From the NCBI GenBank assembly GCA_021324935.1, contig JAJPIE010000042.1, positions 1 through 64,000 of the forward strand: a DNA stretch of 64,000 bases, read 5' to 3'. Numbering within the stretch: the stretch's first letter is position 1; each line of letters opens with the position of its first letter. Of this stretch, positions 1-64,000 are shown in pieces. The position numbers and the translations under genes were made by a program. Source of the stretch: Acidobacteriota bacterium. Its GTDB lineage: Bacteria; Acidobacteriota; Terriglobia; Acidiferrales; UBA7541. Under the pieces are notes generated by a model, which made no database searches, had not been told where the DNA came from, and worked only from the letters and a program-made list of their open reading frames with translations.

Positions 1-331
1 CTTTCTTGATGGGGCCAGTGCGGTAGATTTTGGTGTGGAATCGATAGTCGTCGCCGAGGAGTTCCATCGCAGTTCCGGTGGTGAGCAGCTTGGTCGTGGA
101 GCCGGGGACGAAGAGTTTCGTGGAATTCAGCGCATAGACTGTTTTGCCGGTGTCCGCTTCGATGAACTTCAGGCCAAAATGCGAGTGGGCGAACTCCGGC
201 TTGCTCATGATTTGCTGGATGCGTTGCTCCAGGCTGGCGGGGGGTTGCGCGAAGGCTGTGACGGCGCAGAGGAGAAACGCCAGAGCGCAACCGCAGCAAA
301 GGACCAAGCGGTTCCATACGGAAGTTTTCAT
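1..331 (-). CDS. dacB: D-alanyl-D-alanine carboxypeptidase/endopeptidase (PBP4, family S13), N-terminal part
   Basis: Only the first 110 residues are inside the window; the gene runs off the left edge. Residues 1-29 form a signal peptide ending in Ala-Phe-Ala-Gln. The segment PGSTTKLLTT (about residues 77-86) is the S13-family active-site block, with Ser78 as nucleophile and Lys81 in the SxxK motif. This family trims or cleaves peptidoglycan stem peptides in the periplasm and releases D-Ala. The ATG at 331 is preceded by a GAGGTGG ribosome binding site. It lies about 100 bp downstream of the beta-lactamase/VanX fusion gene on the same strand and could be cotranscribed with it. The remaining motifs (SxN, KTG) cannot be checked here. 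Confidence 0.85.
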   Translation of the reverse strand, partial: MKTSVWNRLVLCCGCALAFLLCAVTAFAQPPASLEQRIQQIMSKPEFAHSHFGLKFIEADTGKTVYALNSTKLFVPGSTTKLLTTGTAMELLGDDYRFHTKIYRTGPIKK

Positions 332-432
332 CTACCACCTCGGAGAAATAAAATTGCGTGCGTCGAAATTCAATTCCTCTGCGAAACACGCCCCGGCGAC
401 TTGTTCCACCGTTGTCGCGCTCCGCGCAGTCC

Positions 433-2820
433 CTAATTTCCGTGCAGCTGTTCGAACGCCACATTCAGAATCGGATACTTCTGCCAATCCGCGTAATCAA
501 AGTGCCACCATTCGAACGGATACACCAGGAAACCTTCATCCTCCAACGCATGGCGGAGCAGTTCCCGATGCCAGCGTTCCAGCGAAGTGCCGCCGGGATA
601 CCCGGGGAACGAACGCTCGGACATTTCATCGTATACGCCCACCATTTCCACGGGCTTTCCCGTGGAAAGATCGTAGAGGCTCAAATCGACCGCGCAGCCG
701 CGATTGTGGCGCGACCCCTGGCTGGGATCGGCGACGAAAATATGTTTGTCTTCCGGTGTGGCGTCCCAGAAAATTTTCGTGACGTACCACGGGCGGTAAG
801 CGTCGTGAATCAGTAGGCCGTAACCCATGGTTTCCAGTTTTTTCTGCGCACGAAGGAGCGCCTCGGCGGCGGGGCGCTGGAGGAAGGCTGTCGCTTCCGT
901 GTAGACCGGAGTGCTCAGAAAATTGTTGCTGGTGGCGTAGCGGATATCGAGTTTGATTTTCGGATCGAGCTTCGGCAGTTCCACCAGATCCGGCTTGCGA
1001 AACTCCCCCGCTTCGACGGGCGGCTGCGTGGCCAGCGCCTCCTTTCGAAGCTCGTCGATGCTTTTGACCGGAGTGATGCGGAAGATGCCGCCGCTAACTC
1101 CGCCAATCGCGCGGCGCTTGAACACGACTCCACTGACCTTTACTTCGGTGGCATTGCCCTGTGCGTCGCGCTTGAATACGGCGCTCTCCCCGTCGTAAAG
1201 GCCGTGGGTGGGGAATTGGAAGACGTCCTCGGATGCCTGGGTCAGCGGGTCGAACTCCATCCACTCGATGAGGACGTTGAGCCGGTCGTCTTTTTCGAAA
1301 ACATATAGAATGTCGTGATCCCAGCCATACTCGCCCAGCAGTCCTTTCCATTTCTCGCGAACCCCGCCTGGCTTGGGCGGTTCAGTTTTCGCCAGAACCT
1401 TGGATTGGATCTGGAGGCTGTTTGCCAAGGGCGTGACTTGGAGGCCGTAGCCCATCGCGCCATCCGAAATGAGTCCGTCGCCGAGCTGCCGCAGCTCAAG
1501 CTGCTCGCCGCCCGAGATTTTCAACAGCGACACGCGGCCGTCGAGATAACCTAGGTCGAGGGCATCATCGTCGGCGCCGTATCGTCCGGCGAGTCTGCGG
1601 CCTAGATCCTGCGGGACGGGACTCGTCCCTTTCGGCAGAGTCAGAGCCTTGCCGGCTCGCTGGGCCAGTGCCAGGCGCAACGTTTCCTCCCCGATGCGGT
1701 CCGTCACCGCGTTGACAGAATCCTTCGTCGCGATCACTATCACGCCCAACTTGTCTTCCGGCAGCAGGTCCAAGGAAGTGGCGAAGCCATAGATTGCGCC
1801 GCCGTGGCCGACCATCCGGCGGCCCTCAAAGTCGCGCACAATGAAGCCGAGACCAAACACCCAGCCGCCCGGATTTGGATACTGTGGTGACCACATTTTT
1901 TCGAGCGTGGCCGGCTCGAGCAATTGGCCGGATCCCGTTTTGCCCTTCGCCAGCAGGACGCTGGTGAACCTCCCCAAATCCTTCACCGTCGAATACATGC
2001 TGCCCGCGGGAGCCATCCCGAGTTGAAAGGTCGGTGCTTCAAAGGTCTTGCCGTCGTAGGTCCACATCTCAGCTTTGGCGAGATTCCGCACGATTCGCGG
2101 ATCGGGCTCGAAAGAACTCTGTTGCATCCCCATCGGCTCGAGAATGTTGGACTTCAGATATTTGGCGAATGGCTGATGGACCTGCGTTTGGAGGACGTAG
2201 CCGGCCACGGCGATGGCCGCGTTGGAATACTTCGTATGCGTTCCGGGCTCATAAACCAACTGCGTATCGTTCAGGCTTTTAACCGTGGCGGCAAGCGTCG
2301 GTTCGCTGGTTTCGAAATAGTTGCCCACTGGGGGCTCGCGCAGCAGCCCGGAGCGATGCGACATCAGTTCGCGCAAAGTGATGGGCTTGCCAAAAGGATT
2401 TTTCGGTTGGAAATCGGGAAGATATTTGGAGACCGGCGCGTCAAGATCGATTTCGCCGCGCTCGACGCATTGCATGATGCCGATATCGGTAAAGAGCTTG
2501 GAGACCGACCCGATACGATAAACCGTGTCCGCGGTCGCGGGAATTTTCTCCTTGGGATCGGCAAGGCCGAATCCTTGCGCCCAGACGATTTGTTGATCGT
2601 CAACGATGGCGACGGATATGCCAGGAATGCCGGCGAGCGACATCTGCTCTTCGATGAAGGGCTTTAGCGTGCCGACAAGCCGTTGATAGTCCTGCCGCGG
2701 TGGAATATTCGCGTCTTGCGCCCTGGCTGTGCCGAGGCAAACTAACAGGCAAGCAGCGGCCAGCCAGCCCCATTTTCTAGAAACGGCGAAGCGCCTTCTT
2801 GCCGGCAGATTTTTCAACAT
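433..2820 (-). CDS. Fusion protein: class C beta-lactamase-type serine hydrolase + VanX-like D-Ala-D-Ala dipeptidase (M15D)
   Basis: 795 residues, with a signal peptide ending at Ala-Arg-Ala-Gln. The first part (about residues 35-390) is a class C beta-lactamase/D-aminopeptidase fold with SVSK (Ser105, Lys108), a Tyr-Ser-Asn motif and GHGGAIYG. A linker follows. The last ~200 residues match D-alanyl-D-alanine dipeptidases: H705-N-R-G-C-A-V-D712 is the zinc-binding HxxxxxxD motif and E770-W-W-H773 supplies the catalytic Glu and third zinc ligand, with VanX spacing. It is probably periplasmic and cleaves D-Ala-containing peptides. I chose the ATG at 2820 because AAGGAG precedes it; an upstream in-frame TTG at 2838 lacks a site. 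It lies 28 bp after the racemase gene. The two enzymatic halves are normally separate proteins. Confidence 0.88.
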   Translation of the reverse strand: MLKNLPARRRFAVSRKWGWLAAACLLVCLGTARAQDANIPPRQDYQRLVGTLKPFIEEQMSLAGIPGISVAIVDDQQIVWAQGFGLADPKEKIPATADTVYRIGSVSKLFTDIGIMQCVERGEIDLDAPVSKYLPDFQPKNPFGKPITLRELMSHRSGLLREPPVGNYFETSEPTLAATVKSLNDTQLVYEPGTHTKYSNAAIAVAGYVLQTQVHQPFAKYLKSNILEPMGMQQSSFEPDPRIVRNLAKAEMWTYDGKTFEAPTFQLGMAPAGSMYSTVKDLGRFTSVLLAKGKTGSGQLLEPATLEKMWSPQYPNPGGWVFGLGFIVRDFEGRRMVGHGGAIYGFATSLDLLPEDKLGVIVIATKDSVNAVTDRIGEETLRLALAQRAGKALTLPKGTSPVPQDLGRRLAGRYGADDDALDLGYLDGRVSLLKISGGEQLELRQLGDGLISDGAMGYGLQVTPLANSLQIQSKVLAKTEPPKPGGVREKWKGLLGEYGWDHDILYVFEKDDRLNVLIEWMEFDPLTQASEDVFQFPTHGLYDGESAVFKRDAQGNATEVKVSGVVFKRRAIGGVSGGIFRITPVKSIDELRKEALATQPPVEAGEFRKPDLVELPKLDPKIKLDIRYATSNNFLSTPVYTEATAFLQRPAAEALLRAQKKLETMGYGLLIHDAYRPWYVTKIFWDATPEDKHIFVADPSQGSRHNRGCAVDLSLYDLSTGKPVEMVGVYDEMSERSFPGYPGGTSLERWHRELLRHALEDEGFLVYPFEWWHFDYADWQKYPILNVAFEQLHGN

Positions 2821-2848
2821 CCGAGCTCCTTGCTCCAAAGAGAAGAGT

Positions 2849-3973
2849 CTAGTGTGCGGCCTGCTGCGCGCTCCAACGATTGCGGCGCACCGTCAGCTTT
2901 TCGATCAGGTCGCGCTTGACGGCGTAACCCAGGCCGGGCGTTTGCGGTACTTGAATCGTGCCCTTTGCGCTCACTTCGACCGCTGGCTCGATGATGTCTT
3001 CAGTCCAGTAGCGGCGGCTCGCGGACACGTCGCCGGGCAAGGTGAATCCCGGCAGCGTGGACATGGCGATGTTGTGGGCGCGGCCGATGCCTGCCTCCAG
3101 CATGCCACCGCACCAGACGGGAATGTTGCGCTGGCGGCAGGCGTCCTGCAATTCGCGGGCCTCGGTATGACCGCTGACGCGGCCCAGCTTGATGTTGATG
3201 ATGCGGCACGCTTTCAACTCGATCGCGGTCAGCGCCTGGCGCGTATTGTGGATGCATTCGTCAAGGCAGATCGCGGTTTGCATCTGCGCCTGCAATTTGG
3301 AATGCGCGTAGATGTCGTCCCAATTGAGCGGCTGTTCCATCATCAGCAGCTTGAAATCGTCAAGTTTTTTCAGGTGCGTGGCGTCATCCAGGGTGTACGC
3401 GGAGTTCGCGTCCACAGAAAGAAGAATATTGGGATATTCTTTGCGGACGGCGGCGACGTAGTCGAGGTCCTTGCCAGGCTTGATCTTCAGTTTGATGCGC
3501 TGATACCCGCTGCGAAGTTCTTCTTCTACTTTCTTTACAAGAGACGCGGGATTTTCGCGGATGCCCAGCGAGACGCCGCAGGCTATCTCCTGAATGCTGC
3601 CGCCGAGAAGTTTCCAGAGAGGAAGGCCCTTCATCTGCGCTTCAATGTCCCAGAGCGCGTTTTCGAGCGCACTCTTGGCCATCTCGTGCCCACGAATGGG
3701 AGACACCAGTGCGGGGATGTCGGAGGCTTTGCTGAGCGTCTTTCCGATCAAGGAAGGCGCGATGAAATCGGAAATGACGTGCCACGCCGTGTCGGTTGTT
3801 TCGGAATTGTAGGCGGGTGTCTCTCCGGCGGTGACCTCGCCCCAGCCCCGCACGCCGTCGGCGATGATTTCCACTTCCAGAATGCGGCGATTCAGCGTGG
3901 TGCCGAAGCTGGTTTCGAACGGCGACTTCAGCTGCATGCGGATTTCGCGGAGTTCAATCGATTCGATCTTCAT
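2849..3973 (-). CDS. menC: N-succinylamino acid racemase / o-succinylbenzoate synthase-like enolase-superfamily enzyme
   Basis: 374 residues, a full-length member of the MenC/NSAR branch of the enolase superfamily. The N-terminal capping domain contains the typical SPFETSFGT segment (residues 17-25). The barrel carries the catalytic set K161-L-K163, D188, E213, D238 and K262, almost the numbering of the Amycolatopsis OSBS/NSAR enzyme (K163, D189, E214, D239, K263). Such enzymes make o-succinylbenzoate for menaquinone or racemise N-succinylamino acids. No other men genes are present, and the gene overlaps a GNAT acyltransferase gene by 20 bp, as in the Geobacillus D- to L-amino acid pathway, so racemase is the better guess. 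L-Ala-D/L-Glu epimerase is less likely from the N-terminal sequence. Cytoplasmic. Confidence 0.85.
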   Translation of the reverse strand: MKIESIELREIRMQLKSPFETSFGTTLNRRILEVEIIADGVRGWGEVTAGETPAYNSETTDTAWHVISDFIAPSLIGKTLSKASDIPALVSPIRGHEMAKSALENALWDIEAQMKGLPLWKLLGGSIQEIACGVSLGIRENPASLVKKVEEELRSGYQRIKLKIKPGKDLDYVAAVRKEYPNILLSVDANSAYTLDDATHLKKLDDFKLLMMEQPLNWDDIYAHSKLQAQMQTAICLDECIHNTRQALTAIELKACRIINIKLGRVSGHTEARELQDACRQRNIPVWCGGMLEAGIGRAHNIAMSTLPGFTLPGDVSASRRYWTEDIIEPAVEVSAKGTIQVPQTPGLGYAVKRDLIEKLTVRRNRWSAQQAAH

Positions 3974-4724
3974 AAGGCTCCAGAATGTAACTTCCCTGAT
4001 CTGGGGTGAATTCAAATCCGACTGCGGCGCGGCCGGCGGCAATGCACTGGCCGAACTGCTCGCGCACCTCGGACTGGATCGCTTCGGCCCGCGGGGCATC
4101 TTCGGTGCAAATCTGGCGGATGTTGCTGGGAATCGAGATGCAAACCGTTTTGCTGCCTGGCGTGAGGCGTTTTCCTTGCAGCGTTTCTTCCACGTGAGGT
4201 GATTGCAGCCACCACTCCGCAACCAAGCGATCCGTGGGAAGTCCGGCGTGCAGCGGGCTGGTCGTGCGGCCGTACACGTTAGGCAGATAGCGGCGGACAA
4301 TCGCGCCGAGCCGGGCCAGGTTGAAATGCGCGTTCTTGAGTTGCAAGGGATCGAAGGTCCATTCGATCAGAGGGATGCCGCGCGCAATGGCGTCGTCACG
4401 CTGCGCAAGTTTCAGCAGGCGGCCGACGCCACGGTCCTGGTATTCGCGCAAAACTCCAACCATGTGGGAATGAAGGTACGGCTTCCCGTCGTGGATTCCC
4501 GCGTAGGCGAGCGCGAAGCCGGCGGGAGTTTCTCTGTCGTACGCTGCTAACACCTGGCCCCCGCTTTCGCGGGCCACGACAAACATCTGATCGGGCACGG
4601 TGTCGAGATCCGCATAACCCCACACGCGCTTCTGCAAGTCCACGGCGACACGCATTTCTTCAATGCTTCGCAAAGGGCGCACTACGATGTCTGGCTTAGC
4701 CGGGGTTGTGCTTGCACGGGTCAA
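3954..4724 (-). CDS. GNAT-family N-acyltransferase (probable amino-acid N-succinyltransferase partner of the racemase)
   Basis: 256 residues of the COG3375-like GNAT type. The acyl-CoA binding motif A is visible as V-x-x-x-Y-Q-D-R-G-V-G-R-L-L (about residues 91-104), followed by an IEWTFDPL motif typical of this subgroup. Start is a TTG immediately after the permease stop (TAG-TTG on the minus strand), with AGGAG 8 nt upstream inside the permease gene. The 3' end overlaps the racemase gene by 20 bp, so translation is probably coupled. In Geobacillus kaustophilus a GNAT succinyltransferase plus NSAR plus a desuccinylase convert D- to L-amino acids. The same role is inferred here; no desuccinylase lies in the window. 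Confidence 0.75.
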   Translation of the reverse strand: MTRASTTPAKPDIVVRPLRSIEEMRVAVDLQKRVWGYADLDTVPDQMFVVARESGGQVLAAYDRETPAGFALAYAGIHDGKPYLHSHMVGVLREYQDRGVGRLLKLAQRDDAIARGIPLIEWTFDPLQLKNAHFNLARLGAIVRRYLPNVYGRTTSPLHAGLPTDRLVAEWWLQSPHVEETLQGKRLTPGSKTVCISIPSNIRQICTEDAPRAEAIQSEVREQFGQCIAAGRAAVGFEFTPDQGSYILEPYEDRID

Positions 4725-6101
4725 CTAAATTTCTCCTTCCGCCAGCGAGCTTGTCGAACGGCGCCAGAACAAATATGCCGGTGCGCCAAGAAAGACGATG
4801 CCAAGCCCAATTGCGGCCCGAACGGGTTGCGAGACGACGGTGTTCGCGACCAGAGCCATCGCCGCCAGGACGAAAATTGCGGGTGTCCACGGATATCCGG
4901 GCACGCGGTAAGGACGCACGGCATCTGGCCGGCGGGTCCGGTAAACGAAGACGCTGCCGGCGGCTAATGCGTAAAACAGCCACCCGATAAAAACGACGTA
5001 AGTGAGCAACTGCTCGAATGTGCCGCTGACGGCTAGAGCCGAGGACCACATTCCCCCGGCAACCACGGCAAGCGCCGGAGTTTCAAATTTCAGATGAATT
5101 TGCGACAGGGAATGAAAGAAGAGGCCGTCCTTCGCCATCGCGTAATAGACGCGAGGCGCATTAAGCATAATCGAATTTGCCGCGCTGAACATGGAGATCA
5201 GAATGGCCACGGCGACGATTTTACCGGCTCCATGGCTGACGACGACGCCCAGGGCCGAGGCGGCCACGCGATTGGAAGAAGCGACTCCCTGGGGGCCGAG
5301 CGCAGCGAGATAGCCGAGATTCGCGATGAAATAAAGAGCGATGAGGCTGGCCGTTCCGATGAGGAAAGCGAGAGGGAAAGTGCGCTGGGGATTCACGGTT
5401 TCCCCGGCGCTGAAGGTTGCATACTGCCACCCTTCATAGGCCCAAAGCACGCTGACCATTGCCAGGCCCAAGCCGGAGACTCCCGCTGGCGTGGAATGGG
5501 GAGACGCGGCCCCGCCAAATATGGGATTTATGCCGCGCCAGAGGAGGAGCACGCTGACGCCAAGAATGGCGGCCACTTTTACGATCGTGGTGACGTTGAG
5601 CAGGTTCGCGCTTTGGCGCGTGCCGCGCACATTGACGATGCCGATCACCAGGATCATCAGGACGGCCACGGCTTTTGTTCCGAAGGCGGAAAGTTCCACG
5701 AATTCGCCGAGGTAATTGCCAAAGGCGACGGCCAGGGTGGCGATGGAGCCGGAGCTGATGACGAAGAATAACGTCCAGCCAAAAAGAAACGCAGCGAAGG
5801 GGCCGAAGCAATCGTGGATGTAAACATACAAGCCGCCGGCTTCGGGCTTCATCGCGCTCAGTTCGCCATAGGTGAGGGCGCCAAATAGCGAAAGGACTCC
5901 GCCGCCGACCCAGACGGCCAATGATTCGGGAACGGAATTGTTGACGGCGCGCAGGATAGGGCCGGGCACCAGAAAGATACCGGAACCGATAACAGTACCC
6001 ACAATCATAAAGGCGAGGTCCCAGGTGCCAAGGACGCGGGGAAGCGCGCGAGGACGGGCAACGTTCGAGCGCTCGCCAGGCGCGTGGGGCGCCCGTTTCA
6101 T
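4725..6101 (-). CDS. APC-superfamily amino acid permease
   Basis: 458 residues with about 12 hydrophobic segments. The first helix carries the APC signature IVGTVIGSGIFLVPG (about residues 33-47), the unwound substrate-binding segment of amino acid/polyamine/organocation transporters, and a conserved YGELSAMKPEAGGLYVY block follows. It would import amino acids, possibly D-amino acids given the downstream enzymes. I chose ATG 6101 (AAAGGG 5 nt upstream) rather than an upstream in-frame TTG at 6185, because that TTG is the -35 hexamer of the predicted promoter. It is the first gene of a tight minus-strand operon with the GNAT, racemase and beta-lactamase/VanX genes. Confidence 0.87.
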   Translation of the reverse strand: MKRAPHAPGERSNVARPRALPRVLGTWDLAFMIVGTVIGSGIFLVPGPILRAVNNSVPESLAVWVGGGVLSLFGALTYGELSAMKPEAGGLYVYIHDCFGPFAAFLFGWTLFFVISSGSIATLAVAFGNYLGEFVELSAFGTKAVAVLMILVIGIVNVRGTRQSANLLNVTTIVKVAAILGVSVLLLWRGINPIFGGAASPHSTPAGVSGLGLAMVSVLWAYEGWQYATFSAGETVNPQRTFPLAFLIGTASLIALYFIANLGYLAALGPQGVASSNRVAASALGVVVSHGAGKIVAVAILISMFSAANSIMLNAPRVYYAMAKDGLFFHSLSQIHLKFETPALAVVAGGMWSSALAVSGTFEQLLTYVVFIGWLFYALAAGSVFVYRTRRPDAVRPYRVPGYPWTPAIFVLAAMALVANTVVSQPVRAAIGLGIVFLGAPAYLFWRRSTSSLAEGEI

Positions 6102-6156
6102 GGAGCCCTTTACCAGTACGGCGTCGGTTGGCGCGGGATTTTTCAAAGCGCAGAAG

Positions 6157-6185
6157 GGAATACAACAGGTGTTGCAGTCTGTCAA
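6157..6185 (-). promoter_or_regulatory. Promoter of the permease operon with embedded operator
   Basis: On the minus strand TTGACA (6185-6180), a 17-bp spacer and TATTCC (6162-6157). The spacer ends with CAACACCTGTTG (6174-6163), a near palindrome touching the -10. The regulator gene has the same arrangement in the spacer of its own promoter (9931-9959), so this is a probable repressor site. Confidence 0.65.
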
Positions 6186-6246
6186 GATGATTCACGAGGC
6201 GTTGCATGGCATGCATCAGAAAAAGTTATTGAGAGCATTTGAAATG

Positions 6247-6258
6247 CAACACGTGTTG
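6247..6258. promoter_or_regulatory. RpiR-type operator candidate, perfect palindrome
   Basis: CAACACGTGTTG is a perfect 12-bp palindrome matching the CAACA-NN-TGTTG element found in the permease promoter. It is centred about 45 bp upstream of the receptor -35 box and about 67 bp upstream of the permease -35 box. Confidence 0.5.
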
Positions 6259-6296
6259 TCCGCAAGCGGATAACGGTGAAATCGCGCAGATTCTTA

Positions 6297-6325
6297 TTGA
6301 CATCCCGTATTGTGGACCATAGACT
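6297..6325 (+). promoter_or_regulatory. Sigma-70-type promoter for the first Oar-like receptor gene
   Basis: A perfect TTGACA (6297-6302), a 17-bp spacer and TAGACT (6320-6325, 4 of 6 matches). The predicted transcript starts near 6332, giving a leader of about 120 nt before the ATG at 6452. Confidence 0.5.
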
Positions 6326-6354
6326 CCGCCCAATCACGACCCTCTCTTGCAAGC

Positions 6355-6368
6355 GCAACGATTGTTGC
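6355..6368. promoter_or_regulatory. RpiR-type operator candidate downstream of the receptor promoter
   Basis: GCAACGATTGTTGC has 5-bp inverted arms and fits the CAAC(A/G)-NN-TGTTG pattern with one arm mismatch to the strict consensus. It lies about 25-35 bp after the predicted start of the receptor transcript, a position suited to roadblock repression. Confidence 0.45.
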
Positions 6369-6451
6369 ATGACAAGCCACGATGCAGCTGCTACAAGATG
6401 CGCCGGCAGATCCTGAAAGGGGAGGGGCGTTCCAACAGGGGGACTACGAAG

Positions 6452-9400
6452 ATGGAGAAGTACGGGGTGTTGTTCGGATTCCGCTTGAATTCCAATTCTT
6501 TCTTGCTCCTGCCGGCGGTGCTGCTTCTGCTTGCTTTCTCGGTTCTTTCGCCGGCTTTGTTGCACGCACAAACGACTTCCACAATTACGGGAACCGTTCA
6601 GGATAAACAAGGCCTTACTGTTCCCGGCGTCAAGGTGAACGTCAAAAACGTCCAGCTGGCGATTGATCGAACCGCAACCACCGAGAATGACGGCACGTAC
6701 CGCTTCGCCGCCCTGCCCCCAGGCCTATACGAAATTACCGTCTCCAAAACCGGTTTCCAGACGGAGACGTTCAAAGCGATTGAACTAACACTCAACCGCA
6801 CCCTTGTCTACGACGTGGTGTTGCAGGTGGGCTCGACGAACCAGACGGTGGAAGTGAGTTCGGCGGCGCCCCTGCTCGAGACCACCAGCTCTTCAACCGG
6901 CAGCACGATCACTCCGCGACAAATTGAGGACATGCCAATCAACGGACGCAACTATCTTGACCTGCTGCAACTGGTGCCGGGAGTCGCGCTGAATCGGCAA
7001 AACGATCCCAATGGAGACAACTCGACGCCAATTCTTGGTGAGCGCGGCGGCAACACTCTATACCTGATTGACGGCATGCCGAATCGCGACAATTTCAACG
7101 GCGGCCCTTCGGCACAGTTCAACCAGGATTCCATCATGGAGTTTCAGGTCGTGACTGGCGGCTATAAGGCCGAGTTTGGCCATGCCTCGGGCGGCATTGT
7201 GAACGTGGTCACGCGCGGCGGTACGAACGATTGGCACGGCGGCCTTTCCGTGTTCTACCGCAGCAACGCCTTCGATTCCAACAATATTCCTGGAGCCGGC
7301 ACCGGCGCGCCATTCCTGAATCGCTGGGATCCGACCGTTTATTTTGGCGGACCGATTCTGAAGGACAAAATCTTTTTCTTCGGCTCTGCGGAACGCATTC
7401 TGGAAAGCCGAAACCTGAACTTTGTCTTCAATCCGAATTTGCCATCCACCCTGGTGGCCTTTGAAGCCCCGTTTAACAAAAATGCGCAGACTTTTACTAC
7501 CCGCGCCCGCGCCAAGTTAGACGAAAACTTGGGGCCGCATCGCTTGAGCGAGCAGATCAATTACACCAACAACCACATCACGTATTTCCTGCCGCTGACC
7601 GCGTCCTTGAATCTCCCGGACACGCGGTACAACATCGATGGCCGGACGTTGACGCTCGGTTTCAACGACGTCTGGACCATCGGCGATGTTTCCAGCGCTT
7701 GGATCGTGAATTCCTATTTCCAATACCGGGGCAATCCGACGCGGCAGAGTCCCTGTTGTCCGGAAGCGGGCACACCGAACACGTTGTTCAACCTGTTCTC
7801 CACCTACACATCGGGAGACCTGTTTGGCGATCAGGGGCAGGCATCGTTCGGACCCGGCTATAACTCCTTCACATTCTTTGAAAAATATTATTCGGGTGGT
7901 AGCAACGTCAGCAAAGTCTTCGGCCACCACACGGTGAAATTCGGCTGGGACTACGAACACACTGGCGTGAACGGCGCGGAGCCAAACAACTTTTTCACCC
8001 AGCTCTTTTCTACTATCAATGATTTCAACACCTTCGGCCCTGTCAATTCCGGACTGAACTTGATTACTTTGCAGGGCGGACAGACCCCGCAAGATAACTT
8101 GGTAAATATCAACAACAACTATGCTGGACTTTTTCTCCAGGACGACTGGAAGATCACCTCGAAAATCACGCTGAACGCGGGCTTGCGCTGGGATTACGAT
8201 TCAGAATTCCCGAACAAGACGGATTTCTCGCCGCGCATCGGCGTGAACTGGGCTCCCAACTCGAAGACCGTAGTCAGCGCCAGCTTCGGAACCTTCTATG
8301 ACCAGTTCCGCGAGGGCGTGGCGCGCGACATACCCGGCTTCGGCGGTGCCAATATCCAGCGCGAACGCTTGCTGTCGTTCCCGCGGCTGTTCTACGGGAA
8401 TCCGACCATTCTGACGAGCTACTTTCAGTCCCTGGGACGCCCGACCGTGTGCGTCTCCAACAATCTGACTCAGTCGCAAATCACCCAGCAGGGGCTGACG
8501 TGTCCGAACGGCCTCGGCACAACGCTCTACGGAATCGATTATCTGAACAGCGTTGTCGCTTCCGGTCACGCGCCCATTCCCGCGAATACTCCCGTCAATA
8601 TAAACAACATCCAGCAATTGAGCGGATACACGCCAGACCAATTCCTCACGGCGGCGGATGCTGCCATTGCCAATCTGGCCGGAACGAACAAATCGATCAC
8701 CGTTCCGGCAAATTACTGGGGCTGGGATCCCTTTGGAAACCTCACGACCATCGGCGGCATTAATGGCACCGCGGGATTGGTGCCCATCACCGTCGACCCG
8801 GGCTTCAAGGTGCCGCACACCTTCAACTATCACGTGGGTGTGCAGCGCGAAATGGCCCCGGATCTGGTGTTCACCGTCGATTACTACCACAAAGACATCG
8901 AGGACATCACCACGGTGCGGGCGACAAACTTGGCCTTCGAGGCGCGCATGCCCGGTCACACCAATGAGCTTGTGCCCGGAACCGGCTCGACCCGAATTGA
9001 AAGTTATGGGCCCTGGGGAGCCGGCACATACGACGGCTTCACCATCGGCATGCAGAAAAGAATGTCACACAGCTTCACCGTGCAGGCATCTTATACCTAT
9101 ACCCACGCGACCGACGACGTCTTGAATTCAACGCTATCGAGCGAAGTTCAGAGCGGCGAAGGCGTGAACTTTCTTGCTATCACTGGCCTTTCCGACAGTT
9201 ACGTCGGGAAGGTGCCCGTCGTTACCGATTCGAATACCGGACAAACCAACGCCAACGGCGCGTTCGTCAACAGCCTGGGCAACTTCGTGCCGAAAGCAGG
9301 AACCTTCTATAACGGCGCAAAGATTGACGGCGGGCCTTCCGATTTGTCGCTGGCGGAGACGTTCCTGGTCAACGCCATTGTCGAACTTCCATGGAAATTC

Positions 9401-9772
9401 GAAATCGCCGGCATTTTCCGCGCACAGAGCGGATTCCGCTACAGCGTGGGACCCGCCAGCGGAGGACCGGACTTCGATGGGGACGGACTCTTCAACGGCC
9501 AGGGCTTGTACTTCGACGGGTTTGGGACTCCGTTGTTTGCCCGGAATTCCCAGACCGCTCCGGCATTTGTAAACATGGACATGCGCCTCTCCAAGCGATT
9601 CAACATCGGCGAGCGCATCAAGGGGCAGGTCCTCTTTGAGATGTTCAACCTGTTCAACCGTGACAATCCGGCGGCTGTGCAGACTCTTCAGGGCGGCACT
9701 CCCAGCCTGGGCTCAACGTTGCAATACTTGCCGGGCAGGGAAGGGCAAATCGGCTTGAGGTTCGATTTCTAG
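6452..9772 (+). CDS. Oar-like TonB-dependent outer-membrane receptor (first copy)
   Basis: 1106 residues. A long signal peptide ends around Leu-His-Ala-Gln (residue ~40). Next comes a carboxypeptidase-regulatory-like domain (about 42-130), then a plug domain with the Oar-type motifs PINGRNYLDLLQLVPG and GHASGGIVNVVTRGGTN, then a large beta-barrel ending in R-F-D-F with a terminal Phe typical of outer-membrane beta-signals. Such acidobacterial receptors take up large substrates (oligosaccharides, peptides) through the outer membrane; the substrate is not visible. ATG 6452 is preferred because a hydrophobic signal follows at once, although its ribosome binding site (CAGGGGG) is weak. It has its own promoter and flanking operators, divergent from the permease operon. 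Confidence 0.88.
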   Translation: MEKYGVLFGFRLNSNSFLLLPAVLLLLAFSVLSPALLHAQTTSTITGTVQDKQGLTVPGVKVNVKNVQLAIDRTATTENDGTYRFAALPPGLYEITVSKTGFQTETFKAIELTLNRTLVYDVVLQVGSTNQTVEVSSAAPLLETTSSSTGSTITPRQIEDMPINGRNYLDLLQLVPGVALNRQNDPNGDNSTPILGERGGNTLYLIDGMPNRDNFNGGPSAQFNQDSIMEFQVVTGGYKAEFGHASGGIVNVVTRGGTNDWHGGLSVFYRSNAFDSNNIPGAGTGAPFLNRWDPTVYFGGPILKDKIFFFGSAERILESRNLNFVFNPNLPSTLVAFEAPFNKNAQTFTTRARAKLDENLGPHRLSEQINYTNNHITYFLPLTASLNLPDTRYNIDGRTLTLGFNDVWTIGDVSSAWIVNSYFQYRGNPTRQSPCCPEAGTPNTLFNLFSTYTSGDLFGDQGQASFGPGYNSFTFFEKYYSGGSNVSKVFGHHTVKFGWDYEHTGVNGAEPNNFFTQLFSTINDFNTFGPVNSGLNLITLQGGQTPQDNLVNINNNYAGLFLQDDWKITSKITLNAGLRWDYDSEFPNKTDFSPRIGVNWAPNSKTVVSASFGTFYDQFREGVARDIPGFGGANIQRERLLSFPRLFYGNPTILTSYFQSLGRPTVCVSNNLTQSQITQQGLTCPNGLGTTLYGIDYLNSVVASGHAPIPANTPVNINNIQQLSGYTPDQFLTAADAAIANLAGTNKSITVPANYWGWDPFGNLTTIGGINGTAGLVPITVDPGFKVPHTFNYHVGVQREMAPDLVFTVDYYHKDIEDITTVRATNLAFEARMPGHTNELVPGTGSTRIESYGPWGAGTYDGFTIGMQKRMSHSFTVQASYTYTHATDDVLNSTLSSEVQSGEGVNFLAITGLSDSYVGKVPVVTDSNTGQTNANGAFVNSLGNFVPKAGTFYNGAKIDGGPSDLSLAETFLVNAIVELPWKFEIAGIFRAQSGFRYSVGPASGGPDFDGDGLFNGQGLYFDGFGTPLFARNSQTAPAFVNMDMRLSKRFNIGERIKGQVLFEMFNLFNRDNPAAVQTLQGGTPSLGSTLQYLPGREGQIGLRFDF

Positions 9773-9911
9773 CCGGCGTCAATCGCATTTAGAGAGAAAG
9801 GACGAGGGCGCTTCGTGGCGGAGTATCGCCCGCTGGGAGGCGCCCCGCTTTCTTTCCGGGTTCCCCGGCGGATTGCCGGGCCAAGCGAGGATTTACAGCT
9901 TCGATTAAATG
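9773..9911. other. Intergenic stretch with one GC-rich hairpin
   Basis: This stretch follows the first receptor gene. A 6-bp perfect stem (CCCGGC, 5-nt loop, GCCGGG) lies at about 9867-9883, but no T run follows it, so it is only a weak terminator candidate. Nothing else is evident before the operators at 9912. Confidence 0.3.
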
Positions 9912-9959
9912 CAACAAATATTGAAATCTCTTGACAAACTGCAACAAGCATTGTATTTC
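9912..9959 (+). promoter_or_regulatory. Promoter and double operator of the RpiR-family regulator gene
   Basis: TTGACA (9931-9936), a 17-bp spacer and TATTTC (9954-9959). The spacer ends in CAACAAGCATTG (9942-9953) directly against the -10, exactly as in the permease promoter. A second copy, CAACAAATATTG (9912-9923), lies just upstream of the -35. This indicates autoregulation. Confidence 0.6.
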
Positions 9960-10071
9960 GCTTACACAGCTTTGGGGTCGTCGGTTCCTTGCCGGCGAAT
10001 GGCGCCGTGGGGTGATTTCCCGCAGAGTGGGCGGGCGCGCGGTGAACCCGGCAAAACCGAAGGAGTGGTCG

Positions 10072-11022
10072 GTGGCGAAATCAGCAAAAGGGAAGCGTGT
10101 ATCCGCCAAGCGGTCGAACTCCGCCCACAAGGGACAAACCAGCCTGGAAGCGCGCTTTGCGCAGGCGCAGGACAAGCTCAGCCCCAGCCGGCGCAAACTG
10201 CTGCGCATGATCCTCGAGAACCCCGAAGATACGTATTTCCTCTCCTCCCGGGAACTCGCAAAACGCTACGAAGTAGACGCAGCGACCATCGTGCGGACGA
10301 TTCAGGTCCTCGGCTACGGCAAATTCGCAGACTTCCTCTCCGACCTGCGCGCCCACTTTGTCACCCGCATCACGCCATACGCCGTCCTGAAAGCCGCTTC
10401 CCAGGAAAAAAAGACGCTCGCTGATCGCATCCGGCAGAGCCTAGACCTCGACATGCGCAACCTCCAGGCGCTGCACTCCCGGATCGACCCCGAGCAGATC
10501 AATCGACTCGCCAAGCGCGTAAAAGACTCCCAACGCATTTTGATTATCGGCATCGATCTGGCCGCGGCGCTGAGCTGCTATCTGGCCTACGGCTTGATGA
10601 CCCTCGGCTTTCCCGCGGAGGCGCCGGTGGGCAGCACGGGAAACGTGCAGCGTCGCGTGCGCACGCTGAACCGCAAGGACCTGTTGATTGCCATCAGCTT
10701 TGGCCCTTGTCTGCGAGACACTGTCGAGGCGGCGCAACGCGCCAAGCAGCAGGGCGTGCCCACATTTGGAATTACGGACAGCGAGACAACTCCGATCGCC
10801 CGCGTTTGCGACGAGTTCTGCATCGCGTCGACCGCGAGTTCCTCCTTCGGAGGCTCTTACGTTGCACCGATCGCCCTGTTGGGCGCCATTTTTGTGGCCT
10901 GCGCGCAGACCCAAACCAAGCGTTCCTTGCAGCTTCTCCGCCGAAGCGAAGAAGAAGACCGCAAGGATCACCGGTGGTTCGAAGCCTCGCCGGACAGCCG
11001 CGCGACCTGGAATTCTGAATAG
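10072..11022 (+). CDS. RpiR/MurR-family transcriptional regulator (HTH + SIS)
   Basis: 316 residues. A basic N-terminal tail leads into an HTH_6-type DNA-binding domain (about residues 27-105, including SSRELAKRYEVDAATIVRTIQVLGYGKF in shorter motifs), followed by a SIS domain (about 140-275). The SIS phosphate-binding loop, usually S-x-S-G-x-T-x-E, reads S209-F-G-P-C-L-R-D216, so the residues that hold sugar phosphates are largely missing. The GTG start at 10072 has AAGGAG 6 nt upstream; a longer frame would begin inside the promoter and is rejected. It lies between two Oar-like receptor genes and probably represses them, the permease operon and itself through the CAACA-NN-TGTTG sites. The effector is unknown. 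Confidence 0.85.
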   Translation: MAKSAKGKRVSAKRSNSAHKGQTSLEARFAQAQDKLSPSRRKLLRMILENPEDTYFLSSRELAKRYEVDAATIVRTIQVLGYGKFADFLSDLRAHFVTRITPYAVLKAASQEKKTLADRIRQSLDLDMRNLQALHSRIDPEQINRLAKRVKDSQRILIIGIDLAAALSCYLAYGLMTLGFPAEAPVGSTGNVQRRVRTLNRKDLLIAISFGPCLRDTVEAAQRAKQQGVPTFGITDSETTPIARVCDEFCIASTASSSFGGSYVAPIALLGAIFVACAQTQTKRSLQLLRRSEEEDRKDHRWFEASPDSRATWNSE

Positions 11023-11071
11023 ATTTTGCCCGAGTCACGAATAACCTTCGTGAAGGGGAGGAGCAATTACG

Positions 11072-14000
11072 ATGCAAATTCATATTCTTCATAAGTCCAG
11101 GCCCCTCGGCTTTCTGCTGGCCGCGTCCTTCGCTGCTCTTTTTAGTGTGACCCCGGCTCTCCTGGGCCAAACCACTTCCACGATCAGCGGGAGAATCACG
11201 GACAAACAGGGGCTAGCGATCGCTGGGGCGGAGATCCATGTCGTGGGCAAGACTGTTGTAGCCGACCACAGCGTGCAAAGCGACACCGAAGGAGCCTACC
11301 GCGTTCCCGCGCTGCCGGCCGGTGCCTATACACTGACGGTGTCGCACGAGGGCTTCCGGCAACAGGTGCTGACCGGCCTGGAAGTGACGCTGAACCGCAC
11401 CCTGAATATCGACGTGCAACTCGAAGTCGGCAGCACGCACGAACAGATACAGGTCACCGGCGAGCTCCCTCTTCTGGAGACGCAAAGCTCCGCCTCGAGC
11501 ACCACCATCATGCCCCGCCAAATCTCGGACATTCCCTTGAATGGAAGAAATTACCTGGACCTGCTGCAGCTCGTGCCCGGCGTTTTGATCAGCAGCCAGA
11601 ATAATCCGGGAAACGGCACGAACGCCGACAACTCCCAATCGGTGCTCGGCGAGCGCGGGAATAACACCGGTTACCTCATCGACGGTTTGCCCAACAATAA
11701 TCAGATTACCGGCGGCCCCGCCGCGCAATTCACTCAGGATACGATCGCCGAATTTCAGGTGCTCACCAGCGGATATTCGGCGGAGTTCGGCCATGCCTCG
11801 GGCGGCGTAGTGAACGTTATTACGAAGTCCGGTACCAACGACATTCATGGGCTCGCTTCCGCCTTTTACCGCAGCAGCGCATTCGATAGTTCGGACAATT
11901 CCCTCGGCGTGCCGGAGCTGCTTCGCTGGGATTACACCGCCGCGCTTGGCGGGCCGATCATCAAAGACAAAGTATTCGGCTACATCTCCGGCGAGGGAAT
12001 CCATGAGAACCGGGCTCTCAACTATCAGATTCCCGCGGGCACGCCCCAGGTCATCATCGACCAGGAGGCGCAATACAATTCGCCCTCCACGGACCGTGAA
12101 GCGCGCTTGTTCGGGCGTTTCGATGAAAATCTCGGCCGCCATCACCTTTCCGAGGAATACAACTACACCAACGCGCACATCGGAAATTATCTGCCGCTTT
12201 CCAACTACACGGCTTTGCCTTCCAACCGTCAAAACTACGGAGCACGAAGCTCGCTCTATGGCGCGAACGACACGGTGACCCTCGGCGATTCGGGGAGCCC
12301 ATGGATTCTGAGCCTCCGCGGCGGTTACCGGGAAGACACGACCGGGCAGCAGTCCGCGCATCCCCAGGCTGGACCGTACACGCTCTACAACGTATTTCAA
12401 ACCGTTGATTCGGGGGCGCTATTCGGGAGTCCGCAAATCACCTTTGGCTCCATTACTTCGCCTTCCAACCTGGACCAGAAATACGGATTCCTCGGCGCGA
12501 ACATGGCGAAGACGATTGGCCGGCACACCATCAAATTTGGCTGGGATTACCAGTACAGCCATATCGATGGTGTGGAAGCCAATCTCCAGGAGAACCAGCT
12601 TTTCGCCACCGTCTCCGACTACCAACAGTTTGGCCCGATCGACTCTGGGTTCTTCTTGCTGGAAACTGTCGGCGGGGCCACCCCGCAGGCAAATCAGATT
12701 CATCTCCGAAACAACTACAACGGCATCTATGGGATGGATGACTGGAAAATCCTGAAAAATCTGACCATCAACTACGGACTGCGCTGGGACTACGATAGCA
12801 AGTTCAACGATAAGACGGAGTTTTCCCCCCGCGTCGGCTTTGCCTGGTCCATCAATTCCAAAACCGTTTTGCGCGGCAGTTGGGGATTGTTCTATGACCA
12901 GTTTCGTCTGGGTATCGCGCGCGATGTTCCCGGATTTGGCGGCGCCGATCTTCGCACCATCCAGCCGCTCTCTTATCCGCGGTTGTTCTACGGCGTTCCC
13001 ACGATTGCCCCTGTTTTATTTCCACCTTTCTTGTGCCTGTCGCCCACTATGACGGATGCGCAATTGGCGAGTTCTGGCGCAACGTGTCCCTTCAGCGCTC
13101 TCGTTGGCCCCGTGCCCTATTACGGCGTTGACCACCTCAATAATGTCGTGGCCCCTGGCCATGCCCCGATTCCCGCCAACTCCGTTGTAAATCAGGGCAA
13201 CATCCAGCAACTTTCCGGGTTCAGCCCGGCCGACTACCTTACGGCTGCGGACGCCGCCATCGGCGTCACACCGACCTCGTCGGATGCCCTGTTCTGGGGC
13301 CCGTTCGGAGCCCTTTCTTACCTGGTGAATCCCGCGGGATCGTATCCCGTCACGATCGATTCTCGCTTCAAAACTCCTTACACCAACGGCATGAACGTGG
13401 GACTTCAGCGGGAGGTGAGCAACGATTTCGTGGTCGCCGTGGACTACTATCACAAAAACATCAACGACATCCTCGGCATCCGCCAAACCAATCTGCCGTT
13501 CGAATCGCGCATTGCGAATAACTTCTCCGGAGTTTATGTGAACGGCTTTGGGCCTTGGTACTCCGGCTTGTACGACGCGGGCATTCTCTCGTTCGAGAAG
13601 AGAATGAGCCACCACTTCTCCATGGGAGGCAGCTATACCTTGGCCAACGAGCGGGACAATGCCTTGTGCTCCGGCCTGGATTCCACCCTCACTGGCGTCT
13701 GCTATCCCACGGACAGCTTTGTCGGTGTGCCACCTGTGGTTACCGACCCCGGGAACATTTCCACGGGCGGCACCTGCAAGGGAGGCACGAATGCAACCGC
13801 CGGATTCTTCGCTTGCAACGGTAACTGGGTTCCACAAGCTGGCAAGTTCTATAACGGAGCCAACCTTGACAAGGGGCCTTCCGACTTTGCCATTCGTCAC
13901 AACTACCAAATGCACGCGTTGATCGAACTGCCCTGGAAATTCGAATTCAGTACGATCTTCCGGGCACAAAGCGGTTTCCACTACACGCAACAGTCGCAAG

Positions 14001-14296
14001 CCCCGATCGATCAGGACGGCAACGGAAATTACAACTCTCGCGATTTGAAAACGGGACGCAATCAGTTCGTATCGCCGAACTTCGTTAACATGGATCTGCG
14101 GGTGATGAAGACGTTTCCCATCGGCGATCACGTTCAAGTTCAAGGCATGTTCGAATTTTTCAACCTTTTCAACAATGCCAACCCCGCGGCTATGAACCTG
14201 CTCCAGAACTTGCCGCCGACTGTTACGAACTTCGGCACCGTCGCGCAATTCCTTCCGGGGAGGGAAGGGCAGTTCGGCCTGCGCGTGATCTTCTAA
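11072..14296 (+). CDS. Oar-like TonB-dependent outer-membrane receptor (second copy)
   Basis: 1074 residues, a paralogue of the receptor at 6452. The signal peptide ends near Leu-Leu-Gly-Gln, followed by a carboxypeptidase-regulatory-like domain (about 32-120), a plug with PLNGRNYLDLLQLVPG and GHASGGVVNVITKSGTN, and a barrel ending ...G-L-R-V-I-F with terminal Phe. Barrel blocks such as YDQFR, IARDVPGFGGA and PGREGQ are shared with the first copy, while the loops differ, suggesting related but not identical ligands. A good site (GGAGGAG, 8 nt) precedes ATG 11072. Only 50 bp separate it from the regulator gene, so both probably share the autoregulated promoter at 9931. Confidence 0.88.
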   Translation: MQIHILHKSRPLGFLLAASFAALFSVTPALLGQTTSTISGRITDKQGLAIAGAEIHVVGKTVVADHSVQSDTEGAYRVPALPAGAYTLTVSHEGFRQQVLTGLEVTLNRTLNIDVQLEVGSTHEQIQVTGELPLLETQSSASSTTIMPRQISDIPLNGRNYLDLLQLVPGVLISSQNNPGNGTNADNSQSVLGERGNNTGYLIDGLPNNNQITGGPAAQFTQDTIAEFQVLTSGYSAEFGHASGGVVNVITKSGTNDIHGLASAFYRSSAFDSSDNSLGVPELLRWDYTAALGGPIIKDKVFGYISGEGIHENRALNYQIPAGTPQVIIDQEAQYNSPSTDREARLFGRFDENLGRHHLSEEYNYTNAHIGNYLPLSNYTALPSNRQNYGARSSLYGANDTVTLGDSGSPWILSLRGGYREDTTGQQSAHPQAGPYTLYNVFQTVDSGALFGSPQITFGSITSPSNLDQKYGFLGANMAKTIGRHTIKFGWDYQYSHIDGVEANLQENQLFATVSDYQQFGPIDSGFFLLETVGGATPQANQIHLRNNYNGIYGMDDWKILKNLTINYGLRWDYDSKFNDKTEFSPRVGFAWSINSKTVLRGSWGLFYDQFRLGIARDVPGFGGADLRTIQPLSYPRLFYGVPTIAPVLFPPFLCLSPTMTDAQLASSGATCPFSALVGPVPYYGVDHLNNVVAPGHAPIPANSVVNQGNIQQLSGFSPADYLTAADAAIGVTPTSSDALFWGPFGALSYLVNPAGSYPVTIDSRFKTPYTNGMNVGLQREVSNDFVVAVDYYHKNINDILGIRQTNLPFESRIANNFSGVYVNGFGPWYSGLYDAGILSFEKRMSHHFSMGGSYTLANERDNALCSGLDSTLTGVCYPTDSFVGVPPVVTDPGNISTGGTCKGGTNATAGFFACNGNWVPQAGKFYNGANLDKGPSDFAIRHNYQMHALIELPWKFEFSTIFRAQSGFHYTQQSQAPIDQDGNGNYNSRDLKTGRNQFVSPNFVNMDLRVMKTFPIGDHVQVQGMFEFFNLFNNANPAAMNLLQNLPPTVTNFGTVAQFLPGREGQFGLRVIF

Positions 14297-14408
14297 TTTG
14301 TATGTACCATGTCTGATTCATGCAACGGTATCCAACTCATTCCAGAAAAGCCGGGCGACCGGCTTTCCCATTTTTGTGAACGGCGAGCGTTTCGGGGGGA
14401 GCATGAAA

Positions 14409-16391
14409 ATGAACTGGGAAACGAAAAGTCTGCTTGTCTTGGTATTCGCGGGTATAGCCGCAGGTTCACTGGTGCTGGCGCAGACCGCCGAGAAAACAAA
14501 GGAAGCGGCGCGGGCCGTCGCTAAGGTTGAGGAGCCATCCACCGCCTCCGCGGCAGGTGGCCATGCCTTGACCGCCGAAGATCTGGAAGCGTTTCTGGAC
14601 GGCATGATGCCCGCGCAATTGAACCGCGAGGACATCGCCGGCGCGGTGATTGCCGTCGTGAAAGACGGCAAAGTAATTTTCGCGAAAGGCTACGGCTATT
14701 CGGACATGGCCAAGCGCACCCCCGTCACGCCGGACGCCACGCTCTTCCGCCCCGGCTCGATCTCCAAGCTCTTCACCTGGACGTCCGTGATGCAGCTGCA
14801 GGAGCAAGGCAAGCTGGATCTCGATAAGGACGTGAACTTCTACCTCGACTTCAAAATTCCTCCGGCGTTCGGCCAGCCGATTACGCTAAACGACATCATG
14901 ACGCATACGGCGGGATTCGAAGAGACCGCGAAGGACTTGTTTGTGGCCGACGCGCAGCACATGACTCCCCTGGACCAGTATTTGAAAGAACACATGCCGA
15001 AGCGGATATTTCCGCCGTTTGTCGTGCCCGCCTATTCCAATTACGCCACCGCCCTGGCCGGCTACATCGTGCAGCGCGTCTCCGGCAAGCCTTTTGCGCA
15101 ATACGTTGCGGACAATATCTTCACCCCACTCGAGATGACCCGGACGACATTTGTGCAGCCCCTCCCCGACAATCTGAAGCCCATGATGTCGGACGGCTAT
15201 CAGAAAGCCTCGGGCAAGGCGAAACCCTTCGAGTTCGTGGAGGCGTATCCCGCAGGCAGCGTTTCCACCACCGCACGCGACATGTGCAATTTCATGATCG
15301 CGCACCTGCAGGACGGAAAGTTTGGCGACAAACAAATTTTACGCCCCGAAACCGCCCAGACGATGCACGCGCGGCTGTTTGACGCGGATGACCGGCTGAG
15401 CGGTATGGCCCACGGATTTTACGAGGAAACCCGCAACGGGCACCGCATCATCGGCCACGGCGGCGACACGGAATTTTTTCACAGCGATCTGCATCTGATT
15501 CTCGACCAGAATGTCGGATTTTTCGTCTCCTACAACAGCGCGGGGAAGGGCGAGGTGAGCCCGCGAACCATTCTGTTCGAAAGCTTTCTCGACCGGTATT
15601 TTCCCTACACGCCGCCTGCTCCGGGAAAAGTGTCGGACGCGAGGGCCGACGCGGCGCAGGTTGCGGGACTCTACAAAACGAGCCGCCGGTTCGAATCTTC
15701 GTTCCTGAAGATGCTCACCCTGGCCGGAGAGCCGAAGGTCAGCGCCAATGCCGACGGCACGATCAGTATCGACGAGTTGAAGGCCCCGAATGGAGTGCCG
15801 AAGAAATTTGAAGAAATTGAACCTTTTTTATATCGGGAAGTGCATGGTCAGGATAAAGTCGGCTTTAAAAAGGATACAAATGGTGACTGGCAGTTCCAGA
15901 TGGATTACCCGTTTTTCATTTTCCAAAGAGTTGGGCTGCTGGAAAACAAATATTTCAATCTTGCCCTGCTGATATTCGGCCTGACGGTGGTGCTGCTGAC
16001 CGTGGTGTTTTGGCCGGTGGGCGCGCTGATTCGCAAGCACTATGACAAGCCGCTGGCGCTCTCGCCGCAAGAGAAGGGCCAACGCCTTTGGGCGCGGATC
16101 GTCTGCCTGTTGTTCGTCATTCTTTTCGTCGGCTGGCTGCTGGCTATCTCGCAAGCGAACGACATTGCGGGAATCAACGGACTGCCGCCATGGGTGCTCG
16201 TATTCGGAGGGCTCGGCCTGATCTGCTCAATCGGCACGATCTTTGTGGTCGTCAACGCCCTGCGCTCCCTTAAGGTGCCCGGCCGGTGGTTCTGGGCGAA
16301 AGCGCACGACGTGCTGCTCGCGGTGGCGTGCCTGGGCCTGGTCTGGTTCCTGTTCACTTGGAACCTGATGAACTTCAATACGCATTTCTAA
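14409..16391 (+). CDS. Class C beta-lactamase-family serine hydrolase with C-terminal membrane domain
   Basis: 660 residues. A signal anchor or signal peptide (about 5-22) leads to a serine hydrolase domain (about 55-430) with SISK nucleophile motif, a Tyr-Ser-Asn motif and GHGGDTEFF. A lipocalin-like segment follows, and the last ~160 residues contain four hydrophobic helices (LIFGLTVVLLTVVFW; IVCLLFVILFVGWLLAI; WVLVFGGLGLICSIGTIF; VLLAVACLGLVWFLF). Relatives act on D-amino acid peptides, esters or lactams; the substrate is unknown. ATG 14409 has GGGGAG 7 nt upstream; an ATG two codons earlier is too close to it. It sits about 110 bp after the second receptor gene and is probably cotranscribed. 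The membrane tail is unusual for the family. Confidence 0.85.
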   Translation: MNWETKSLLVLVFAGIAAGSLVLAQTAEKTKEAARAVAKVEEPSTASAAGGHALTAEDLEAFLDGMMPAQLNREDIAGAVIAVVKDGKVIFAKGYGYSDMAKRTPVTPDATLFRPGSISKLFTWTSVMQLQEQGKLDLDKDVNFYLDFKIPPAFGQPITLNDIMTHTAGFEETAKDLFVADAQHMTPLDQYLKEHMPKRIFPPFVVPAYSNYATALAGYIVQRVSGKPFAQYVADNIFTPLEMTRTTFVQPLPDNLKPMMSDGYQKASGKAKPFEFVEAYPAGSVSTTARDMCNFMIAHLQDGKFGDKQILRPETAQTMHARLFDADDRLSGMAHGFYEETRNGHRIIGHGGDTEFFHSDLHLILDQNVGFFVSYNSAGKGEVSPRTILFESFLDRYFPYTPPAPGKVSDARADAAQVAGLYKTSRRFESSFLKMLTLAGEPKVSANADGTISIDELKAPNGVPKKFEEIEPFLYREVHGQDKVGFKKDTNGDWQFQMDYPFFIFQRVGLLENKYFNLALLIFGLTVVLLTVVFWPVGALIRKHYDKPLALSPQEKGQRLWARIVCLLFVILFVGWLLAISQANDIAGINGLPPWVLVFGGLGLICSIGTIFVVVNALRSLKVPGRWFWAKAHDVLLAVACLGLVWFLFTWNLMNFNTHF

Positions 16392-16433
16392 GACGTGCTG
16401 CAAATCTGTTTGCGTAGCGAGAGGGGGACCCCC

Positions 16434-18230
16434 ATGTTCCGGAAATTTGCGCTCACCTGTCTGTTGTGTGTGGCAGTGTGGCTGAACACTGCTTCCGCGC
16501 AGGCTCCGGCCCCGGCCCCCAACCTAGACGGGCAGTTCGACGCCATCGCCACTAAGGCGCTCGATGAATTCAAAATTCCCGGAGCATCTGTCGCCGTCGT
16601 AAAAGACGGTAAGGTGATTTACGCGAAAGGTTTCGGCTACCGGGACGTGGACAAGAAGCTCCCGGTAACGCCGGACACCTTGTTTGCGATCGGCTCGATT
16701 TCGAAATCCTTCACTTCCCTTATTTTCGCCACGCAGAATGACGAAGGGCTCGTCGATTGGGACAAACCCGTTCGCACCTATCTGCCCACCTTCAAGTTGG
16801 ACGACCCCATCGCCACCGACCATGCCACCCCGCGCGATCTGTTTTCCCACCGCACCGGCATGCCCGGCCACGACGTAGTGTGGTACTCCTCTAATTTCAG
16901 CCGCGAAGACCTGTTTCACCGCATTCAGTATCTGAAGTTCAACAAGGAATTCCGCTCGGGCTATCAGTATTGCAATTTGATGATCATGACCATGGGCTAC
17001 CTGGAAGGGCAGGTGGCGCACACCTCCTGGGAAGAACTGGTGCGCGCGCGAATCTTCCAGCCGCTGGGAATGTTGGCTTCGAACTTCTCAGTGACCGACA
17101 GCCAGAAATCTGCTGATTTTTCGCAGCCGTATTCGCTGAAAAAAGACGTGGTAACGAAGGTTCCGTTCAAGAATATCGACGCCATCGGCCCGGCGGGCTC
17201 GATTAATTCGAGCATCAACGATATGTCGCACTACCTGATGTTCCAGTTGGGTGACGGCACCTACAACGGGAAGCGCATCGTCTCGGAAGGAAACCTGAAG
17301 CTGGTGCACACGGGGCAGACCGCCATCACCCAGCTTCCGGAGTTTTTCTCGCAGAACGGCCTGGGGCCCATGACCTACGCCATGGGCTGGGTGGATACAA
17401 CCTATCGCGGGCGCCACATGGTTTGGCACAACGGGGGCATCGACGGTTTTCATTCGTTGTTGACCATGCTGCCGGGAGATAAAGTCGGCGTAGTCATTCT
17501 CTCAAATCTCGACGACAACATGGGGCTGGAAGCAATCGCCTATTCCATTTTCGACCGGTTGTTGGGACTCTCGCCCGACCCGTGGATTGACCGTTACAAG
17601 GCGCTGAGCGATAAAGCGAAAAAGGCCCGGGAGGAAGCGGAAAAGAAAAAAGCCGCGCCGGTCACCCCTACGACCCCTGCTTCGCATCCGATGGCCGATT
17701 TTGCGGGCGATTACGTAAATCCGGGCTATGGTACGGTAAAGATCGCTGTGAACGGCGAGGACCTGACGGCGACGATCAACCAGCTTGGGCCTTACCCGTT
17801 CGCGCGGCTCAATTACGACATCTTTCAAATTCCCGCGGATTCCGATTCCGTAGGGGCTGGGCTGAAGGCGCAGTTTTATATGAATCGCGACGGGCAGATC
17901 GACCGGCTGGCGATTCCGCTCGAGGCCACCCTCCCGGAGGATATTGTCTTTACGCGGGCGGCGCAGAAACTTTCCAAGGATGAACTGGAGAAACTGACGG
18001 GCGGCTACACGATGGACCAGGCAACCGTGAACGTGTCGCTGGCGGGCGAAACGTTGCGGCTGACGGTGCCGGGCCAGCCCGTGTACGAATTGGAGCCGGC
18101 GCGCGGCCTGTCTTTCAACCTCAAAGGCCTGAACGGTTACAGCGTGGAATTCAAGAAAGACGAGGCCGGAAAGATCTCAGAGATGATCTTCACCGAGCCG
18201 GGCGGAGCGGTCACCGCCAAGAAGAAATAA
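16434..18230 (+). CDS. Class C beta-lactamase-family serine hydrolase (periplasmic)
   Basis: 598 residues. Signal peptide ends near Thr-Ala-Ser-Ala-Gln (about 24). The hydrolase domain carries SISK (Ser-Ile-Ser-Lys), Tyr-Cys-Asn and HNGGIDGF motifs, and a Lys/Ala-rich linker (about 395-420) joins it to a C-terminal DUF3471/lipocalin-like domain. Family members include D-aminopeptidases, D-Ala-D-Ala carboxypeptidases and esterases. A GAGGGGG site precedes ATG 16434. It follows the previous hydrolase gene by 42 bp on the same strand and shares its N-terminal motif VAVVKDGKVI(F/Y)AKG, so the two are tandem paralogues, one with and one without a membrane tail. Confidence 0.86.
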   Translation: MFRKFALTCLLCVAVWLNTASAQAPAPAPNLDGQFDAIATKALDEFKIPGASVAVVKDGKVIYAKGFGYRDVDKKLPVTPDTLFAIGSISKSFTSLIFATQNDEGLVDWDKPVRTYLPTFKLDDPIATDHATPRDLFSHRTGMPGHDVVWYSSNFSREDLFHRIQYLKFNKEFRSGYQYCNLMIMTMGYLEGQVAHTSWEELVRARIFQPLGMLASNFSVTDSQKSADFSQPYSLKKDVVTKVPFKNIDAIGPAGSINSSINDMSHYLMFQLGDGTYNGKRIVSEGNLKLVHTGQTAITQLPEFFSQNGLGPMTYAMGWVDTTYRGRHMVWHNGGIDGFHSLLTMLPGDKVGVVILSNLDDNMGLEAIAYSIFDRLLGLSPDPWIDRYKALSDKAKKAREEAEKKKAAPVTPTTPASHPMADFAGDYVNPGYGTVKIAVNGEDLTATINQLGPYPFARLNYDIFQIPADSDSVGAGLKAQFYMNRDGQIDRLAIPLEATLPEDIVFTRAAQKLSKDELEKLTGGYTMDQATVNVSLAGETLRLTVPGQPVYELEPARGLSFNLKGLNGYSVEFKKDEAGKISEMIFTEPGGAVTAKKK

Positions 18231-18407
18231 TTGGAAGTTAGGGCCGCTCGATTGGGCGAATGCCGAAATCCGTTCGTTGAGCTGGTTGCGAAATCCACTG
18301 CCTTCGAGCGCCGGCATCGTCTCGATCACAAACAGACTGCTTTGTTTCGTTGTATACACCGTCGCAGTTCTCCCTCTTCATCTTCGTTTGCGGGAAAGGA
18401 GCTGCTT

Positions 18408-19665
18408 ATGCACTACCGACCGCGCCTGTGTGTGCATTCTCTGTGTTTATTCCTGCTCACTTGCTGCCTTTCAATCCCGTTGCTCGCGCAAAGCAACGCT
18501 CCAGAAACGACCGTCTTTTATAACGCCAAGGTATTCACAACCGAGCCACACGACCCTTATGCGGAAGCCGTCGCCGTGCGTGGGGAGAAAATCCTGGCGG
18601 TCGGAAATCTCTCCGAGGTGACAAAGGCCGCCGGTGCAAGCGCGAAGCGCGTGGATCTGGGCGGCAAAACGCTCTTTCCGGGATTCATCGATTCCCACAG
18701 CCACTCCATGATGGGTGGCATGGGTCTGATCTCCGCCGATGGCAGCGAAAAGCTGCACCAACTCGATGACCTCGCGCCGTTTGCCGAAGAAGCGAAAAAA
18801 TCGGGGAAGGGGATGCGCGGCGAGATTCTGGAGATTCTCGGAATTCCACTTGAATTCTGGTCGCACACGGACGTTCTGAACGCGGCTTTCAGCCGCGGCG
18901 AGTACAAAAAGCAATGCGTCCTGCTCCGTGGAATGGATGGACACACGGCATGGGCGAATCGCGCGTTATTGCAACGCGCGGGCATCACGTCGGACTACCT
19001 GAGCGGGCTCACCGCGGATGAGCGCAGCTATTACGGCGTCGGCAAGGATGGCGAGCTGAATGGTTTTCTGGTCGACGCCGGACTTGCGAAGATCGAGCCG
19101 CTGCTGCCTCCCCCGACAGACGAGCGCCTGCTTGCGGCGGGGCGCGCGGCGCTCCGATACAACTACAGCCTGGGAATCACGGCGTGGCTTGATCCTCTGG
19201 CCACGGATGACGTCCTGAAAACGTACAAGTTGCTCTCGGATCATGGCGAGCTGACGTCGGAAGTGGATGCGTTCCCCCCCCCGTCTACGCCAGGGATCCA
19301 GCGAAGCGAAGAGTGTCCGATGGGCGGGCGGGTCCGATTACCCGGTCACGCCCTTTGCTGCTCGTTATGGGCTCTGGTCGGCCGTGGTGCGCAAAACATT
19401 GAAAGGGGTTTACGGCGAACAGCCGTTTGGCACCGCGGAGTCCGTGGACATCCACACGGCCTTGCGCGCCTATACGATGTGGGCGGCGCGTCAACTCTTC
19501 CTTGAAGACCGCATTGGTTCCCTAGAACCCGGCAAGGATGCGGACCTCGCTGTATGGGACCGCGACATTTACTCAATCCCCGCGGATGACCTGAAAAACC
19601 TCCACTGCGAATTGACGCTCCTGCGGGGCAGGGAAATTTACCGCGCTCCAAACGCGGTATTTTAA
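18408..19665 (+). pseudogene. Broken amidohydrolase (amidohydrolase_3, YtcJ-like)
   Basis: Starts well: ATG 18408 with AAAGGAG, a signal peptide, and the metal-binding DSHSHS motif of the amidohydrolase superfamily. The first frame is coherent to about 19275, where a run of nine C (19274-19282) shifts the frame; the adjacent frame then reads VYARDPAK, as expected for the family. Within about 40 bp a third frame takes over at WAGGSDYPV and continues with the C-terminal part (LEDRIGSLEPGKDADL) to the stop at 19665. About 200 residues of the central barrel, with the remaining metal ligands, are missing. The gene is therefore inactive, or the region is misassembled. It would be the last gene of the receptor/hydrolase operon. 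Confidence 0.8.
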
Positions 19666-19692
19666 GAGTTTCCAGGAAGCTACAGTTCAGGA

Positions 19693-22383
19693 TCACGCGC
19701 GAGCCGCGGCCGCCTTTCTTGCGATCAGGCCGAAACCTCGGGAACTGGCCACTTTCTCCAGCATTGCAAGCTGTGTCTGGGCGGACGCTGTGTGTCCTGT
19801 TTTCTTGTCCAGCTCCGCCAGGTGAAGCCGGGTTTCCAATTCCAGGCCGAGATACCCTCGCCTCTGCGCTTCCTTGAGAAGATTTCGCAAATTGGATCGC
19901 GCTAATTCAAGACTGCCGGAAGCTAGCTGAATTCTCGCTGCCACTAACTCAAACTGCAGACGAGCAAGTAGCGTCTGACTGCGCTCGGCTTGCGGTTTGG
20001 TTTGTTCCGCTTCCGCCTCGGCTTCTGCGATTTTCCCCTGCGCCAGCAGGGATTGAATGAGACCTATGGATGCCATGAGTTGATCGTCGCTTTCTTTTTC
20101 CTCCTCGAATTGCTCCCGACACTTTCGCAAAGAAGATTCGGCATCCGCGGCCTTGCCTTCTTCGATTGCCAGGAGGGCCAGAGCGACCTGGGTTTCCGCC
20201 GTCGCCATTTTCTCCCCGCTTTGCCTGCGTAACTCAAGCGCTTCTTCGTAGGATTTCCGAGCGGCCGCCAGGTCTCCGCGGTCCTTTGCAACCTCGCCCA
20301 CTCCAATCAGCACGTAGCCTCGGGCAGCTTTGCTTTCCACTTCTTTAGCGATGGGCAAGGCTTGCTGAAAAGTAGTGCTCGCGGAGTCGAGCTTTCCTTG
20401 CTGGCGGTCGAGTTCCGCAAGGTCATTCAGCGCCAGGGCCAACCCCGCTTTGTCTTCGACAGCCTGATAGCCGGGGATGGCTTCCTGAAACATTGCCTTG
20501 GCTTGCGCGAGTTCGCCGCGCTGCAATAGCACATCGCCGATGTTGTTCGTCGAAGCGGCAAGGCCCTCGGTTTCTCCGGATTTTCGAAACTCCGCCGCTG
20601 TTGCGCGCCACATTTTTTCGGCTTCCATTAATTCCCCTCGCTGGTAGTGAAGGCCGGCAAGATCGTTCATCGTGCGCGTCCGGTTGTTGAAGTCCCCCGC
20701 CGCGGCATAGCTTGCCATGGCGTTTTGGCAGTCCGCGATGGCTTCTTCCATGGACACGCCCAGCAAGGACCCCTGCTGACACAGTATTCCGTATGCCCGC
20801 GCGACGATCAGATGCGATCCTTCCGCTTTGCCCTTGGCAACGGCGCGCTTGGCCGCGGCCTGTGCGGCTCCCAGATCCTGCTCGATTTGCGCCGATGCTT
20901 CCACCAGGTCGATTCGCGGATCTTCGCCGGCGGGCGAGGGCAGGGATCGTAGCGTTCCTAAAGTCGCCAAGGAATCGGTTGGAGACACGTGGTACTGTGC
21001 CACGGCCAGATTGATGCCATATTTCAGGTTGTCTGGATGCAACTGGAATAGGGAGCGATACGCTTCGATGGCGTGCGTCCAGTCGCGCAGGATCTGCCAA
21101 TACGAACCTTCGATGAGCAGCCGATCTTCCTGCGGAAGCGTGCGGGAGAGATCCAGGGCGAGTTTCGCTTCGGCCTGTGCCCTCTGGCCATAGCCCAAAA
21201 GATACCAAGCATCGGAAAGGGCGGAGTGCGCCAGCGGATAATTGGGATCGGCGGCGACCGCTTTGAGAAGCAGATCGCGCGCCGCGACCGTTTGAAAGCT
21301 CCACAACTTCGCCTTTCCCTCCGAATAAAAGCGCATGGCGGATTCGTTGGAGGGCAATGCTGCTCGCGTGGCCAACGCGGCCTCTGAAGCAATCGCGGTT
21401 AGGCCGAGACCTTCGCGGAGCTTTGCCCCCGCCTGCGTCGCCAGTTCAAACAGATTGTCCTGGCTGCCGGTAACCGCGTCTTCGGCGATCGTTTCCCCGC
21501 TCGCGGTGTCTTGCAGGCGCACATCGAGCCGGATGCGGACGCCATCTTTCGTGGGAATTGACGTGTACGAACCCACCACCACGACGTCCGCACCGGGATT
21601 CCTTCGCAAGCGCTCGAGCGTCGCTTTGGCGAGGGTTTCTTCCTCGCTCAGTGGAAGTTCGCGCTTTGCACGTGCGACGTCCTCATCCGCGACAACACGG
21701 AGATTTCCGCTTGCGGCCAATTCCGTGCCAATCATCTCCGTAAACGCCTGGGACAACCAGTCTTCGTCCTTTCTCCCGGGCAAATTACGGAAGCCCAACA
21801 CGGCCACTGAACGCCGGATCTGCGGACGAACCGGGAAAGTTTTGGCCTCCGCGCTTGCCGCATGCTGATGGCGAATCGAGCGGAGTACAATCGCCCCCAC
21901 CAGCGCGGCCGCCACCAGCCCGATCAGAATGGCATGTCTCGACGTGACCCGCAGCACCTCCTGCGGCGCGCCTCTCCACGCGGAGCGCTTCTGTTCGCCC
22001 AAGGCGGGCTTTGCGGTCGTTTTCGCTCTGTCGAGACTTGCGGTTGTTTTTTCGACCGGTGCGATGAAGCGGTAGCCACGGCGGGGAATAGTTTCGATGA
22101 AGCGGGGATTTTCGGCTTCATCTCCCAAGGCCTGCCGGAGTTTGCCGACTGCCACGCTCAACGAGGCGTCGAATTCAACAAAAGTGTTTGCCGGCCACAG
22201 CCGCTCTCGCAGGCTTTCGCGGGTCACAATCTCATTTGGAGATTCGAGCAGGAGGAGAAGCAGCTGAAACGGCTGTTCCTGAAGCTTGACGCGCACTCCC
22301 TTTTTCAGCAGTTCGCCGGAGGAAGAGTTGGCCTCGAAGGTCCCGAAGCAATATATGATGCGATCGGAATGAGCCTGGTCCAT
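19693..22383 (-). CDS. Winged-helix (CadC/OmpR-type) regulator with membrane segment, TolB-like domain and TPR repeats
   Basis: 896 residues. N-terminal Trans_reg_C winged helix (about 8-105), recognisable from the ...ETIPRRGYRFIAPV end that closes this fold. One transmembrane helix follows (about 153-172), then a TolB-like domain that begins SVAVLGFRNLPG (about 200-330), then many TPR units to the C-terminus. This layout is common in Acidobacteria for membrane-anchored CadC-like regulators, which bind DNA directly without a phosphorylated receiver. ATG 22383 is preferred over an upstream in-frame start because the winged-helix domain begins right after it. It converges with the amidohydrolase pseudogene; its targets are unknown. 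Confidence 0.85.
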   Translation of the reverse strand: MDQAHSDRIIYCFGTFEANSSSGELLKKGVRVKLQEQPFQLLLLLLESPNEIVTRESLRERLWPANTFVEFDASLSVAVGKLRQALGDEAENPRFIETIPRRGYRFIAPVEKTTASLDRAKTTAKPALGEQKRSAWRGAPQEVLRVTSRHAILIGLVAAALVGAIVLRSIRHQHAASAEAKTFPVRPQIRRSVAVLGFRNLPGRKDEDWLSQAFTEMIGTELAASGNLRVVADEDVARAKRELPLSEEETLAKATLERLRRNPGADVVVVGSYTSIPTKDGVRIRLDVRLQDTASGETIAEDAVTGSQDNLFELATQAGAKLREGLGLTAIASEAALATRAALPSNESAMRFYSEGKAKLWSFQTVAARDLLLKAVAADPNYPLAHSALSDAWYLLGYGQRAQAEAKLALDLSRTLPQEDRLLIEGSYWQILRDWTHAIEAYRSLFQLHPDNLKYGINLAVAQYHVSPTDSLATLGTLRSLPSPAGEDPRIDLVEASAQIEQDLGAAQAAAKRAVAKGKAEGSHLIVARAYGILCQQGSLLGVSMEEAIADCQNAMASYAAAGDFNNRTRTMNDLAGLHYQRGELMEAEKMWRATAAEFRKSGETEGLAASTNNIGDVLLQRGELAQAKAMFQEAIPGYQAVEDKAGLALALNDLAELDRQQGKLDSASTTFQQALPIAKEVESKAARGYVLIGVGEVAKDRGDLAAARKSYEEALELRRQSGEKMATAETQVALALLAIEEGKAADAESSLRKCREQFEEEKESDDQLMASIGLIQSLLAQGKIAEAEAEAEQTKPQAERSQTLLARLQFELVAARIQLASGSLELARSNLRNLLKEAQRRGYLGLELETRLHLAELDKKTGHTASAQTQLAMLEKVASSRGFGLIARKAAAARA

Positions 22384-22901
22384 AGGATGCCTTGGATTGC
22401 TGCCAATGGCCCAGAAGTTTACCACAGAAAAGTGGCATTGGCGTCGTTTAACCTCCTTACTAACTATCACATACAACTGAATTTAGGAGTTTAGAGAGAC
22501 TTTGCAGACAGTTTCATTGACGCCGTTCAGTTGGCGTGTTTTTCTCCCCCAAGCGCATTTGCTTTCCCGGGTAAGCCCGCCGAGCAGGCGAACCATGATG
22601 AGCAGAATGCGTTCTTACCTTACTTCTCGGAAGGTGGTTCCCTTCGAAAGAGGGTGCACTGTGAAGGAGTTTTCCGCAACTGGCAGAGTACGTCATAAGT
22701 CACGAGGGCCTTGGGAGCCGACGAAGGAGCTCGAACTCACTCTGCCTCCTGGCCTTTGCAATTCCCATCGTGGGGTTGCTCACCATCTCCCTGGTCACGC
22801 AACTCATCGTACTCGCGCAGTGGATTACGCTTTGGCCCGTTGTTCGCCTTTCCGGCCACTGAAATGACCACACATTTCGCAGGCAGGAAGGATTGTTCCC
22901 G
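22384..22901. other. Gene-poor region between regulator and cytochrome gene
   Basis: No supported gene. A small hairpin (ACGCC/GGCGT, 22520-22537) followed by GTTTTT resembles a plus-strand terminator, but no gene precedes it. Near 22728-22862 one frame reads as a hydrophobic peptide ending ...QWITLWPVVRLSGH, without a usable start codon; it may be a decayed gene remnant. The AGGAAGG ribosome binding site of the cytochrome gene lies at the right end. Confidence 0.4.
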
Positions 22902-23939
22902 ATGAGCCAGACCTTGCTTCGCGGCGTGGCCGCCACGTCGCTTGTTGCCTTCACGATTTTTTCAGCCACTGTCCTCTACGGAAACCGCCAGGACAAAACG
23001 GCGTCCGCCTCGGTACTCTTGATGGACGCAATCCCCCGAACTCCGGAACGCCTGGCTCGCGGGGCCTACCTGGTTAACAGTTTGCTCTGGTGCCAGATGT
23101 GCCATTCTCGGACGGATTTTACCCGGCGGCCAACGAGCATTGTGCCTGGAACGGAATTCGGTGGCCAGATCCTCGACAGCGAAGCGATTGGTTTTCCCTC
23201 CGGGACTCGGATTGTGGCTCCCAACATCTCATCGGATTCGGACTACGGGGCTGGCAATTGGAAGGATTCGGATTTTGTTCGCGCTTTGCGGCAGGGTATC
23301 GGTCACGATGGACGGACACTTTTCCCGCTGATGCCGTACTCGCGTTTCCGAAACCTCTCCGATGAGGATCTGGCGTCCGTCATTGTGTATGTGCGCTCCA
23401 TGCCCCCCGTCCACGTCGAGCGCCCGAAATCGGTGATCCCGGCGGAATTATGGACGGGAGTAAACTCCTACCCAATGCCGGGCCCCATCGCCGAGCCGGA
23501 CAAATCCCAGCCGACGAATTACGGAAAATACCTGGTAATGGCGGCACGCTGCGACGAATGCCACACGCCCGGCTACTTCGAAGATACGCCTTTGCCGGGA
23601 ATGAACTTTGCTGGAGGGGAACCCTTCGACGGGCCTTTCGGACCAAACGGAACCATCGTGCACATCGCTTCCTTGAATATCACTCCAGACCCATCGGGAA
23701 TCTCCTACTTCGATGAAGCGATGTTCCTGCGCACGATTCGCAGTGGACAAGCCGGCACGCGTGAACTTACCACCGCGATGCCCTGGAGCTTTTTCCGCAA
23801 CCTCAGCGATGAAGACCTGCGCGCGATCTTCGCGTATTTGCGCACGCTGCCGCCCGTGAAACACCGCGTGGACAACACCGAACCCCCAACCTATTGCAGA
23901 ATTTGCCGCAACAAGCACGGGTTTGGCAATCTGAATTGA
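22902..23939 (+). CDS. Diheme cytochrome c
   Basis: 345 residues with an N-terminal signal anchor (about 8-28) and two class I cytochrome c domains. The heme-binding motifs are C-Q-M-C-H (about residue 65) and C-D-E-C-H (about residue 220). Each domain ends with the expected FRNLSDEDL...I..YVR/YLR helix, and Met-Pro-Tyr or Met-Pro-Trp segments may provide axial methionines. It resembles cytochrome subunits paired with membrane-bound dehydrogenases, but no dehydrogenase gene is adjacent. A third Cys pair (CRIC) near the C-terminus lacks the His of a heme site. ATG 22902 is chosen over a TTG three codons earlier that overlaps the ribosome binding site. The stop is one base from the convergent flagellar gene. 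Confidence 0.85.
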   Translation: MSQTLLRGVAATSLVAFTIFSATVLYGNRQDKTASASVLLMDAIPRTPERLARGAYLVNSLLWCQMCHSRTDFTRRPTSIVPGTEFGGQILDSEAIGFPSGTRIVAPNISSDSDYGAGNWKDSDFVRALRQGIGHDGRTLFPLMPYSRFRNLSDEDLASVIVYVRSMPPVHVERPKSVIPAELWTGVNSYPMPGPIAEPDKSQPTNYGKYLVMAARCDECHTPGYFEDTPLPGMNFAGGEPFDGPFGPNGTIVHIASLNITPDPSGISYFDEAMFLRTIRSGQAGTRELTTAMPWSFFRNLSDEDLRAIFAYLRTLPPVKHRVDNTEPPTYCRICRNKHGFGNLN

Positions 23940-23940
23940 G

Positions 23941-24297
23941 TCAGCGCGTTTGGCGGAAGGCGTCGACCCATTGCGAGACCGCGGAAATTTGCGCGCGGCC
24001 TGCTTCGAGGCTGGCCTGGCGCGCCAGTAGCATTTTGCGCACTTGCGCGAGCGTCGTATCCAATTCACGCAGGGTTGCCCTATAAAGATCCAGCTCCCCG
24101 GCGAGGTCCGGCTGCGTGCGGCGAAGCTCCCCATACTGCGCGATGATCGGCGCCATCTCTTCCACTGGCTGCTTGAGCTTGCGCACTTCCTCGCTGGTGA
24201 ACTCGCCTTCGCCACGCACCGCGCACCGAACCTCTTCCAGCAAACCGCTCAACACCGCATTCACCCGAACGATCGTACTGCGCAACGTCTCCACCAT
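23941..24297 (-). CDS. Small flagellar-operon helical protein (FliT/FlgN-like chaperone candidate)
   Basis: 118 residues, predicted mostly alpha-helical with heptad-like stretches (LRELDTTLAQVRKMLLARQASLEAG). I do not recognise a clear family signature. Its position immediately after fliS, where fliT commonly sits, suggests a flagellar export chaperone. The start ATG at 24297 overlaps the fliS stop as TGATG with GGAG 6 nt upstream, a standard arrangement for coupled translation; an ATG at 24309 is the alternative. It is the last gene of the minus-strand fliC-flaG-fliD-fliS cluster and ends one base from the convergent cytochrome gene. Confidence 0.6.
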   Translation of the reverse strand: MVETLRSTIVRVNAVLSGLLEEVRCAVRGEGEFTSEEVRKLKQPVEEMAPIIAQYGELRRTQPDLAGELDLYRATLRELDTTLAQVRKMLLARQASLEAGRAQISAVSQWVDAFRQTR

Positions 24298-24788
24298 CAG
24301 GCTCTCCATCCGCTGCCGGAGGATGGCTCAGCTTCGGCGGAAATAGGAGCGCTTTGTGGGGGCGGGAGCTGAGGCCGGTTGGTTATCCGCACATGCTGCG
24401 TCGGCTCGGCGGGCGCAACGCTGGATTCGATTTTCGCCCATGCGGCGCGCAGCCTCGTGAACATCGAAACAAGCTCCTGCAGAACCGCTACGGAACTCGT
24501 AATGCCGGCTTGCATTACCATCCCGCGACTTACGTTGTAAAAACCATTGAGATGCCGCGCCGACTCGCCTCCCTGCTCGAAGTCCAGTACGCCTTGCAAC
24601 TCGCCGATGATCGTCAGCGCATGTTTGAGGGAATTGGCGCGCGCTTCCACCTGGCCGGCCTCGACGGCCTGGATGGCCTGACGGAAGTCCCGCAGGATGC
24701 GATCGTAGAGCGCCACCACCTGCCCGACCGCCGACGCCCCGAATGCGCTGGATTGCTGGTAAGCAAATGCAGTATCGGGTTTGCTCAT
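24297..24788 (-). CDS. fliS: Flagellar secretion chaperone FliS
   Basis: 163 residues. The N-terminal AYQQSSAFGASAVGQVVALYDRILRDFRQA is the FliS hallmark (read here in two parts: an A-Y-x-Q-x-x-x region then L-Y-D helix), and the four-helix core runs to about residue 125. The last ~35 residues are a Pro/Ser-rich extension not needed for the fold. FliS binds the C-terminus of flagellin in the cytoplasm and delivers it for export. It overlaps fliD by 4 bp (ATGA) and is translationally coupled to the downstream small gene. Confidence 0.9.
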   Translation of the reverse strand: MSKPDTAFAYQQSSAFGASAVGQVVALYDRILRDFRQAIQAVEAGQVEARANSLKHALTIIGELQGVLDFEQGGESARHLNGFYNVSRGMVMQAGITSSVAVLQELVSMFTRLRAAWAKIESSVAPAEPTQHVRITNRPQLPPPQSAPISAEAEPSSGSGWRA

Positions 24789-26161
24789 GGAAGCCCCGCA
24801 AGCTGCTGGCTGATCTGATTTTGAAGCATCGGAAGTTCCTGCAAAGTCGTGTTTACCTGTGAATAAACTGTAGTGAGGTTCTGCTGTTGCACTGCAAGCG
24901 AGGCCTGCAAGTCGGAAATCTGCGTCGAAAGATCCTGCGAGGTGTTGGTAATGCTTTGTGAATCGATCGAGAGCAGACCCGTGCCGGGTGAGTTGATATT
25001 CGAGAGTACGGTGGAGAGATTTTGCGCGAACCCGGTGGACGCGTTCTGCAGGAAGCTCTGGACCGCGGAGTAGTTGCTTTGCAGAGCGGTGGAAAGAGCG
25101 CCGTTGTCCACGCTTAATGTGCCATCGTTGTTCATGTTGATGCCGAGGCTGGCGAGATTGACGATGCCGCTGTTTCCGGAAATGGAATAGGAGATTGCGC
25201 CGAGAAGCTGGCTCTGCACATCGCGCAGCGTGTTGTCTGCCTCGAGCGGGCCGCCGCCGCTGCCGTCGGAAGCGACGTTGAACTGCGTGTTGATGTCACC
25301 AATCACCGTGTTATAGGCGTTCACGAAGGTGTTGATCGCGGAGGCGATTTGCGTGGTGTCCGGGCTGACGTTGAGCGTGATCGGCGTGCTCGGAGAGGCG
25401 GAGCCCAGCGAGAGTGTGACGCCGTTGATGACATTGCTGACGGTGTTGCTTGAGCTGCTGATGGGCACCCCGTCAACTACCAGCGAGGCGTTTGTGCCCG
25501 AGACCCCGGTGTTGAAATTCAAGCTGGTGGTGTTGCTGGAAACCGTGATATTGCCGGGCGCCCCGGAGGTGTTGCTCACCAGCGCCAGGCGGTAACCGTT
25601 GGCATCCTGAATGACGCTGGCGCTGACCCCGGCGTTAAGTCCGTTGATCGTGGATGCCAATTGACTCAGCGTGTTGTTCGTGGAATCGACCGTGACGGTT
25701 ACCGGCGAATTCGAGCCCACCTGAATCTGGAACGTCCCTGGCGCGATCGTAGTGCTGCTGCTGGCAAGCGCATCGGTGTAATAGGAGGACGTCGTGGCCA
25801 GGGAATTGACCGTGATGGAGTGCGTGCCGGCGGTGGCGGAGCTGTTGGCCGTCGCGCTGAGCACCGAGGAGTTCGACGAAGTGGCGGTTTGCGAGCTGAG
25901 CACGCCGAGCGGATCGCTCAGGGCAAAGACGGCGTTGTCGAGGGCGTTGATGTCCGTGCTGATCTTCGAAATCTCGGTGGTCTGCGAATTCAGGGTGGTC
26001 TGCTCGTTCTGAAGCGCGGTGATGGTGGCCTGCTGGTTGGCGAGGGCGTATTGCACGAACTGCTGCACGTTGATTCCCTGGCCAAAGCCGGACGAACTGG
26101 TGCTGGTCCCGGAATTTGCCAGAGAACCCGTTAGTGACGACAGGGAATTGGTTGTGGACAT
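24785..26161 (-). CDS. fliD: Flagellar hook-associated protein 2 (filament cap)
   Basis: 458 residues. An N-terminal FliD_N domain (about 25-120) contains the GxNVQQ-F-V-x-x-x-L segment after a Ser/Thr-rich leader, and the C-terminal FliD domain (about 230-450) ends in coiled-coil helices typical of the cap. Composition is very rich in Ser, Thr and Asn, as in many exported flagellar proteins. It forms the pentameric or hexameric cap that folds flagellin at the filament tip. AAGGAG lies 9 nt before ATG 26161, and fliS overlaps its end by 4 bp. Confidence 0.92.
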   Translation of the reverse strand: MSTTNSLSSLTGSLANSGTSTSSSGFGQGINVQQFVQYALANQQATITALQNEQTTLNSQTTEISKISTDINALDNAVFALSDPLGVLSSQTATSSNSSVLSATANSSATAGTHSITVNSLATTSSYYTDALASSSTTIAPGTFQIQVGSNSPVTVTVDSTNNTLSQLASTINGLNAGVSASVIQDANGYRLALVSNTSGAPGNITVSSNTTSLNFNTGVSGTNASLVVDGVPISSSSNTVSNVINGVTLSLGSASPSTPITLNVSPDTTQIASAINTFVNAYNTVIGDINTQFNVASDGSGGGPLEADNTLRDVQSQLLGAISYSISGNSGIVNLASLGINMNNDGTLSVDNGALSTALQSNYSAVQSFLQNASTGFAQNLSTVLSNINSPGTGLLSIDSQSITNTSQDLSTQISDLQASLAVQQQNLTTVYSQVNTTLQELPMLQNQISQQLAGLP

Positions 26162-26173
26162 GGTTCTGACTCC

Positions 26174-26524
26174 TTAGCCTTTCACTTCCACGTGCTCCCC
26201 GCCCTTGGACCCCTCCTGCTTCAGGTAATCCGCGATTCCCTGTTCGACGTCGCGAACCGTTTTGGCGGGTAATTCCAGAATTTCCTGCCCTGTCTGTGCG
26301 TCGGAAACGATGTAATAAATCCGCCCGTTCGAATCGCGGCGGAACGTCACGTCCGGCTGTCGCTGCACCGGCGTCACGATGGTCGTTTCGGCCTGCTTGG
26401 TTGCCGTTTCCACCGCGCTTTCCGTGACGCTCGTGGTGGATGATTTTTGATTGCTCGCATGACTGTTCGTTGTGCTCTGCGGCTCCACTGTCGCTCCCGG
26501 GATCTGGTCCGTCGAAATCCTCAT
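26174..26524 (-). CDS. flaG: FlaG family protein
   Basis: 116 residues. A low-complexity Ser/Thr/Val-rich N-terminal half is followed by the FlaG core: VTFRRDSNGRIYYIVSDAQTG, then Q-E-I-L-E-L-P (about residues 60-90). FlaG proteins affect filament length and often lie between flagellin and fliD, as here. AAGGAGG with 5-nt spacing precedes ATG 26524. Only 12 bp separate it from fliD. Confidence 0.87.
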   Translation of the reverse strand: MRISTDQIPGATVEPQSTTNSHASNQKSSTTSVTESAVETATKQAETTIVTPVQRQPDVTFRRDSNGRIYYIVSDAQTGQEILELPAKTVRDVEQGIADYLKQEGSKGGEHVEVKG

Positions 26525-26546
26525 TTCGGCCTCCTTCAGCGGTCAT

Positions 26547-26574
26547 GGGCGGGATTCCTGGAGGAACCCCGCCC
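26547..26574 (-). terminator. Hairpin between fliC and flaG (possible attenuator)
   Basis: A 12-bp inverted repeat with one mismatch (GGGCGGGATTCC / GGAACCCCGCCC) and a 4-nt loop. No T run follows, so it may be a processing, stabilising or partial termination signal that keeps fliC mRNA above flaG-fliD mRNA. Confidence 0.5.
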
Positions 26575-26602
26575 GCCGATTGCCATTCCCTCGTGGCTCG
26601 AA

Positions 26603-27448
26603 TTACTGGAGCAGTTTCAGGATGCTCTGCTGCGCCGAGTTCGCCTGGGCCAGGGCCGAGATGCCGGACTGGTTCAGGATCGAGAATTCGGAGAGATTGG
26701 TCACCTGCTGCGGGATGTTCGCCGCAGTGATCTGGTCCTGGGCCGCTGTCAGGTTCTGCACCTGCGAATTGATAACGTTCACAGCGGATTGCAGGCGGTT
26801 GATGCCGGCGCCGATCGTGCCGCGCAATCCGGCCACGTTGGAGATGGCCGTGTTGATGTCAGAAAGAGCGGCGGTGGCATTGGAGCTGGTCGTCAGGTCA
26901 TCGCTGGCGAAGCTGACTGTCGAGCCGTTGTAAGCGATGCTGCTGGAGGAGAGTGTGCCCACCGTGACGGAGATCGTGTTGTTGGCGGCCGTGGAGCTGG
27001 CGTCGGTCAGGAAGATGTTCGTGGCATTGGCGGTGAACACCGAAGTGCCGTTGAACGTGGTGCTGCTGCCGATGCGGTCGATTTCCGCCTTGATCTGGCT
27101 GAACTCCGCGTTCAGCGCCGTGCGCTGGGAATCGCTGACCGTGCCGTTCGCCGACTCCGTAGCCAGCGTAACGGCGCGATTGAGAAGCGTGGTCACTTGG
27201 GCGAGCGCGCCATCGGAAACCTGCAGCGCGCCAACGCCGTCCTGCGCATTGGCCGCGGACTGGGTCAACGCGGTCACGTTCGCCTGCAATCCGTTCGCGA
27301 TTGCCAAGCCCGCTGCGTCGTCCGCGCCCGAATTGATGCGGGAACCCGAGGAAAGCTGGAACAGCGTGTTCTGCAGCTTGCTCTGGGTGACCTGCAACTG
27401 ATTCTGCGCTTCCAACGAAGCGATGTTGTTCAGTAGACTGATTGCCAT
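26603..27448 (-). CDS. fliC: Flagellin
   Basis: 281 residues, a short flagellin made mainly of the D0/D1 regions. The N-terminus has the conserved block L-S-S-G-S-R-I-N-S-G-A-D-D-A-A-G-L-A-I-A (residues 33-52), and the C-terminus ends with the expected SQVQNLTAAQ ... ALAQANSAQQSILKLLQ helix. The central part (about 135-200) is small and rich in Ser/Thr/Asn, giving many possible O-glycosylation positions. The gene has its own sigma-28 promoter, a 120-nt leader with a structured ribosome binding site, and lies just downstream of glycosyltransferase and heptose genes. Confidence 0.95.
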   Translation of the reverse strand: MAISLLNNIASLEAQNQLQVTQSKLQNTLFQLSSGSRINSGADDAAGLAIANGLQANVTALTQSAANAQDGVGALQVSDGALAQVTTLLNRAVTLATESANGTVSDSQRTALNAEFSQIKAEIDRIGSSTTFNGTSVFTANATNIFLTDASSTAANNTISVTVGTLSSSSIAYNGSTVSFASDDLTTSSNATAALSDINTAISNVAGLRGTIGAGINRLQSAVNVINSQVQNLTAAQDQITAANIPQQVTNLSEFSILNQSGISALAQANSAQQSILKLLQ

Positions 27449-27450
27449 GG

Positions 27451-27498
27451 TAAGGCTCCTTTCGTTGCTTGTTATTCCGCTTGGCGTCCGAGGAGCCT
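27451..27498 (-). promoter_or_regulatory. fliC leader hairpin sequestering the ribosome binding site
   Basis: In the mRNA, AAGGCTCCT (27498-27490) is perfectly complementary to AGGAGCCTT (27459-27451), a 9-bp stem that contains the fliC GGAG site 7 nt before the ATG. The 30-nt loop carries two GGA triplets (CGGAC, CGGAA) and the ribosome binding site contains a third, as in CsrA-controlled leaders. Translational control is inferred. Confidence 0.6.
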
Positions 27499-27574
27499 TG
27501 GTGCGCGGGGCTTGAACCCATCAGGCCCAGGTGGCTCGCACGTCGCTACGGATCAGCCAACGTACTCACCCTGT

Positions 27575-27601
27575 ATATCGGCTCGGGAACGAAAGGCTTT
27601 A
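27575..27601 (-). promoter_or_regulatory. Sigma-28 (FliA) promoter of fliC
   Basis: TAAA, a 15-bp spacer and GCCGATAT on the minus strand, a near-perfect match to TAAA-N15-GCCGATAA. Transcription would start near 27568. Confidence 0.85.
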
Positions 27602-27612
27602 CCTCCTGTAAG

Positions 27613-28965
27613 TCATTTGAACTGCGGAACTTGCTCCTTTGAAGCCCCCGCGGCCTGGCACACCTCTTGCATCGCCCGGGTTAATTCCGCCCTGCCTGGA
27701 TAGGCTCGCAGCCCCTGTTCGAGTGCCCGGACCGCGCGCGGCCAGTTGCGTAGCTGTGCCCACAAACTGGCGCAGCGTATGTAGTCCGCGGGATACAAAC
27801 CCGGAATCGATCGCAGTTTCTCGTCGGCGGCTTGTGCCGCTTGCTCTATGCGGTTAAGGAAGACCAGCGCGAGTATCAGGCCTTCGTGCAGCTCGGCAAT
27901 CTGCGGAGTGGCGGCGAGCGCGGCTTGCAAGCGGGAAAGGCCCTTTTCGGTTTTGCCGGCACGAACCGTGGCCAGGCATAGTTTGGCAAGCAGCGCCGGA
28001 CTCCCGTCCTGGCGTTTCCATGCTGCTTCGTAGCTGGTGCGCGCTTGCTCAAAGTCGCCAAGATTGTAGTGCGCGTCGCCGCGCGTTTCGGCGACCAGCG
28101 CCGTGCGGTGCCCCGCGTGCTCTGCCTGGCGCAGAAAATTCAGCGCGTCTTCGAAATAGCCCATGCGGAAGATGCTTAGCCCGAGGAAAAACCACGCCAC
28201 TCCGGCGGACGGATTCAAGTCGCAGGCGCGGGAGAACAGCGTACGAGCCTCGGGAAGATTCTTGTATTGCTCCAGTTCCAGCAGCCCGAGCTCGAAAAAC
28301 GCCTGCCAGTCCTTTGGAAATTCCTGGATTTTTTGCCGGCCCATTTCCCTATACATGTGGTTCTTGCGCGCCTTGGTGGTTTCGTCGACCGCGAGGCCGA
28401 AATGGTGAATGACGAAATTGGCCTGGCTAAGTACTCCGCCGATGGCCTCGATGCGCGGACCGACGCTTTCATGCACGCGGCCCACGAAATAGACCTCCGG
28501 GCTGCGGCGGAAGAGTCGCACATTCTGATGCTCCACGAAGGCAGGGTAAGCCGAGGCCGAGGGCAGCAGACAATCGTTGAGCTTCGGCGCCTGGTCCCAG
28601 ATCCGCTCATTCGGGCTGTTCACATAGTTCCGAATGACCACCTGGTAGCCTGCGCTGTTTTTGTTTCCGAGCATGGCGGGAAGGGCGCCTGCCGCCGTAG
28701 CGTCGAGTTGCTCGTCGGCGTCAAGCGAAAGAATCCATTCGCCATGGGCTTCGGCGAGAGCGCAATTGCGCGCTTCGGCGAAATCGTTTTTCCAGGGGAT
28801 ATGAATCACGCGCGCTCCAAACTCCTCGGCGATGGCGACGGTGCCGTCGACCGAGCCGGTGTCCGCGATGACGATTTCCGCGGCAAGCGGTTTCACGCTC
28901 GCGAGGCACGCCGGAAGATGCGCTTGCGCGTCGCGAACTATCATGGAGACGGTCAGGGTGGTCAT
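27613..28965 (-). CDS. Family 2 glycosyltransferase with TPR repeats
   Basis: 450 residues. The N-terminal GT-A domain (about 1-215) begins LTVSMIVRDAQ, has the nucleotide-binding ADTGSVDGT and the metal-binding DAD motif in SLDADEQL (about residues 80-87). The C-terminal half (about 220-440) is TPR repeats, as in bacterial O-linked transferases that modify proteins. No signal peptide, so cytoplasmic. Its start overlaps the stop of the larger upstream glycosyltransferase gene by 4 bp (ATGA), and fliC begins 165 bp further on. Flagellin glycosylation is the natural inference; the sugar and target are not proven. Confidence 0.85.
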   Translation of the reverse strand: MTTLTVSMIVRDAQAHLPACLASVKPLAAEIVIADTGSVDGTVAIAEEFGARVIHIPWKNDFAEARNCALAEAHGEWILSLDADEQLDATAAGALPAMLGNKNSAGYQVVIRNYVNSPNERIWDQAPKLNDCLLPSASAYPAFVEHQNVRLFRRSPEVYFVGRVHESVGPRIEAIGGVLSQANFVIHHFGLAVDETTKARKNHMYREMGRQKIQEFPKDWQAFFELGLLELEQYKNLPEARTLFSRACDLNPSAGVAWFFLGLSIFRMGYFEDALNFLRQAEHAGHRTALVAETRGDAHYNLGDFEQARTSYEAAWKRQDGSPALLAKLCLATVRAGKTEKGLSRLQAALAATPQIAELHEGLILALVFLNRIEQAAQAADEKLRSIPGLYPADYIRCASLWAQLRNWPRAVRALEQGLRAYPGRAELTRAMQEVCQAAGASKEQVPQFK

Positions 28966-31900
28966 GGAGTGGCTGTTCCCATCGCGGCGGCCTGGGCCGC
29001 GCCGGCCTCGAGAAAGCTTTGGAACAGAGTGGTCCAGTAGACGATTGGGACCAGTTGCGCAATCTGATCGAACAGTTTGCGAAGCTGCGCGTCGGTGAGC
29101 AACTTTTGTCGCGCCAGCTCGAACAGGTCGATTTGATCTAGCGCGCGCAGGCCGGCGAGTGCGGTCTCCACTGCGGGACGCTTATCCGCCACTTCGCGCT
29201 CCATCCGCCCGTAGTCTTCCGGAGCAAGCTTGCCGAAAGGCGTCTTGCCGCTTTGCACCAGGTCCGGATGCTTCTCGAATAGCGCAACGTGCACCCGGCC
29301 GTAGGTGCGCGCACGCCGCACCAGATCGTCGGCGGTAATCTGCGGGTGCTGGTGCCAGGCGTGCGCCAAAGGGTGATATTTCACGCGGCATCCGCTGTCC
29401 GCAAGGCGCAGACCGAGGTCCGTGTCTTCTCCCACCCGGAAGGTGGCGTCGAACGATCCAGCTTCCAGGACGGCCTGGCGCAGCACACTGAGATTGCAGG
29501 TGACAAAAAAAGACGCGTCGCACAATTGGCCGGCACGCAGTGCATTCTGCGGAAAAAGAAACGCCGAGCGCTGCAGCCACAAGGTAAGCGCGTGGCGGTT
29601 GCACTCCTCCGTTGCTGTAAACGAGCCGAGCACGGCCCATTTCTCCCGTGGGTGTTTGTGGTGCATGGCGAGATGCTCGGCCAGCAGATTGCGAGAGGCG
29701 ATCGTGTCGTCGTTGATCAAAAGCAGGTATTTCCCGCGAGCGGCTTCGACGCCGGCGCGGCGCGCGGCCCCCGCTCCGGCGTTGGCCTGGCGAAGATAGC
29801 GGAGTTCGCCAAAAGGAAAGGGCCGCGTGCGGCAGAATTCTTCGGTGCCGTCCGTGGAACCGTCGTCGATGACGATAACTTCGTAACTGGACGAAGGCAC
29901 GGTTTGAAAGGAAAGCGCCATCAGGCAAAGCTGCAGCGTGGCTTTCCGGTTAAAGGTGGGAACGATGACGGAGATTTGCGGCGCACTCTCCGGCGCCTGC
30001 CGCCGTGATTTGCCGCCGGGCACCGGATCTTTTTTGATGGCCTGCCCGCATCGGTTCGCCAGGCGCTTTGCCTGCGCGCAACACACCGATGCGTGTTCCG
30101 CATTTCCGAGTTTCGTGTAGCACTCCGCCATCTCTTCGAGCAGGCGTGTATAGATGGTGCACGCGGGAATTTCGCCGCGGAGGGTCATGAAAATGTGGCG
30201 AAACTGTTCGAGCGCCTCGGCGTGTCTGCCTTGCAGCAAACGGCGGTGGCCGAGCTGCCAATAACCGAATGTGCGCAGATCTGGGCGAAACCTCGCCGGC
30301 CGCTGGGTGAGGACTTCGGGGACGTAGTCTTCAACTTCGCGGTAAGACCACACATGTGCGGGATCGAACGGCTTGCGCCGCAGCGTTTTGCCGACCTTCA
30401 GAATGTGGCGCAGCTGATTGCGCAGATTTTCGACGTTGAACGTTTGCTCGATGTAGGCGCGGCCCTGATCGGCGAGCTTGCTCCAGAGGGTTTCGTCCCG
30501 GTAGAGTCGCAGGATAGCGTCGGCAAACTCGCGGGGCGTGTCCGCGATGAGCGCGTGCTGTTCGTTGACAAGCTGCAATCCCTCGGCCCCGATGGTGGTG
30601 GTAACAAGCGGAATCCCGTGGGCGAGCGAGATCATGTTTTTGGTTATTAAGCCCGTGCCAAATCGCATGGGGCCGACGAAGACCCGGCGCTCCGCAAACG
30701 CAGCGCCTAGATCGTCGATTTTCCCAAGCAGTCTGATGTTTTTCGCCGGCGGGCAAAGCTCGGGCGTCAGCCCGAATCCGGCGATATAGAACTGCAAATT
30801 CGCGTCCTGCTTCGAAACCAGCGGCAGCACTTTTTGCACCAGCCAGTCGAGCGCGTCCCGATTGGCAAGATTTTCGAAGTTGCCAAGAAAGAGCACGCCT
30901 TCACGCTCCCCAAATCCCGGTCCCTTCTTGCCGGCTTCGGCGATGGTGGAAAGATGTTCGGCGCGAAGCTCCGGCAGCAGGGAACGGTAGTGCTGGTGGT
31001 CGGCCTCGCTGACATAAAGAACCAGGTCGGCACGCTGATAAACCTCAATCTCTCGCTGCTCCAGCTCTTCGCCGCGCTCGAGATCGGAGAGCAGGCCGCT
31101 CAACGGGTAGGACCGGCGCTCGCGTTCGCCGTGCCGGTCTTCACTCAGGACTATCACGCACGTTCCCGGAGACCACTGGCGGATTTCGTCCAGATAATGC
31201 TCGGACACGGGAATCGCGTTCCAATACCAGTGGCAGAGAATCGCGGCGTCGAACTTTTCCTTTTCCAGAAGTTCGCGAAAACTCCATGTTGTAGCCGCGT
31301 CCTCTCCCAGATGGCGAAGGCGGCCGGGATCGCCGGCGATGACCCGCACGCCGAGCGTTTCCAGCGGCGGCGCGTATTTTCCCGCGTTGCGGTCCCAGCG
31401 AGCGAGGAAGGTGACTTCGTGGCCGAGATGACGCAGTTCGCGGGCCAGCTCGAAAATCCGCAGGTCCGCGCCGCTGCAATCGTGATGCGGCAGTATTTCG
31501 TGGACCAGGAGGAGTTTCTGCGCCGCGGACGCCGCAGCCTCCGCGGCTGGGCAGTCAGTGTGTGGTCCCTGTTGGCTGCGACGCCTGTTTTGAATGCCAT
31601 TCCTGGCATAAAAGCGGCCTGGATAGCGGTCGCGCACTCCATCCGCCTTGCGCGCCAGCAGAAAGATTGAATCGCCGCGAAGCGCAAGTGGAAAGCCGAG
31701 CTGCGCGAGATGGAGAAGTGTTTCGTGTTTCGCCGGCCAATAAAAGTCCTGTGTGCGCAGCGATTCGACCGCGAACCCTGCTGCTTGCGTCAGCGATGCG
31801 ACCTCTTCGGCGGTGTATTCCCGATTGTGGCGGTCCGTCGTTCGGCCCCCCACTTCGAACTGGCCGTAGCAATATGGGCTTGCCGCTCGCAGTGTTTGTT

Positions 31901-32753
31901 CCACCGCATGGGCGCTGCCGAGATTCGGCGTGGTCAGAAATAACAGTCCGCCAGGTTTCAAGACGCGATTGATTTCGGACAAGACGCCCATTGGATCGAG
32001 CGCGAGATGCTCGAGGATTTCGCAACACAGCACCGCGTCAAAGCCGGCGTCAACATAAGGCCACGGCGCCTTCTCCAGGTCGAAATTATCCACCCGCACT
32101 TCGTCGCGAAAACTGCCATCCCTCGAAGCGAGAACGCGCGTGCACCATGGCTCGCCTTCCCAGATGTCCGTACACCGAACTTCGGAATACCCCTTCCAAT
32201 GGAGCAGCCCAGCCGTGCAATGGTGAAACGCCGCCCCCAATTCAAGTATGTTCTGGCCGGGCCGCGCCCCGGGCAGGGCCTGCAGCGTGGCAACGTAGCG
32301 GCGAATGTGGGTCTCGAAGTAGGAGCGCTCGTTTTCATCGTCGGAAACGTACTGCCGTAAGAATGATTCCAGCGCCGGAACGTCGTTTAGCCCTCCGCCT
32401 GGCTGGCCGCCTGCAAGTATTTTCGATTTTGCCGCGGCTTGCTGCTCGGGCGTCATCGCGGGTAAGCCGTGCTCCAGGAATGGAAGTGCCTCGGTATCTC
32501 GTCCTTGTGCCAGCAGCAGTGCACCCAGGTTTGCCGCGGCCTGCGCTGCCTTTGGATCTTTCTGCAGCGCAACACGATAGCCGGCTTCCGCTTCACCCGC
32601 TTCTCCACGCCGGTATTGGATCGTTGCCCAATCACACCATAATTCTCCGGTGTCGGCATCGCTCAAGGCCGTGCGCAGCAGGACTAACGCCTCGTCAAAT
32701 CTGCCCGCTTCGTATAGGCGCAGCGCGATGCCGTGCGCTTCGGCGGCGTTCAA
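28962..32753 (-). CDS. Multidomain glycan enzyme: TPR + SAM methyltransferase + GT4 + GT2
   Basis: About 1263 residues. In order: TPR repeats (about 1-100); a class I methyltransferase (about 150-365) with NILELGAAFH as the SAM-binding loop and LCCEILEHL; a GT-B glycosyltransferase group 1 domain (about 415-815) with VLFLGNFENLANRDAL and PMRFGTGLITKNMISLAHGIP; a helical/TPR spacer; and a GT-A family 2 domain (about 920-1150) with ISVIVPTFNRKATL and VIDDGSTDGTEEF. The TTG start at 32753 has GGAGGT 5 nt upstream; earlier in-frame starts would overlap gmhA by 120 bp. It probably assembles a methylated, multi-sugar glycan together with the adjacent GT2-TPR enzyme. Confidence 0.82.
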   Translation of the reverse strand: MNAAEAHGIALRLYEAGRFDEALVLLRTALSDADTGELWCDWATIQYRRGEAGEAEAGYRVALQKDPKAAQAAANLGALLLAQGRDTEALPFLEHGLPAMTPEQQAAAKSKILAGGQPGGGLNDVPALESFLRQYVSDDENERSYFETHIRRYVATLQALPGARPGQNILELGAAFHHCTAGLLHWKGYSEVRCTDIWEGEPWCTRVLASRDGSFRDEVRVDNFDLEKAPWPYVDAGFDAVLCCEILEHLALDPMGVLSEINRVLKPGGLLFLTTPNLGSAHAVEQTLRAASPYCYGQFEVGGRTTDRHNREYTAEEVASLTQAAGFAVESLRTQDFYWPAKHETLLHLAQLGFPLALRGDSIFLLARKADGVRDRYPGRFYARNGIQNRRRSQQGPHTDCPAAEAAASAAQKLLLVHEILPHHDCSGADLRIFELARELRHLGHEVTFLARWDRNAGKYAPPLETLGVRVIAGDPGRLRHLGEDAATTWSFRELLEKEKFDAAILCHWYWNAIPVSEHYLDEIRQWSPGTCVIVLSEDRHGERERRSYPLSGLLSDLERGEELEQREIEVYQRADLVLYVSEADHQHYRSLLPELRAEHLSTIAEAGKKGPGFGEREGVLFLGNFENLANRDALDWLVQKVLPLVSKQDANLQFYIAGFGLTPELCPPAKNIRLLGKIDDLGAAFAERRVFVGPMRFGTGLITKNMISLAHGIPLVTTTIGAEGLQLVNEQHALIADTPREFADAILRLYRDETLWSKLADQGRAYIEQTFNVENLRNQLRHILKVGKTLRRKPFDPAHVWSYREVEDYVPEVLTQRPARFRPDLRTFGYWQLGHRRLLQGRHAEALEQFRHIFMTLRGEIPACTIYTRLLEEMAECYTKLGNAEHASVCCAQAKRLANRCGQAIKKDPVPGGKSRRQAPESAPQISVIVPTFNRKATLQLCLMALSFQTVPSSSYEVIVIDDGSTDGTEEFCRTRPFPFGELRYLRQANAGAGAARRAGVEAARGKYLLLINDDTIASRNLLAEHLAMHHKHPREKWAVLGSFTATEECNRHALTLWLQRSAFLFPQNALRAGQLCDASFFVTCNLSVLRQAVLEAGSFDATFRVGEDTDLGLRLADSGCRVKYHPLAHAWHQHPQITADDLVRRARTYGRVHVALFEKHPDLVQSGKTPFGKLAPEDYGRMEREVADKRPAVETALAGLRALDQIDLFELARQKLLTDAQLRKLFDQIAQLVPIVYWTTLFQSFLEAGAAQAAAMGTATP

Positions 32754-32793
32754 TCGGCACCTCCGTGGTTTCGCATTTTGCCCATGCTTGCCT

Positions 32794-33405
32794 TCACCTT
32801 TCGCGTCCTTCGGCGATCTCGGTTTCCACCAACTCGGCGAGGGCATGCAGCAAAAAGGCGTGCGCTTCTTGAACGCGCGGCGTCTCGTTGGAAGGCGCGC
32901 GCAGGCAGAGGTCAACGCATTTCTGAAGTCTCCCGCCGTCCGCGCCGGTCAGGCCGATGGTCTTCACGCGGAGAGCCGCGGCGAGCAATGCGGCTCGCAA
33001 TATGTTTTGCGAATTCCCGCTCGTGGAGATGCAAAACAGAACGTCGCCGGGTTGTGCGAAGGCCTCCACCTGGCGGGTGAAGATGTCCTCGAATCCGTAG
33101 TCGTTGCCGATTGCGGTGAGTGAGGACGTGTTTGCGCTGAGCGCCAACGCCGGCAGCGCGCGCCGCTCGATGCGATATCGGCCCACCAACTCTGCGGCCA
33201 GGTGCTGCGCGTCCGCCGCGCTTCCCCCATTGCCGATGATCAGCAGCCGGTTCCCGCGTTGCAGCGCCTCGCGTATCAGTCTCGCGGCGCGTGAGATTCC
33301 CGCTATTAGGCCGCCATCCGCGCGCATGCTTTCGTGGACCTGGATATTCGCGGCGAGAATTTCCTGCACCAGAGTTTCACCGGTGACCATTGCGAGTGTA
33401 GCCAT
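32794..33405 (-). CDS. gmhA: Sedoheptulose-7-phosphate isomerase (phosphoheptose isomerase)
   Basis: 203 residues, a single SIS domain of GmhA type. Diagnostic stretches are IGNGGSAADAQHLAAELVGRY (residues ~55-75) and FCISTSGNSQNI, followed by the helical C-terminus with ETPRVQEAHAFLLHALAELVE, where the His and Glu/Gln needed for isomerisation lie. The enzyme converts sedoheptulose-7-P into D-glycero-D-manno-heptose-7-P in the cytoplasm. GGAGG lies 4 nt before ATG 33405, and the gene overlaps the upstream kinase by 29 bp. Together they form the first two steps of ADP- or GDP-heptose synthesis; the phosphatase and nucleotidyltransferase genes are not in this window. Confidence 0.9.
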   Translation of the reverse strand: MATLAMVTGETLVQEILAANIQVHESMRADGGLIAGISRAARLIREALQRGNRLLIIGNGGSAADAQHLAAELVGRYRIERRALPALALSANTSSLTAIGNDYGFEDIFTRQVEAFAQPGDVLFCISTSGNSQNILRAALLAAALRVKTIGLTGADGGRLQKCVDLCLRAPSNETPRVQEAHAFLLHALAELVETEIAEGRER

Positions 33406-34429
33406 TGCGCCTCCAGGTCTGTAAACCATGAAATTCGAAACTGAATTCGGTCGGGGTGCCCCCAAGCTTCCGGATCGCTTCGGCGACTTTGTGCTTCTTC
33501 TCGTATTCGCAGTAGAGCAACAGATATCCACCGCCCCCGGCGCCGGTGATTTTCCCGCCCAGCGCCCCGCTCCGCCGGGCCGCTTCGTACATTTCGTCGA
33601 TGTGGGGATTGCTGATTTTCGGCGACATCTGTTTCTTGAAGCGCCAGGCTTCGTCGAGCTTTGCGCCAAAATCCTCCAACCGGCGTTGCAGCAGAAGATT
33701 TTTCATCTCCACGGCGAGCGCCTTCTGGTGCCGCAGTCCTTCCAGGGCCTTTTCCTCGTGGTGCTGATAACGCTCCACCTGGTCCTCGATGATGCCGTCA
33801 TTGGCGCGCGGCTTGCCCGTGTAGCACAGCAGCAGGTTGTGCTCCAGTTCGTTGGACGTGTCCCGGTGAATTCGCAGCGGATTCACGATCACGTGATCGG
33901 CGTTGAACTCGATGAAGTTGAAGCCTCCGAACGCGGCCGCGTATTGATCCTGCATGCCGCCTTGGATCTGCAGCTCTTTCCGCTCGATCTGGTACGCCAG
34001 TTCAGCGGTTTCATAGTCCGTCAGCGGAAGGCCCTTAAACTCGCGCAGCAGCCCGATGAGATTCACCATCAGGCTGGAAGAGGATCCCAGGCCTGAGCCC
34101 GGCGGGGCGTCGGTCTGCAAAAAAAGGTCGAAGCCTTTCCCTTGCGGGTCGCCCACCTTGCGGATGGCCGCTTTCGCCAGGTCCAGCTTCCCGTCATAAA
34201 CCAGGTTGGAGCGGGTGTCGAAATAGAAAAGCGCCCCGAGATCGGCGGATTCGATGTGGATTTGGTCGTCGACTCGCGGCGTTAACGTCCCCCAGGAATA
34301 GCGCGTAATGGTTGCGCTCAACACGCAGCCGCCTTCACGTTCCAGATACGGCGCAACGTCCGTGCCGCCGCCCGCAAAACTCAGGCGAAGCGGCGCTTTG
34401 GCGCGGATGTGGAGGTTTGAATGCATCAT
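33377..34429 (-). CDS. hddA: D-glycero-alpha-D-manno-heptose-7-phosphate kinase (GHMP family)
   Basis: 350 residues. N-terminal RAKAPLRLSFAGGGTDVAPY is the HddA-type GHMP motif 1, PPGSGLGSSSSL is the ATP-binding motif 2, and GGKITGAGGGGYLLLY is motif 3 near the C-terminus. It phosphorylates the GmhA product at C1 for the GDP-heptose pathway used for S-layer, capsule or other surface glycans. Start ATG 34429 is chosen because the family motif begins a few residues later; ATGs at 34426 and 34477 are alternatives with no better ribosome binding site. It is the first gene of the minus-strand hddA-gmhA-glycosyltransferase series ending at fliC. Confidence 0.87.
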   Translation of the reverse strand: MMHSNLHIRAKAPLRLSFAGGGTDVAPYLEREGGCVLSATITRYSWGTLTPRVDDQIHIESADLGALFYFDTRSNLVYDGKLDLAKAAIRKVGDPQGKGFDLFLQTDAPPGSGLGSSSSLMVNLIGLLREFKGLPLTDYETAELAYQIERKELQIQGGMQDQYAAAFGGFNFIEFNADHVIVNPLRIHRDTSNELEHNLLLCYTGKPRANDGIIEDQVERYQHHEEKALEGLRHQKALAVEMKNLLLQRRLEDFGAKLDEAWRFKKQMSPKISNPHIDEMYEAARRSGALGGKITGAGGGGYLLLYCEYEKKHKVAEAIRKLGGTPTEFSFEFHGLQTWRRNGYTRNGHR

Positions 34430-34758
34430 TGACGTTTCAGATTGGCTCAAATCCGCTTCCGTCGGCGGGCATGCCATCTCGTGCCAGTTCGGAACTCGCT
34501 TCCCCCGCTGTTTTCATTTCAGGACTGATTTCGCGCGAGTCTTTCTTCTGTCATTCCCGTGAAAGAGCTTCCCCCCTGCAAAACGCGAACCCGGACCTTT
34601 TTCAGCCCCTCAATTCGATTCTGCAAGATTGCCTCCAAAAGGAAATTCTAAGAGTCCATTTGGCCTGTCCTTCTTTCCCATAATCCTTCACGTGGCGCCG
34701 CCGATAACTACTTGTGGAGAGGCGCAGGCCACGCGGCCCCGCCGACCCGGGATTGGCG
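34430..34758. promoter_or_regulatory. Divergent intergenic region hddA / flbD
   Basis: No gene is supported here. The right part contains the sigma-28 promoter of the flbD-motA-motB operon (34681-34707). No convincing promoter could be recognised for hddA on the minus strand. Confidence 0.5.
34681..34707 (+). promoter_or_regulatory. Sigma-28 (FliA) promoter of flbD-motA-motB
   Basis: TAAT, a 15-bp spacer and a perfect GCCGATAA. Transcription would start near 34715, 45 nt before the flbD ATG. Confidence 0.75.
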
Positions 34759-35022
34759 ATGATTAGACTCACCAGGCTCAACAACCAAACGCTGGTCGTG
34801 AATTGTGACCTGATCAAGTCCGTGGAGAACGCGCCGGATACGGTGCTGACATTAGTGACCGGCGAAAAGATTATCGTCCGGGAAACGACGGAACAGATTC
34901 TCGAGCGCGTGGTGGCATTTCGCCGCGCCATTCTTGCCGGCCTGGCCCCTCTCACCAGCGATCTTCCCGGGGTAACCACTCCGGAGCCTCGGCGTGTGCC
35001 GAACCAGGGAGAAGATTCCTGA
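34759..35022 (+). CDS. flbD: FlbD-family flagellar protein
   Basis: 87 residues. The N-terminal two thirds match the small FlbD family (M-I-x-L-T-R-L-N-N ... V-N-C-D-L-I ... E-x-x-P-D-T-x-L-x-L-x-x-G-x-K-x-x-V-x-E), which is regularly found just upstream of motA. Its molecular role is poorly known. The start at 34759 is fixed by the conserved MIRLTRLNN beginning; the ribosome binding site is weak. The C-terminal 20 residues are a Pro-rich tail. It ends 6 bp before motA. Confidence 0.85.
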   Translation: MIRLTRLNNQTLVVNCDLIKSVENAPDTVLTLVTGEKIIVRETTEQILERVVAFRRAILAGLAPLTSDLPGVTTPEPRRVPNQGEDS

Positions 35023-35028
35023 GGCGCT

Positions 35029-35805
35029 ATGGATAAAAGCACTTTAATGGGCGTGGGGGTGGCGCTGACGGGGATCCTCCTTGGGCTGATGCTCGAAGGA
35101 GGAAAGATCGCCCAGATCGTTCAACCTACGGCGGCGATGATTGTTTTTGGCGGCACGCTCGGGGCGGTGATGATCCAATTTCCGCTGCGCGTGATCGCCG
35201 CGGCGGGCCGCCGGCTGGGCCAGGTATTCGTGGATAACGCGCAGGATCCCAACCTCCTGATTCAGGAGATGGTCGGCTACGCGCAAAAGGCGCGCAAAGA
35301 AGGCATCATTTCGCTGGACGCCGAACTCGTCAACATCGCTGATCCTTTTCTGAAGAAAACTCTGATGCTCGCGGTGGACGGAACCGAGCCGCAGGAAATC
35401 CGCAACATCATGACGTTGGAGCTCGACAACCAGAGCGAGCATGAAGACCATCTCCCCCGCGTGTTCGAGTCGGCTGGCGGCTTTGCGCCGACCATCGGCA
35501 TCATCGGCGCGGTGCTGGGTTTGATTCAGGTGATGCAGCACTTGGATGACATCAGTGAAGTCGGGCGCGGAATCGCGGTTGCGTTCGTCGCCACCATTTA
35601 TGGCGTGGGCTCGGCGAACCTTTTCTTTCTGCCTGCTTCCGGAAAGATCAAAATCCGTATTCGCCAGGAGCAGATTCGGCGGGAAATGATGCTCGAGGGC
35701 GTGATTTCCATCATCGAGGGCATGAATCCGCGCATGCTGGAAACCAAGCTTCAGAGTTTCTTCGCGGAAGCAAATCAGGAACAGCCAAAGGAAAAATCCG
35801 CATGA
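35029..35805 (+). CDS. motA: Flagellar motor stator protein MotA
   Basis: 258 residues with four transmembrane helices (about 5-22, 32-50, 148-168, 182-202). The cytoplasmic loop between helices 2 and 3 carries the charged motor-interacting segment, and the third helix is in GGFAPTIGIIGAVLGLIQVM, a MotA/ExbB signature. With MotB it forms the proton-driven stator of the flagellar motor. A GAGG site precedes ATG 35029, and motB overlaps its end by 4 bp. Confidence 0.93.
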   Translation: MDKSTLMGVGVALTGILLGLMLEGGKIAQIVQPTAAMIVFGGTLGAVMIQFPLRVIAAAGRRLGQVFVDNAQDPNLLIQEMVGYAQKARKEGIISLDAELVNIADPFLKKTLMLAVDGTEPQEIRNIMTLELDNQSEHEDHLPRVFESAGGFAPTIGIIGAVLGLIQVMQHLDDISEVGRGIAVAFVATIYGVGSANLFFLPASGKIKIRIRQEQIRREMMLEGVISIIEGMNPRMLETKLQSFFAEANQEQPKEKSA

Positions 35806-36710
35806 GCCGGCGCAAAAAAGAAGAGCCCCATGTTTCGCACGAGCGCTGGCTGGTGAGCTACGCCGATTTCATCACTCTGCTGTTTGCATTTTTCGTGGTG
35901 CTTTATGCGTCGTCCCAGGTCGATAAGCGTCGCGTCGGCCGGCTGGCGATGGCAATTCAGGTGGCGTTCCAGGAATTGGGCGTGTTCGAAACTTCGAATA
36001 CGCATATCCCGCTCAGCGATACGGAAGCGATTCCTTTTTCCAAGGTCCAGGCAGTGGAAAACGTGGACCGCTCAACGGAACTCGACCGCGTCGTGCAGCC
36101 GATGAAAGGCATCCTGGCTCCCGTGGCCGCGCCCGCTCCGCTGAAGGACATTCAGGCGGAACTAGAAAAAGCGCTGGCCCCGGAGATCAAGAAGCACGTG
36201 GTGGACGTAAAAGCCCGAAAGGAAGGGCTGGTCGTGAGTTTGCGCGAGGTTGGCTTTTACGACAGCGGCTCGGCTTCGATGCGGGCGTCGTCTTTGCACG
36301 CCGTCGACCGGCTGGCGCAGGTGATCGTGCCCCGCACGGAAAATTTGCGCATCGAAGGGCACACCGACAACGTGCCCATTCACAACGCCCATTTCTCCTC
36401 AAACTGGGAGCTTTCCACCGCCCGCGCAACGGAACTCGTGCGGCTGTTTATCGTACGCTATCACGTCGATCCCACCCGCCTTTCCGCTGCCGGATATGCG
36501 GAGTTTCATCCCGTGGACGACAACGACACCTCGGACGGGAGAGCGCACAACCGGCGAGTTGACATCGTGATCCTGAACCCGGCATTGCAAGAACGCTCCC
36601 CATTTGAAACACCACCCGCGGCTCCTCGCTCTCCGGAGCCACACGCCACTCTTCTCGCTGAACCAGCCAGTCCAGGTTATGCGCGGCCCTCCATGCCGGC
36701 TCGACCGTAA
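35802..36710 (+). CDS. motB: Flagellar motor stator protein MotB
   Basis: 302 residues. A short basic N-terminus, then one transmembrane helix beginning S-Y-A-D22-F-I-T-L-L-F-A-F-F, where Asp22 is the proton-carrying residue conserved in MotB. A linker/plug region leads to an OmpA-like peptidoglycan-binding domain (about 145-255) with LRIEGHTDNVP, NWELSTARA and R-x-x-N-R-R-V-D motifs. The last ~40 residues are Pro-rich and variable. Start overlaps motA (ATGA), so the stator pair is translationally coupled. Confidence 0.93.
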   Translation: MSRRKKEEPHVSHERWLVSYADFITLLFAFFVVLYASSQVDKRRVGRLAMAIQVAFQELGVFETSNTHIPLSDTEAIPFSKVQAVENVDRSTELDRVVQPMKGILAPVAAPAPLKDIQAELEKALAPEIKKHVVDVKARKEGLVVSLREVGFYDSGSASMRASSLHAVDRLAQVIVPRTENLRIEGHTDNVPIHNAHFSSNWELSTARATELVRLFIVRYHVDPTRLSAAGYAEFHPVDDNDTSDGRAHNRRVDIVILNPALQERSPFETPPAAPRSPEPHATLLAEPASPGYARPSMPARP

Positions 36711-36809
36711 TCAATCCGTCGCATTTGCACTGCCGTTAGTTGACAGCCTCCTTCGTAAAGTCCAAACTACGCCTATCCCCTTCCAGAAATGTGTCTAGAG
36801 TGAGCGACG

Positions 36810-37493
36810 ATGCGTCTTCTTGTCGCTGAAGCCGACGCGTCTCTGGCGGAATTTCTCCAGGTCCGGCTGCAGCAGGAACATTTTGCAGTTCAGCTTGTCA
36901 CGTCCGCGGATCATCTTTCGAAAGTGGCCGACAAAGCCCCCATTGATTTGATCCTGCTGGATCTGAATCTTCCCGGTGTGCCAGGACCCGACTATTTGCG
37001 CATCCTGCAAAGCCGCTGGCCGGATGCGCCGATTGTATTGCTTTCGGCTTCTACCGCGGTCGAGGAACGTGTCAAGGGACTCGACGCCGGGGCCGACGAT
37101 ATCCTTACCAAGCCCTTCGCCTGGGTGGAGCTGGCCGCGCGTATTCGTGCCGTGCTGCGCCGGCGTACCCGGCCTCCCCGCGAGGTCTTTCAATTTGAAG
37201 ACCTCGAAGTGAACCGCGTTTCGCACCAGGTCCGGCGGGCCGGGCAACCCATCGAATTAAGCCCGAAGGAATATGCCTTGCTGGAATTCCTGTTGCGCAA
37301 TCCTGGCCGGCCGGTGACGCGCGCGGCGATCATTGAGGAAGTCTGGCGGATTCACGGCGATTCCATCACCAATGTCGTGGACGTCTACATCAACTACCTT
37401 CGCCGCAAGATTGACGCCGGCGCCGACCGCCCGCTGATTCGCACAATTCGGGGCGTTGGCTATCAAATTGGCGGAAACCATCACGCGACTTAA
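36810..37493 (+). CDS. OmpR-family two-component response regulator
   Basis: 227 residues. Receiver domain (1-115) with acidic E7 and D9, phosphoacceptor D51 (LLDLNLPG), Ser79 in the switch position and K101 (TKPF); the usual middle acid at position 8 is Ala. A winged-helix domain follows (about 130-222) ending RTIRGVGYQIGG. No histidine kinase gene is adjacent, so it may be an orphan or act with a distant kinase. ATG 36810 starts the receiver directly. The stop codon overlaps that of the convergent cyclase pseudogene. Confidence 0.88.
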   Translation: MRLLVAEADASLAEFLQVRLQQEHFAVQLVTSADHLSKVADKAPIDLILLDLNLPGVPGPDYLRILQSRWPDAPIVLLSASTAVEERVKGLDAGADDILTKPFAWVELAARIRAVLRRRTRPPREVFQFEDLEVNRVSHQVRRAGQPIELSPKEYALLEFLLRNPGRPVTRAAIIEEVWRIHGDSITNVVDVYINYLRRKIDAGADRPLIRTIRGVGYQIGGNHHAT

Positions 37494-39346
37494 AGCTCAT
37501 CTCGCTCGTCCGGGCCGGTAACTCGGAACTCCGGAAGCCAACCCCTCATCTCTTGAGGAATAGTCGGAACCGGAGGAAGGTTAGCGCTGGCCCAGGGAGC
37601 TGCTCTCTCGAGATTCACTTCAAATATGCGTACCGGCTCCGGAAACCCTTTCGCAGAGACCGAGGGCAATGCGTTCAGCGAAATTGCGCCCTCAAGCTCC
37701 GTTGCAACCGCTTGGGAAACCAGGATCTGCCCGGACCTTGCCGCCGAGCGCAACCGCGCCGCCAGGTTCACGCTGCGCCCGATGGATGTATAGTCCCGTC
37801 GCTCTTGGCCGCCCAGGCTGCCCACCACCACTTCGCCCACGTGAATTCCAAAACCGGTTTCCGTCCCCGCCTTCCCGGCTAAACGCGCGTTGAGCTGCGC
37901 GAGGATCCCGATCGAGGCTTCCACGGCTCGGCGGCAGCGGTCCGGCCCGGAAAACCACGCAAACATCGCGTCCCCGACAAATTTATCTACGTCACCTCCG
38001 TGGCTGCGTACTACCTCCGCTTCTATCCCCAGCACTTCGTTCAGCCGCTCAATCACTAAAGCCGGATCGCGATCCTCGGAGAAAGCTGTGAACCCCCGTA
38101 CATCGGAGAAAACCAAGGCCAGCCATGTGCGCTCGCCGCCGGGATTTGCCGCTCCCGCCTGTTCCAGCATCTGCATCGTCGTTCGCGGCATACACTTGGC
38201 CATCGCATAGCGTTGCTGCAGCGCTCGCGCCATGTCTGCAAACGCCCGGGAGAGTTCCCCCACTTCGTCGTCCGCCGCAAAGCGGCTCTTATGTACGGCC
38301 CGCAAGGACTCAATCGCTTCATAATTGCCGCGCTCGATGTCCCGCGCCGCTCCTGCGAGTTTCACGATCGGCGTGGAGATCGGGCCGGAGAAAAGTATCC
38401 CAAGGCCAACGCCTAGCAGCAGCGCGGCAATCGCGAGTGCGGCCAGAAGCTCTTCCAAAACGCGAAATGGCTTCAATCGCTGCGTGACCGATTCCATCAT
38501 TGCCATGTGTAGCCCGGCGGGTTTGTGTTCCGCCATCCCCGTGTCGGCCACCAGCACCTCTTCAAGTTCGTTGTCGCCTTTTGGAGTCCGTACATCCACC
38601 GGACGCCGCAAATCCGGCTGCCCATTGAACAGGTCCATCAGCGGCCCTCGCATCGCCGCATCGCTCACGCCCAAAACGTGCGCGCGATTCCGCTCGTCCT
38701 CCTGCCAGGAAACCACGTCCACCCCGGAACGCAGTTTGGCTTCGGCCGCGATGCCGTCGTCTTCCTCAAACCCAATGTTGAGAAACCCCAAGAGTTCGTT
38801 GACGCCGCCCTTGGAATTCAGGACAGGCGCGGAAAAAAATCCGATAGACGCCCTGGTCCGGGCTGCTCCACGTGGTAATCTCCGGGGTTCCGGCGGAGGC
38901 TCCATGCACGTCCGCCAGGGTCCAGGCTAGGATTTTCGGATCGCAAACTGTGTGATGCTGCACCGCGAACGCCAGCACCGAAACGTCACGGCGCCACATC
39001 GAAACATAATCCAATTCATGATCGTCGCGCGCTCACCTGTGGAGCCTTCAGTTTTTCCTCGAGGGCCTCGCAAGCCTCTGCCCGGTCCCCGCTTTCCAGC
39101 GCGCCCCACCGCGGGCGTCGAGGCCAGCGTCGTACCTTTATATACGTGGGTTTGGTAATGACTGCGTTGCGCAAATGCGAATAGCTGCCGGTCGGTGTCG
39201 AGTTGCTCTTGGACGATGGTTCGCACTTGATGCAAGCTCTGCGTCCACACCACCCCAAGTACGCTGGCGGTCAGCGCACAGACCGATCCGCTGATTAACA
39301 GGATCAGCTTGCTGCGAATGCTCAGGTCATCGAAGAATTTGCGCAT
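37490..39346 (-). pseudogene. Adenylate/guanylate cyclase with sensor and HAMP domains, broken by three frameshifts
   Basis: Read through three single-base insertions, this is one class III cyclase: N-terminal transmembrane helix (LILLISGSVCALTASVLGVVW), periplasmic sensor, second helix (AALAIAALLLGVGLGILF), HAMP, and cyclase domain with VFSDVRGFTAFS, DKFVGDAMFAWF and YTSIGRSVNLAARL. The shifts lie in a C4 run on the plus strand (39104-39107), near 39024-39036, and in an A7 run (38833-38839). Removing one base at each restores a continuous protein with plausible joins (TPAVGALESGD; GVYRIFSAPVLN). All three are +1, so the original frame returns after the third. The downstream 440 residues are intact. 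Either a recent pseudogene or sequencing error. Confidence 0.8.
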
Positions 39347-39504
39347 TCGTGGTCACTCGGGGGGAAAATTTGCGTGCTGTCGAGCGTACATTTCAAAATT
39401 TATCATGCTGGTGAACATCGTCTGGCACGGTATGCACGTGTCTTGCTTTGAGAGATAAGTCACAACTGGACACGCAATAAAGCGTGATATCCAACCTCCG
39501 GTCG

Positions 39505-39538
39505 CAATAAAAAAGGCGTCCGGAATTTTCCGGACGCC
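39505..39538 (-). terminator. Rho-independent terminator of the BNR-repeat gene
   Basis: On the minus strand a 9-bp perfect stem (GGCGTCCGG / CCGGACGCC, 39515-39538) with an AT-rich loop is followed by a run of six T, 27 bp after the stop codon at 39566. Confidence 0.85.
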
Positions 39539-39565
39539 CTTTGGAACACTGTGATGGTCTCAGGT

Positions 39566-41569
39566 CTACTTCATGCCGGACCCGCTGCTCGTGCTCGCCG
39601 ACTTGGCTCCCGGTTCCATGCTGAGGATGCCTTCCGTGGCGGACACGGCAACCACCGAACCGTCGCGGCCCGTGCTTACCGCCGGGAAGAAGCCCTGGGA
39701 AAGCTGATCGTCCAGATGTTGCCAGGTCTTGCCGCCGTCGAACGAAGCGATCAGGCCGCGCTTCTGCAGCGAAACGACCAGCGCGTTGCCCGAACCGGCG
39801 ACCGACTGGAACGAAAGGTCGCGCACCTCTTCGCGATTCCAGTTCCGGCCGGCGTCGTGCGAAGCATAGAGACCCATATTGGTGGTCATGAAAAGATTGT
39901 TGTCATCCAGGCGGTGCAGTTTCAGGTTACCCGCCGCCGCGAAGGACAGTTCCTTGGCTTCCCACGTCGTCCCTTTATCCGCCGAGTAAAGCAGGTCGCG
40001 CTCGGAAATGGCCCAAACTTGGCTGCCGTCCGGGGACGCTTCCACGGACTGCGCCGGCTTGCGGAGGAGCGAATCTTTGCTGGCGGATTTCCACGTGGCG
40101 CCTGCATCCTTCGATACCAGCACGCCGCCGGAGGTGGCGGCAAACCATGCGTCATGGCCGAAGGTCATGTCGTTGACGAGATATGCGCTCATCACCGAAC
40201 TGGCCTTTGGCGCCACCGCCGCCTTCTTGCCCGCCGCGCCCTTCTTCGTGCGCGTGTTGGTCGCTGTCGTTGTGGTGGCATCCGGAACGTAGAGCCCCGC
40301 TCGCACCCACTTGTGCCCGGACTCTTCATACTTCATCCAGCCGCCCGTGGTCAGGGAAGCCCACCACCCGTTCGGCGATGCATAGATGTGACGCGTTTCG
40401 GTGCGGCGAAGGCCCGGGCCCAGCGTGGACCAGGAGGCCCCGCCGTCCTTGGTGGCCAGGAACGCATCGGTGTCAAAGGTAAGTTCCACCATCGCGCGCT
40501 CCGGGTGTTCGCGATCCATTGCCACGTCGGAAATGTGCTGATGCTGGAAGCCATTGTTCGCGGAAGCAAAGGTTTCCCCGCCGTCGCGACTGACCATGAC
40601 GCCCTCGCGCTCGGTGCCGATAATCAGTTTCTGCGGGTTCTTGGGGTCGATGATCAGCGCGTTGATGATCCAATTCACCGGAGTCATCCGCTTGAAGTCC
40701 TTGTCGTTGACGGTCTTCCAAAGGCCGCTGGTGGTGCCGGCGTAAAGGATGTTCTCGTTGGAGGGATCCATGCGGATCAACTGCGTGCGGCGGAAAACGC
40801 TCGGAATACCCTGGTATTTCACCCATTGCGTGCCGCCGTTCATGCTGTGGTAGATGCCGGAGCAGGCCGTGGCGTGTACGTTCGTGGTATTTAGTGGGTC
40901 CACGATGATGCTCATCACGTTGGAGTCATCGATCATGCCCTTCACGATCGGGAACCAGTTCTTCCCGCCGTCGGTGGTCTTCCAGGGCAGGTGATACGTG
41001 CCCGCGTAAATCGTGTTGTCGTCGTGCGGATCGAAAGCCACGGAGTCGAAATTGCGAAGATCTTCATGCCCCGCCGGAGTGATGCGTTCCCAGGTCGCCC
41101 CGTTGTCGGAAGACCGGTATACACCGGTCAGAGAGCCGGCGACCCACAGATTTGGATTCGTCGGAGACTGCGCCAGTGCGCGGACCGTCTCGTGCGCCAA
41201 CCCGATGATGTTCCATGTGCGGCCGCCGTCGTCGCTGCGATAGATGCCGCCCCCACCCGTGTAGAGCGACCACGTGCTGGCGTAGAGTCGCTTGGTATTG
41301 CGGCGATCCACGATGATGTGGGTGATCACGTCATCCTGGCCCGTGCCGATCCGGCTCAACAGTTGCCAATGCTCCGCTTCATCATTGGAGAAGAAAACGT
41401 GCCCATCCGCCGTTCCCAGATAAAGCCTGCTAATGTCGGTGGGATCGGCAGCTAAGGTGATAACTGTGCCTCCTGGAGGACCCACTTGCCGCCAGTTTTG
41501 CGCGCTCGAAGCAAGCGCGAATACCGACGCAGTCATTGCCAGAGCGAGGAAAGCTTTCTTCATTTGCAT
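39566..41569 (-). CDS. Exported BNR/Asp-box repeat protein (VPS10/sortilin-like beta-propeller)
   Basis: 667 residues with a signal peptide ending near Ala-Ser-Ser-Ala-Gln. About eleven Asp-box repeats (S-x-D-x-G-x-T-W type) are visible, for example YRSDDGGRTW, WKTTDGGKNW, MVSRDGGETF, LATKDGGASW and FDGGKTW near the end. They would build one or two beta-propellers. A central Ala/Lys-rich linker (about 430-455) separates two halves. The family includes sialidase-like propellers and Ycf48-like assembly factors; no enzymatic residues can be assigned, so the function is unknown. GGGAG lies 6 nt before ATG 41569. It has a strong terminator and appears monocistronic. Confidence 0.8.
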   Translation of the reverse strand: MQMKKAFLALAMTASVFALASSAQNWRQVGPPGGTVITLAADPTDISRLYLGTADGHVFFSNDEAEHWQLLSRIGTGQDDVITHIIVDRRNTKRLYASTWSLYTGGGGIYRSDDGGRTWNIIGLAHETVRALAQSPTNPNLWVAGSLTGVYRSSDNGATWERITPAGHEDLRNFDSVAFDPHDDNTIYAGTYHLPWKTTDGGKNWFPIVKGMIDDSNVMSIIVDPLNTTNVHATACSGIYHSMNGGTQWVKYQGIPSVFRRTQLIRMDPSNENILYAGTTSGLWKTVNDKDFKRMTPVNWIINALIIDPKNPQKLIIGTEREGVMVSRDGGETFASANNGFQHQHISDVAMDREHPERAMVELTFDTDAFLATKDGGASWSTLGPGLRRTETRHIYASPNGWWASLTTGGWMKYEESGHKWVRAGLYVPDATTTTATNTRTKKGAAGKKAAVAPKASSVMSAYLVNDMTFGHDAWFAATSGGVLVSKDAGATWKSASKDSLLRKPAQSVEASPDGSQVWAISERDLLYSADKGTTWEAKELSFAAAGNLKLHRLDDNNLFMTTNMGLYASHDAGRNWNREEVRDLSFQSVAGSGNALVVSLQKRGLIASFDGGKTWQHLDDQLSQGFFPAVSTGRDGSVVAVSATEGILSMEPGAKSASTSSGSGMK

Positions 41570-41851
41570 GCCATTCTCCCAGAGCGCCAAGGCGCCTACA
41601 AGTCGCGATTCCTAGCTAGTCTAGAGAAGGGCAACAGGCGGGGGTGCTGTACGAAAGGCCAGAATTCGGACAAGCCTCTATCCGTACCAGTACTGTCTCA
41701 TCGTGAGAACGCTTCTCTCAGCAGCACATCGCGCCCAAGCAACTATTTTTCCATTCCTGGGTTATACCCCTCGGAACGCCCCTGAGCGTCCTATTACCAG
41801 AGGCCTTCCGGTCCAATCCTTGCCTTGGACCGCTTTTCAGGGGAGACGAGT
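41570..41851. other. Divergent intergenic region
   Basis: 282 bp between the BNR-repeat gene and the first FecR-domain gene. No RNA or small gene is recognisable. It should contain promoters for both, but I see no convincing -35/-10 pair. GGGGAG at about 41840-41845 is the ribosome binding site of the rightward gene. Confidence 0.35.
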
Positions 41852-44134
41852 ATGAACTCCAATCGAACCGGCCTACGCTTGATTGCTCTGTTCTTGTCCC
41901 TCGCCGGTCTGCTCTTCCTGCTTTCCCCGGCCGCTTGGGCTCAGGCTCAGGACAATATCGCCAACGTGAATGCTCCCGATAGCTCAGGTATGACTCCCAG
42001 CGCGGATGATTCCCAGGATCCGCCGACTCGCGTAGCCCGCATCAGTTACCTGAAGGGGTCCGTCTCCATGCAGCCTGGTGGAGCGGGGGACTGGGGTGCC
42101 GCGGCCATGAACCGCCCCATCACCATTGGCGACAAACTCTGGACCGACCAGGATTCTCGCGCCGAACTTCAAGCAGGCCAGGCGGCTCTCCACCTGGGCA
42201 GCATGACCGCCCTCTCCTTCCTGAACCTGAATCAGAACATCATTCAAATGCGCATGGCGGAAGGGCACTTGAATTTCCGCGTCCGCGAACTCCGCCAAGG
42301 CGACACCTATGAGGTCGACACGCCTAACCTCGCGTTTACCGTAACCGAGGCCGGCGCCTTCCGCATCGACGTGAATGAGAATGGCGACTACTCCAGTGTG
42401 ACCGTGATTCGCGGAAAGGGCGAAATTTCCGCCGGCGGCCAGATTTATCCTTTGAATTCCGGCGAACGCGGCGACATCAGCGGCCTGGACCAGAACGTCA
42501 AGTACGTTCCCGGCAGCGCTTCCGAACCCGATGATCTGGACCGTTGGGCGCAAGAGCGCGACCTGAAGGAAGACAACTCCGTTTCCGCGCGTTACGTCTC
42601 CCGCGACACCGTAGGCTATAGCGACCTCGACGACTACGGCACTTGGAGAGAAGAACCCGAGGTTGGCAATGTCTGGGTCCCGAATAACGTGCCGCCGGAT
42701 TGGGCGCCGTATAGCGATGGGAATTGGAGCTACGTGGGACCTTGGGGCTGGACCTGGGTCGATTACGAGCCTTGGGGCTTCGCGCCTTTCCACTACGGAC
42801 GCTGGGGATTTTATGGCGGCGCTTGGGGCTGGTGCCCGGGGCCGGTTTGGGCGCCTCCCTGTTACGGCCCAGCGTTTGTCGGCTTCCTCGGTGGGGGTGT
42901 TGGTTTTGGATTCGGCTTTGGTTTTGGCTTCGGCGGTGGCTGGGGCCATGCCTGGTTCCCTCTGGGCTGGGGTGAGCCGTACCGTCCGTGGTATCACTGC
43001 GGGCCGAATTATTGGAACCACGTAAACATCTACAATACGCACATCAATAACTTCAATTATACGAACATCCATAGCTACCAGAATTATAACTATCGTTACG
43101 CGCACAACGTGAACGCGGTCACCACAGCTTCGAACAGCGCATTCGTGAACGGACAGCGCATCAATCGCAGCTCCACTCGTCTGACCGCTTCCAGCTTGAA
43201 CCACGCGACCATCGCCGGCGGCCCGAACGCGCGACCCACCAATGCCAGCTACATGGGCGCTTCCAGCTTCCACGGCCGGGTGGCCACCCCATCGCAAAGC
43301 GTGCAAAACCGCAGCGTTGTGGCGCGGAGCACGCCCGCCGTTGGCGCCTCGCATCTGCCGGTGCGCACGATGAACTCTCCCGGCTTCACCGCGAACCGTG
43401 GTAACTCCCCCGCCGGCTTCGGCCGCCAGGCGACAAACACTCCGGCAATGAGCGGCTCGCGCCAATCCCAGTTTTCCGCGAACCGGCCGCCTTCGGTCTA
43501 TTCGCCGCAGGGCTCGCGCAACACGGGGTCGTTTAACGCGAACAATTCCCGTTCGCCTGCTTCACTCAACAATAGTTCGCGTGCATCCGCCAGAACCTGG
43601 AGTGCGCAAGGCAATGTGACCGACTCCGGTCGCGCGCCGCAGGGTTTTGGCTCCAGCCGTCCGGCGGCGTCGCAGTCCGCGCGGGCCACGTTCGCGGATC
43701 GCCCCCCGTGGGCGCGCAGCGGCGGCAACTCCTCTGCCGGCTACTCCCCCGGGCAGGGACGCGGCAATTCGGTGAACCGCCCGGCGACGTCGTATGGCGG
43801 CGGCAACCGCTCGTACACTCCTCCTTCCTACAATTCCAATCGTCCGTCGGGAAACTACAGCGCGCCAAACCGCAACTATTCGGCCCCGCGCAGCTACAAC
43901 TCCCCGTCCTATCGCGGGTATTCCTCCGCTCCGCGGAGTTACTCAGCGCCCCGCAGCTACTCGGCTCCGCGCACCTACTCCGCTCCTCGGAGTTACTCCG
44001 CACCCCGCTCTTATGGTGGCGGGGGCTTCGGCGGCTCGCGCGGTGGTGGGGGTGGCTTCCACGGTGGCGGCGGTGGTGGGGGTGGCTTCCACGGCGGAGG
44101 AGGTGGGGGCGGTTCCCACGGCAGTCACCACTAA
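41852..44134 (+). CDS. Secreted FecR-domain / DUF6600-like protein with Gly-rich tail (first copy)
   Basis: 760 residues with a signal peptide ending Ala-Trp-Ala-Gln. A FecR-like domain (about 60-200) is followed by a region dense in Trp, Tyr and Gly (about 245-350: repeated PWGW, PWGF, HYGRWGFYGG), as in DUF6600 proteins. Then comes a long low-complexity part rich in Asn/Ser/Arg, a block of S-Y-S-A-P-R repeats (about 685-725) and a Gly/His tail with several G5-8 runs. Cell-surface or extracellular location is likely; function is unknown. There is no neighbouring sigma factor or TonB receptor of the usual FecR system. Followed by a good terminator and by a paralogue. Confidence 0.82.
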   Translation: MNSNRTGLRLIALFLSLAGLLFLLSPAAWAQAQDNIANVNAPDSSGMTPSADDSQDPPTRVARISYLKGSVSMQPGGAGDWGAAAMNRPITIGDKLWTDQDSRAELQAGQAALHLGSMTALSFLNLNQNIIQMRMAEGHLNFRVRELRQGDTYEVDTPNLAFTVTEAGAFRIDVNENGDYSSVTVIRGKGEISAGGQIYPLNSGERGDISGLDQNVKYVPGSASEPDDLDRWAQERDLKEDNSVSARYVSRDTVGYSDLDDYGTWREEPEVGNVWVPNNVPPDWAPYSDGNWSYVGPWGWTWVDYEPWGFAPFHYGRWGFYGGAWGWCPGPVWAPPCYGPAFVGFLGGGVGFGFGFGFGFGGGWGHAWFPLGWGEPYRPWYHCGPNYWNHVNIYNTHINNFNYTNIHSYQNYNYRYAHNVNAVTTASNSAFVNGQRINRSSTRLTASSLNHATIAGGPNARPTNASYMGASSFHGRVATPSQSVQNRSVVARSTPAVGASHLPVRTMNSPGFTANRGNSPAGFGRQATNTPAMSGSRQSQFSANRPPSVYSPQGSRNTGSFNANNSRSPASLNNSSRASARTWSAQGNVTDSGRAPQGFGSSRPAASQSARATFADRPPWARSGGNSSAGYSPGQGRGNSVNRPATSYGGGNRSYTPPSYNSNRPSGNYSAPNRNYSAPRSYNSPSYRGYSSAPRSYSAPRSYSAPRTYSAPRSYSAPRSYGGGGFGGSRGGGGGFHGGGGGGGGFHGGGGGGGSHGSHH

Positions 44135-44159
44135 AGACTGTTGAAGATTCCTGATTCTC

Positions 44160-44196
44160 AGCCCGCTGCTCTCGCGAAAGGCGGGCTTTTTGTTTT
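44160..44196 (+). terminator. Rho-independent terminator after the first FecR/DUF6600 gene
   Basis: A 7-bp stem (AGCCCGC 44160-44166 / GCGGGCT 44181-44187) with a 14-nt loop is followed by CTTTTTGTTTT. Confidence 0.85.
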
Positions 44197-44427
44197 CTTC
44201 CACAGATCCCTTGTCTTTTACGAACGCCCTTTCTTGCGCTTACAACTCTTTTTCGTCCTTCGTGTTTAAGATCAGTGACACGGGATGCTCTGGTTCCAGG
44301 TTCTTTTAAAAAATTATGTGCCAGGCCTCCCCGGCGTATTCCCGGAAATTGCGGTCAATTTGCCCGAATCTTTCCTCAGCGGCAAGGAATCTGGGAGCCG
44401 ACAAATGCGTCAGGAGAGAAGACCCCT

Positions 44428-46551
44428 ATGAGCAAGCACACTCAAAAATGGCTGGCAGTGGCCGGCTTACTTTTGGGATTTGTCCTGATAACCGTGAAGC
44501 CCGCGGCAGCCGACGATGACGACGACCCGCCGGCTCGCGTCGCACGCCTCAGCTACACCAATGGCGAAGTCTCCTTCAGCCCGTCCGGCACTGACGACTG
44601 GGTCGCTGCCGTGCTCAATCGTCCGATCACCACGGGCGACAAATTGTGGACAGACCAGAATGCCCGCGCGGAATTGCACGTGGGCTCCGCCGCCATCCGT
44701 CTGGCCGGCATGACCGGTTTTTCCTTCCTGAATCTGGATGACCGCATGATGCAGATTCGGCTGACGGAAGGCACCATCAATCTGCGCGTTTTCCGCCTCG
44801 GAGAAAACGAATCCATCGAAGTGGACACGCCGAATCTCGCATTTTCCGTCCTTCGGCCTGGGCGCTATCACATCAACGTGAATGAAGCCGGCGATACGAC
44901 CCTGATTAATGTTCCCGATGGGGAAGGCGAAGTCACGGGCGGCGGTTCCGCTTACACCTTGCATCCCGGCGATGAAGGCTTCTTCACCGGCACCGACACC
45001 CTGAGTCCGGACATCGAGCAAGCGGCTGCCGATGACGATTTTGACCAGTGGTGCAACGAGCGCGACCTGCGCGAAGAACATTCTGTGGCGCGCCGCTACG
45101 TCTCCGAAGACGTCATCGGTTACCAGGACCTCGATGATTACGGTGGCTGGCGGCCGGTGCCGGAATACGGCACGGTGTGGTTCCCCCATGTCACCGTGGT
45201 TGGATGGGCCCCCTACCGCTTCGGCCACTGGGTTTGGATCTCCCCTTGGGGCTGGACCTGGGTTGACGATGCCCCTTGGGGCTTCGCTCCGTTCCACTAT
45301 GGTCGCTGGGTATCCTACGGTGGAGCCTGGGGCTGGGTGCCGTGCCCGCCACCGGTTGTCGCGGTCGGTTACGTTCGGCCCGTATATGCGCCCGCCCTTG
45401 TTGCATGGGTCGGCGGACCTCACTTCGCTGTGGGCATTGGCTTCGGTGCCGGAGTAGGCGTTGGCGTGAATGTCGGCTGGTTCCCCCTGGGGCCGCGCGA
45501 AGTCTTCGTGCCCTCCTATCCCGTCAGCCGCACCTACATCAACAATGTGAACGTTTCCAACACTACCGTAAGCCAGACGGTGATTAACAACTACTACAAC
45601 ACCACCGTGATCAATAAAAACGTTACCGTAAGCAACGTCCATTACATGAACCAGAATGTGAATGGCGCGGTGACCGCGACTTCCGCGCAGTCTTTCACCT
45701 CTGCTCAGCCCATCGGCCGCAACATGGTGCGTGTGGATCAGCGGGAAGTCGCCTCGGCACCGGTTGCAGTCCGCGCCCCGGCGGCAGTTCCTTCGAAGCA
45801 AGCGGTTTTGGGCGCGAGCGCACCGGCACGTTTCCAACCCCCGGCGGCGCTCCAGTCGCGGACAGTGGTGGCCAAGACGGCACCTCCTCCTCCACCTCCC
45901 TCGTTTGCGCAGCGCCAGGAAGCCATCAAGGCCAACCAGGGCCGCCCAATTTCCATGGCGCAAACTCGGCAGCTCGCCATCGAGCAGCCGCGTGCAAACG
46001 TCGCCGCAGTGCGTGTAGCGCCGCCGGCAAAGGTGGTGGCGAATCCCCCGCATGGCAACCTCGGGATGCAACCCAACGCGAATCGCCCGATGAGCCAGAA
46101 CGTAAATCCGAAGCCGAATGTGAGCCAGCCGATAAACAACAACCGGCCGCCCAACGTGAACACCAATGCAAGCATGAATCAATATCCCCATAACGACCGG
46201 CCGCCCAGTTCGCGTCCGGCCCAGACCATGAATCCGCAGCTCGAGCAGAAGCACCAGGACCAAATTCAGCAGTTGCAGCAGAAGCAGGATCAGGAATACC
46301 AGAAGATCCAGCAGAAGCAGTATGAGCAGCAGCAGAAACTGCAGCAGCAAAACGCCAACGAGCAGCGGCAACGCCAGATGGAGCAGCAACAGCAGCAGAA
46401 GCTCCAACAAATGGAACAAAAGCATGACCAGCAGATGCGGCAGCTCCAGCAAAAGCAGCAGCAGGAGCATGCGCATACGCAGGCCGAATCCAAGCCGCCG
46501 AAGAACCAGGACCGTCCTCCGAAAAACGAGGACCATCCCCCGCATCGCTGA
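44428..46551 (+). CDS. Secreted FecR-domain / DUF6600-like protein with Gln-rich coiled-coil tail (second copy)
   Basis: 707 residues. Signal peptide (about 1-28) ends Pro-Ala-Ala-Ala before an Asp5 run. The FecR domain (about 35-175) and Trp/Gly-rich DUF6600 region (about 225-320) align closely with the previous gene, sharing RPIT-x-GDKLWTDQ and PWGWTWVD-x-x-PWGFAPFHYGRW. The C-terminus is entirely different: a Pro/Asn-rich stretch, then about 100 residues of Gln/Lys/Glu repeats (about 590-690) predicted to form a coiled coil. Start ATG 44428 follows AGGAG at a long spacing. It has its own upstream terminator and a strong terminator downstream, so it is probably transcribed alone. Function unknown. 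Confidence 0.82.
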   Translation: MSKHTQKWLAVAGLLLGFVLITVKPAAADDDDDPPARVARLSYTNGEVSFSPSGTDDWVAAVLNRPITTGDKLWTDQNARAELHVGSAAIRLAGMTGFSFLNLDDRMMQIRLTEGTINLRVFRLGENESIEVDTPNLAFSVLRPGRYHINVNEAGDTTLINVPDGEGEVTGGGSAYTLHPGDEGFFTGTDTLSPDIEQAAADDDFDQWCNERDLREEHSVARRYVSEDVIGYQDLDDYGGWRPVPEYGTVWFPHVTVVGWAPYRFGHWVWISPWGWTWVDDAPWGFAPFHYGRWVSYGGAWGWVPCPPPVVAVGYVRPVYAPALVAWVGGPHFAVGIGFGAGVGVGVNVGWFPLGPREVFVPSYPVSRTYINNVNVSNTTVSQTVINNYYNTTVINKNVTVSNVHYMNQNVNGAVTATSAQSFTSAQPIGRNMVRVDQREVASAPVAVRAPAAVPSKQAVLGASAPARFQPPAALQSRTVVAKTAPPPPPPSFAQRQEAIKANQGRPISMAQTRQLAIEQPRANVAAVRVAPPAKVVANPPHGNLGMQPNANRPMSQNVNPKPNVSQPINNNRPPNVNTNASMNQYPHNDRPPSSRPAQTMNPQLEQKHQDQIQQLQQKQDQEYQKIQQKQYEQQQKLQQQNANEQRQRQMEQQQQQKLQQMEQKHDQQMRQLQQKQQQEHAHTQAESKPPKNQDRPPKNEDHPPHR

Positions 46552-46581
46552 TTCCCGGCAGCGAGTTGTGGCCGGTTAGGC

Positions 46582-46615
46582 AGAGCGTCCCCGCAACGGG
46601 ACGCTCTCCCTTTTT
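46582..46615 (+). terminator. Rho-independent terminator after the second FecR/DUF6600 gene
   Basis: A 10-bp perfect stem (AGAGCGTCCC / GGGACGCTCT) with a CGCAAC loop is followed by CCC and TTTTT. Confidence 0.88.
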
Positions 46616-46691
46616 GTCCGCCAAATTGCCGCTTTCGAAGCGCGCTCCCCAACCTCCCGAATGCCTGTGCTATCTTGAACTCATAGCGTCG

Positions 46692-47189
46692 ATGTCTACT
46701 TCCGCACCGAGTTCCGCATTGTTTCGCCGCGTTGCCGGAGCGTTTGCCACCGGTGTCACCGTCTTGACCGTCGAGCGCGAGCCCGATTGCGTGCACGGAA
46801 TGACTGCCAATTCGTTCACCTCCGTTTCGCTCGACCCGTTGTTGGTGCTGGTCTGCGTCTCTCACGAAGCGCGCCTGCTCTCCTTCTTGAAAACTCAGCG
46901 GCGCTTTGGGGTCAGCATCCTGCGTGATGACCAGCAGACCCTTTCCGAACATTTTGCCAGGAGCGAGCAGACCGAGGAGATGGAGCGCCGCCTCGGCATC
47001 CGGTTCATTTGGACGGAAAGTGGCGTCCCCCTGCTCGATGGAGCCCTGGCGCACTTCGCCTGCAACGTTGCGGCGGAGTATCCTGCGGGCGATCACACGA
47101 TTTTTATCGGAGAGGTGGAGAGCATGGCGTGCCACGAAGGCGAGCCATTGTTGTTCCACCGCGGACAATATCGGCGGCTGGCGCCGTAG
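46692..47189 (+). CDS. Flavin reductase-family FMN-binding protein
   Basis: 165 residues with a flavin-reductase-like split-barrel domain across its whole length. Recognisable blocks are FRRVAGAFATGVTVLTV, the FMN-contacting MTANSFTSVSLDPLLVLVCV, and the C-terminal GDHTIFIGEVE ... PLLFHRGQYRRL. Such proteins reduce FMN or FAD with NAD(P)H for a monooxygenase partner, or act as flavoproteins themselves. No monooxygenase gene is near. The ATG at 46692 begins just before the domain; no strong ribosome binding site is visible. It is bounded by terminators on both sides. Confidence 0.87.
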   Translation: MSTSAPSSALFRRVAGAFATGVTVLTVEREPDCVHGMTANSFTSVSLDPLLVLVCVSHEARLLSFLKTQRRFGVSILRDDQQTLSEHFARSEQTEEMERRLGIRFIWTESGVPLLDGALAHFACNVAAEYPAGDHTIFIGEVESMACHEGEPLLFHRGQYRRLAP

Positions 47190-47262
47190 CGCCGCTGCTA
47201 GAAGCCGGACATTCCAGGCTCTTCAACTTCACTCCGGACACCCGGCATCCTCCGTAAAATCA

Positions 47263-47296
47263 AAAGCCCCGGTTTTTCGCCGGGGTCTCGTTTCTT
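47263..47296. terminator. Bidirectional terminator
   Basis: A CCCCGG/CCGGGG stem (47267-47285) with T-rich sequence on the right and CTTTTGATTTT on the minus strand to the left. It would serve the convergent flavin reductase and glycosyltransferase genes. Confidence 0.7.
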
Positions 47297-47309
47297 CATT
47301 TGTAAATTT

Positions 47310-48332
47310 TCAGCGCTCGGAACTTCCGCTGGGGCGTGCCGGTTCGGCGGAATCTCCCAGCTCTTTGCGGTGGCTTTTCACTTCGCGCAGTGCGTAGATG
47401 GCTTTGTTCTGCGACTCGTAGTACGTGCGCGAGCTGATTTCGCCCAGCAGCCCCATGGAGATGAACTGAATTCCGCTGACGAACAAGGCGATGGCCAGCA
47501 GAAGCAACGGCCCGTGCTGGGTCATGATCTGCTGGTGATAAACTAGCTTGTCCGCCAGCAGCCACAGGCTGAGCATAAAGCCGCTGCCGCTCCCTGCCAG
47601 GCCCAGCAGGCCGAAGAACTGCAGCGGGCGCGTGGAATAATCAAGCAGGAACTTTACGATGATGAGATCGAAAAACACCCGGATGGTACGCCCGATCCCG
47701 TAATTGGACTTCCCCGCTTTGCGGTCCGGATTCGATATCGGCACTTCCGCGATGCGCGCGCCGGTGGAACTCGCCAGCGCGGGAATGAAGCGATGGAGTT
47801 CCCCGTAAAGCTGGATTTCTTGCAGGATTTCCCGGCGATAGGCCTTGAAAGTCGTGCCGAAATCGTGCAGCTCGATGCCGGATAGCTTGGCCATCAGCCA
47901 GTTGGCCGCCGCGCTCGGAATGCGCCTCATCAGCCAGTGATCGCGGCGCTGATGCCGCCACCCGCTGACCAGGTCATAGCCCTCTTCGATTTTCTCCAGA
48001 AAGCGCGGAATCTCCTCGGGGTCGTGCTGCAGATCGCCATCCATCGAGATGACCACTTCCCCGCGCGCAAAATCAAACCCCGCTTTCAGCGCGGCGGTTT
48101 GGCCGAAATTGCGGCGCAGGCGGACGACATTCACGCGGCGGTCGTGCTCGTAAATATCGGAAAGGACGCGATAAGAATTGTCTTTACTGCCGTCGTCAAC
48201 GAAGACCATTTCATAGGTCTCGCCGACCGAGTCCATCACTTCGGTGATCTTCATGTACAGGGTAGGAATGTTCTCTTGCTCGTTGTAAAAGGGCACAACG
48301 ACGGAATAGCGGATGGACGCGTCGGTTCGCAT
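47310..48332 (-). CDS. GtrB/DPM1-like family 2 glycosyltransferase (polyprenyl-phosphate sugar synthase)
   Basis: 340 residues. The GT-A domain (about 8-235) has VVVPFYNEQENIP, VDDGSKDNS and the catalytic MDGDLQHDP (DXD region). Two transmembrane helices follow (about 245-270 and 280-305), the arrangement of GtrB/ArnC enzymes that load a sugar onto undecaprenyl phosphate on the cytoplasmic face. The donor sugar cannot be read from sequence. AAGGAG lies 9 nt before ATG 48332. It lies 84 bp downstream of the YdjC/HpnK-type deacetylase gene, suggesting a lipid-linked amino sugar that is deacetylated. Confidence 0.88.
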   Translation of the reverse strand: MRTDASIRYSVVVPFYNEQENIPTLYMKITEVMDSVGETYEMVFVDDGSKDNSYRVLSDIYEHDRRVNVVRLRRNFGQTAALKAGFDFARGEVVISMDGDLQHDPEEIPRFLEKIEEGYDLVSGWRHQRRDHWLMRRIPSAAANWLMAKLSGIELHDFGTTFKAYRREILQEIQLYGELHRFIPALASSTGARIAEVPISNPDRKAGKSNYGIGRTIRVFFDLIIVKFLLDYSTRPLQFFGLLGLAGSGSGFMLSLWLLADKLVYHQQIMTQHGPLLLLAIALFVSGIQFISMGLLGEISSRTYYESQNKAIYALREVKSHRKELGDSAEPARPSGSSER

Positions 48333-48416
48333 ACTACGACTCCTTGCCTCTCAATCAACGGCGCGGACTGCGGTCCCGCCTCTTCCCCTGACGTGCGAAA
48401 TCTGCTTTTGGCGCAC

Positions 48417-49301
48417 TCATACCCCCTGCGCCAGGAACCCATAGTTTATCAGGCGAATCCCTTTTGTGGCGACAAGTTTTCTGATGGAAGTGTCGGTGAG
48501 GATCGCGAGTTCCTGTTGGCGGGATTCCTGAAGGCGGGTGGCGCTTTTGCGGAGCTCTTCATCGAAATAACCGGGGTGGCACATGAATTCGGTGGTGCCG
48601 TCGGGAAGCGCATCCAGCAGGCGTTCCACGCCTTCTCGGGTCATAACCCCCGTTTGCGCTATCCCGCAGAAGTAGTCCGCCGCGGCGATGCCCGCGCGCT
48701 CCGCTTGCTCGCGCGCGTCTCGCGCCAGGAGTTTCAGTCCGCGCGCCTGCATCCCCTGCTTGAACTGGATTCTGGCGGATTGCTCTTCGCCAGCCGAGAG
48801 GACGGAACGCAGCGTGGAGGCCTCCAGTGCGATACGGATGGCGCCGACGCTGTGCTTGCGCGCCAGCCGCAAAGCCACTTCGAATAGGCCGGGAAGCATG
48901 TGCACATGCTTGTGTCCATCGAGATGTGTCGGCCAGATCCCAGCGGTTTTGATTTTCGTGATCTGCGCTTCCCACTCGATTTCGACTTCTTCGGTGGATA
49001 GTTTTCGGGAGGCCATGCGCAGCAGCAGGCTTTCCGGGCCGCCTTCCAGTTGGCCGCCCTTGTTCAGCAGGCTTCGAATGCGACTTGTTTCAGCGGTAGG
49101 AGGGCCGTCGCTGAGATTCAGGTGCACCCCTATGCCCAACTCCGGATAATTGCGGCTTACGGCAACCGCCGAATCAAATGCCCGCCCGTTGGCCAGCAGG
49201 GAAGTGCTGGTAACAAGGCCGTGACAGTGGGCTTCGGTGATTCCATGGTTAACCCCCTCGGTCCACCCTAAATCGTCGGCATTGACGATTAGATTCTTCA
49301 A
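48417..49301 (-). CDS. hpnK: YdjC/ChbG/HpnK-family carbohydrate deacetylase
   Basis: 294 residues. The metal-binding NADDLG motif (residues 7-12) and HLDGHKHVH (about 126-134) are the hallmarks of this family, with a further His in FMCHPGYFDEEL. Members remove N-acetyl groups from amino sugars: ChbG acts on chitobiose, HpnK on acetylglucosaminyl hopanoids. The start is a TTG at 49301 (TTGAAGAATCTA), with GGGGAAAGG upstream; no ATG is possible before the NADDLG motif. No other hopanoid genes are present, so the HpnK assignment over other members is tentative. Paired with the GtrB-like transferase gene downstream. Confidence 0.83.
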   Translation of the reverse strand: MKNLIVNADDLGWTEGVNHGITEAHCHGLVTSTSLLANGRAFDSAVAVSRNYPELGIGVHLNLSDGPPTAETSRIRSLLNKGGQLEGGPESLLLRMASRKLSTEEVEIEWEAQITKIKTAGIWPTHLDGHKHVHMLPGLFEVALRLARKHSVGAIRIALEASTLRSVLSAGEEQSARIQFKQGMQARGLKLLARDAREQAERAGIAAADYFCGIAQTGVMTREGVERLLDALPDGTTEFMCHPGYFDEELRKSATRLQESRQQELAILTDTSIRKLVATKGIRLINYGFLAQGV

Positions 49302-49412
49302 CTTACGCCTTTCCCCTGTCCGTTCGGACAGCTACTCTTTCGCATGCGATGCCGGAAACGTACCATTGACCGTGTTTCCCTCTAACTCTAGCATGACCAG
49401 CTAGAGGCCTAA

Positions 49413-49757
49413 ATGACGGTAAAACTGCGCGAATTGCAAGAAGCAGGTGCGCGCTACGGCGAAAAACGCCGCGGGCGCCGCATGAATTCTCGTGTGCAGA
49501 TTCGCCTGGAATGGGACAAGTCCGATAGCGAACGCGAACTCGTCGAAGCCGTGACGCGCACGGTGAATCCTTATGGCTGCATGGTGGTGCTGCCGAACAC
49601 TCTGGAACTCCAGCAACGCCTGGCCCTGACGAATCTGGCCACCGACGCGAGCAACGCCGCGGTCATCGTCTGGAGAGGCAATCGCCAGCCGGAAGGCTGG
49701 GAATACGGCATCGAACTGGTGGCGCCGGACATGGATTTCTGGGGGATTGAGCTATGA
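49413..49757 (+). CDS. PilZ-like domain protein, first of a coupled pair
   Basis: 114 residues. It resembles a degenerate PilZ fold: a basic R-R-G-R-R-M-N-S-R region near residue 20, then T-V-N-P-Y-G-C-M-V-V-L-P in the place of the (D/N)xSxxG motif, then W-x-x-x-x-Y-G-I-E-L near the C-terminus. With Ser replaced by Asn, c-di-GMP binding is doubtful. It ends overlapping the start of the next gene by 4 bp (ATGA), so the two products may act together. A GAGG site precedes ATG 49413. Confidence 0.65.
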   Translation: MTVKLRELQEAGARYGEKRRGRRMNSRVQIRLEWDKSDSERELVEAVTRTVNPYGCMVVLPNTLELQQRLALTNLATDASNAAVIVWRGNRQPEGWEYGIELVAPDMDFWGIEL

Positions 49758-50155
49758 CGCCCCCGCAAAAGATGAACATCCCCGCCCCAACGGGCGCGGG
49801 ACAGCAGGTGAAGCGCAGCGGCACGGTCGCCCGGCCGCAGACCGCCGAGGAACGCCGCCGCGCGCAGCGCGTCCTGCTGAGGATGGCGGTGATCGTACAT
49901 ATCCCCGGGAAAGCCAACCCGATTCACGGGTTCACGCACACGGTCAGCGCCAGCGGCGCCATGATCATTTTGCCGGAAGGCATTTCCCAGGGCACCAAGC
50001 TCTCGCTTGAAAATCCCAAGACCCAGAAAAAAGTGGAAGCCCACGTCGTTCGTCCGCCTCAGTTGAACGCCGAAGGCTCACTGGTGCCCGTGGAGTTCAC
50101 CACTCCTTCGCCCCAGTTCTGGAACATCTTCTTCCCGCCCGTCGCCCAGAACTAA
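49754..50155 (+). CDS. PilZ-domain protein, second of a coupled pair
   Basis: 133 residues with a disordered N-terminal 30 and a PilZ-like domain (about 35-128). R-R-R-A-Q-R (about 36-41) corresponds to the RxxxR c-di-GMP motif, while the second motif reads T-V-S-A-S-G, keeping Ser and Gly but with Thr for the usual Asp/Asn. The strand VEAHVVRPPQ and ending PVEFTTPSPQFWNIFFP fit acidobacterial PilZ proteins. It may be a weak c-di-GMP receptor or a structural partner of the preceding protein. Confidence 0.7.
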   Translation: MTPPQKMNIPAPTGAGQQVKRSGTVARPQTAEERRRAQRVLLRMAVIVHIPGKANPIHGFTHTVSASGAMIILPEGISQGTKLSLENPKTQKKVEAHVVRPPQLNAEGSLVPVEFTTPSPQFWNIFFPPVAQN

Positions 50156-50197
50156 GGGCGCTACACAGTCCCCGATTTTTCATTTGCCTGATGCGGG

Positions 50198-50218
50198 GCC
50201 CTCACGTTGAACGAGGGC
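50198..50218. terminator. Possible hairpin between convergent PilZ and S53 protease genes
   Basis: Stem GCCCTC/GAGGGC with a 9-nt loop. It lacks a T run in either direction, so this is a weak candidate. Confidence 0.3.
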
Positions 50219-50233
50219 TCCCTCCCACCGTGC

Positions 50234-53200
50234 TTATTGCAATCCAATCGTGACTTGAATTGAGTGCGTATCCGCTCCGGTCGCCCCGGTGATGGAAGTA
50301 ACCATCGTGCCGGTGATAGTTTGATTTATCGTTGTGGAACTCGAAGGCAAATTGTTCGCGTCACCACTGAATTTTGCCGAAAGCTGATGCAGGCCCACTC
50401 CCAAATTGTTTGTCCCTATTTGCACTTGCGGCTGCAGCGCATCCACCGGATATGGCCCGGCTGCCACAACTCCATAATCGTAAAAGGTCACGGTTCCGGA
50501 GAAATTCGCGCTCCCACTCACCGCCGCCGTGATCGTGAGCGGTCCGTTGGCGTTCACGTGCGGGTTCGAAGTTGTCAGGGTAATGCTCGTGGCCTGAGGA
50601 TTTGTGCCACCACCGCCTCCTCCGCCACTTGCGCTGCCACTGCCTCCTCCGCACCCGAGCAAAAAATAGAGCAAGCAAAGGGAACTAAGCCCAAAACCAA
50701 CGCGGAGCCTGCTTCGTCGACCGGGGACTCCAAGCGTGAAAAGTATTGCTAATACCCCTGCCAAACAAAGTTTCCATCGGCTCCCGCCATCGAAGGTCAG
50801 GAAGGCGGCCTTGCGAATTTGCCCCCGCGCGCTCGCGGCGACTGCCCCCGTATTTGGCGTGAGTGTCAGACTCACTGGAACCACCGACCCGGTCAAATTC
50901 ACTTGTAAGGTACTCAACGCAATCGTGTAGCCAGCAATCACCACGCTTGGCGGTTGTAATACCACCGTGCTCGGTGTCTGGCTTACCGGCGAAATCATGA
51001 TCTGGCCGGTACCCGTCTGACCTGCGGGCGGCACAACGCTTAAGCCCGATGGAGGTCCCATCGTGAAATCCGGGATTGCCACGGAAACGTAGGTTTCGTT
51101 CGAGGAAGCGAACTCATAGTTGATGTCGCCCGAATAGCTGGCAGAGTAAAAAGCGGAACTCGAAGGCACGGTAGTCGCCGTAACCGTCAGCATCTGGTTT
51201 CCATTTATATCCGTTCCCGGAGTCGTCGTGATATTCGAGTAGCTCGGTCCACCTGAGAATTGAACCTCTCCGGTCATGCTGGGGGTTTTGCCCTGACTCC
51301 TTATCACGGCTGTGAGCGTGATTGATTGGCCGTATGTAATGCTGGTGGTAGAAACGCTGAAGGTGATCGACGTTCCGTAGACAACCGGGATGGTTGTGCT
51401 GGGGCTTGTCGGCGCTGCCGCGTAGTTTGCGTCGCCGCCATACTTTGCCGTAATGACATGCAATCCCGGGGAGGTGAACGTCGTGTTAAGCTCCGCCACC
51501 GTGTGCGCCGGAGTAATGCTCGTCGCCGAAATTGGGATTAGCGTGACATTTCCGGGCAACACCGTGCTGCCATCGTAGAACGTCACCGTTCCGGACGGCG
51601 GAACCCCTGTCGAAGATTGCGTTGTAATGTCGGTGTAGATCCATGTTGCGGCTCCCACCAGCACTGTGGGAGTGTAGCTGGGGGCGTTTAGCGTCGTGGC
51701 AGCTGCATTCACAGTGAAAGTCTCGGAAGCCGAACTCCCCGTATAACTGGAGTCGCCTCCGTACACCGCCGTTAACGCGTACGTTCCTGCACTGAAGCTC
51801 GGCGCGATATCGCGCGTATAACCGATATCGTTGAGCCGGAAGGTCCCCCCGTCGGCCGGATTGCCATTCGCTGTCAACGAAATGGTTCCGCTTGGACAAG
51901 CCACCTGCGTGGCCTGCGTGCAAACCCCATTCGGTGTACCGTTGGGACTCGAGTTTCCGCCACTATTTGTTACGTAAATGCGAACAATATACGGGTTGCC
52001 ATAGGTGACCGAACTGGCGTTCGCGCTGATCTCATTGCCAGTCGAAGGATCAAATGTCGGTATCACAATGAAGGTTTTGCTGGCTTCTTGCGCCACGCTC
52101 ACCGCCACTGGCGCCGAGTCGCTCGGCGCATTGGTTCCATCCCCGGAATAGTGCGCGTAAACCTGGTAATTCTGCCCGCCAGGCAGATTCTGTGTGCTTC
52201 CCGAGGCATTGCCGTTTGCGCCCAGCGTAAACGCCCCCACGCTGAATGGCGTCGTTCCGGTGGGCTGCCCTGGGAGCAAGGCAATTAAAGACACCACTCC
52301 CGTTGCCGTGCCGCTCTTGGCGGCCACTTTGATCGTTACCGTCGACGTGGAGGTTCCGTGGGTCAAGCCTGTCGCAGGATTCAACGTGAGTGTCGTGGTT
52401 GTTGGCACGGTGGATGCCGTTCCCCAGGCTGCGATGAGATTTCCAATATTCAGCGATCCCAATCCGCTCGCCATGTCGTATCCGCTCGCAACATTCCAGG
52501 CCATCGTGGAAGGATTTCCTGGGCTGTCCAGCACGCCAGTTTGTGAGGCGGCCGTCGCGCTGCAATTCGGGGTCGGATACTGGCAAGGCACGTCGATGCT
52601 TCCCACGCCCTTGCCCATATTGTGGTCATTGCTGTTTCCGGCAACCACGTCGTTAAAGACACACCCGGCGGCCACCGGAGTACTGGAGGCACAGCTGGCA
52701 CCGGCCTTGTTGGCCAATGCATACAAAATGTAATTGGCATTCCCCTGCCGTGGCGCTGGATTCTGCGAGGTGGCCTGGCTCTGGTTGACGAGGGCCACGA
52801 TGCCTGCGAACGCCGGTGCCGAGGCCGAAGTTCCGCCGATCTCGCCGAGATAAAGATTCGGTCCGGCAAATCCGCTGGATACATTGCACGCGGCGGAGGC
52901 ATCGCTTTGGCAGTAAAGATAGCCGCTTCCGTTGTAGCCTGGGCTCGCGAACACCGAGATATCCGGCAGGTCGCGCTTTCCGTCCCCGCTAAGCGTTCCC
53001 GTAGCGCCCAACTGCCAACTCGGCCGGTTGTACAGTGCGCTTGCGCCTCCCCCTGCGGCGATGATGTTGGGCGACGACATATTAAATGGGCAGCCGTTTG
53101 GCCCCAATTCGGCGCAGCTCTCATTCCACGGAATCTCCGGAATGTAGCCCAGGACCGAAGAGCCGGTGGTTGGGTCATTCGTCGCGTTCCAATATTGATT

Positions 53201-54526
53201 TGGATTTGCCCATTCATCGAAATCCGTTCCGCCCACTGCCACGTTATACGGGGTCGACGCCAACCCATTTACCGCCGGCGCATGTGTGGCAAGGTTTTCC
53301 GTGTGCGGATCGTCGCAACCTGCCGATCCGCTGTCCCCGGAGGAGACGGCAACCGTGATTCCTTGCGCCGATGCCTGCTCCCAAAGGCTGTTCACGAAGG
53401 AATTTTCTGCGGTGCCGAGGCTCGGCTCGCAGGCCCCATAGCTCTCGCTCATCACCGCGGCGAGATTGTGTTCTACGATGTAAAGGGCGGATAGATCCAC
53501 TCCTTGCGAGGCGGATGTGGATGCCGACAAGACATACTTGATGGTTGCGCCGGGAGCCACGCCGCCCGACCACTCCGTATCCAGCAGCGCCTCCCCTTCC
53601 TCATCGGTCGAGGTGATTCCGGGATCCTCGCCGTTATAGACGATGCTGTTCGCGTCGAACGTGGCGGGCAAACCGAAGATGCTGCGGAACTGTTGTACAT
53701 CCGAGAGATTGAAATTGGTTTCGCCAACGATGGCAATCGTTTGATTCGCTCCGTTACACGCCGCCGCCGGGGTCCCGCAAAGCGCCGGCGTCCCGTAGAT
53801 CCTGGCGAAGTCTCCCGGGCCGACTCCAAAGGTGCCTTCGTAGGTGTTGGTCACCAGGGGATGGAACGGTTCGAAAGTGGTTTTGCCGCCCGATCGCCGC
53901 AGGGCGCCCGAATGATGCGAATAAAACTCCCGCGGAAAATTGTGCAGCGACACCACCCCCGCCACCACCGGCGCCAGCGCCGCCGGAATCTGCGGATCGC
54001 TCGCATTTGCCGAATAGGTTTTGCCATTCACGTAATAGCTGTGAATCGCCGTGCCAAAGGCCTGTTGCACCTGCGCCACCGTCCCCGAAAACTCAAGCAC
54101 CGTTTTCCCGCTGTAAACCTTGTCCACGGAAAATCCCTGGCGCGTCAGCCAGTCCGTCACCGCCTGAATGTCCTCGTCCGCCGGGCCAAATTGTGCCCCA
54201 AATTGCTCCGGCGTCAGCCACTGGTGATAGCTCGGCGAACTTTTGTCCTGCTGGTTCTGCAGCATGGTCTGTAGCGCGGTTTCCTGCTCGTCGCTGCGCT
54301 TCAGCAGCAACAGGATGCGGTTCATCGGTTGCGCATCGGCCACCGCGCCGCGGTCGTTTTCCGCCCGCGCCAGCGGATGCACGTTGCCTTTCAGAGTGAT
54401 GCGTTTCGCATCATCCACTTTTTCGAGAATGCGCGGACGTGCCTGGGCTCCGGCAATTGGCAGGTAAGCGAAAAGCGGGGCAACCACAATAAGCGAACAG
54501 CGCAGAACCACTCGATTTAGGCTCAT
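50234..54526 (-). CDS. S53 (sedolisin/kumamolisin) protease with Ig-like repeats, first of three
   Basis: 1430 residues. Signal peptide (about 1-30), pro-kumamolisin activation domain (about 35-200), then the S53 catalytic domain (about 230-660). The triad is visible as E312-A-L-L-D316 in EGEALLDTEW and Ser567 in GGTSASAP, with SGDSGSAGC as oxyanion-hole region. Several Big_3/Ig-like domains follow (about 680-1220). After a hydrophobic segment and a second one preceded by basic residues, the motif L-L-G-C1292-G-G-G leads into a poly-Gly linker and a last Ig-like domain. Secreted acidic-pH endopeptidase is the family role. ATG 54526 directly precedes the signal peptide. Confidence 0.87.
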   Translation of the reverse strand: MSLNRVVLRCSLIVVAPLFAYLPIAGAQARPRILEKVDDAKRITLKGNVHPLARAENDRGAVADAQPMNRILLLLKRSDEQETALQTMLQNQQDKSSPSYHQWLTPEQFGAQFGPADEDIQAVTDWLTRQGFSVDKVYSGKTVLEFSGTVAQVQQAFGTAIHSYYVNGKTYSANASDPQIPAALAPVVAGVVSLHNFPREFYSHHSGALRRSGGKTTFEPFHPLVTNTYEGTFGVGPGDFARIYGTPALCGTPAAACNGANQTIAIVGETNFNLSDVQQFRSIFGLPATFDANSIVYNGEDPGITSTDEEGEALLDTEWSGGVAPGATIKYVLSASTSASQGVDLSALYIVEHNLAAVMSESYGACEPSLGTAENSFVNSLWEQASAQGITVAVSSGDSGSAGCDDPHTENLATHAPAVNGLASTPYNVAVGGTDFDEWANPNQYWNATNDPTTGSSVLGYIPEIPWNESCAELGPNGCPFNMSSPNIIAAGGGASALYNRPSWQLGATGTLSGDGKRDLPDISVFASPGYNGSGYLYCQSDASAACNVSSGFAGPNLYLGEIGGTSASAPAFAGIVALVNQSQATSQNPAPRQGNANYILYALANKAGASCASSTPVAAGCVFNDVVAGNSNDHNMGKGVGSIDVPCQYPTPNCSATAASQTGVLDSPGNPSTMAWNVASGYDMASGLGSLNIGNLIAAWGTASTVPTTTTLTLNPATGLTHGTSTSTVTIKVAAKSGTATGVVSLIALLPGQPTGTTPFSVGAFTLGANGNASGSTQNLPGGQNYQVYAHYSGDGTNAPSDSAPVAVSVAQEASKTFIVIPTFDPSTGNEISANASSVTYGNPYIVRIYVTNSGGNSSPNGTPNGVCTQATQVACPSGTISLTANGNPADGGTFRLNDIGYTRDIAPSFSAGTYALTAVYGGDSSYTGSSASETFTVNAAATTLNAPSYTPTVLVGAATWIYTDITTQSSTGVPPSGTVTFYDGSTVLPGNVTLIPISATSITPAHTVAELNTTFTSPGLHVITAKYGGDANYAAAPTSPSTTIPVVYGTSITFSVSTTSITYGQSITLTAVIRSQGKTPSMTGEVQFSGGPSYSNITTTPGTDINGNQMLTVTATTVPSSSAFYSASYSGDINYEFASSNETYVSVAIPDFTMGPPSGLSVVPPAGQTGTGQIMISPVSQTPSTVVLQPPSVVIAGYTIALSTLQVNLTGSVVPVSLTLTPNTGAVAASARGQIRKAAFLTFDGGSRWKLCLAGVLAILFTLGVPGRRSRLRVGFGLSSLCLLYFLLGCGGGSGSASGGGGGGGTNPQATSITLTTSNPHVNANGPLTITAAVSGSANFSGTVTFYDYGVVAAGPYPVDALQPQVQIGTNNLGVGLHQLSAKFSGDANNLPSSSTTINQTITGTMVTSITGATGADTHSIQVTIGLQ

Positions 54527-54702
54527 ACCCGCTCGAAACGGTGATATTTGCAGTATTGCGTGATGCTTCTTGAGGTTTTCTCCTGGGTCCCGTTCCGGAA
54601 TTCCTCGAGTTGAGCGGAGAATAGCACCTCGCCTTCCGGTTGTCCACTCGTCGACGTCCCCGGCGTTATACCGTTTTTGACCGCTGCGTTTGGCTATTTG
54701 CC

Positions 54703-54741
54703 GCAAAAAGAAAAAGGCGCCTCGCTCGCGAAGCGCCTTCT
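54703..54741 (-). terminator. Rho-independent terminator after the second S53 protease gene
   Basis: On the minus strand AAGGCGC (54739-54733) pairs with GCGCCTT (54720-54714) and is followed by TTTCTTTTT. Confidence 0.8.
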
Positions 54742-54792
54742 GAAATTAGTTCCGGTCTCGGAAGGTCCTCCGTAACCGGGAAGTTGCGAACG

Positions 54793-57700
54793 CTACTGCA
54801 CGGATACCGAGGTGCTCCCGGTCGAGGCCGCGTAATTGGTGTCACCCGAATACGCAACATTGATGGTCACGGTGTGCCCTCCGCCCCCGCTGCTGCCGCC
54901 CCCTCCTCCGCAGCCCACGATTCCAACGGTTATCAGTGCGATTACCAGGAACCCGGCGTAAACGTAGGCGCGCCGGCGATTCTGCGGAATCCACCGCCAC
55001 CCCAACGCAAATAGCGCCAGGCTGCAAACGGCGAAGAGCACAGGCAGCAGAGGCATAGTCGGCCTCGGCTCATCCGCCGGAGGCGGAAAGAGGGACGAGA
55101 GCGATGTGCTCAGCGAAGCCTGGCAGGCGACACTCGCAGTCGCAGTGGGTGGAATGGCAGTGTAGCTGACTGTACCGCTGATCGGGCTGCTGCCGTTGCT
55201 GAACGTCACCGTTCCCCCGTTGGCCACGCCGCACGGCGCCTCCCCGTTACTGTTGGTCGCAATCAGCGCGAGCAGCGTCACCGATCCGCCGGACGAGATG
55301 ATCCCCGGATTGGCCGTGGCCGTAACCGTCGTGGCCGCCGGCACGATCTTGATGCTCAGCGTGTTGCTGGTGCTGGTGGAATAATTCGCGTCGCCCGAAT
55401 ACGTGGCCACAATGCTGTGCGTGCCGCCCGTCAGTTGCACGAACTGATCCTCCACCAGCCCGCCCATATTGCTCAGTTTGGGGAGATTCGAGACGTTGAA
55501 GTTCGGCCCGCTTGGGAAGTCGTTCAGCGGGTTCCCGTTGTCGGTCAGCGTGATTTTGCCGGTGGGGCAGGGAAGTTGCGGCTGCGTGTAGGGATAGTTG
55601 AAGCCGCAATTGGTTCCGTCCGAGCGGCTCACAATCATGTTGAGAATGTACGGTGACCCGTAAGGAATAGTCTGCGATTGCGTGGTCGGCACGGGATTAT
55701 TGTTGCTGTCGAAGCTCACATAATTGAGCTGTGTCTTGCTGCTGTAATTCGCGCCAGCCACAGCTCCGGCAAGCGCCACGGGTGTGGAAGTGCTCCCCGC
55801 GTTGGTGGCGTCGCCGCTGTAGGAGGCCATCACGTAGGTCGTTCCCGGCGGCAGAAGATTGGTTTGCACCTGCACCGTGCCGCCCGAAAGCGTGAACGGC
55901 GTCGTCTGGCTATTGGCAGTCTTTCCCCCAATCGCAGCCAGTACGGAGTTGGGATTGGAAGAGGAGAGCGCGATCAGCGAGACGTTCCCCGTTGCCGACG
56001 ATGGCGAGACGCTCACCGTCGCAGTGAAATTGGTGCCCGATGGCGAGCCTCCACTGGGGCTGCTGAGGGTGGTGGTGCTGGCAGCCCGATTGGCATTGTT
56101 CCAGCTGGAGAGAAGCTTCCCAACGTTGATCGAGCCCAGGCCGGTCGCTGCGTCATATCCGGTTCCCGCTGCATAGGCCAGATTGTTGGTGCCATTAATC
56201 ACCGTGACGCCGAAGTTGGTGTTGGTGCCATTTCCGGGATTGCACCAGTTGGTGCTGCCGTCGGCGTTGCTGGTGCTGCCGAGCTGGCAAGCCACGGCGA
56301 TGTTGCCCTTGGTGACGTCGTTAAATACGCAGCTCGAAGCGGGCGTGTTGCCGATCGAAGAGTTGCACTGTCCGCTGGTGTAGTTGGTATCGTTCGCAGC
56401 CAGGGCATACAAGCCGTAATTGACAAGGCCAGACCGTTGCACGCCTGTCGTCTGGTTGAGCAGCGCAACCACCCCGGCAAACGAGGGCGCCGCCAATGAG
56501 GTGCCGCCAACCAGGCCGAAATCCGTGAACGGGCTGCTGAGCTGGCAGGTGGCGCCGTTTTGCGGCGCGGAATCCGCCTCGCAGACAATCGCGGCCACTC
56601 CGTTGTTTCCATTGCTGGAGAAAAACGAGATATCGGGCACCGTGCGGACGCTCGGAAACACTTTGTTTATGCCGATCTGGTAAGCAGGAATCGGATAGCC
56701 CACGCGGCAATTTCCGTTAGTCCCGGTCCAAAACCCGCAATTGCTGGGACCTCCGCTGGCCGCCGCGAGATCGTTTCCGTTGGGATCGACGGTCGCGCAG
56801 CCCGTCGGAAAATTCGCCGCGCACAATGAGTTGTCCCACGTCGTTTCCGGAATGTATTGCAGCGCGGACGCGAAAGTTGGGCCATTCGTCGCGCTCCAAT
56901 ATTGGTTGGGTGGAGTAACGGGCTGCGCGGTTGGATCGAAATCCGTGCCGCCGACGGCGACGTTATAGGGCGTCGACGCAATTCCGTTCACCGCAAGCCC
57001 GTCAATGGCCGCATTCGGGCTGCTGCCGCTGGGATCGGGATCGCAGCCGGCCGAGCCGCTGTCGCCGCTCGAGACTACCACCGTGATGCCTTCCGCGGCG
57101 GCTTGTTGCCACAAATCGCTGTAGAAGATGTTCCCATTCGCAGTCAGCAGTGGCTCGCATTCGCCAAAGCTCTCGCTCAGGATGGAAGCGGGCACGCCAT
57201 TCACTGCCGGATCGTTGTCGACGATGTACAGCGCCGAAAGATCGATTCCGGTGGTGATTTGCGTGGGGTTCGAGGATGTCTGCGAAGAGGTTACCAGGAG
57301 TATGTTCGCCTGCGGAGCGATTGCACCGGCCCATTCAACGTCCAGATCCGCCTCGCCTTCGTCGGAATTGAGACCCGGATCCGGGCCGTTCACCAGGACG
57401 TTGTTATTCTGTGTGAAATTCTGCGGCAGGTTGAACAGGTTGCGGAAATCGATCACGTCCTGCGCGTTGATGTTGGAGTCCGCCACAATCGCGATCGTCT
57501 GTCCCGCTCCGGTCGCGGTGCTCGGCACGTTATATATTTTGTTGAAGTCCGCCGGTGCCATCGCGAAGTTTGCGGGAGTTCCGTAAGTAAACAGCGGCCG
57601 GATTTGTCCGGTGTCGCGCTGCCAGCGATAGGTGCCCTGGTAGTGCACGTGGGAGTGGCGTGGGAAGTCGTTCAGCGCCACCAACCCTTTCACCACCGGC

Positions 57701-58260
57701 GCGAGCGCTTCGGGAATCGAAGGTTCACTCACGTTGGCGACACGCGTTTCGCCGTTGACCGCAAACTTGTGCATCTCCGTGTGAAACGCGTTGCGCACTT
57801 GCGCGACGTTGCCGTCAAATTCGATCACCGTGCGTCCGGCGGAAACTTTGCTGACTTGAAACCCCTGGCGGGACAGCCAGTCGGTGACCGCCTGCACATC
57901 GGAGTCGGACGGGCCGAATTGCTTGCCGAACTGTGCCGGCGTCAGCCACGCGTGGTAGCTGGCGGAGCCCTTGGCGTGTTGCGCGTCAATCAATTGTTGC
58001 AGGGCGATTTCCTGTTGCGCGCTGCGCTGCAGCATCAGCAGCATGCGCTTCATCGGTTGCGAATCGGCCAGTGCGCCGCGATCGAATTCGGGCCGCGCCA
58101 GCGGATGTACATTGCCTTTGAGTTGTACCGTCTTGGTGTCGTCAATTTTTTCGACGACGCGGGAAGGGACACGTGACGATTGCGCGCGGATCACCGGTGT
58201 TGCCGGGAAAAGCAGCAGGGCCGCAAGCCCAGCGCACAGCACACTACTAGTGGTTCTCAT
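54793..58260 (-). CDS. S53 (sedolisin/kumamolisin) protease, second of three
   Basis: 1155 residues. Signal peptide (1-27), pro-kumamolisin domain (about 35-200), and catalytic domain (about 225-690) with E303-A-D-L-D307 and Ser588 in GGTSLAAPSFAG; SSGDSGSAGC marks the oxyanion region. Fewer Ig-like repeats than the neighbours (about 720-1070). Near the end, R-R-R-A-Y-V-Y followed by a hydrophobic stretch and I-V-G-C1117-G-G-G-G resembles an internal lipoprotein signal, with only 38 residues after the Cys. The N-terminal half closely matches the first protease (KGNVHPLAR, QAVTDWL-x-RQGF shared), indicating tandem duplication. ATG 58260 has AGGAG at a rather long distance. Confidence 0.87.
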   Translation of the reverse strand: MRTTSSVLCAGLAALLLFPATPVIRAQSSRVPSRVVEKIDDTKTVQLKGNVHPLARPEFDRGALADSQPMKRMLLMLQRSAQQEIALQQLIDAQHAKGSASYHAWLTPAQFGKQFGPSDSDVQAVTDWLSRQGFQVSKVSAGRTVIEFDGNVAQVRNAFHTEMHKFAVNGETRVANVSEPSIPEALAPVVKGLVALNDFPRHSHVHYQGTYRWQRDTGQIRPLFTYGTPANFAMAPADFNKIYNVPSTATGAGQTIAIVADSNINAQDVIDFRNLFNLPQNFTQNNNVLVNGPDPGLNSDEGEADLDVEWAGAIAPQANILLVTSSQTSSNPTQITTGIDLSALYIVDNDPAVNGVPASILSESFGECEPLLTANGNIFYSDLWQQAAAEGITVVVSSGDSGSAGCDPDPSGSSPNAAIDGLAVNGIASTPYNVAVGGTDFDPTAQPVTPPNQYWSATNGPTFASALQYIPETTWDNSLCAANFPTGCATVDPNGNDLAAASGGPSNCGFWTGTNGNCRVGYPIPAYQIGINKVFPSVRTVPDISFFSSNGNNGVAAIVCEADSAPQNGATCQLSSPFTDFGLVGGTSLAAPSFAGVVALLNQTTGVQRSGLVNYGLYALAANDTNYTSGQCNSSIGNTPASSCVFNDVTKGNIAVACQLGSTSNADGSTNWCNPGNGTNTNFGVTVINGTNNLAYAAGTGYDAATGLGSINVGKLLSSWNNANRAASTTTLSSPSGGSPSGTNFTATVSVSPSSATGNVSLIALSSSNPNSVLAAIGGKTANSQTTPFTLSGGTVQVQTNLLPPGTTYVMASYSGDATNAGSTSTPVALAGAVAGANYSSKTQLNYVSFDSNNNPVPTTQSQTIPYGSPYILNMIVSRSDGTNCGFNYPYTQPQLPCPTGKITLTDNGNPLNDFPSGPNFNVSNLPKLSNMGGLVEDQFVQLTGGTHSIVATYSGDANYSTSTSNTLSIKIVPAATTVTATANPGIISSGGSVTLLALIATNSNGEAPCGVANGGTVTFSNGSSPISGTVSYTAIPPTATASVACQASLSTSLSSLFPPPADEPRPTMPLLPVLFAVCSLALFALGWRWIPQNRRRAYVYAGFLVIALITVGIVGCGGGGGSSGGGGHTVTINVAYSGDTNYAASTGSTSVSVQ

Positions 58261-58456
58261 ATTTCCGAGTGGCTCCTGAGATTGAGTCTTCGTTACCAAG
58301 AGAGTCTTCTGGCAGGAATCGCGGACTCTGGGCCCCCGTCACCAGGATTGCAATTCGTGCTTTCAGCTACAGTAAGGATGCGCGAGCCGGGCTTTTAGTT
58401 TACCCGTTTTTTCTGCTTTTGACGTAATCCGCACCGCTCGGGGAAGAAGCCGCGGT

Positions 58457-61400
58457 TCAGTTCAAAGTGAGCGCCAACGAAGCGGGCGCGCTGATGTTCC
58501 CGCTGCTTGCGTTGACGACGATCGTCGTGCTTCCGGTCATCACGCTCGTCTGCGGACCTGAGTCGGAAGCTTGGTTGTTGGCATCCCCGGAATAATGCGC
58601 GTCCAGCGTGTGGATGCCCACCGCCGGCGCGGGCGTGAAGTTAAAGGTGGCCAGGCCTGAAATGACCGATCCGGTGAGCGGCGTTCCTCCATCCACGGTG
58701 AGAGCAACACTCCCCGCGGGAGTGGCGCCGCCGGACTGCACGGTCGCGGTGACTCGCAATTGCATGCCGGACTGCTGAATGCTCAAGCTGGTTGTCGTCG
58801 GGTACGGCCCTCCGCCGCCCCCTCCACCCCCTCCCCCGCTTCCGCAGCCGATCAGCAAGCTGGATGTCAGCACTGCACAGCCCCGGGCCCAGACCGCTTG
58901 TGTCCGGCCAGAAGCGCGCATTCTGATACGAGCAGGGCCGAGAACGAACCAGCCGGACACGAACACAACACTCCATAAACCCAAAGCGGTCCCAAAAGTT
59001 GCGCGCGGGAATTCCGTGGACGCGACCCCGGCGGTGAGGGTCACCGAAGGCGTGAGCGTCAGTGTTGCCGTTTGCGGCCCCGCGCCGCTGACATCCACCT
59101 GCGCAGGGCTGATCGAGCACGTGTAGCCAGCCAGCGTGAATGCATTTCCGGAGGGGCAACTCAGACTGACGGTTCCTGTGAATCCTCCTGTAGGCGTGAC
59201 ATTTACGGTGGCACTGCCCGTAGTTCCCGCTTTAAGGCTCAAAGCCATCGGCGTAAAGCTCACCTGGAAACTGGCAGCCGAGACGCTGGCGGAGTCTGTG
59301 GTTCGCCAGTTGATGTCTCCCCGGTAATGCGCGTGCAGGCTGTGGGTCCCGCTGCCCAGTTGGACGCGCGTTCCCGCAACCGACGCTCCCGCGGCGCCGG
59401 GGGTGAGCTGCAGTGTCGTGAGGAGCTGCGGGGTGCCATTGTTTACGGAATCGAAGAAGTCAACAAAGCCGGTCGGAGAAGAAAGTGTCCCGTTTCTTAG
59501 ATTTCCGCTGACGCTCGCGAGCAGCGTGGTCTGCGAGAGCGGGCCACTGGGCCCTTGCGCTGTCAGCGTGACCTGCGGTGTTCCGGGCTGCACGCTGAAG
59601 CTGTGCGAAGCGCTGGAAGAAGCGGCGTTATTCATGTCGCCGGAGTAAACGGCATACACCGAGAATGTGCCTCCCTGGGTCCACTCCAACTGAATTGTCG
59701 CGGCCCCGGCGCTGATGCTCACCGGTGCGCTGCGCGGGCCCACCGTATCCCACAGCGTGACGTTGCCTCCGGCTGTTGCAGGCGTAACATTGACGCTGAA
59801 CGTGCCCATGTCGCCGAGGTTCACCGGGACTGTGGTGACGTTGAGTGTGGTCGTCGTGCTGTTCGTGCCCGTGCCCGTGCCGACGGTGACCGAGAAGGCC
59901 GATTCGTTCGCGCCGTTGCCGGAAGGCACGCTGGTGTAATTCAGATCGCTGCTGCCGTCGTAAGCCGCGCCGATCAGGTGCGTGCCGGTGGATAAATTGG
60001 TGAGGATCAGCGAGGCTTGTGCCTGTGTGCCGAACAGCCCCCCGGATTGCAACACAATCGGCTGACCTTGTGCGACACCGTCCACCGTAAATTGCACCGT
60101 GCCGGTTGCCGCGGCCGCGCTGCCGCTGACCACCGCATGCACGCCCAGCGACTGGCCCGCGGGCAAGCTGTTGGAATTTGCCCCAACTACGACAAACGGC
60201 GCTCCTTTCGTCACCGTAAATGCAGTCGCATTCGAGGTGCTGCCCAGAAAGCTGGGGTCGCCGCCGTACGTGGCGGTGAGCGAGTGGCTCCCCGGCGCGA
60301 ACGCGAAGCTGCTCGAACCGCCCGTGGGAACGGATACTTTTCCGTTTGCTGTGAGCGGATACGTGCCAATGATCGTGGCCCCATCCGCGAGTGTCACGCT
60401 GCCGGTGGCAATTCCAAAACCGGATGCGCCCCTAACGGAAACATCCACATTCAGCGCCGCGCCATAGGTCGCACTCCCGCCTTGCAAACCACTCACGCTC
60501 AGCGTGGTGCTGCTGGATTCGGGCAGGATCGTGACCGCGACGCCCGGCGAATCGCTGGGCATATAAGTGGCGTCGCCCGCATAGTGCGCAGAGAGGTTGT
60601 AGCTACCACCGGGAAGATCATTGATGTTGGCAGAAAAGGCGCCGTTGGCCAGCGTCAAGACGTCCGGCGCCGCTCCGGTTGTGCCCGTGCTCAGCGATAG
60701 ATTTCCCGTCGGAGTCCCCATCACGGAAGAAGGTGCAACCGTTCCGCTGACGGCGACGGAATCCCCGTGCGTGAAGTTCGCAAGGACCTGCAGGGTGGTC
60801 TTCGTCGCCGTGAGCGAAGTGTTGTTCCAAAAATTGGCGAGATTCGACGCGTTTACGGAACCCAGGCCGGTGGCGAGATCGTAACCCGGGGCGGCCACTC
60901 CACCCGCCAGTTTGCCATTTACCCCGCCTTGCTGCGAAGAGCATCCCGGCGTTCCGCCGGCGCACGGCACATCATTGTTGCCGGCGGTGATGTCGTAAAA
61001 CACGCAGGAATTTTGTGCTGTCGGATTGGTCTGGGTCGAAGAGTTGCAACTGTTTGACTGCGCTAGCTTGTAAAGCGTGTAGTTGATTTGCCCCTGATAC
61101 GCGCCAACCTTTTCTTCCACCAGCGCCAGGATGCCGGCCATCGCGGGTGTCGAGACGGATGTGCCCCCCACGAGCGTCAGTCCGACCACTTGGCCTTGAT
61201 TGTTGATCTGGCAAGCCGCCCCGGTCGTGCTGTTGCAGTAGACGATGTCGTCGTGGCTCGCCGCCGCGGCCAGCGAAACGTCCGGCAGATCCCTCATGCC
61301 ATCGGACGGCACTCCCGTTCCCGTCTGCCACGCGGGTTTCGAATAGAGCGCGCTCGCGCCGCCGCTTCCAGAAAGCAGGCTGAAATTTCCTGTGCTGAAG

Positions 61401-62824
61401 GCGCAGTTTGTGGCGCCGACCGGCTGGCCGGGATCGCAGCTCTCGTTCCACGCCGCCTCGGGAATGTAGCCAAGCGCGGAAGCGTAATTGGCGTTGTTCG
61501 AACCCCAATATTTGGAAAGATTCGCGCTGTCGGCAAACTGCGTGCCGCCGATGGCCACGTTGTAGGCGGTGGAAGCCGCACCGTTCACTGCCGGGCCATG
61601 CGTGGACGGCACACCAGCCGAGGCTGAATCGCATCCGGCGGCGCCATTATCGCCGGCGGCGACGAGTACGGTAATTCCTTCCGCGGCGGCCTGCTGCCAA
61701 AGGGAATTGTAGAAAGCATTCTGTGTCGGAGAGAGCAGCGCCTCGCAGGCGCCATATGTGTAGGTGAGGATCGGCGCAATGCGATTGTCGATGGCGTAAG
61801 CAGCGGCAAGGTCCACGCCACTTGTGGTGTCCGTGCTTCCTGCAACCACCAAATTGATTTCCGCGCCGGGCGCGACCCCTCCCGCCCACTCCACATCAAG
61901 CTGCGCTTCCTGCAAATCGACAGGGCCGACAACGCCGGGATCCGGCCCGCTGACGATATAGGTTGGATCATTGGGTTGCGTCGAAACAAAAATTTGCCGG
62001 AACGCCTGCACGTCGGGAAGTTCAATCCCCGATTGTGCGGTGACGGCGATGCTGATCCCCGTGCCGTCGATACCGGCGCTCAGCAGGCCCCTGGTGTTGT
62101 AGATCGTGGCAAAGTCTCCCGGCGCAAGGTAGTAGACATTCGTCTGGCCGCTGGCGGTGAGATTTGGCTGGACCCTTTCCGCGACCGGAATCAGCCGCGG
62201 CGGCCGCTTGCCGAAATTGTCGAGCGAAACCACGCCGCGGGATATCCCCGCCAGTTCCGCTGGGATGGCGATGTCGCTGGCGTTTGCCAGATATTTCTTG
62301 CCGCGCCACTGGTAGTAATGCAGTTCGCAACGAAAGGCGTTCTCCACCTGTTGCGCCGTGCCGCTGAATTCCACCCAGAACTTGCTCTGCGCGGCAGGCT
62401 CCACGCGGAAACCGCTCTTCCGCAGCCACTCACGGACCGATTCCGCGTCTGCATCCGCCACGCCGAATCTCGCCCCGAACTCCGCGGGTGCCAGCCATTT
62501 ATGAAACTCAGGTGAATTGCGGTTCTGCACGTCGTCCAGAAACTTCTGCAGTGCCTGCTGTTTCTCCGGTGGCGGCGAAAGTGCCATCAGCATGCGCGAC
62601 ATCGGGCGATAGGGTTCCACCCGCCCCGCGTCCACGGCAAAGGCGGTCCATGCCGGCAAGGAACGCTCGATACGCGCCATGGACTCCTCATTCGGACCGG
62701 GCGCAACCTGGGCAGGTGCCTGCGCTAGCGCAACGGAATGGCCGTAAAGCAGGAGCGCGAAGAGACAAACATTTCGCGCGCTTCCGAATCGCAGCCACAG
62801 TCCCGGCCACCTCTTTGGGGTCAT
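58457..62824 (-). CDS. S53 (sedolisin/kumamolisin) protease with many Ig-like repeats, third of three
   Basis: 1455 residues. Signal peptide (about 10-36), pro-domain (about 45-210), catalytic domain (about 225-640) with E306-A-Q-L-D310 and Ser556 in GGTSVSTP. The oxyanion segment reads AAGDNGAAGC rather than SGDSGSAGC. Six or more Ig-like/Big_3 repeats follow (about 680-1240), with the S-A-x-Y-x-G-D repeat ends. The C-terminal part has one transmembrane stretch, a basic segment, then L-L-I-G-C1327 followed by a long poly-Gly and a final Ig-like domain. Much of the upstream open frame (to 63280) is non-coding, because the divergent tricorn-like gene starts inside it. ATG 62824 precedes the signal peptide. 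Confidence 0.87.
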   Translation of the reverse strand: MTPKRWPGLWLRFGSARNVCLFALLLYGHSVALAQAPAQVAPGPNEESMARIERSLPAWTAFAVDAGRVEPYRPMSRMLMALSPPPEKQQALQKFLDDVQNRNSPEFHKWLAPAEFGARFGVADADAESVREWLRKSGFRVEPAAQSKFWVEFSGTAQQVENAFRCELHYYQWRGKKYLANASDIAIPAELAGISRGVVSLDNFGKRPPRLIPVAERVQPNLTASGQTNVYYLAPGDFATIYNTRGLLSAGIDGTGISIAVTAQSGIELPDVQAFRQIFVSTQPNDPTYIVSGPDPGVVGPVDLQEAQLDVEWAGGVAPGAEINLVVAGSTDTTSGVDLAAAYAIDNRIAPILTYTYGACEALLSPTQNAFYNSLWQQAAAEGITVLVAAGDNGAAGCDSASAGVPSTHGPAVNGAASTAYNVAIGGTQFADSANLSKYWGSNNANYASALGYIPEAAWNESCDPGQPVGATNCAFSTGNFSLLSGSGGASALYSKPAWQTGTGVPSDGMRDLPDVSLAAAASHDDIVYCNSTTGAACQINNQGQVVGLTLVGGTSVSTPAMAGILALVEEKVGAYQGQINYTLYKLAQSNSCNSSTQTNPTAQNSCVFYDITAGNNDVPCAGGTPGCSSQQGGVNGKLAGGVAAPGYDLATGLGSVNASNLANFWNNTSLTATKTTLQVLANFTHGDSVAVSGTVAPSSVMGTPTGNLSLSTGTTGAAPDVLTLANGAFSANINDLPGGSYNLSAHYAGDATYMPSDSPGVAVTILPESSSTTLSVSGLQGGSATYGAALNVDVSVRGASGFGIATGSVTLADGATIIGTYPLTANGKVSVPTGGSSSFAFAPGSHSLTATYGGDPSFLGSTSNATAFTVTKGAPFVVVGANSNSLPAGQSLGVHAVVSGSAAAATGTVQFTVDGVAQGQPIVLQSGGLFGTQAQASLILTNLSTGTHLIGAAYDGSSDLNYTSVPSGNGANESAFSVTVGTGTGTNSTTTTLNVTTVPVNLGDMGTFSVNVTPATAGGNVTLWDTVGPRSAPVSISAGAATIQLEWTQGGTFSVYAVYSGDMNNAASSSASHSFSVQPGTPQVTLTAQGPSGPLSQTTLLASVSGNLRNGTLSSPTGFVDFFDSVNNGTPQLLTTLQLTPGAAGASVAGTRVQLGSGTHSLHAHYRGDINWRTTDSASVSAASFQVSFTPMALSLKAGTTGSATVNVTPTGGFTGTVSLSCPSGNAFTLAGYTCSISPAQVDVSGAGPQTATLTLTPSVTLTAGVASTEFPRATFGTALGLWSVVFVSGWFVLGPARIRMRASGRTQAVWARGCAVLTSSLLIGCGSGGGGGGGGGGPYPTTTSLSIQQSGMQLRVTATVQSGGATPAGSVALTVDGGTPLTGSVISGLATFNFTPAPAVGIHTLDAHYSGDANNQASDSGPQTSVMTGSTTIVVNASSGNISAPASLALTLN

Positions 62825-63175
62825 CGACTGGCGCGCCGATCCCGAAGCTGGCGGCCGTGTCTGCTCTATTCCGAAGCGGGGAGCCGTGCAAACTTCCCTG
62901 TTGAGAGGGTGCATCAAACACTGGAATTCTACCCGTGCAAGGATTGCTAAACAATCTATCTTACCCAGACAACGTGGCTTATTCGCCAATGTCCTGGCTT
63001 TTACCAAGAACCCTCGCAAGGCTCCCTGCCGGGCTGCTTTTCCGGCTTCCGCTTTCCATTGGCCGGCCCTACCGAGGTACAATTCCGTGCACTCTCTTGG
63101 GGTCGCGCGCGCCTGCCGGACACCTTCCTCTTGGTCCGCACACGCGCGATACATCGTGCTTCGGAAAGGAACTCC
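62825..63175. other. Divergent intergenic region S53 protease / tricorn-like protease
   Basis: No gene or RNA recognisable. A minus-strand promoter candidate lies at 62926-62954, and a TACAAT that could be a -10 box for the rightward gene lies near 63080 without a clear -35. Confidence 0.4.
62926..62954 (-). promoter_or_regulatory. Possible promoter of the third S53 protease gene
   Basis: TTGTTT (62954-62949), a 17-bp spacer and TAGAAT (62931-62926) on the minus strand. The -10 is a 5/6 match; the -35 is weak. Confidence 0.4.

Positions 63176-64000
<825 letters not shown>

Follow-up and report, generated by a model that had tools for sequence, protein, structure and literature searches.

The window, that is, the whole stretch of 64,000 nucleotides from an Acidobacteriota bacterium that was analysed, contains a gene for an RpiR-family regulator set among genes for uptake and for amino-acid or peptide processing (Table 1). 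As membership of the family requires, the regulator combines an N-terminal HTH_6 domain (PF01418, 39.8 bits against a cut-off of 28.3) with a C-terminal SIS domain (PF01380, 53.8 bits against 25). Its AF2 model matches the fold of NanR, MurR, RccR and 3sho in Foldseek, and it is the sole HTH_6 protein found in the genome. The gene for a second TonB-dependent receptor follows after a gap of 49 bp and is probably co-transcribed with it.

Table 1. Genes, predicted promoters and predicted operators around the RpiR gene (positions in the window).
Feature	Position	Strand	Basis and remarks
Serine beta-lactamase/AmpH-like + VanX/DdpX-type D-Ala-D-Ala dipeptidase fusion	433-2838	-	Pfam PF00144 + PF01427; NCBIfam
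Enolase-superfamily N-succinyl/N-acylamino acid racemase or o-succinylbenzoate synthase type enzyme	2849-3973	-	TIGR01928
GNAT acyltransferase, putative D-amino-acid N-acyl/succinyl transferase	3954-4724	-	Pfam PF00583
APC-family amino-acid permease	4725-6101	-	Pfam PF13520; first gene of minus-strand operon
Permease-operon promoter	6157-6185	-	TTGACA 6185-6180, 17-bp spacer, TATTCC 6162-6157; consensus prediction
Operator TGCAACACCTGTTGTA	6161-6176	-	In permease promoter spacer; 1 mismatch, best site in genome
Weak second operator TGCAACGCCTCGTGAA	6191-6206	-	4 mismatches; 30 bp upstream of permease spacer operator
Operator TGCAACACGTGTTGTC	6245-6260		Perfect inner palindrome; about -80 of TonB promoter; 84 bp from permease spacer operator
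TonB-receptor promoter	6297-6325	+	TTGACA-17-TAGACT between two operators; consensus prediction; like arrangement in 10/11 loci with flanking operators
Operator CGCAACGATTGTTGCA	6354-6369	+	About +30 of TonB promoter; 109 bp from 6245 operator
TonB-dependent receptor with CarboxypepD_reg domain	6452-9772	+	Pfam
Upstream operator TGCAACAAATATTGAA	9910-9925	+	30 bp from RpiR spacer operator; 28-32 bp spacing conserved
RpiR promoter	9931-9959	+	TTGACA 9931-9936, 17-bp spacer, TATTTC 9954-9959; consensus prediction; design conserved in orthologues
Operator TGCAACAAGCATTGTA	9940-9955	+	Fills -35/-10 spacer of RpiR promoter
RpiR-family regulator, 316 aa, HTH_6 + SIS	10072-11022	+	GTG start, AAGGAG at 10060-10065
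Second TonB-dependent receptor	11072-14296	+	Pfam
Two beta-lactamase-fold serine hydrolases, next in same direction	14298-16391, 16395-18230	+	NCBIfam, Pfam

The racemase of the minus-strand operon scores 336.9 against the NCBIfam model of the NSAR/OSBS family (TIGR01928, cut-off 200.65), its best solved relatives are the N-acylamino acid racemases 2zc8 and 1sja, and the catalytic lysine pair and metal ligands are present in motifs (KLK, DAN, EQP, DE and K) aligned with both structures. The NSAR/OSBS model is preferred to L-Ala-D/L-Glu dipeptide epimerase because the score for the latter lies below its cut-off (97.8 against 500). The acyl specificity of the GNAT protein, of which no solved-structure relative was found, is suggested by its gene order with the racemase. 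The known N-succinylamino acid racemase pathway of the Geobacillus type converts D- to L-amino acids with an NSAR, a succinyltransferase and a deacylase. The present locus shares with it an NSAR/OSBS-type enolase beside a GNAT and amino-acid transport, with M20 and D-aminoacylase genes in related loci, but differs in its predicted RpiR control, its TonB receptors and its VanX fusion, and in that no M20 deacylase was identified beside the racemase or elsewhere in the studied part of the window.

The first-pass annotation had described a CAACA-NN-(T/C)(G/A)TTG element in five copies. Reading the sequence directly, we found all five, at 6247-6258, 6356-6367 and 9912-9923 and in the permease and RpiR promoters; they sit, as described, at the promoters of the permease, the TonB receptor and the RpiR gene, and the copy at 6247-6258 is indeed a perfect palindrome. 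The full form of the motif is longer, a 16-bp palindrome TGCAACA-NN-TGTTGCA, and a sixth, weak site absent from the earlier list lies at 6191-6206. The two spacer promoters also read as annotated, with TTGACA, a 17-bp spacer and CAACA-N2-YRTTG abutting the -10 element, and a compound pattern of this design (TTGACANNNTGCAACANNNRTTGTAT, up to three mismatches) matches within the window only there (0.01 expected). An operator fills the spacer at these two promoters only; the promoter of the TonB receptor has an operator on either side of it instead.

The inner 12-mer alone was rejected as a genome-wide signal: with one mismatch it has 17 matches in the whole window against 11.9 expected, which is unexceptional, so that the 16-mer and its clustering are needed. 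Even the 16-mer (TGCAACANNTGTTGCA, up to three mismatches) occurs 220 times in the 4.5-Mb genome, against 225 for the reversed control. Five of these sites fall within the 4 kb of the locus, against 0.19 expected (Poisson P ~2e-6), and with up to two mismatches four of about 18 genome-wide do so, against 0.015 expected (P ~2e-9), both P values being post hoc because the motif was derived from these very sites. A large regulon in this genome was rejected, the 11 other sites with up to two mismatches that were examined all lying inside predicted coding sequence. The motif clusters only at this locus, beside the sole RpiR gene detected.

Conservation upstream of orthologues had been named beforehand as the test on which the prediction would stand or fall, and the prediction passed it. 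Of 78 loci, 36 have a site within 300 bp upstream of the RpiR gene (reversed pattern: 1 of 78); the other 42 are site-free over that distance, some of them carrying sites farther off in the operon, and in some loci of the 36-40% identity class no site could be found. When 53,248 spaced palindromes were scanned de novo upstream of 72 other RpiR homologues, GCAACA-N2-TGTTGC ranked best (17 loci; mean 0.06), and the motif is present in 30 of the 72 loci, against a mean of 0.7 (maximum 10) for permuted half-sites. It also stands upstream of orthologous permease genes (in G020 and, in another genus, G343) and of orthologous NSAR/GNAT and TonB genes, and the operator footprint is kept amid intergenic DNA that has otherwise diverged. 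A second racemase paralogue has no sites.

Two promoter layouts are conserved. In the first, predicted for RpiR and permease, one operator fills the -35/-10 spacer and a second usually lies 28-32 bp upstream. In 31 distinct promoters exactly 3 nt separate TTGACA from the operator, and the majority of these promoters also have the second operator at 28-32 bp; a reverse search for TTGACA-N3-operator through 399 genomes of the class returned 14 places (none for the reversed control), 13 of them at RpiR, APC, GNAT-NSAR or TonB/S13-amidohydrolase genes. In the second, predicted for the TonB receptor, the promoter lies between two operators spaced 107-113 bp apart; in 10 of 11 such loci this promoter has the form TTGACA-17/18-TAnANT, with TTGACA at offset 51-54, and the sequence between the operators is mostly randomised. 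Site pairs fall in discrete spacing classes in 68 instances, against 0 for the control. Site-bearing targets in relatives comprise NSAR/GNAT, TonB receptors, M23 peptidase, D-aminoacylase and S13-D-aminoacylase fusions, and the clusters also contain M20; neighbouring genes were mapped with a codon-scored gene caller, which replaced open reading frames that had included antisense ones, and one cluster first read as TonB proved by Pfam to encode an S13 carboxypeptidase/amidohydrolase fusion. What the comparison establishes, at the level of sequence, is the motif and its conservation alongside RpiR, together with the two layouts and the genes targeted. Since many genomes of the phylum repeat the layout, we take it for a real control circuit.

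We hypothesize that TGCAACA-NN-TGTTGCA is the binding site of the RpiR-family protein (gene at 10072-11022). Both at the promoter of its own gene and at the divergent one of the permease operon, protein bound to the operator in the 17-bp spacer, with the second operator 30 bp upstream, would block RNA polymerase; at the TonB-receptor promoter, the operators 109 bp apart (about -80 and +30) would be bridged into a repression loop, probably by a tetramer. We infer binding, looping and the direction of the pathway, as well as autoregulation and repression, the last two from the position of the sites. In the E. coli gal operon, the GalR operators lie 113 bp apart, at -60.5 and +53.5 (PMC4693257). 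A like arrangement is seen in the present locus and its relatives, where the promoter region lies between paired operators whose spacing is constant at roughly 110 bp (107-113 bp; about -80 and +30), although GalR belongs to a different regulator family and the loop proposed here is predicted from operator spacing only. Since some RpiR proteins activate, induction rather than repression is possible. The regulator, bound to these sites, might chiefly activate, or might have a dual role with ligand-dependent tetramerisation, in the manner of Streptococcus pneumoniae NanR, which activates and whose tetramer, stabilised by ligand, has been suggested to extend to a half-site at a distance of 23 bp (PMC12713135); such activation could make use of the upstream operators, which lie at -80 or 30 bp away from the core site. 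We consider this improbable: an operator that fills the 17-bp spacer and one at about +30 occupy repressor positions, and the spacer length is already optimal, unlike in MerR-type activation.

The structurally studied RpiR members all bind a phosphosugar by way of a conserved phosphate loop. That loop, which is not part of the Pfam definition, is absent here: the SxSGxT/S loop and the GxGxS serine of NanR and MurR are replaced (ISFGPCLRD, GIDLAA), and homologues have ISF[GR][RQP][CG]L and an invariant Asp, respectively. This Asp162 is found in 79 of 79 homologues, the conservation of the second SIS loop being in part a product of the search pattern, and an Arg that is mostly conserved also lies in the loops that correspond to the phosphate loops. 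Because the phosphate loop is missing and these residues stand in its place, a D-amino acid, a dipeptide or an N-acyl-D-amino acid is a more probable ligand than a sugar phosphate. Given that MurR is itself an RpiR protein of cell-wall recycling and that the targets here are predicted to process peptidoglycan peptides, one might suppose a MurR-like sensor of a peptidoglycan sugar phosphate (MurNAc-6-P), with the D-amino-acid genes a side branch of recycling. The replaced loops argue against this, as do the score of 43.2 against the MurR equivalog NF012026 (cut-off 408) and the cluster itself, where the annotation showed no gene for a sugar kinase, an etherase or a PTS; we judge such a sensor unlikely. 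HexR was likewise rejected (NF008451, 47.4 against 296), its operator also being of another type.

Improbable too, in our estimate, is that an unlinked transcription factor, for instance of the LacI/GalR or CRP type, binds the palindrome and that RpiR is just one target. In its favour, a 16-bp operator with gal-like spacing would suit GalR/LacI proteins too, the sites in relatives also govern genes that are not near RpiR, and not every RpiR locus has a site close by. Against it, the motif tracks RpiR through several classes of Acidobacteriota and is matched more weakly beside homologues in Woeseiaceae and Deltaproteobacteria, the racemase loci of four same-order genomes without a detected RpiR are site-free, and intergenic sites in the window genome occur only around rpiR, as for a local, self-controlled factor.

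We return to a local, autoregulated RpiR repressor acting through TGCAACA-NN-TGTTGCA on D-amino-acid and peptide scavenging, a reading that we hold, as a whole, with high confidence. The target set (NSAR-type racemase, GNAT, VanX fusion, D-aminoacylase-like enzymes and TonB receptors) points to scavenging from peptidoglycan. The TonB receptors, serine peptidases and VanX would release and import peptidoglycan-derived D-amino acids or peptides, the APC permease would carry D-amino acids or short peptides in, and acylation by the GNAT with racemisation by the NSAR would turn D- into L-amino acids; the ligand, by lifting repression, would induce this uptake and processing.

Few RpiR proteins have a known operator, and almost all of these are linked to sugar phosphates. 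NanR of Vibrio vulnificus, MurR of E. coli, and RccR and HexR of Pseudomonas, related to the regulator by Foldseek and sequence matches, share with it HTH_6 and SIS domains, palindromic operators and local or autoregulated control, but their targets are sugar genes, whereas here they are D-amino-acid and peptide genes. The operators of HexR (TTGT-N7-8-ACAA) and RccR (TGTAGT/ACTACA; PMC5489143) and of S. pneumoniae NanR (TCTGAAAGTACTTTTAGA; PMC12713135) all differ from TGCAACA-NN-TGTTGCA. The MurR/RpiR repressor OngR, which controls oxidised-chitin catabolism beside D-aminoacylase and D-amino acid deaminase genes, resembles the present regulator in its tie to D-amino-acid-type enzymes but differs in substrate (GlcNAc1A) and gene set, and the accessible part of that source describes no operator (PMC9537276). 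That no motif of this form had been described for RpiR proteins agrees with the searchable literature: no paper in our text search contained TGCAACA, TGTTGCA and RpiR together, and broader searches gave other motifs only. Nor was any RpiR regulon described, in the literature searched, for Acidobacteriota, which are among the commonest soil phyla, and the circuit is apparently new.

In these soil Acidobacteria, then, an RpiR-family switch protein very probably recognises a palindrome in its own promoter and in those of neighbouring uptake and D-amino-acid genes. Statistics drawn from dozens of genomes back the predicted operator, the two layouts and the coherent set of targets, so that regulator, motif and pathway are directly testable. 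More tentatively, and with more doubt than conviction, we suggest a phylum-wide RpiR subfamily that has lost the phosphate loop, detects a D-amino acid or a peptide from peptidoglycan in an SIS pocket remodelled to an Asp/basic type, and controls D-amino-acid scavenging by two fixed layouts, operators in tandem at the spacer (30 bp) and a loop of 109 bp like that of gal. Such a subfamily, if real, would be the first among RpiR regulators to respond to an effector of the amino-acid type and to repress by looping. The reach of RpiR signalling would widen from sugars to D-amino acids or peptides of the cell wall, and the circuit may represent a switch by which soil bacteria turn on the use of bacterial necromass.

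Inspecting the sequence, we found the two promoters and five sites that the first-pass annotation had read as one autoregulated RpiR regulon, all exactly where it had placed them, and their alignment yields a longer palindrome, TGCAACA-NN-TGTTGCA. Across the source genome (4.5 Mb, 95 contigs), matches with up to three mismatches are not commoner than those of the reversed pattern (220 versus 225). Five of them fall inside one 4-kb part of the window, with a P value of about 2e-6 that is post hoc because the motif was drawn from these same sites. The genome's best match is among these five, and 11 other matches with up to two mismatches that we examined all lie within predicted coding sequence.

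Features of the window, in window coordinates
Feature	Position	Strand
Operon of APC permease, GNAT, NSAR/OSBS-type racemase and beta-lactamase/VanX fusion	within ~0.4-18 kb	-
TonB receptor, divergent from the APC permease operon	within ~0.4-18 kb	
RpiR, then second TonB receptor, then two serine hydrolases	within ~0.4-18 kb	+
Sixth, weak operator (predicted)	6191-6206	
Layout B operator pair	6245/6354, around promoter 6297-6325	
Split Amidohydro_3 gene	18231-19665	+

Conservation upstream of RpiR orthologues, which the first-pass annotation had named as the check on its reading, was assessed in 80 RpiR loci from GTDB genomes, almost all of them Acidobacteriota: 36 of 78 loci have a site in the 300 bp before RpiR, whereas the reversed control gives 1 of 78. 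With the six nearest relatives taken out and no motif supplied, a de novo comparison of 53,248 spaced palindromes in 72 upstream regions placed GCAACA-N2-TGTTGC at the top (17 loci; mean 0.06). Close RpiR relatives (50-77% identical) have the sites, and in their intergenic alignments the block TGCAACAAATATTGAAATCTCTTGACANNNTGCAACANNCGTTGTA is kept amid diverged DNA. Weaker, 3-mismatch sites occur upstream of RpiR homologues in one Woeseiaceae and one Deltaproteobacteria genome. In group 4 Acidobacteria (loci L086-L097 and L102) the operator shifts to TGCRRCAnnTGCnGnA while the TTGACA-N3 and 28-30 bp placement is retained, a drift in which co-evolution of motif and recognition helix is possible.

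The sites occur in two promoter layouts. In layout A, represented by 31 distinct promoters, the operator begins 3 nt past TTGACA and finishes in the first bases of the -10 element, and most of these promoters have a second operator 28-32 bp upstream; applied to the window permease promoter, this arrangement predicts the sixth site. An operator filling the optimal 17-bp spacer is in a repressor position, from which we predict repression. Searching 399 genomes of the class for TTGACA-N3-operator, independently of RpiR, returned 14 places, compared with none for the reversed control. At thirteen of them the pattern sits by RpiR, APC permease (one in another genus) or GNAT-NSAR genes, or in the interval separating a TonB receptor from an S13-amidohydrolase gene; around the fourteenth, the 3 kb of sequence covered includes no regulon gene. 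In one relative, G020, a short RpiR remnant sits between operator and APC permease (locus L191, contig C3, about 9060-9290; locus L238, 1281-1427), which suggests that the permease captured a promoter formerly driving rpiR; in another, G031, rpiR-GNAT-NSAR remains under the control of the matching promoter.

In layout B, seen in 10 of 11 loci, a TTGACA-17/18-TAnANT promoter lies between a pair of operators spaced 107-113 bp, and its TTGACA is 51-54 bp past the beginning of the upstream operator. Across loci, the intervening DNA shares just 29-60% identity, in most cases close to 35%, so what has been conserved is the spacing. The permease spacer operator of the window lies 84 bp beyond its layout B pair, an 84/109 arrangement also found in three relatives (G031, G006 and G017), and a symmetric 43/109/43 version with four operators occurs at three divergent regions (L187, L192 and L193), the arrays at L187 and L192 separating an RpiR of a 36-40% identity class from a divergent TonB receptor. 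Overall, 68 site pairs lie within 250 bp of each other, against none for the reversed control. The pairing of a +30 with a -80 operator suggests a loop like that of E. coli gal, whose operators are 113 bp apart (PMC4693257); looping here is predicted by that analogy.

In relatives, the genes behind sites comprise NSAR-GNAT pairs, TonB receptors, serine hydrolases, an M23 peptidase, class A beta-lactamase-like proteins (such genes adjoin sites at L184:5099 and L193) and a fusion joining an S13 D-Ala-D-Ala carboxypeptidase to a D-aminoacylase-like amidohydrolase (L191:2325-5576, L185:5914-8989); M20 and M1 peptidases lie within the same clusters. Over the 80 loci, the commonest RpiR neighbours are TonB receptors, VanX-type or serine hydrolases, NSAR and D-aminoacylase. 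The window racemase belongs to the NSAR/OSBS family, its closest solved relatives being N-acylamino acid racemases. This target set suits the scavenging of peptidoglycan D-amino acids or peptides, in which D-to-L conversion would proceed via N-acylation, with an acyl group and direction that we infer. The split Amidohydro_3 gene, which runs over two frames with ~160 profile positions absent between them, is either a decayed D-aminoacylase-like gene or an artefact of assembly. A second racemase/OSBS paralogue (G000:C16:5875-6975), 57% identical, is frequent in related genomes too, and the copies examined there have no sites. Sites are also absent from the racemase loci in four related genomes without a detected RpiR. 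In the 36-40% class (L060, L065, L062 and others) the regulator often comes after the branched-chain amino acid biosynthesis genes ilvD-ilvB-ilvN-ilvC and before NSAR and VanX.

The window RpiR contains both defining domains of the family and, by structure match, shares the fold of NanR, RccR and MurR. In the four RpiR proteins with studied mechanisms a phosphosugar is held by a conserved phosphate loop (PMC12713135). This loop is SxSGxT/S in phosphosugar-binding members, whereas the window protein has ISFGPCLRD. In place of the first-loop serine it has an Asp, which 79 of 79 homologues share, and the Arg215 position holds Arg in 68 homologues, Gln in 9 and Lys in 2; conservation of the second loop is partly selected, as it belonged to one homologue search pattern. 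We hypothesize that these two loop residues, one an Asp and the other basic, could serve to bind an amino acid or peptide, and on sequence grounds predict a non-phosphosugar ligand.

The operators of HexR, RccR and Streptococcus pneumoniae NanR are unlike TGCAACA-NN-TGTTGCA, and we found no description of this motif in the open-access literature that we searched. The clustered sites are real, and the comparisons support their reading as a regulon with predicted RpiR binding, to which they add the longer motif, the sixth site, the second promoter layout and the predicted ligand class. The regulator family is known; its operator and target pathway here are new, and the ligand class is probably new as well.

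Follow-up and report, generated by a model that had tools for sequence, protein, structure and literature searches.

A genus-specific structured leader RNA, possibly a translation switch, upstream of the flagellin gene of an acidobacterium in which CsrA and FliW were not detected

The window analysed here, a stretch of 64,000 nucleotides of Acidobacteriota DNA, contains a flagellin gene, fliC, that is preceded by a sigma-28-type promoter and a conserved leader. The conserved sequence was found only upstream of fliC, and profile searches detected none of CsrA, FliW or FlbT in the genome. The leader RNA is under strong constraint, and the conserved, folded leader probably controls the amount of flagellin. 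We tentatively favor a reading in which it is a genus-specific structured cis-regulatory RNA, with a closing helix (P1) and a GGCUCC strand that would form a two-state translation switch.

The fliC gene (26603–27448, minus strand) encodes a flagellin of 281 aa with Flagellin_N and Flagellin_C domains, starting with the ATG at 27448; after it come an ORF of 116 aa that matches nothing in Pfam, fliD and fliS. The genome containing the window (G000; 4.5 Mb, 95 contigs, 91% complete) yielded a single flagellin match at an E cutoff of 1e-10. Flagellin matches were present in 11 of the 95 genomes of the order and in 3 of 36 within the genus, namely G000, G031 and G038; scanning genome contigs with the FliC protein returned distant flagellins only. 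An earlier note on this DNA had described a sigma-28 promoter and a leader of ~120 nt before the ATG, and both agree with the sequence. The promoter (27576–27601, minus strand) has textbook TAAAG (27601–27597) and GCCGATA (27582–27576) elements, and the spacing of 15 from TAAA to GCCGATA recurs in most leaders of the class. Transcription initiating near 27570, as deduced from the promoter, would give a leader spanning 27449–27570. The ribosome site, AGGAGCC, lies upstream of the ATG. Two GGA triplets fall within the loop and one within the ribosome site, as had been noted; by eye, GGA positions differ among the leaders of the three species. The adjoining region (27613–34477) carries glycosyltransferase and TPR genes and a GHMP kinase gene, with a probable sugar isomerase gene (named by eye) at 32794–33669, and is perhaps a flagellin glycosylation cluster. 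An FlbD-family flagellar gene is located at 34714–35022 on the opposite strand.

The leaders of G000, G031 and G038 share a core, GUGCGAGCCAC[CU]UGGG ... GGGUUCAAGCCCC(C)GCGCACCA(C)AGGCUCC, in which 39 of 43 positions (91%; aligned columns 29–77) are identical in every species pair. In the same species the neutral comparison, four-fold third positions of fliC, gave 47–49% identity, and the proteins are 73–77% identical. The exact core pattern occurred in 3 of the 95 genomes of the order, only upstream of fliC, and the backward control gave no hit. A model of the core (R2), which matches 27499–27569 on the minus strand (5' end GTGAGTACGTTGG), scored 84.8–96.8 bits in the three species and 25 bits at the next best locus of the order. 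Over 396 genomes of the phylum its only real match was to G000 (96.8 bits), and nothing else exceeded 27 bits. A wider spread of the core was rejected, as the other 28 matching genomes, at 20–27 bits, are roughly as many as chance would give at E 0.1; nine of these low-scoring loci were searched for tRNAs and none was found. The window-type set consists of three sequences among the genomes searched. Comparison of the window leader with Rfam families, including flg-Rhizobiales, gave no match at E up to 10.

Two other interpretations of the leader were set aside. A leader peptide was rejected, there being by eye no shared reading frame among the leaders. The stretch GGGTTCAAGCCCCGCGCACCA (27499–27525) resembles the T arm and acceptor end of a tRNA. 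A tRNA-like element formed by GGGTTCAAGCCCC and CGCACCA was also rejected, as ARAGORN finds no tRNA in the window. The loop and ACCA are 7–8 nt apart in this stretch; a tRNA has 12 nt between the T loop and ACCA. The likeness is taken as coincidence.

Three helices can be drawn in the leader, all on the minus strand. In constrained folds P1 pairs an outer 5' arm, TTGGC (27556–27560), with GCCAA (27485–27481) and an inner 5' arm, TCCG (27549–27552), with CGGA (27490–27487), its 3' arms together occupying 27481–27490. P2 pairs GTGCG (27537–27541) with CGCAC (27501–27505) and is the outer stem that the earlier note had pointed to. P3 pairs GAGCC (27533–27537) with GGCTC (27497–27493) and crosses P2. 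Both P2 and P3 are invariant in the three species. The 3' strand of P1 directly follows GGCUCC (one base later in the window) and its partner is the stretch before GUGCG. P1 sequence varies while complementarity is kept: UCCG/CGGA plus UUGGC/GCCAA in the window corresponds to GUUCCG/CGGAAC with an outer UUGG/CCAA in G031, and to GCGGCCG/CGGCCGC with an outer GUCG/CGAC in G038. When G031 is compared with G038, three of six pairs are changed on both sides; this count comes from three sequences aligned by hand, because in the genus alignment MAFFT misplaces the 3' side of P1. When the outer UUGG part was left out, shuffling gave p values for the P1 run length of 0.26 (window), 0.03 (G031) and 0.036 (G038). 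The consensus fold consists of P1 and GAGCC/GGCUC, and its energy was reached by 12 of 300 column shuffles; the hand alignment respects P1 and so leans towards it, and we treat this result as support rather than proof. These data, from three sequences, lend support to P1. Two members of the family, G056 and G057, are predicted to fold with a closing helix UUCCG/CGGAA enclosing GAGC(G)CC/GGGCUC, an arrangement similar to P1 and P3. Family-wide, 12 f1-type leaders aligned with MAFFT and RNAalifold gave no usable consensus.

The earlier note also described a perfect 9-bp pairing with the ribosome binding site. The pairing exists, with coordinates one base higher than those given: AAGGCTCCT (27499–27491) pairs with AGGAGCCTT (27460–27452), which comprises the ribosome binding site and its flank. 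The inner GGCTC of the upstream strand doubles as the 3' arm of P3. The proposal that upstream pairing can hide the ribosome site of this sigma-28 flagellin leader is supported. When 33 leaders of the class were analyzed identically, the smallest chance value belonged to the window leader; next, with p near 0.025, came L029 (run of 8) and L031 (run of 7), and the others were at chance. GGAG pairing probabilities were 0.93 in the window and 0.81 and 0.95 in the two relatives, with shuffle means of 0.60–0.65; 25, 40 and 13 of 200 shuffles, respectively, paired GGAG as strongly, such that no single species was significant. The stability of the whole leader is ordinary (z of −0.55), which rules out an exceptionally stable fold.

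This pairing could be incidental. The conserved leader might instead stabilize the mRNA, provide a ribosome standby site, or bind a protein or small RNA, with GGCUCC being kept for GAGCC and GGAGC being simply the usual ribosome site of these bacteria. GGAGC does occur in 31 of 51 flagellin leaders of CsrA-less families, most of which have no long upstream complement, and it is GAGCC/GGCUC that the consensus fold uses. Moreover, the stem is reduced to 5 bp (p 0.62) and 6 bp (p 0.11) in the two flagellated relatives within the genus. With the length not kept and no two-sided change, the search for compensatory changes that had been suggested for this stem had a weak outcome. However, a complement of at least 9 bp arose in just 9 of 10,000 dinucleotide shuffles of the remaining leader sequence (0 of 500 in a smaller set), and the inner GGCUCC/GGAGCY part of the stem is kept in 3 of 3 species, with one G-C pair becoming G-U in G031. 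We consider incidental pairing possible but doubtful.

A two-state switch, which we favor, would exploit the fact that the two partners of GGCUCC, GAGCC in the core and GGAGCC in the ribosome site, are mutually exclusive. Predicted forced-fold energies for the ribosome-site stem and for P1 plus P2 were nearly balanced, at −42.9 and −38.3 kcal/mol in the window and −46.1 and −42.3 kcal/mol in G038. In G031 the ribosome-site stem (−31.1 kcal/mol) was weaker than P1 plus P2 (−33.8 kcal/mol), and the best free fold (−34.4) paired the ribosome site with the 5' arm of P1. In the predicted folds of all three species a broken P1 thus goes together with a covered ribosome site, via different bases. The compensatory changes lie in P1, a helix that competes with the ribosome-site stem. 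Covariation is silent on the switch itself, because P2, P3 and the pairing of GGCUCC with the ribosome site are either invariant or unconserved.

In the proposed mechanism, the fliC transcript made from the sigma-28 promoter would begin with a genus-specific structured cis-regulatory leader RNA, the conserved core of which would be held by P1, with its 3' arm just past GGCUCC. In the ON state GGCUCC would pair with GAGCC, P1 would be formed and the ribosome site would be free. In the OFF state GGCUCC would pair with the GGAGCC of the ribosome site and P1 would be broken. As the covered fold is predicted to be favored in two of the three species, something should stabilize the P1/core fold, and a ligand or protein partner may do so when flagellin is wanted. 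We infer that the leader is a translation switch, that it works in this direction and that it has such a partner; the most economical mechanism would combine P1, the core and GGCUCC in a translational switch.

A plain stem over the ribosome site that keeps the translation rate low, either unregulated or temperature sensitive, was in part what the earlier note had in mind. The predicted probability of the ribosome-site stem in the window (0.82) and in G038 (0.85) is in keeping with it; the value of 0.003 in G031 is not, and a plain stem leaves the conserved core and the paired changes of P1 unexplained, which makes it improbable. More improbable still is that the conserved stretch is a DNA element, such as a transcription factor site near the promoter. 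Strong conservation of primary sequence right downstream of the promoter would fit such a site, but the paired changes ~60 nt apart and the indels between conserved blocks suit an RNA fold better.

CsrA bound to GGA triplets and relieved by FliW, as in Bacillus, would account for the three triplets of the leader, but this model can be put aside with near certainty. In families f1, f2 and f4 all 47 flagellated genomes lack both proteins, as does G000, whereas the same searches recovered the pair in 12 of the 14 flagellated genomes outside these families. Neither csrA (Pfam profile search) nor fliW (profile search) was found in G000, which is 91% complete. Altogether, 61 flagellated genomes were searched; the same 12 contained CsrA and FliW, and 49 contained neither. 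Whether flagellated or not, 36 of 151 genomes of the class have CsrA, all 36 of them in families f5, f6 and f94. That both proteins were missed in 47 genomes through incompleteness is not credible, and this bacterial group appears to have lost them. Because no CsrA or FliW was found, the GGA triplets are left without a known reader. FlbT was likewise not detected by profile search in 18 genomes, including G000, and the Caulobacter control was positive. In PMC4682653, Acidobacteria are named among the groups that may use FliW on CsrA; this does not hold in families f1, f2 and f4.

The ribosome sites before flagellin differ between the two sides. GGAGG was present in 12 of 13 leaders on the CsrA-bearing side versus 0 of 51 in the CsrA-less families, leaders within one family not being independent. 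Without L050 (from G344, whose CsrA/FliW status lies outside the searches) the former count is 11 of 12; L049, which is not among the 51, has a ribosome site without GGAGG. At other starts in the window GGAGG is also rare (2 of 16 GGAG sites), and a lack of it may therefore not be peculiar to flagellin. G266 and G165 (leaders L043 and L131), two genomes from outside the class, lack CsrA and FliW by profile search and keep GGAGGA before flagellin, which argues against a simple GGAGG rule. Four f32 flagellin leaders (L037, L038, L042 and L050) share a stretch like GAGCGATTCCCCTCGCCGAGGC.GCCAGAGCC and end in GGATTCAAGGAGGAATTC, an inverted repeat whose hairpin loop at the ribosome site would contain GGA, much like a CsrA site.

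A second conserved flagellin leader RNA was found in f4, a neighboring CsrA-less family, in which 18 flagellin leaders (f4 leaders being the L024–L068 and L081–L110 set) share another fold with nested helices. In this fold, which was drawn on the very alignment used for the pairing counts, 87.7% of 375 cells pair, compared to 33–44% when the partners were slid by 1–3 columns, and 13 cells are changed on both sides versus 4.0 in shuffles. A model of this leader (R1) matched 39 of 399 genomes of the class at E up to 0.01, once each. Flagellin position was known for 24 of the loci; in 23 cases the match meets the flagellin start to within 2 nt (18 of these cases are the model's own sequences), and the remaining one (G089, 23.6 bits) lies elsewhere than at a flagellin start. 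An Rfam search at E up to 1 gave no match among the 15 loci searched, which took in 7 of the 18 f4 leaders (L059, L060, L063, L064, L065, L068 and L080, the G391 leader). L006 has one sub-threshold match to an Rfam sRNA (E 0.9), located downstream of its flagellin leader. Homology of the two leader types was rejected, as R1 does not match window-type leaders.

Flagellin is among the most abundant proteins of a motile cell. In Bacillus, CsrA and FliW couple its translation to export. The genomes considered here are well sampled, flagellated and without CsrA and FliW, yet they have two different conserved flagellin leader RNAs. Whether a leader RNA alone can do the job of CsrA and FliW has become a testable question. 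We hold it unlikely, but worth stating, that several families of the class lost CsrA and FliW and came to use lineage-specific, self-contained leader RNAs that match flagellin translation to demand, the window leader being the ligand- or protein-sensing switch of one genus. Open-licence PMC titles and abstract openings contained no report of flagellin leader RNAs or of CsrA-less flagellin control in Acidobacteria.

Among known systems, the Hag–FliW–CsrA system of Bacillus subtilis (PMC6529632) also acts at the leader, where hiding of the ribosome site controls flagellin translation. It requires CsrA and FliW, whereas the window genome has neither and hiding is predicted to occur by RNA pairing. 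The flagellin 5' leader is likewise the target of translational control by FlbT in Caulobacter (PMC3930126). FlbT, in contrast, was not found in the window genome or in the 17 others searched. The flg-Rhizobiales RNA (RF01736) is linked to flagellin genes. It is listed in Table 1 of PMC2864571, and is a structured, putative cis-regulatory leader confined to one bacterial group, as the window leader may be. The window leader differs in that no Rfam family, at E up to 10, matches it. Translational riboswitches combine a conserved core and a closing helix with a strand that can pair in either of two exclusive ways, one of them with the ribosome site. Unlike these, the window leader has no known aptamer or ligand and is found before one gene in one genus; it resembles them in its conserved core, its closing helix P1 and its GGCUCC strand, which is predicted to have two exclusive partners.
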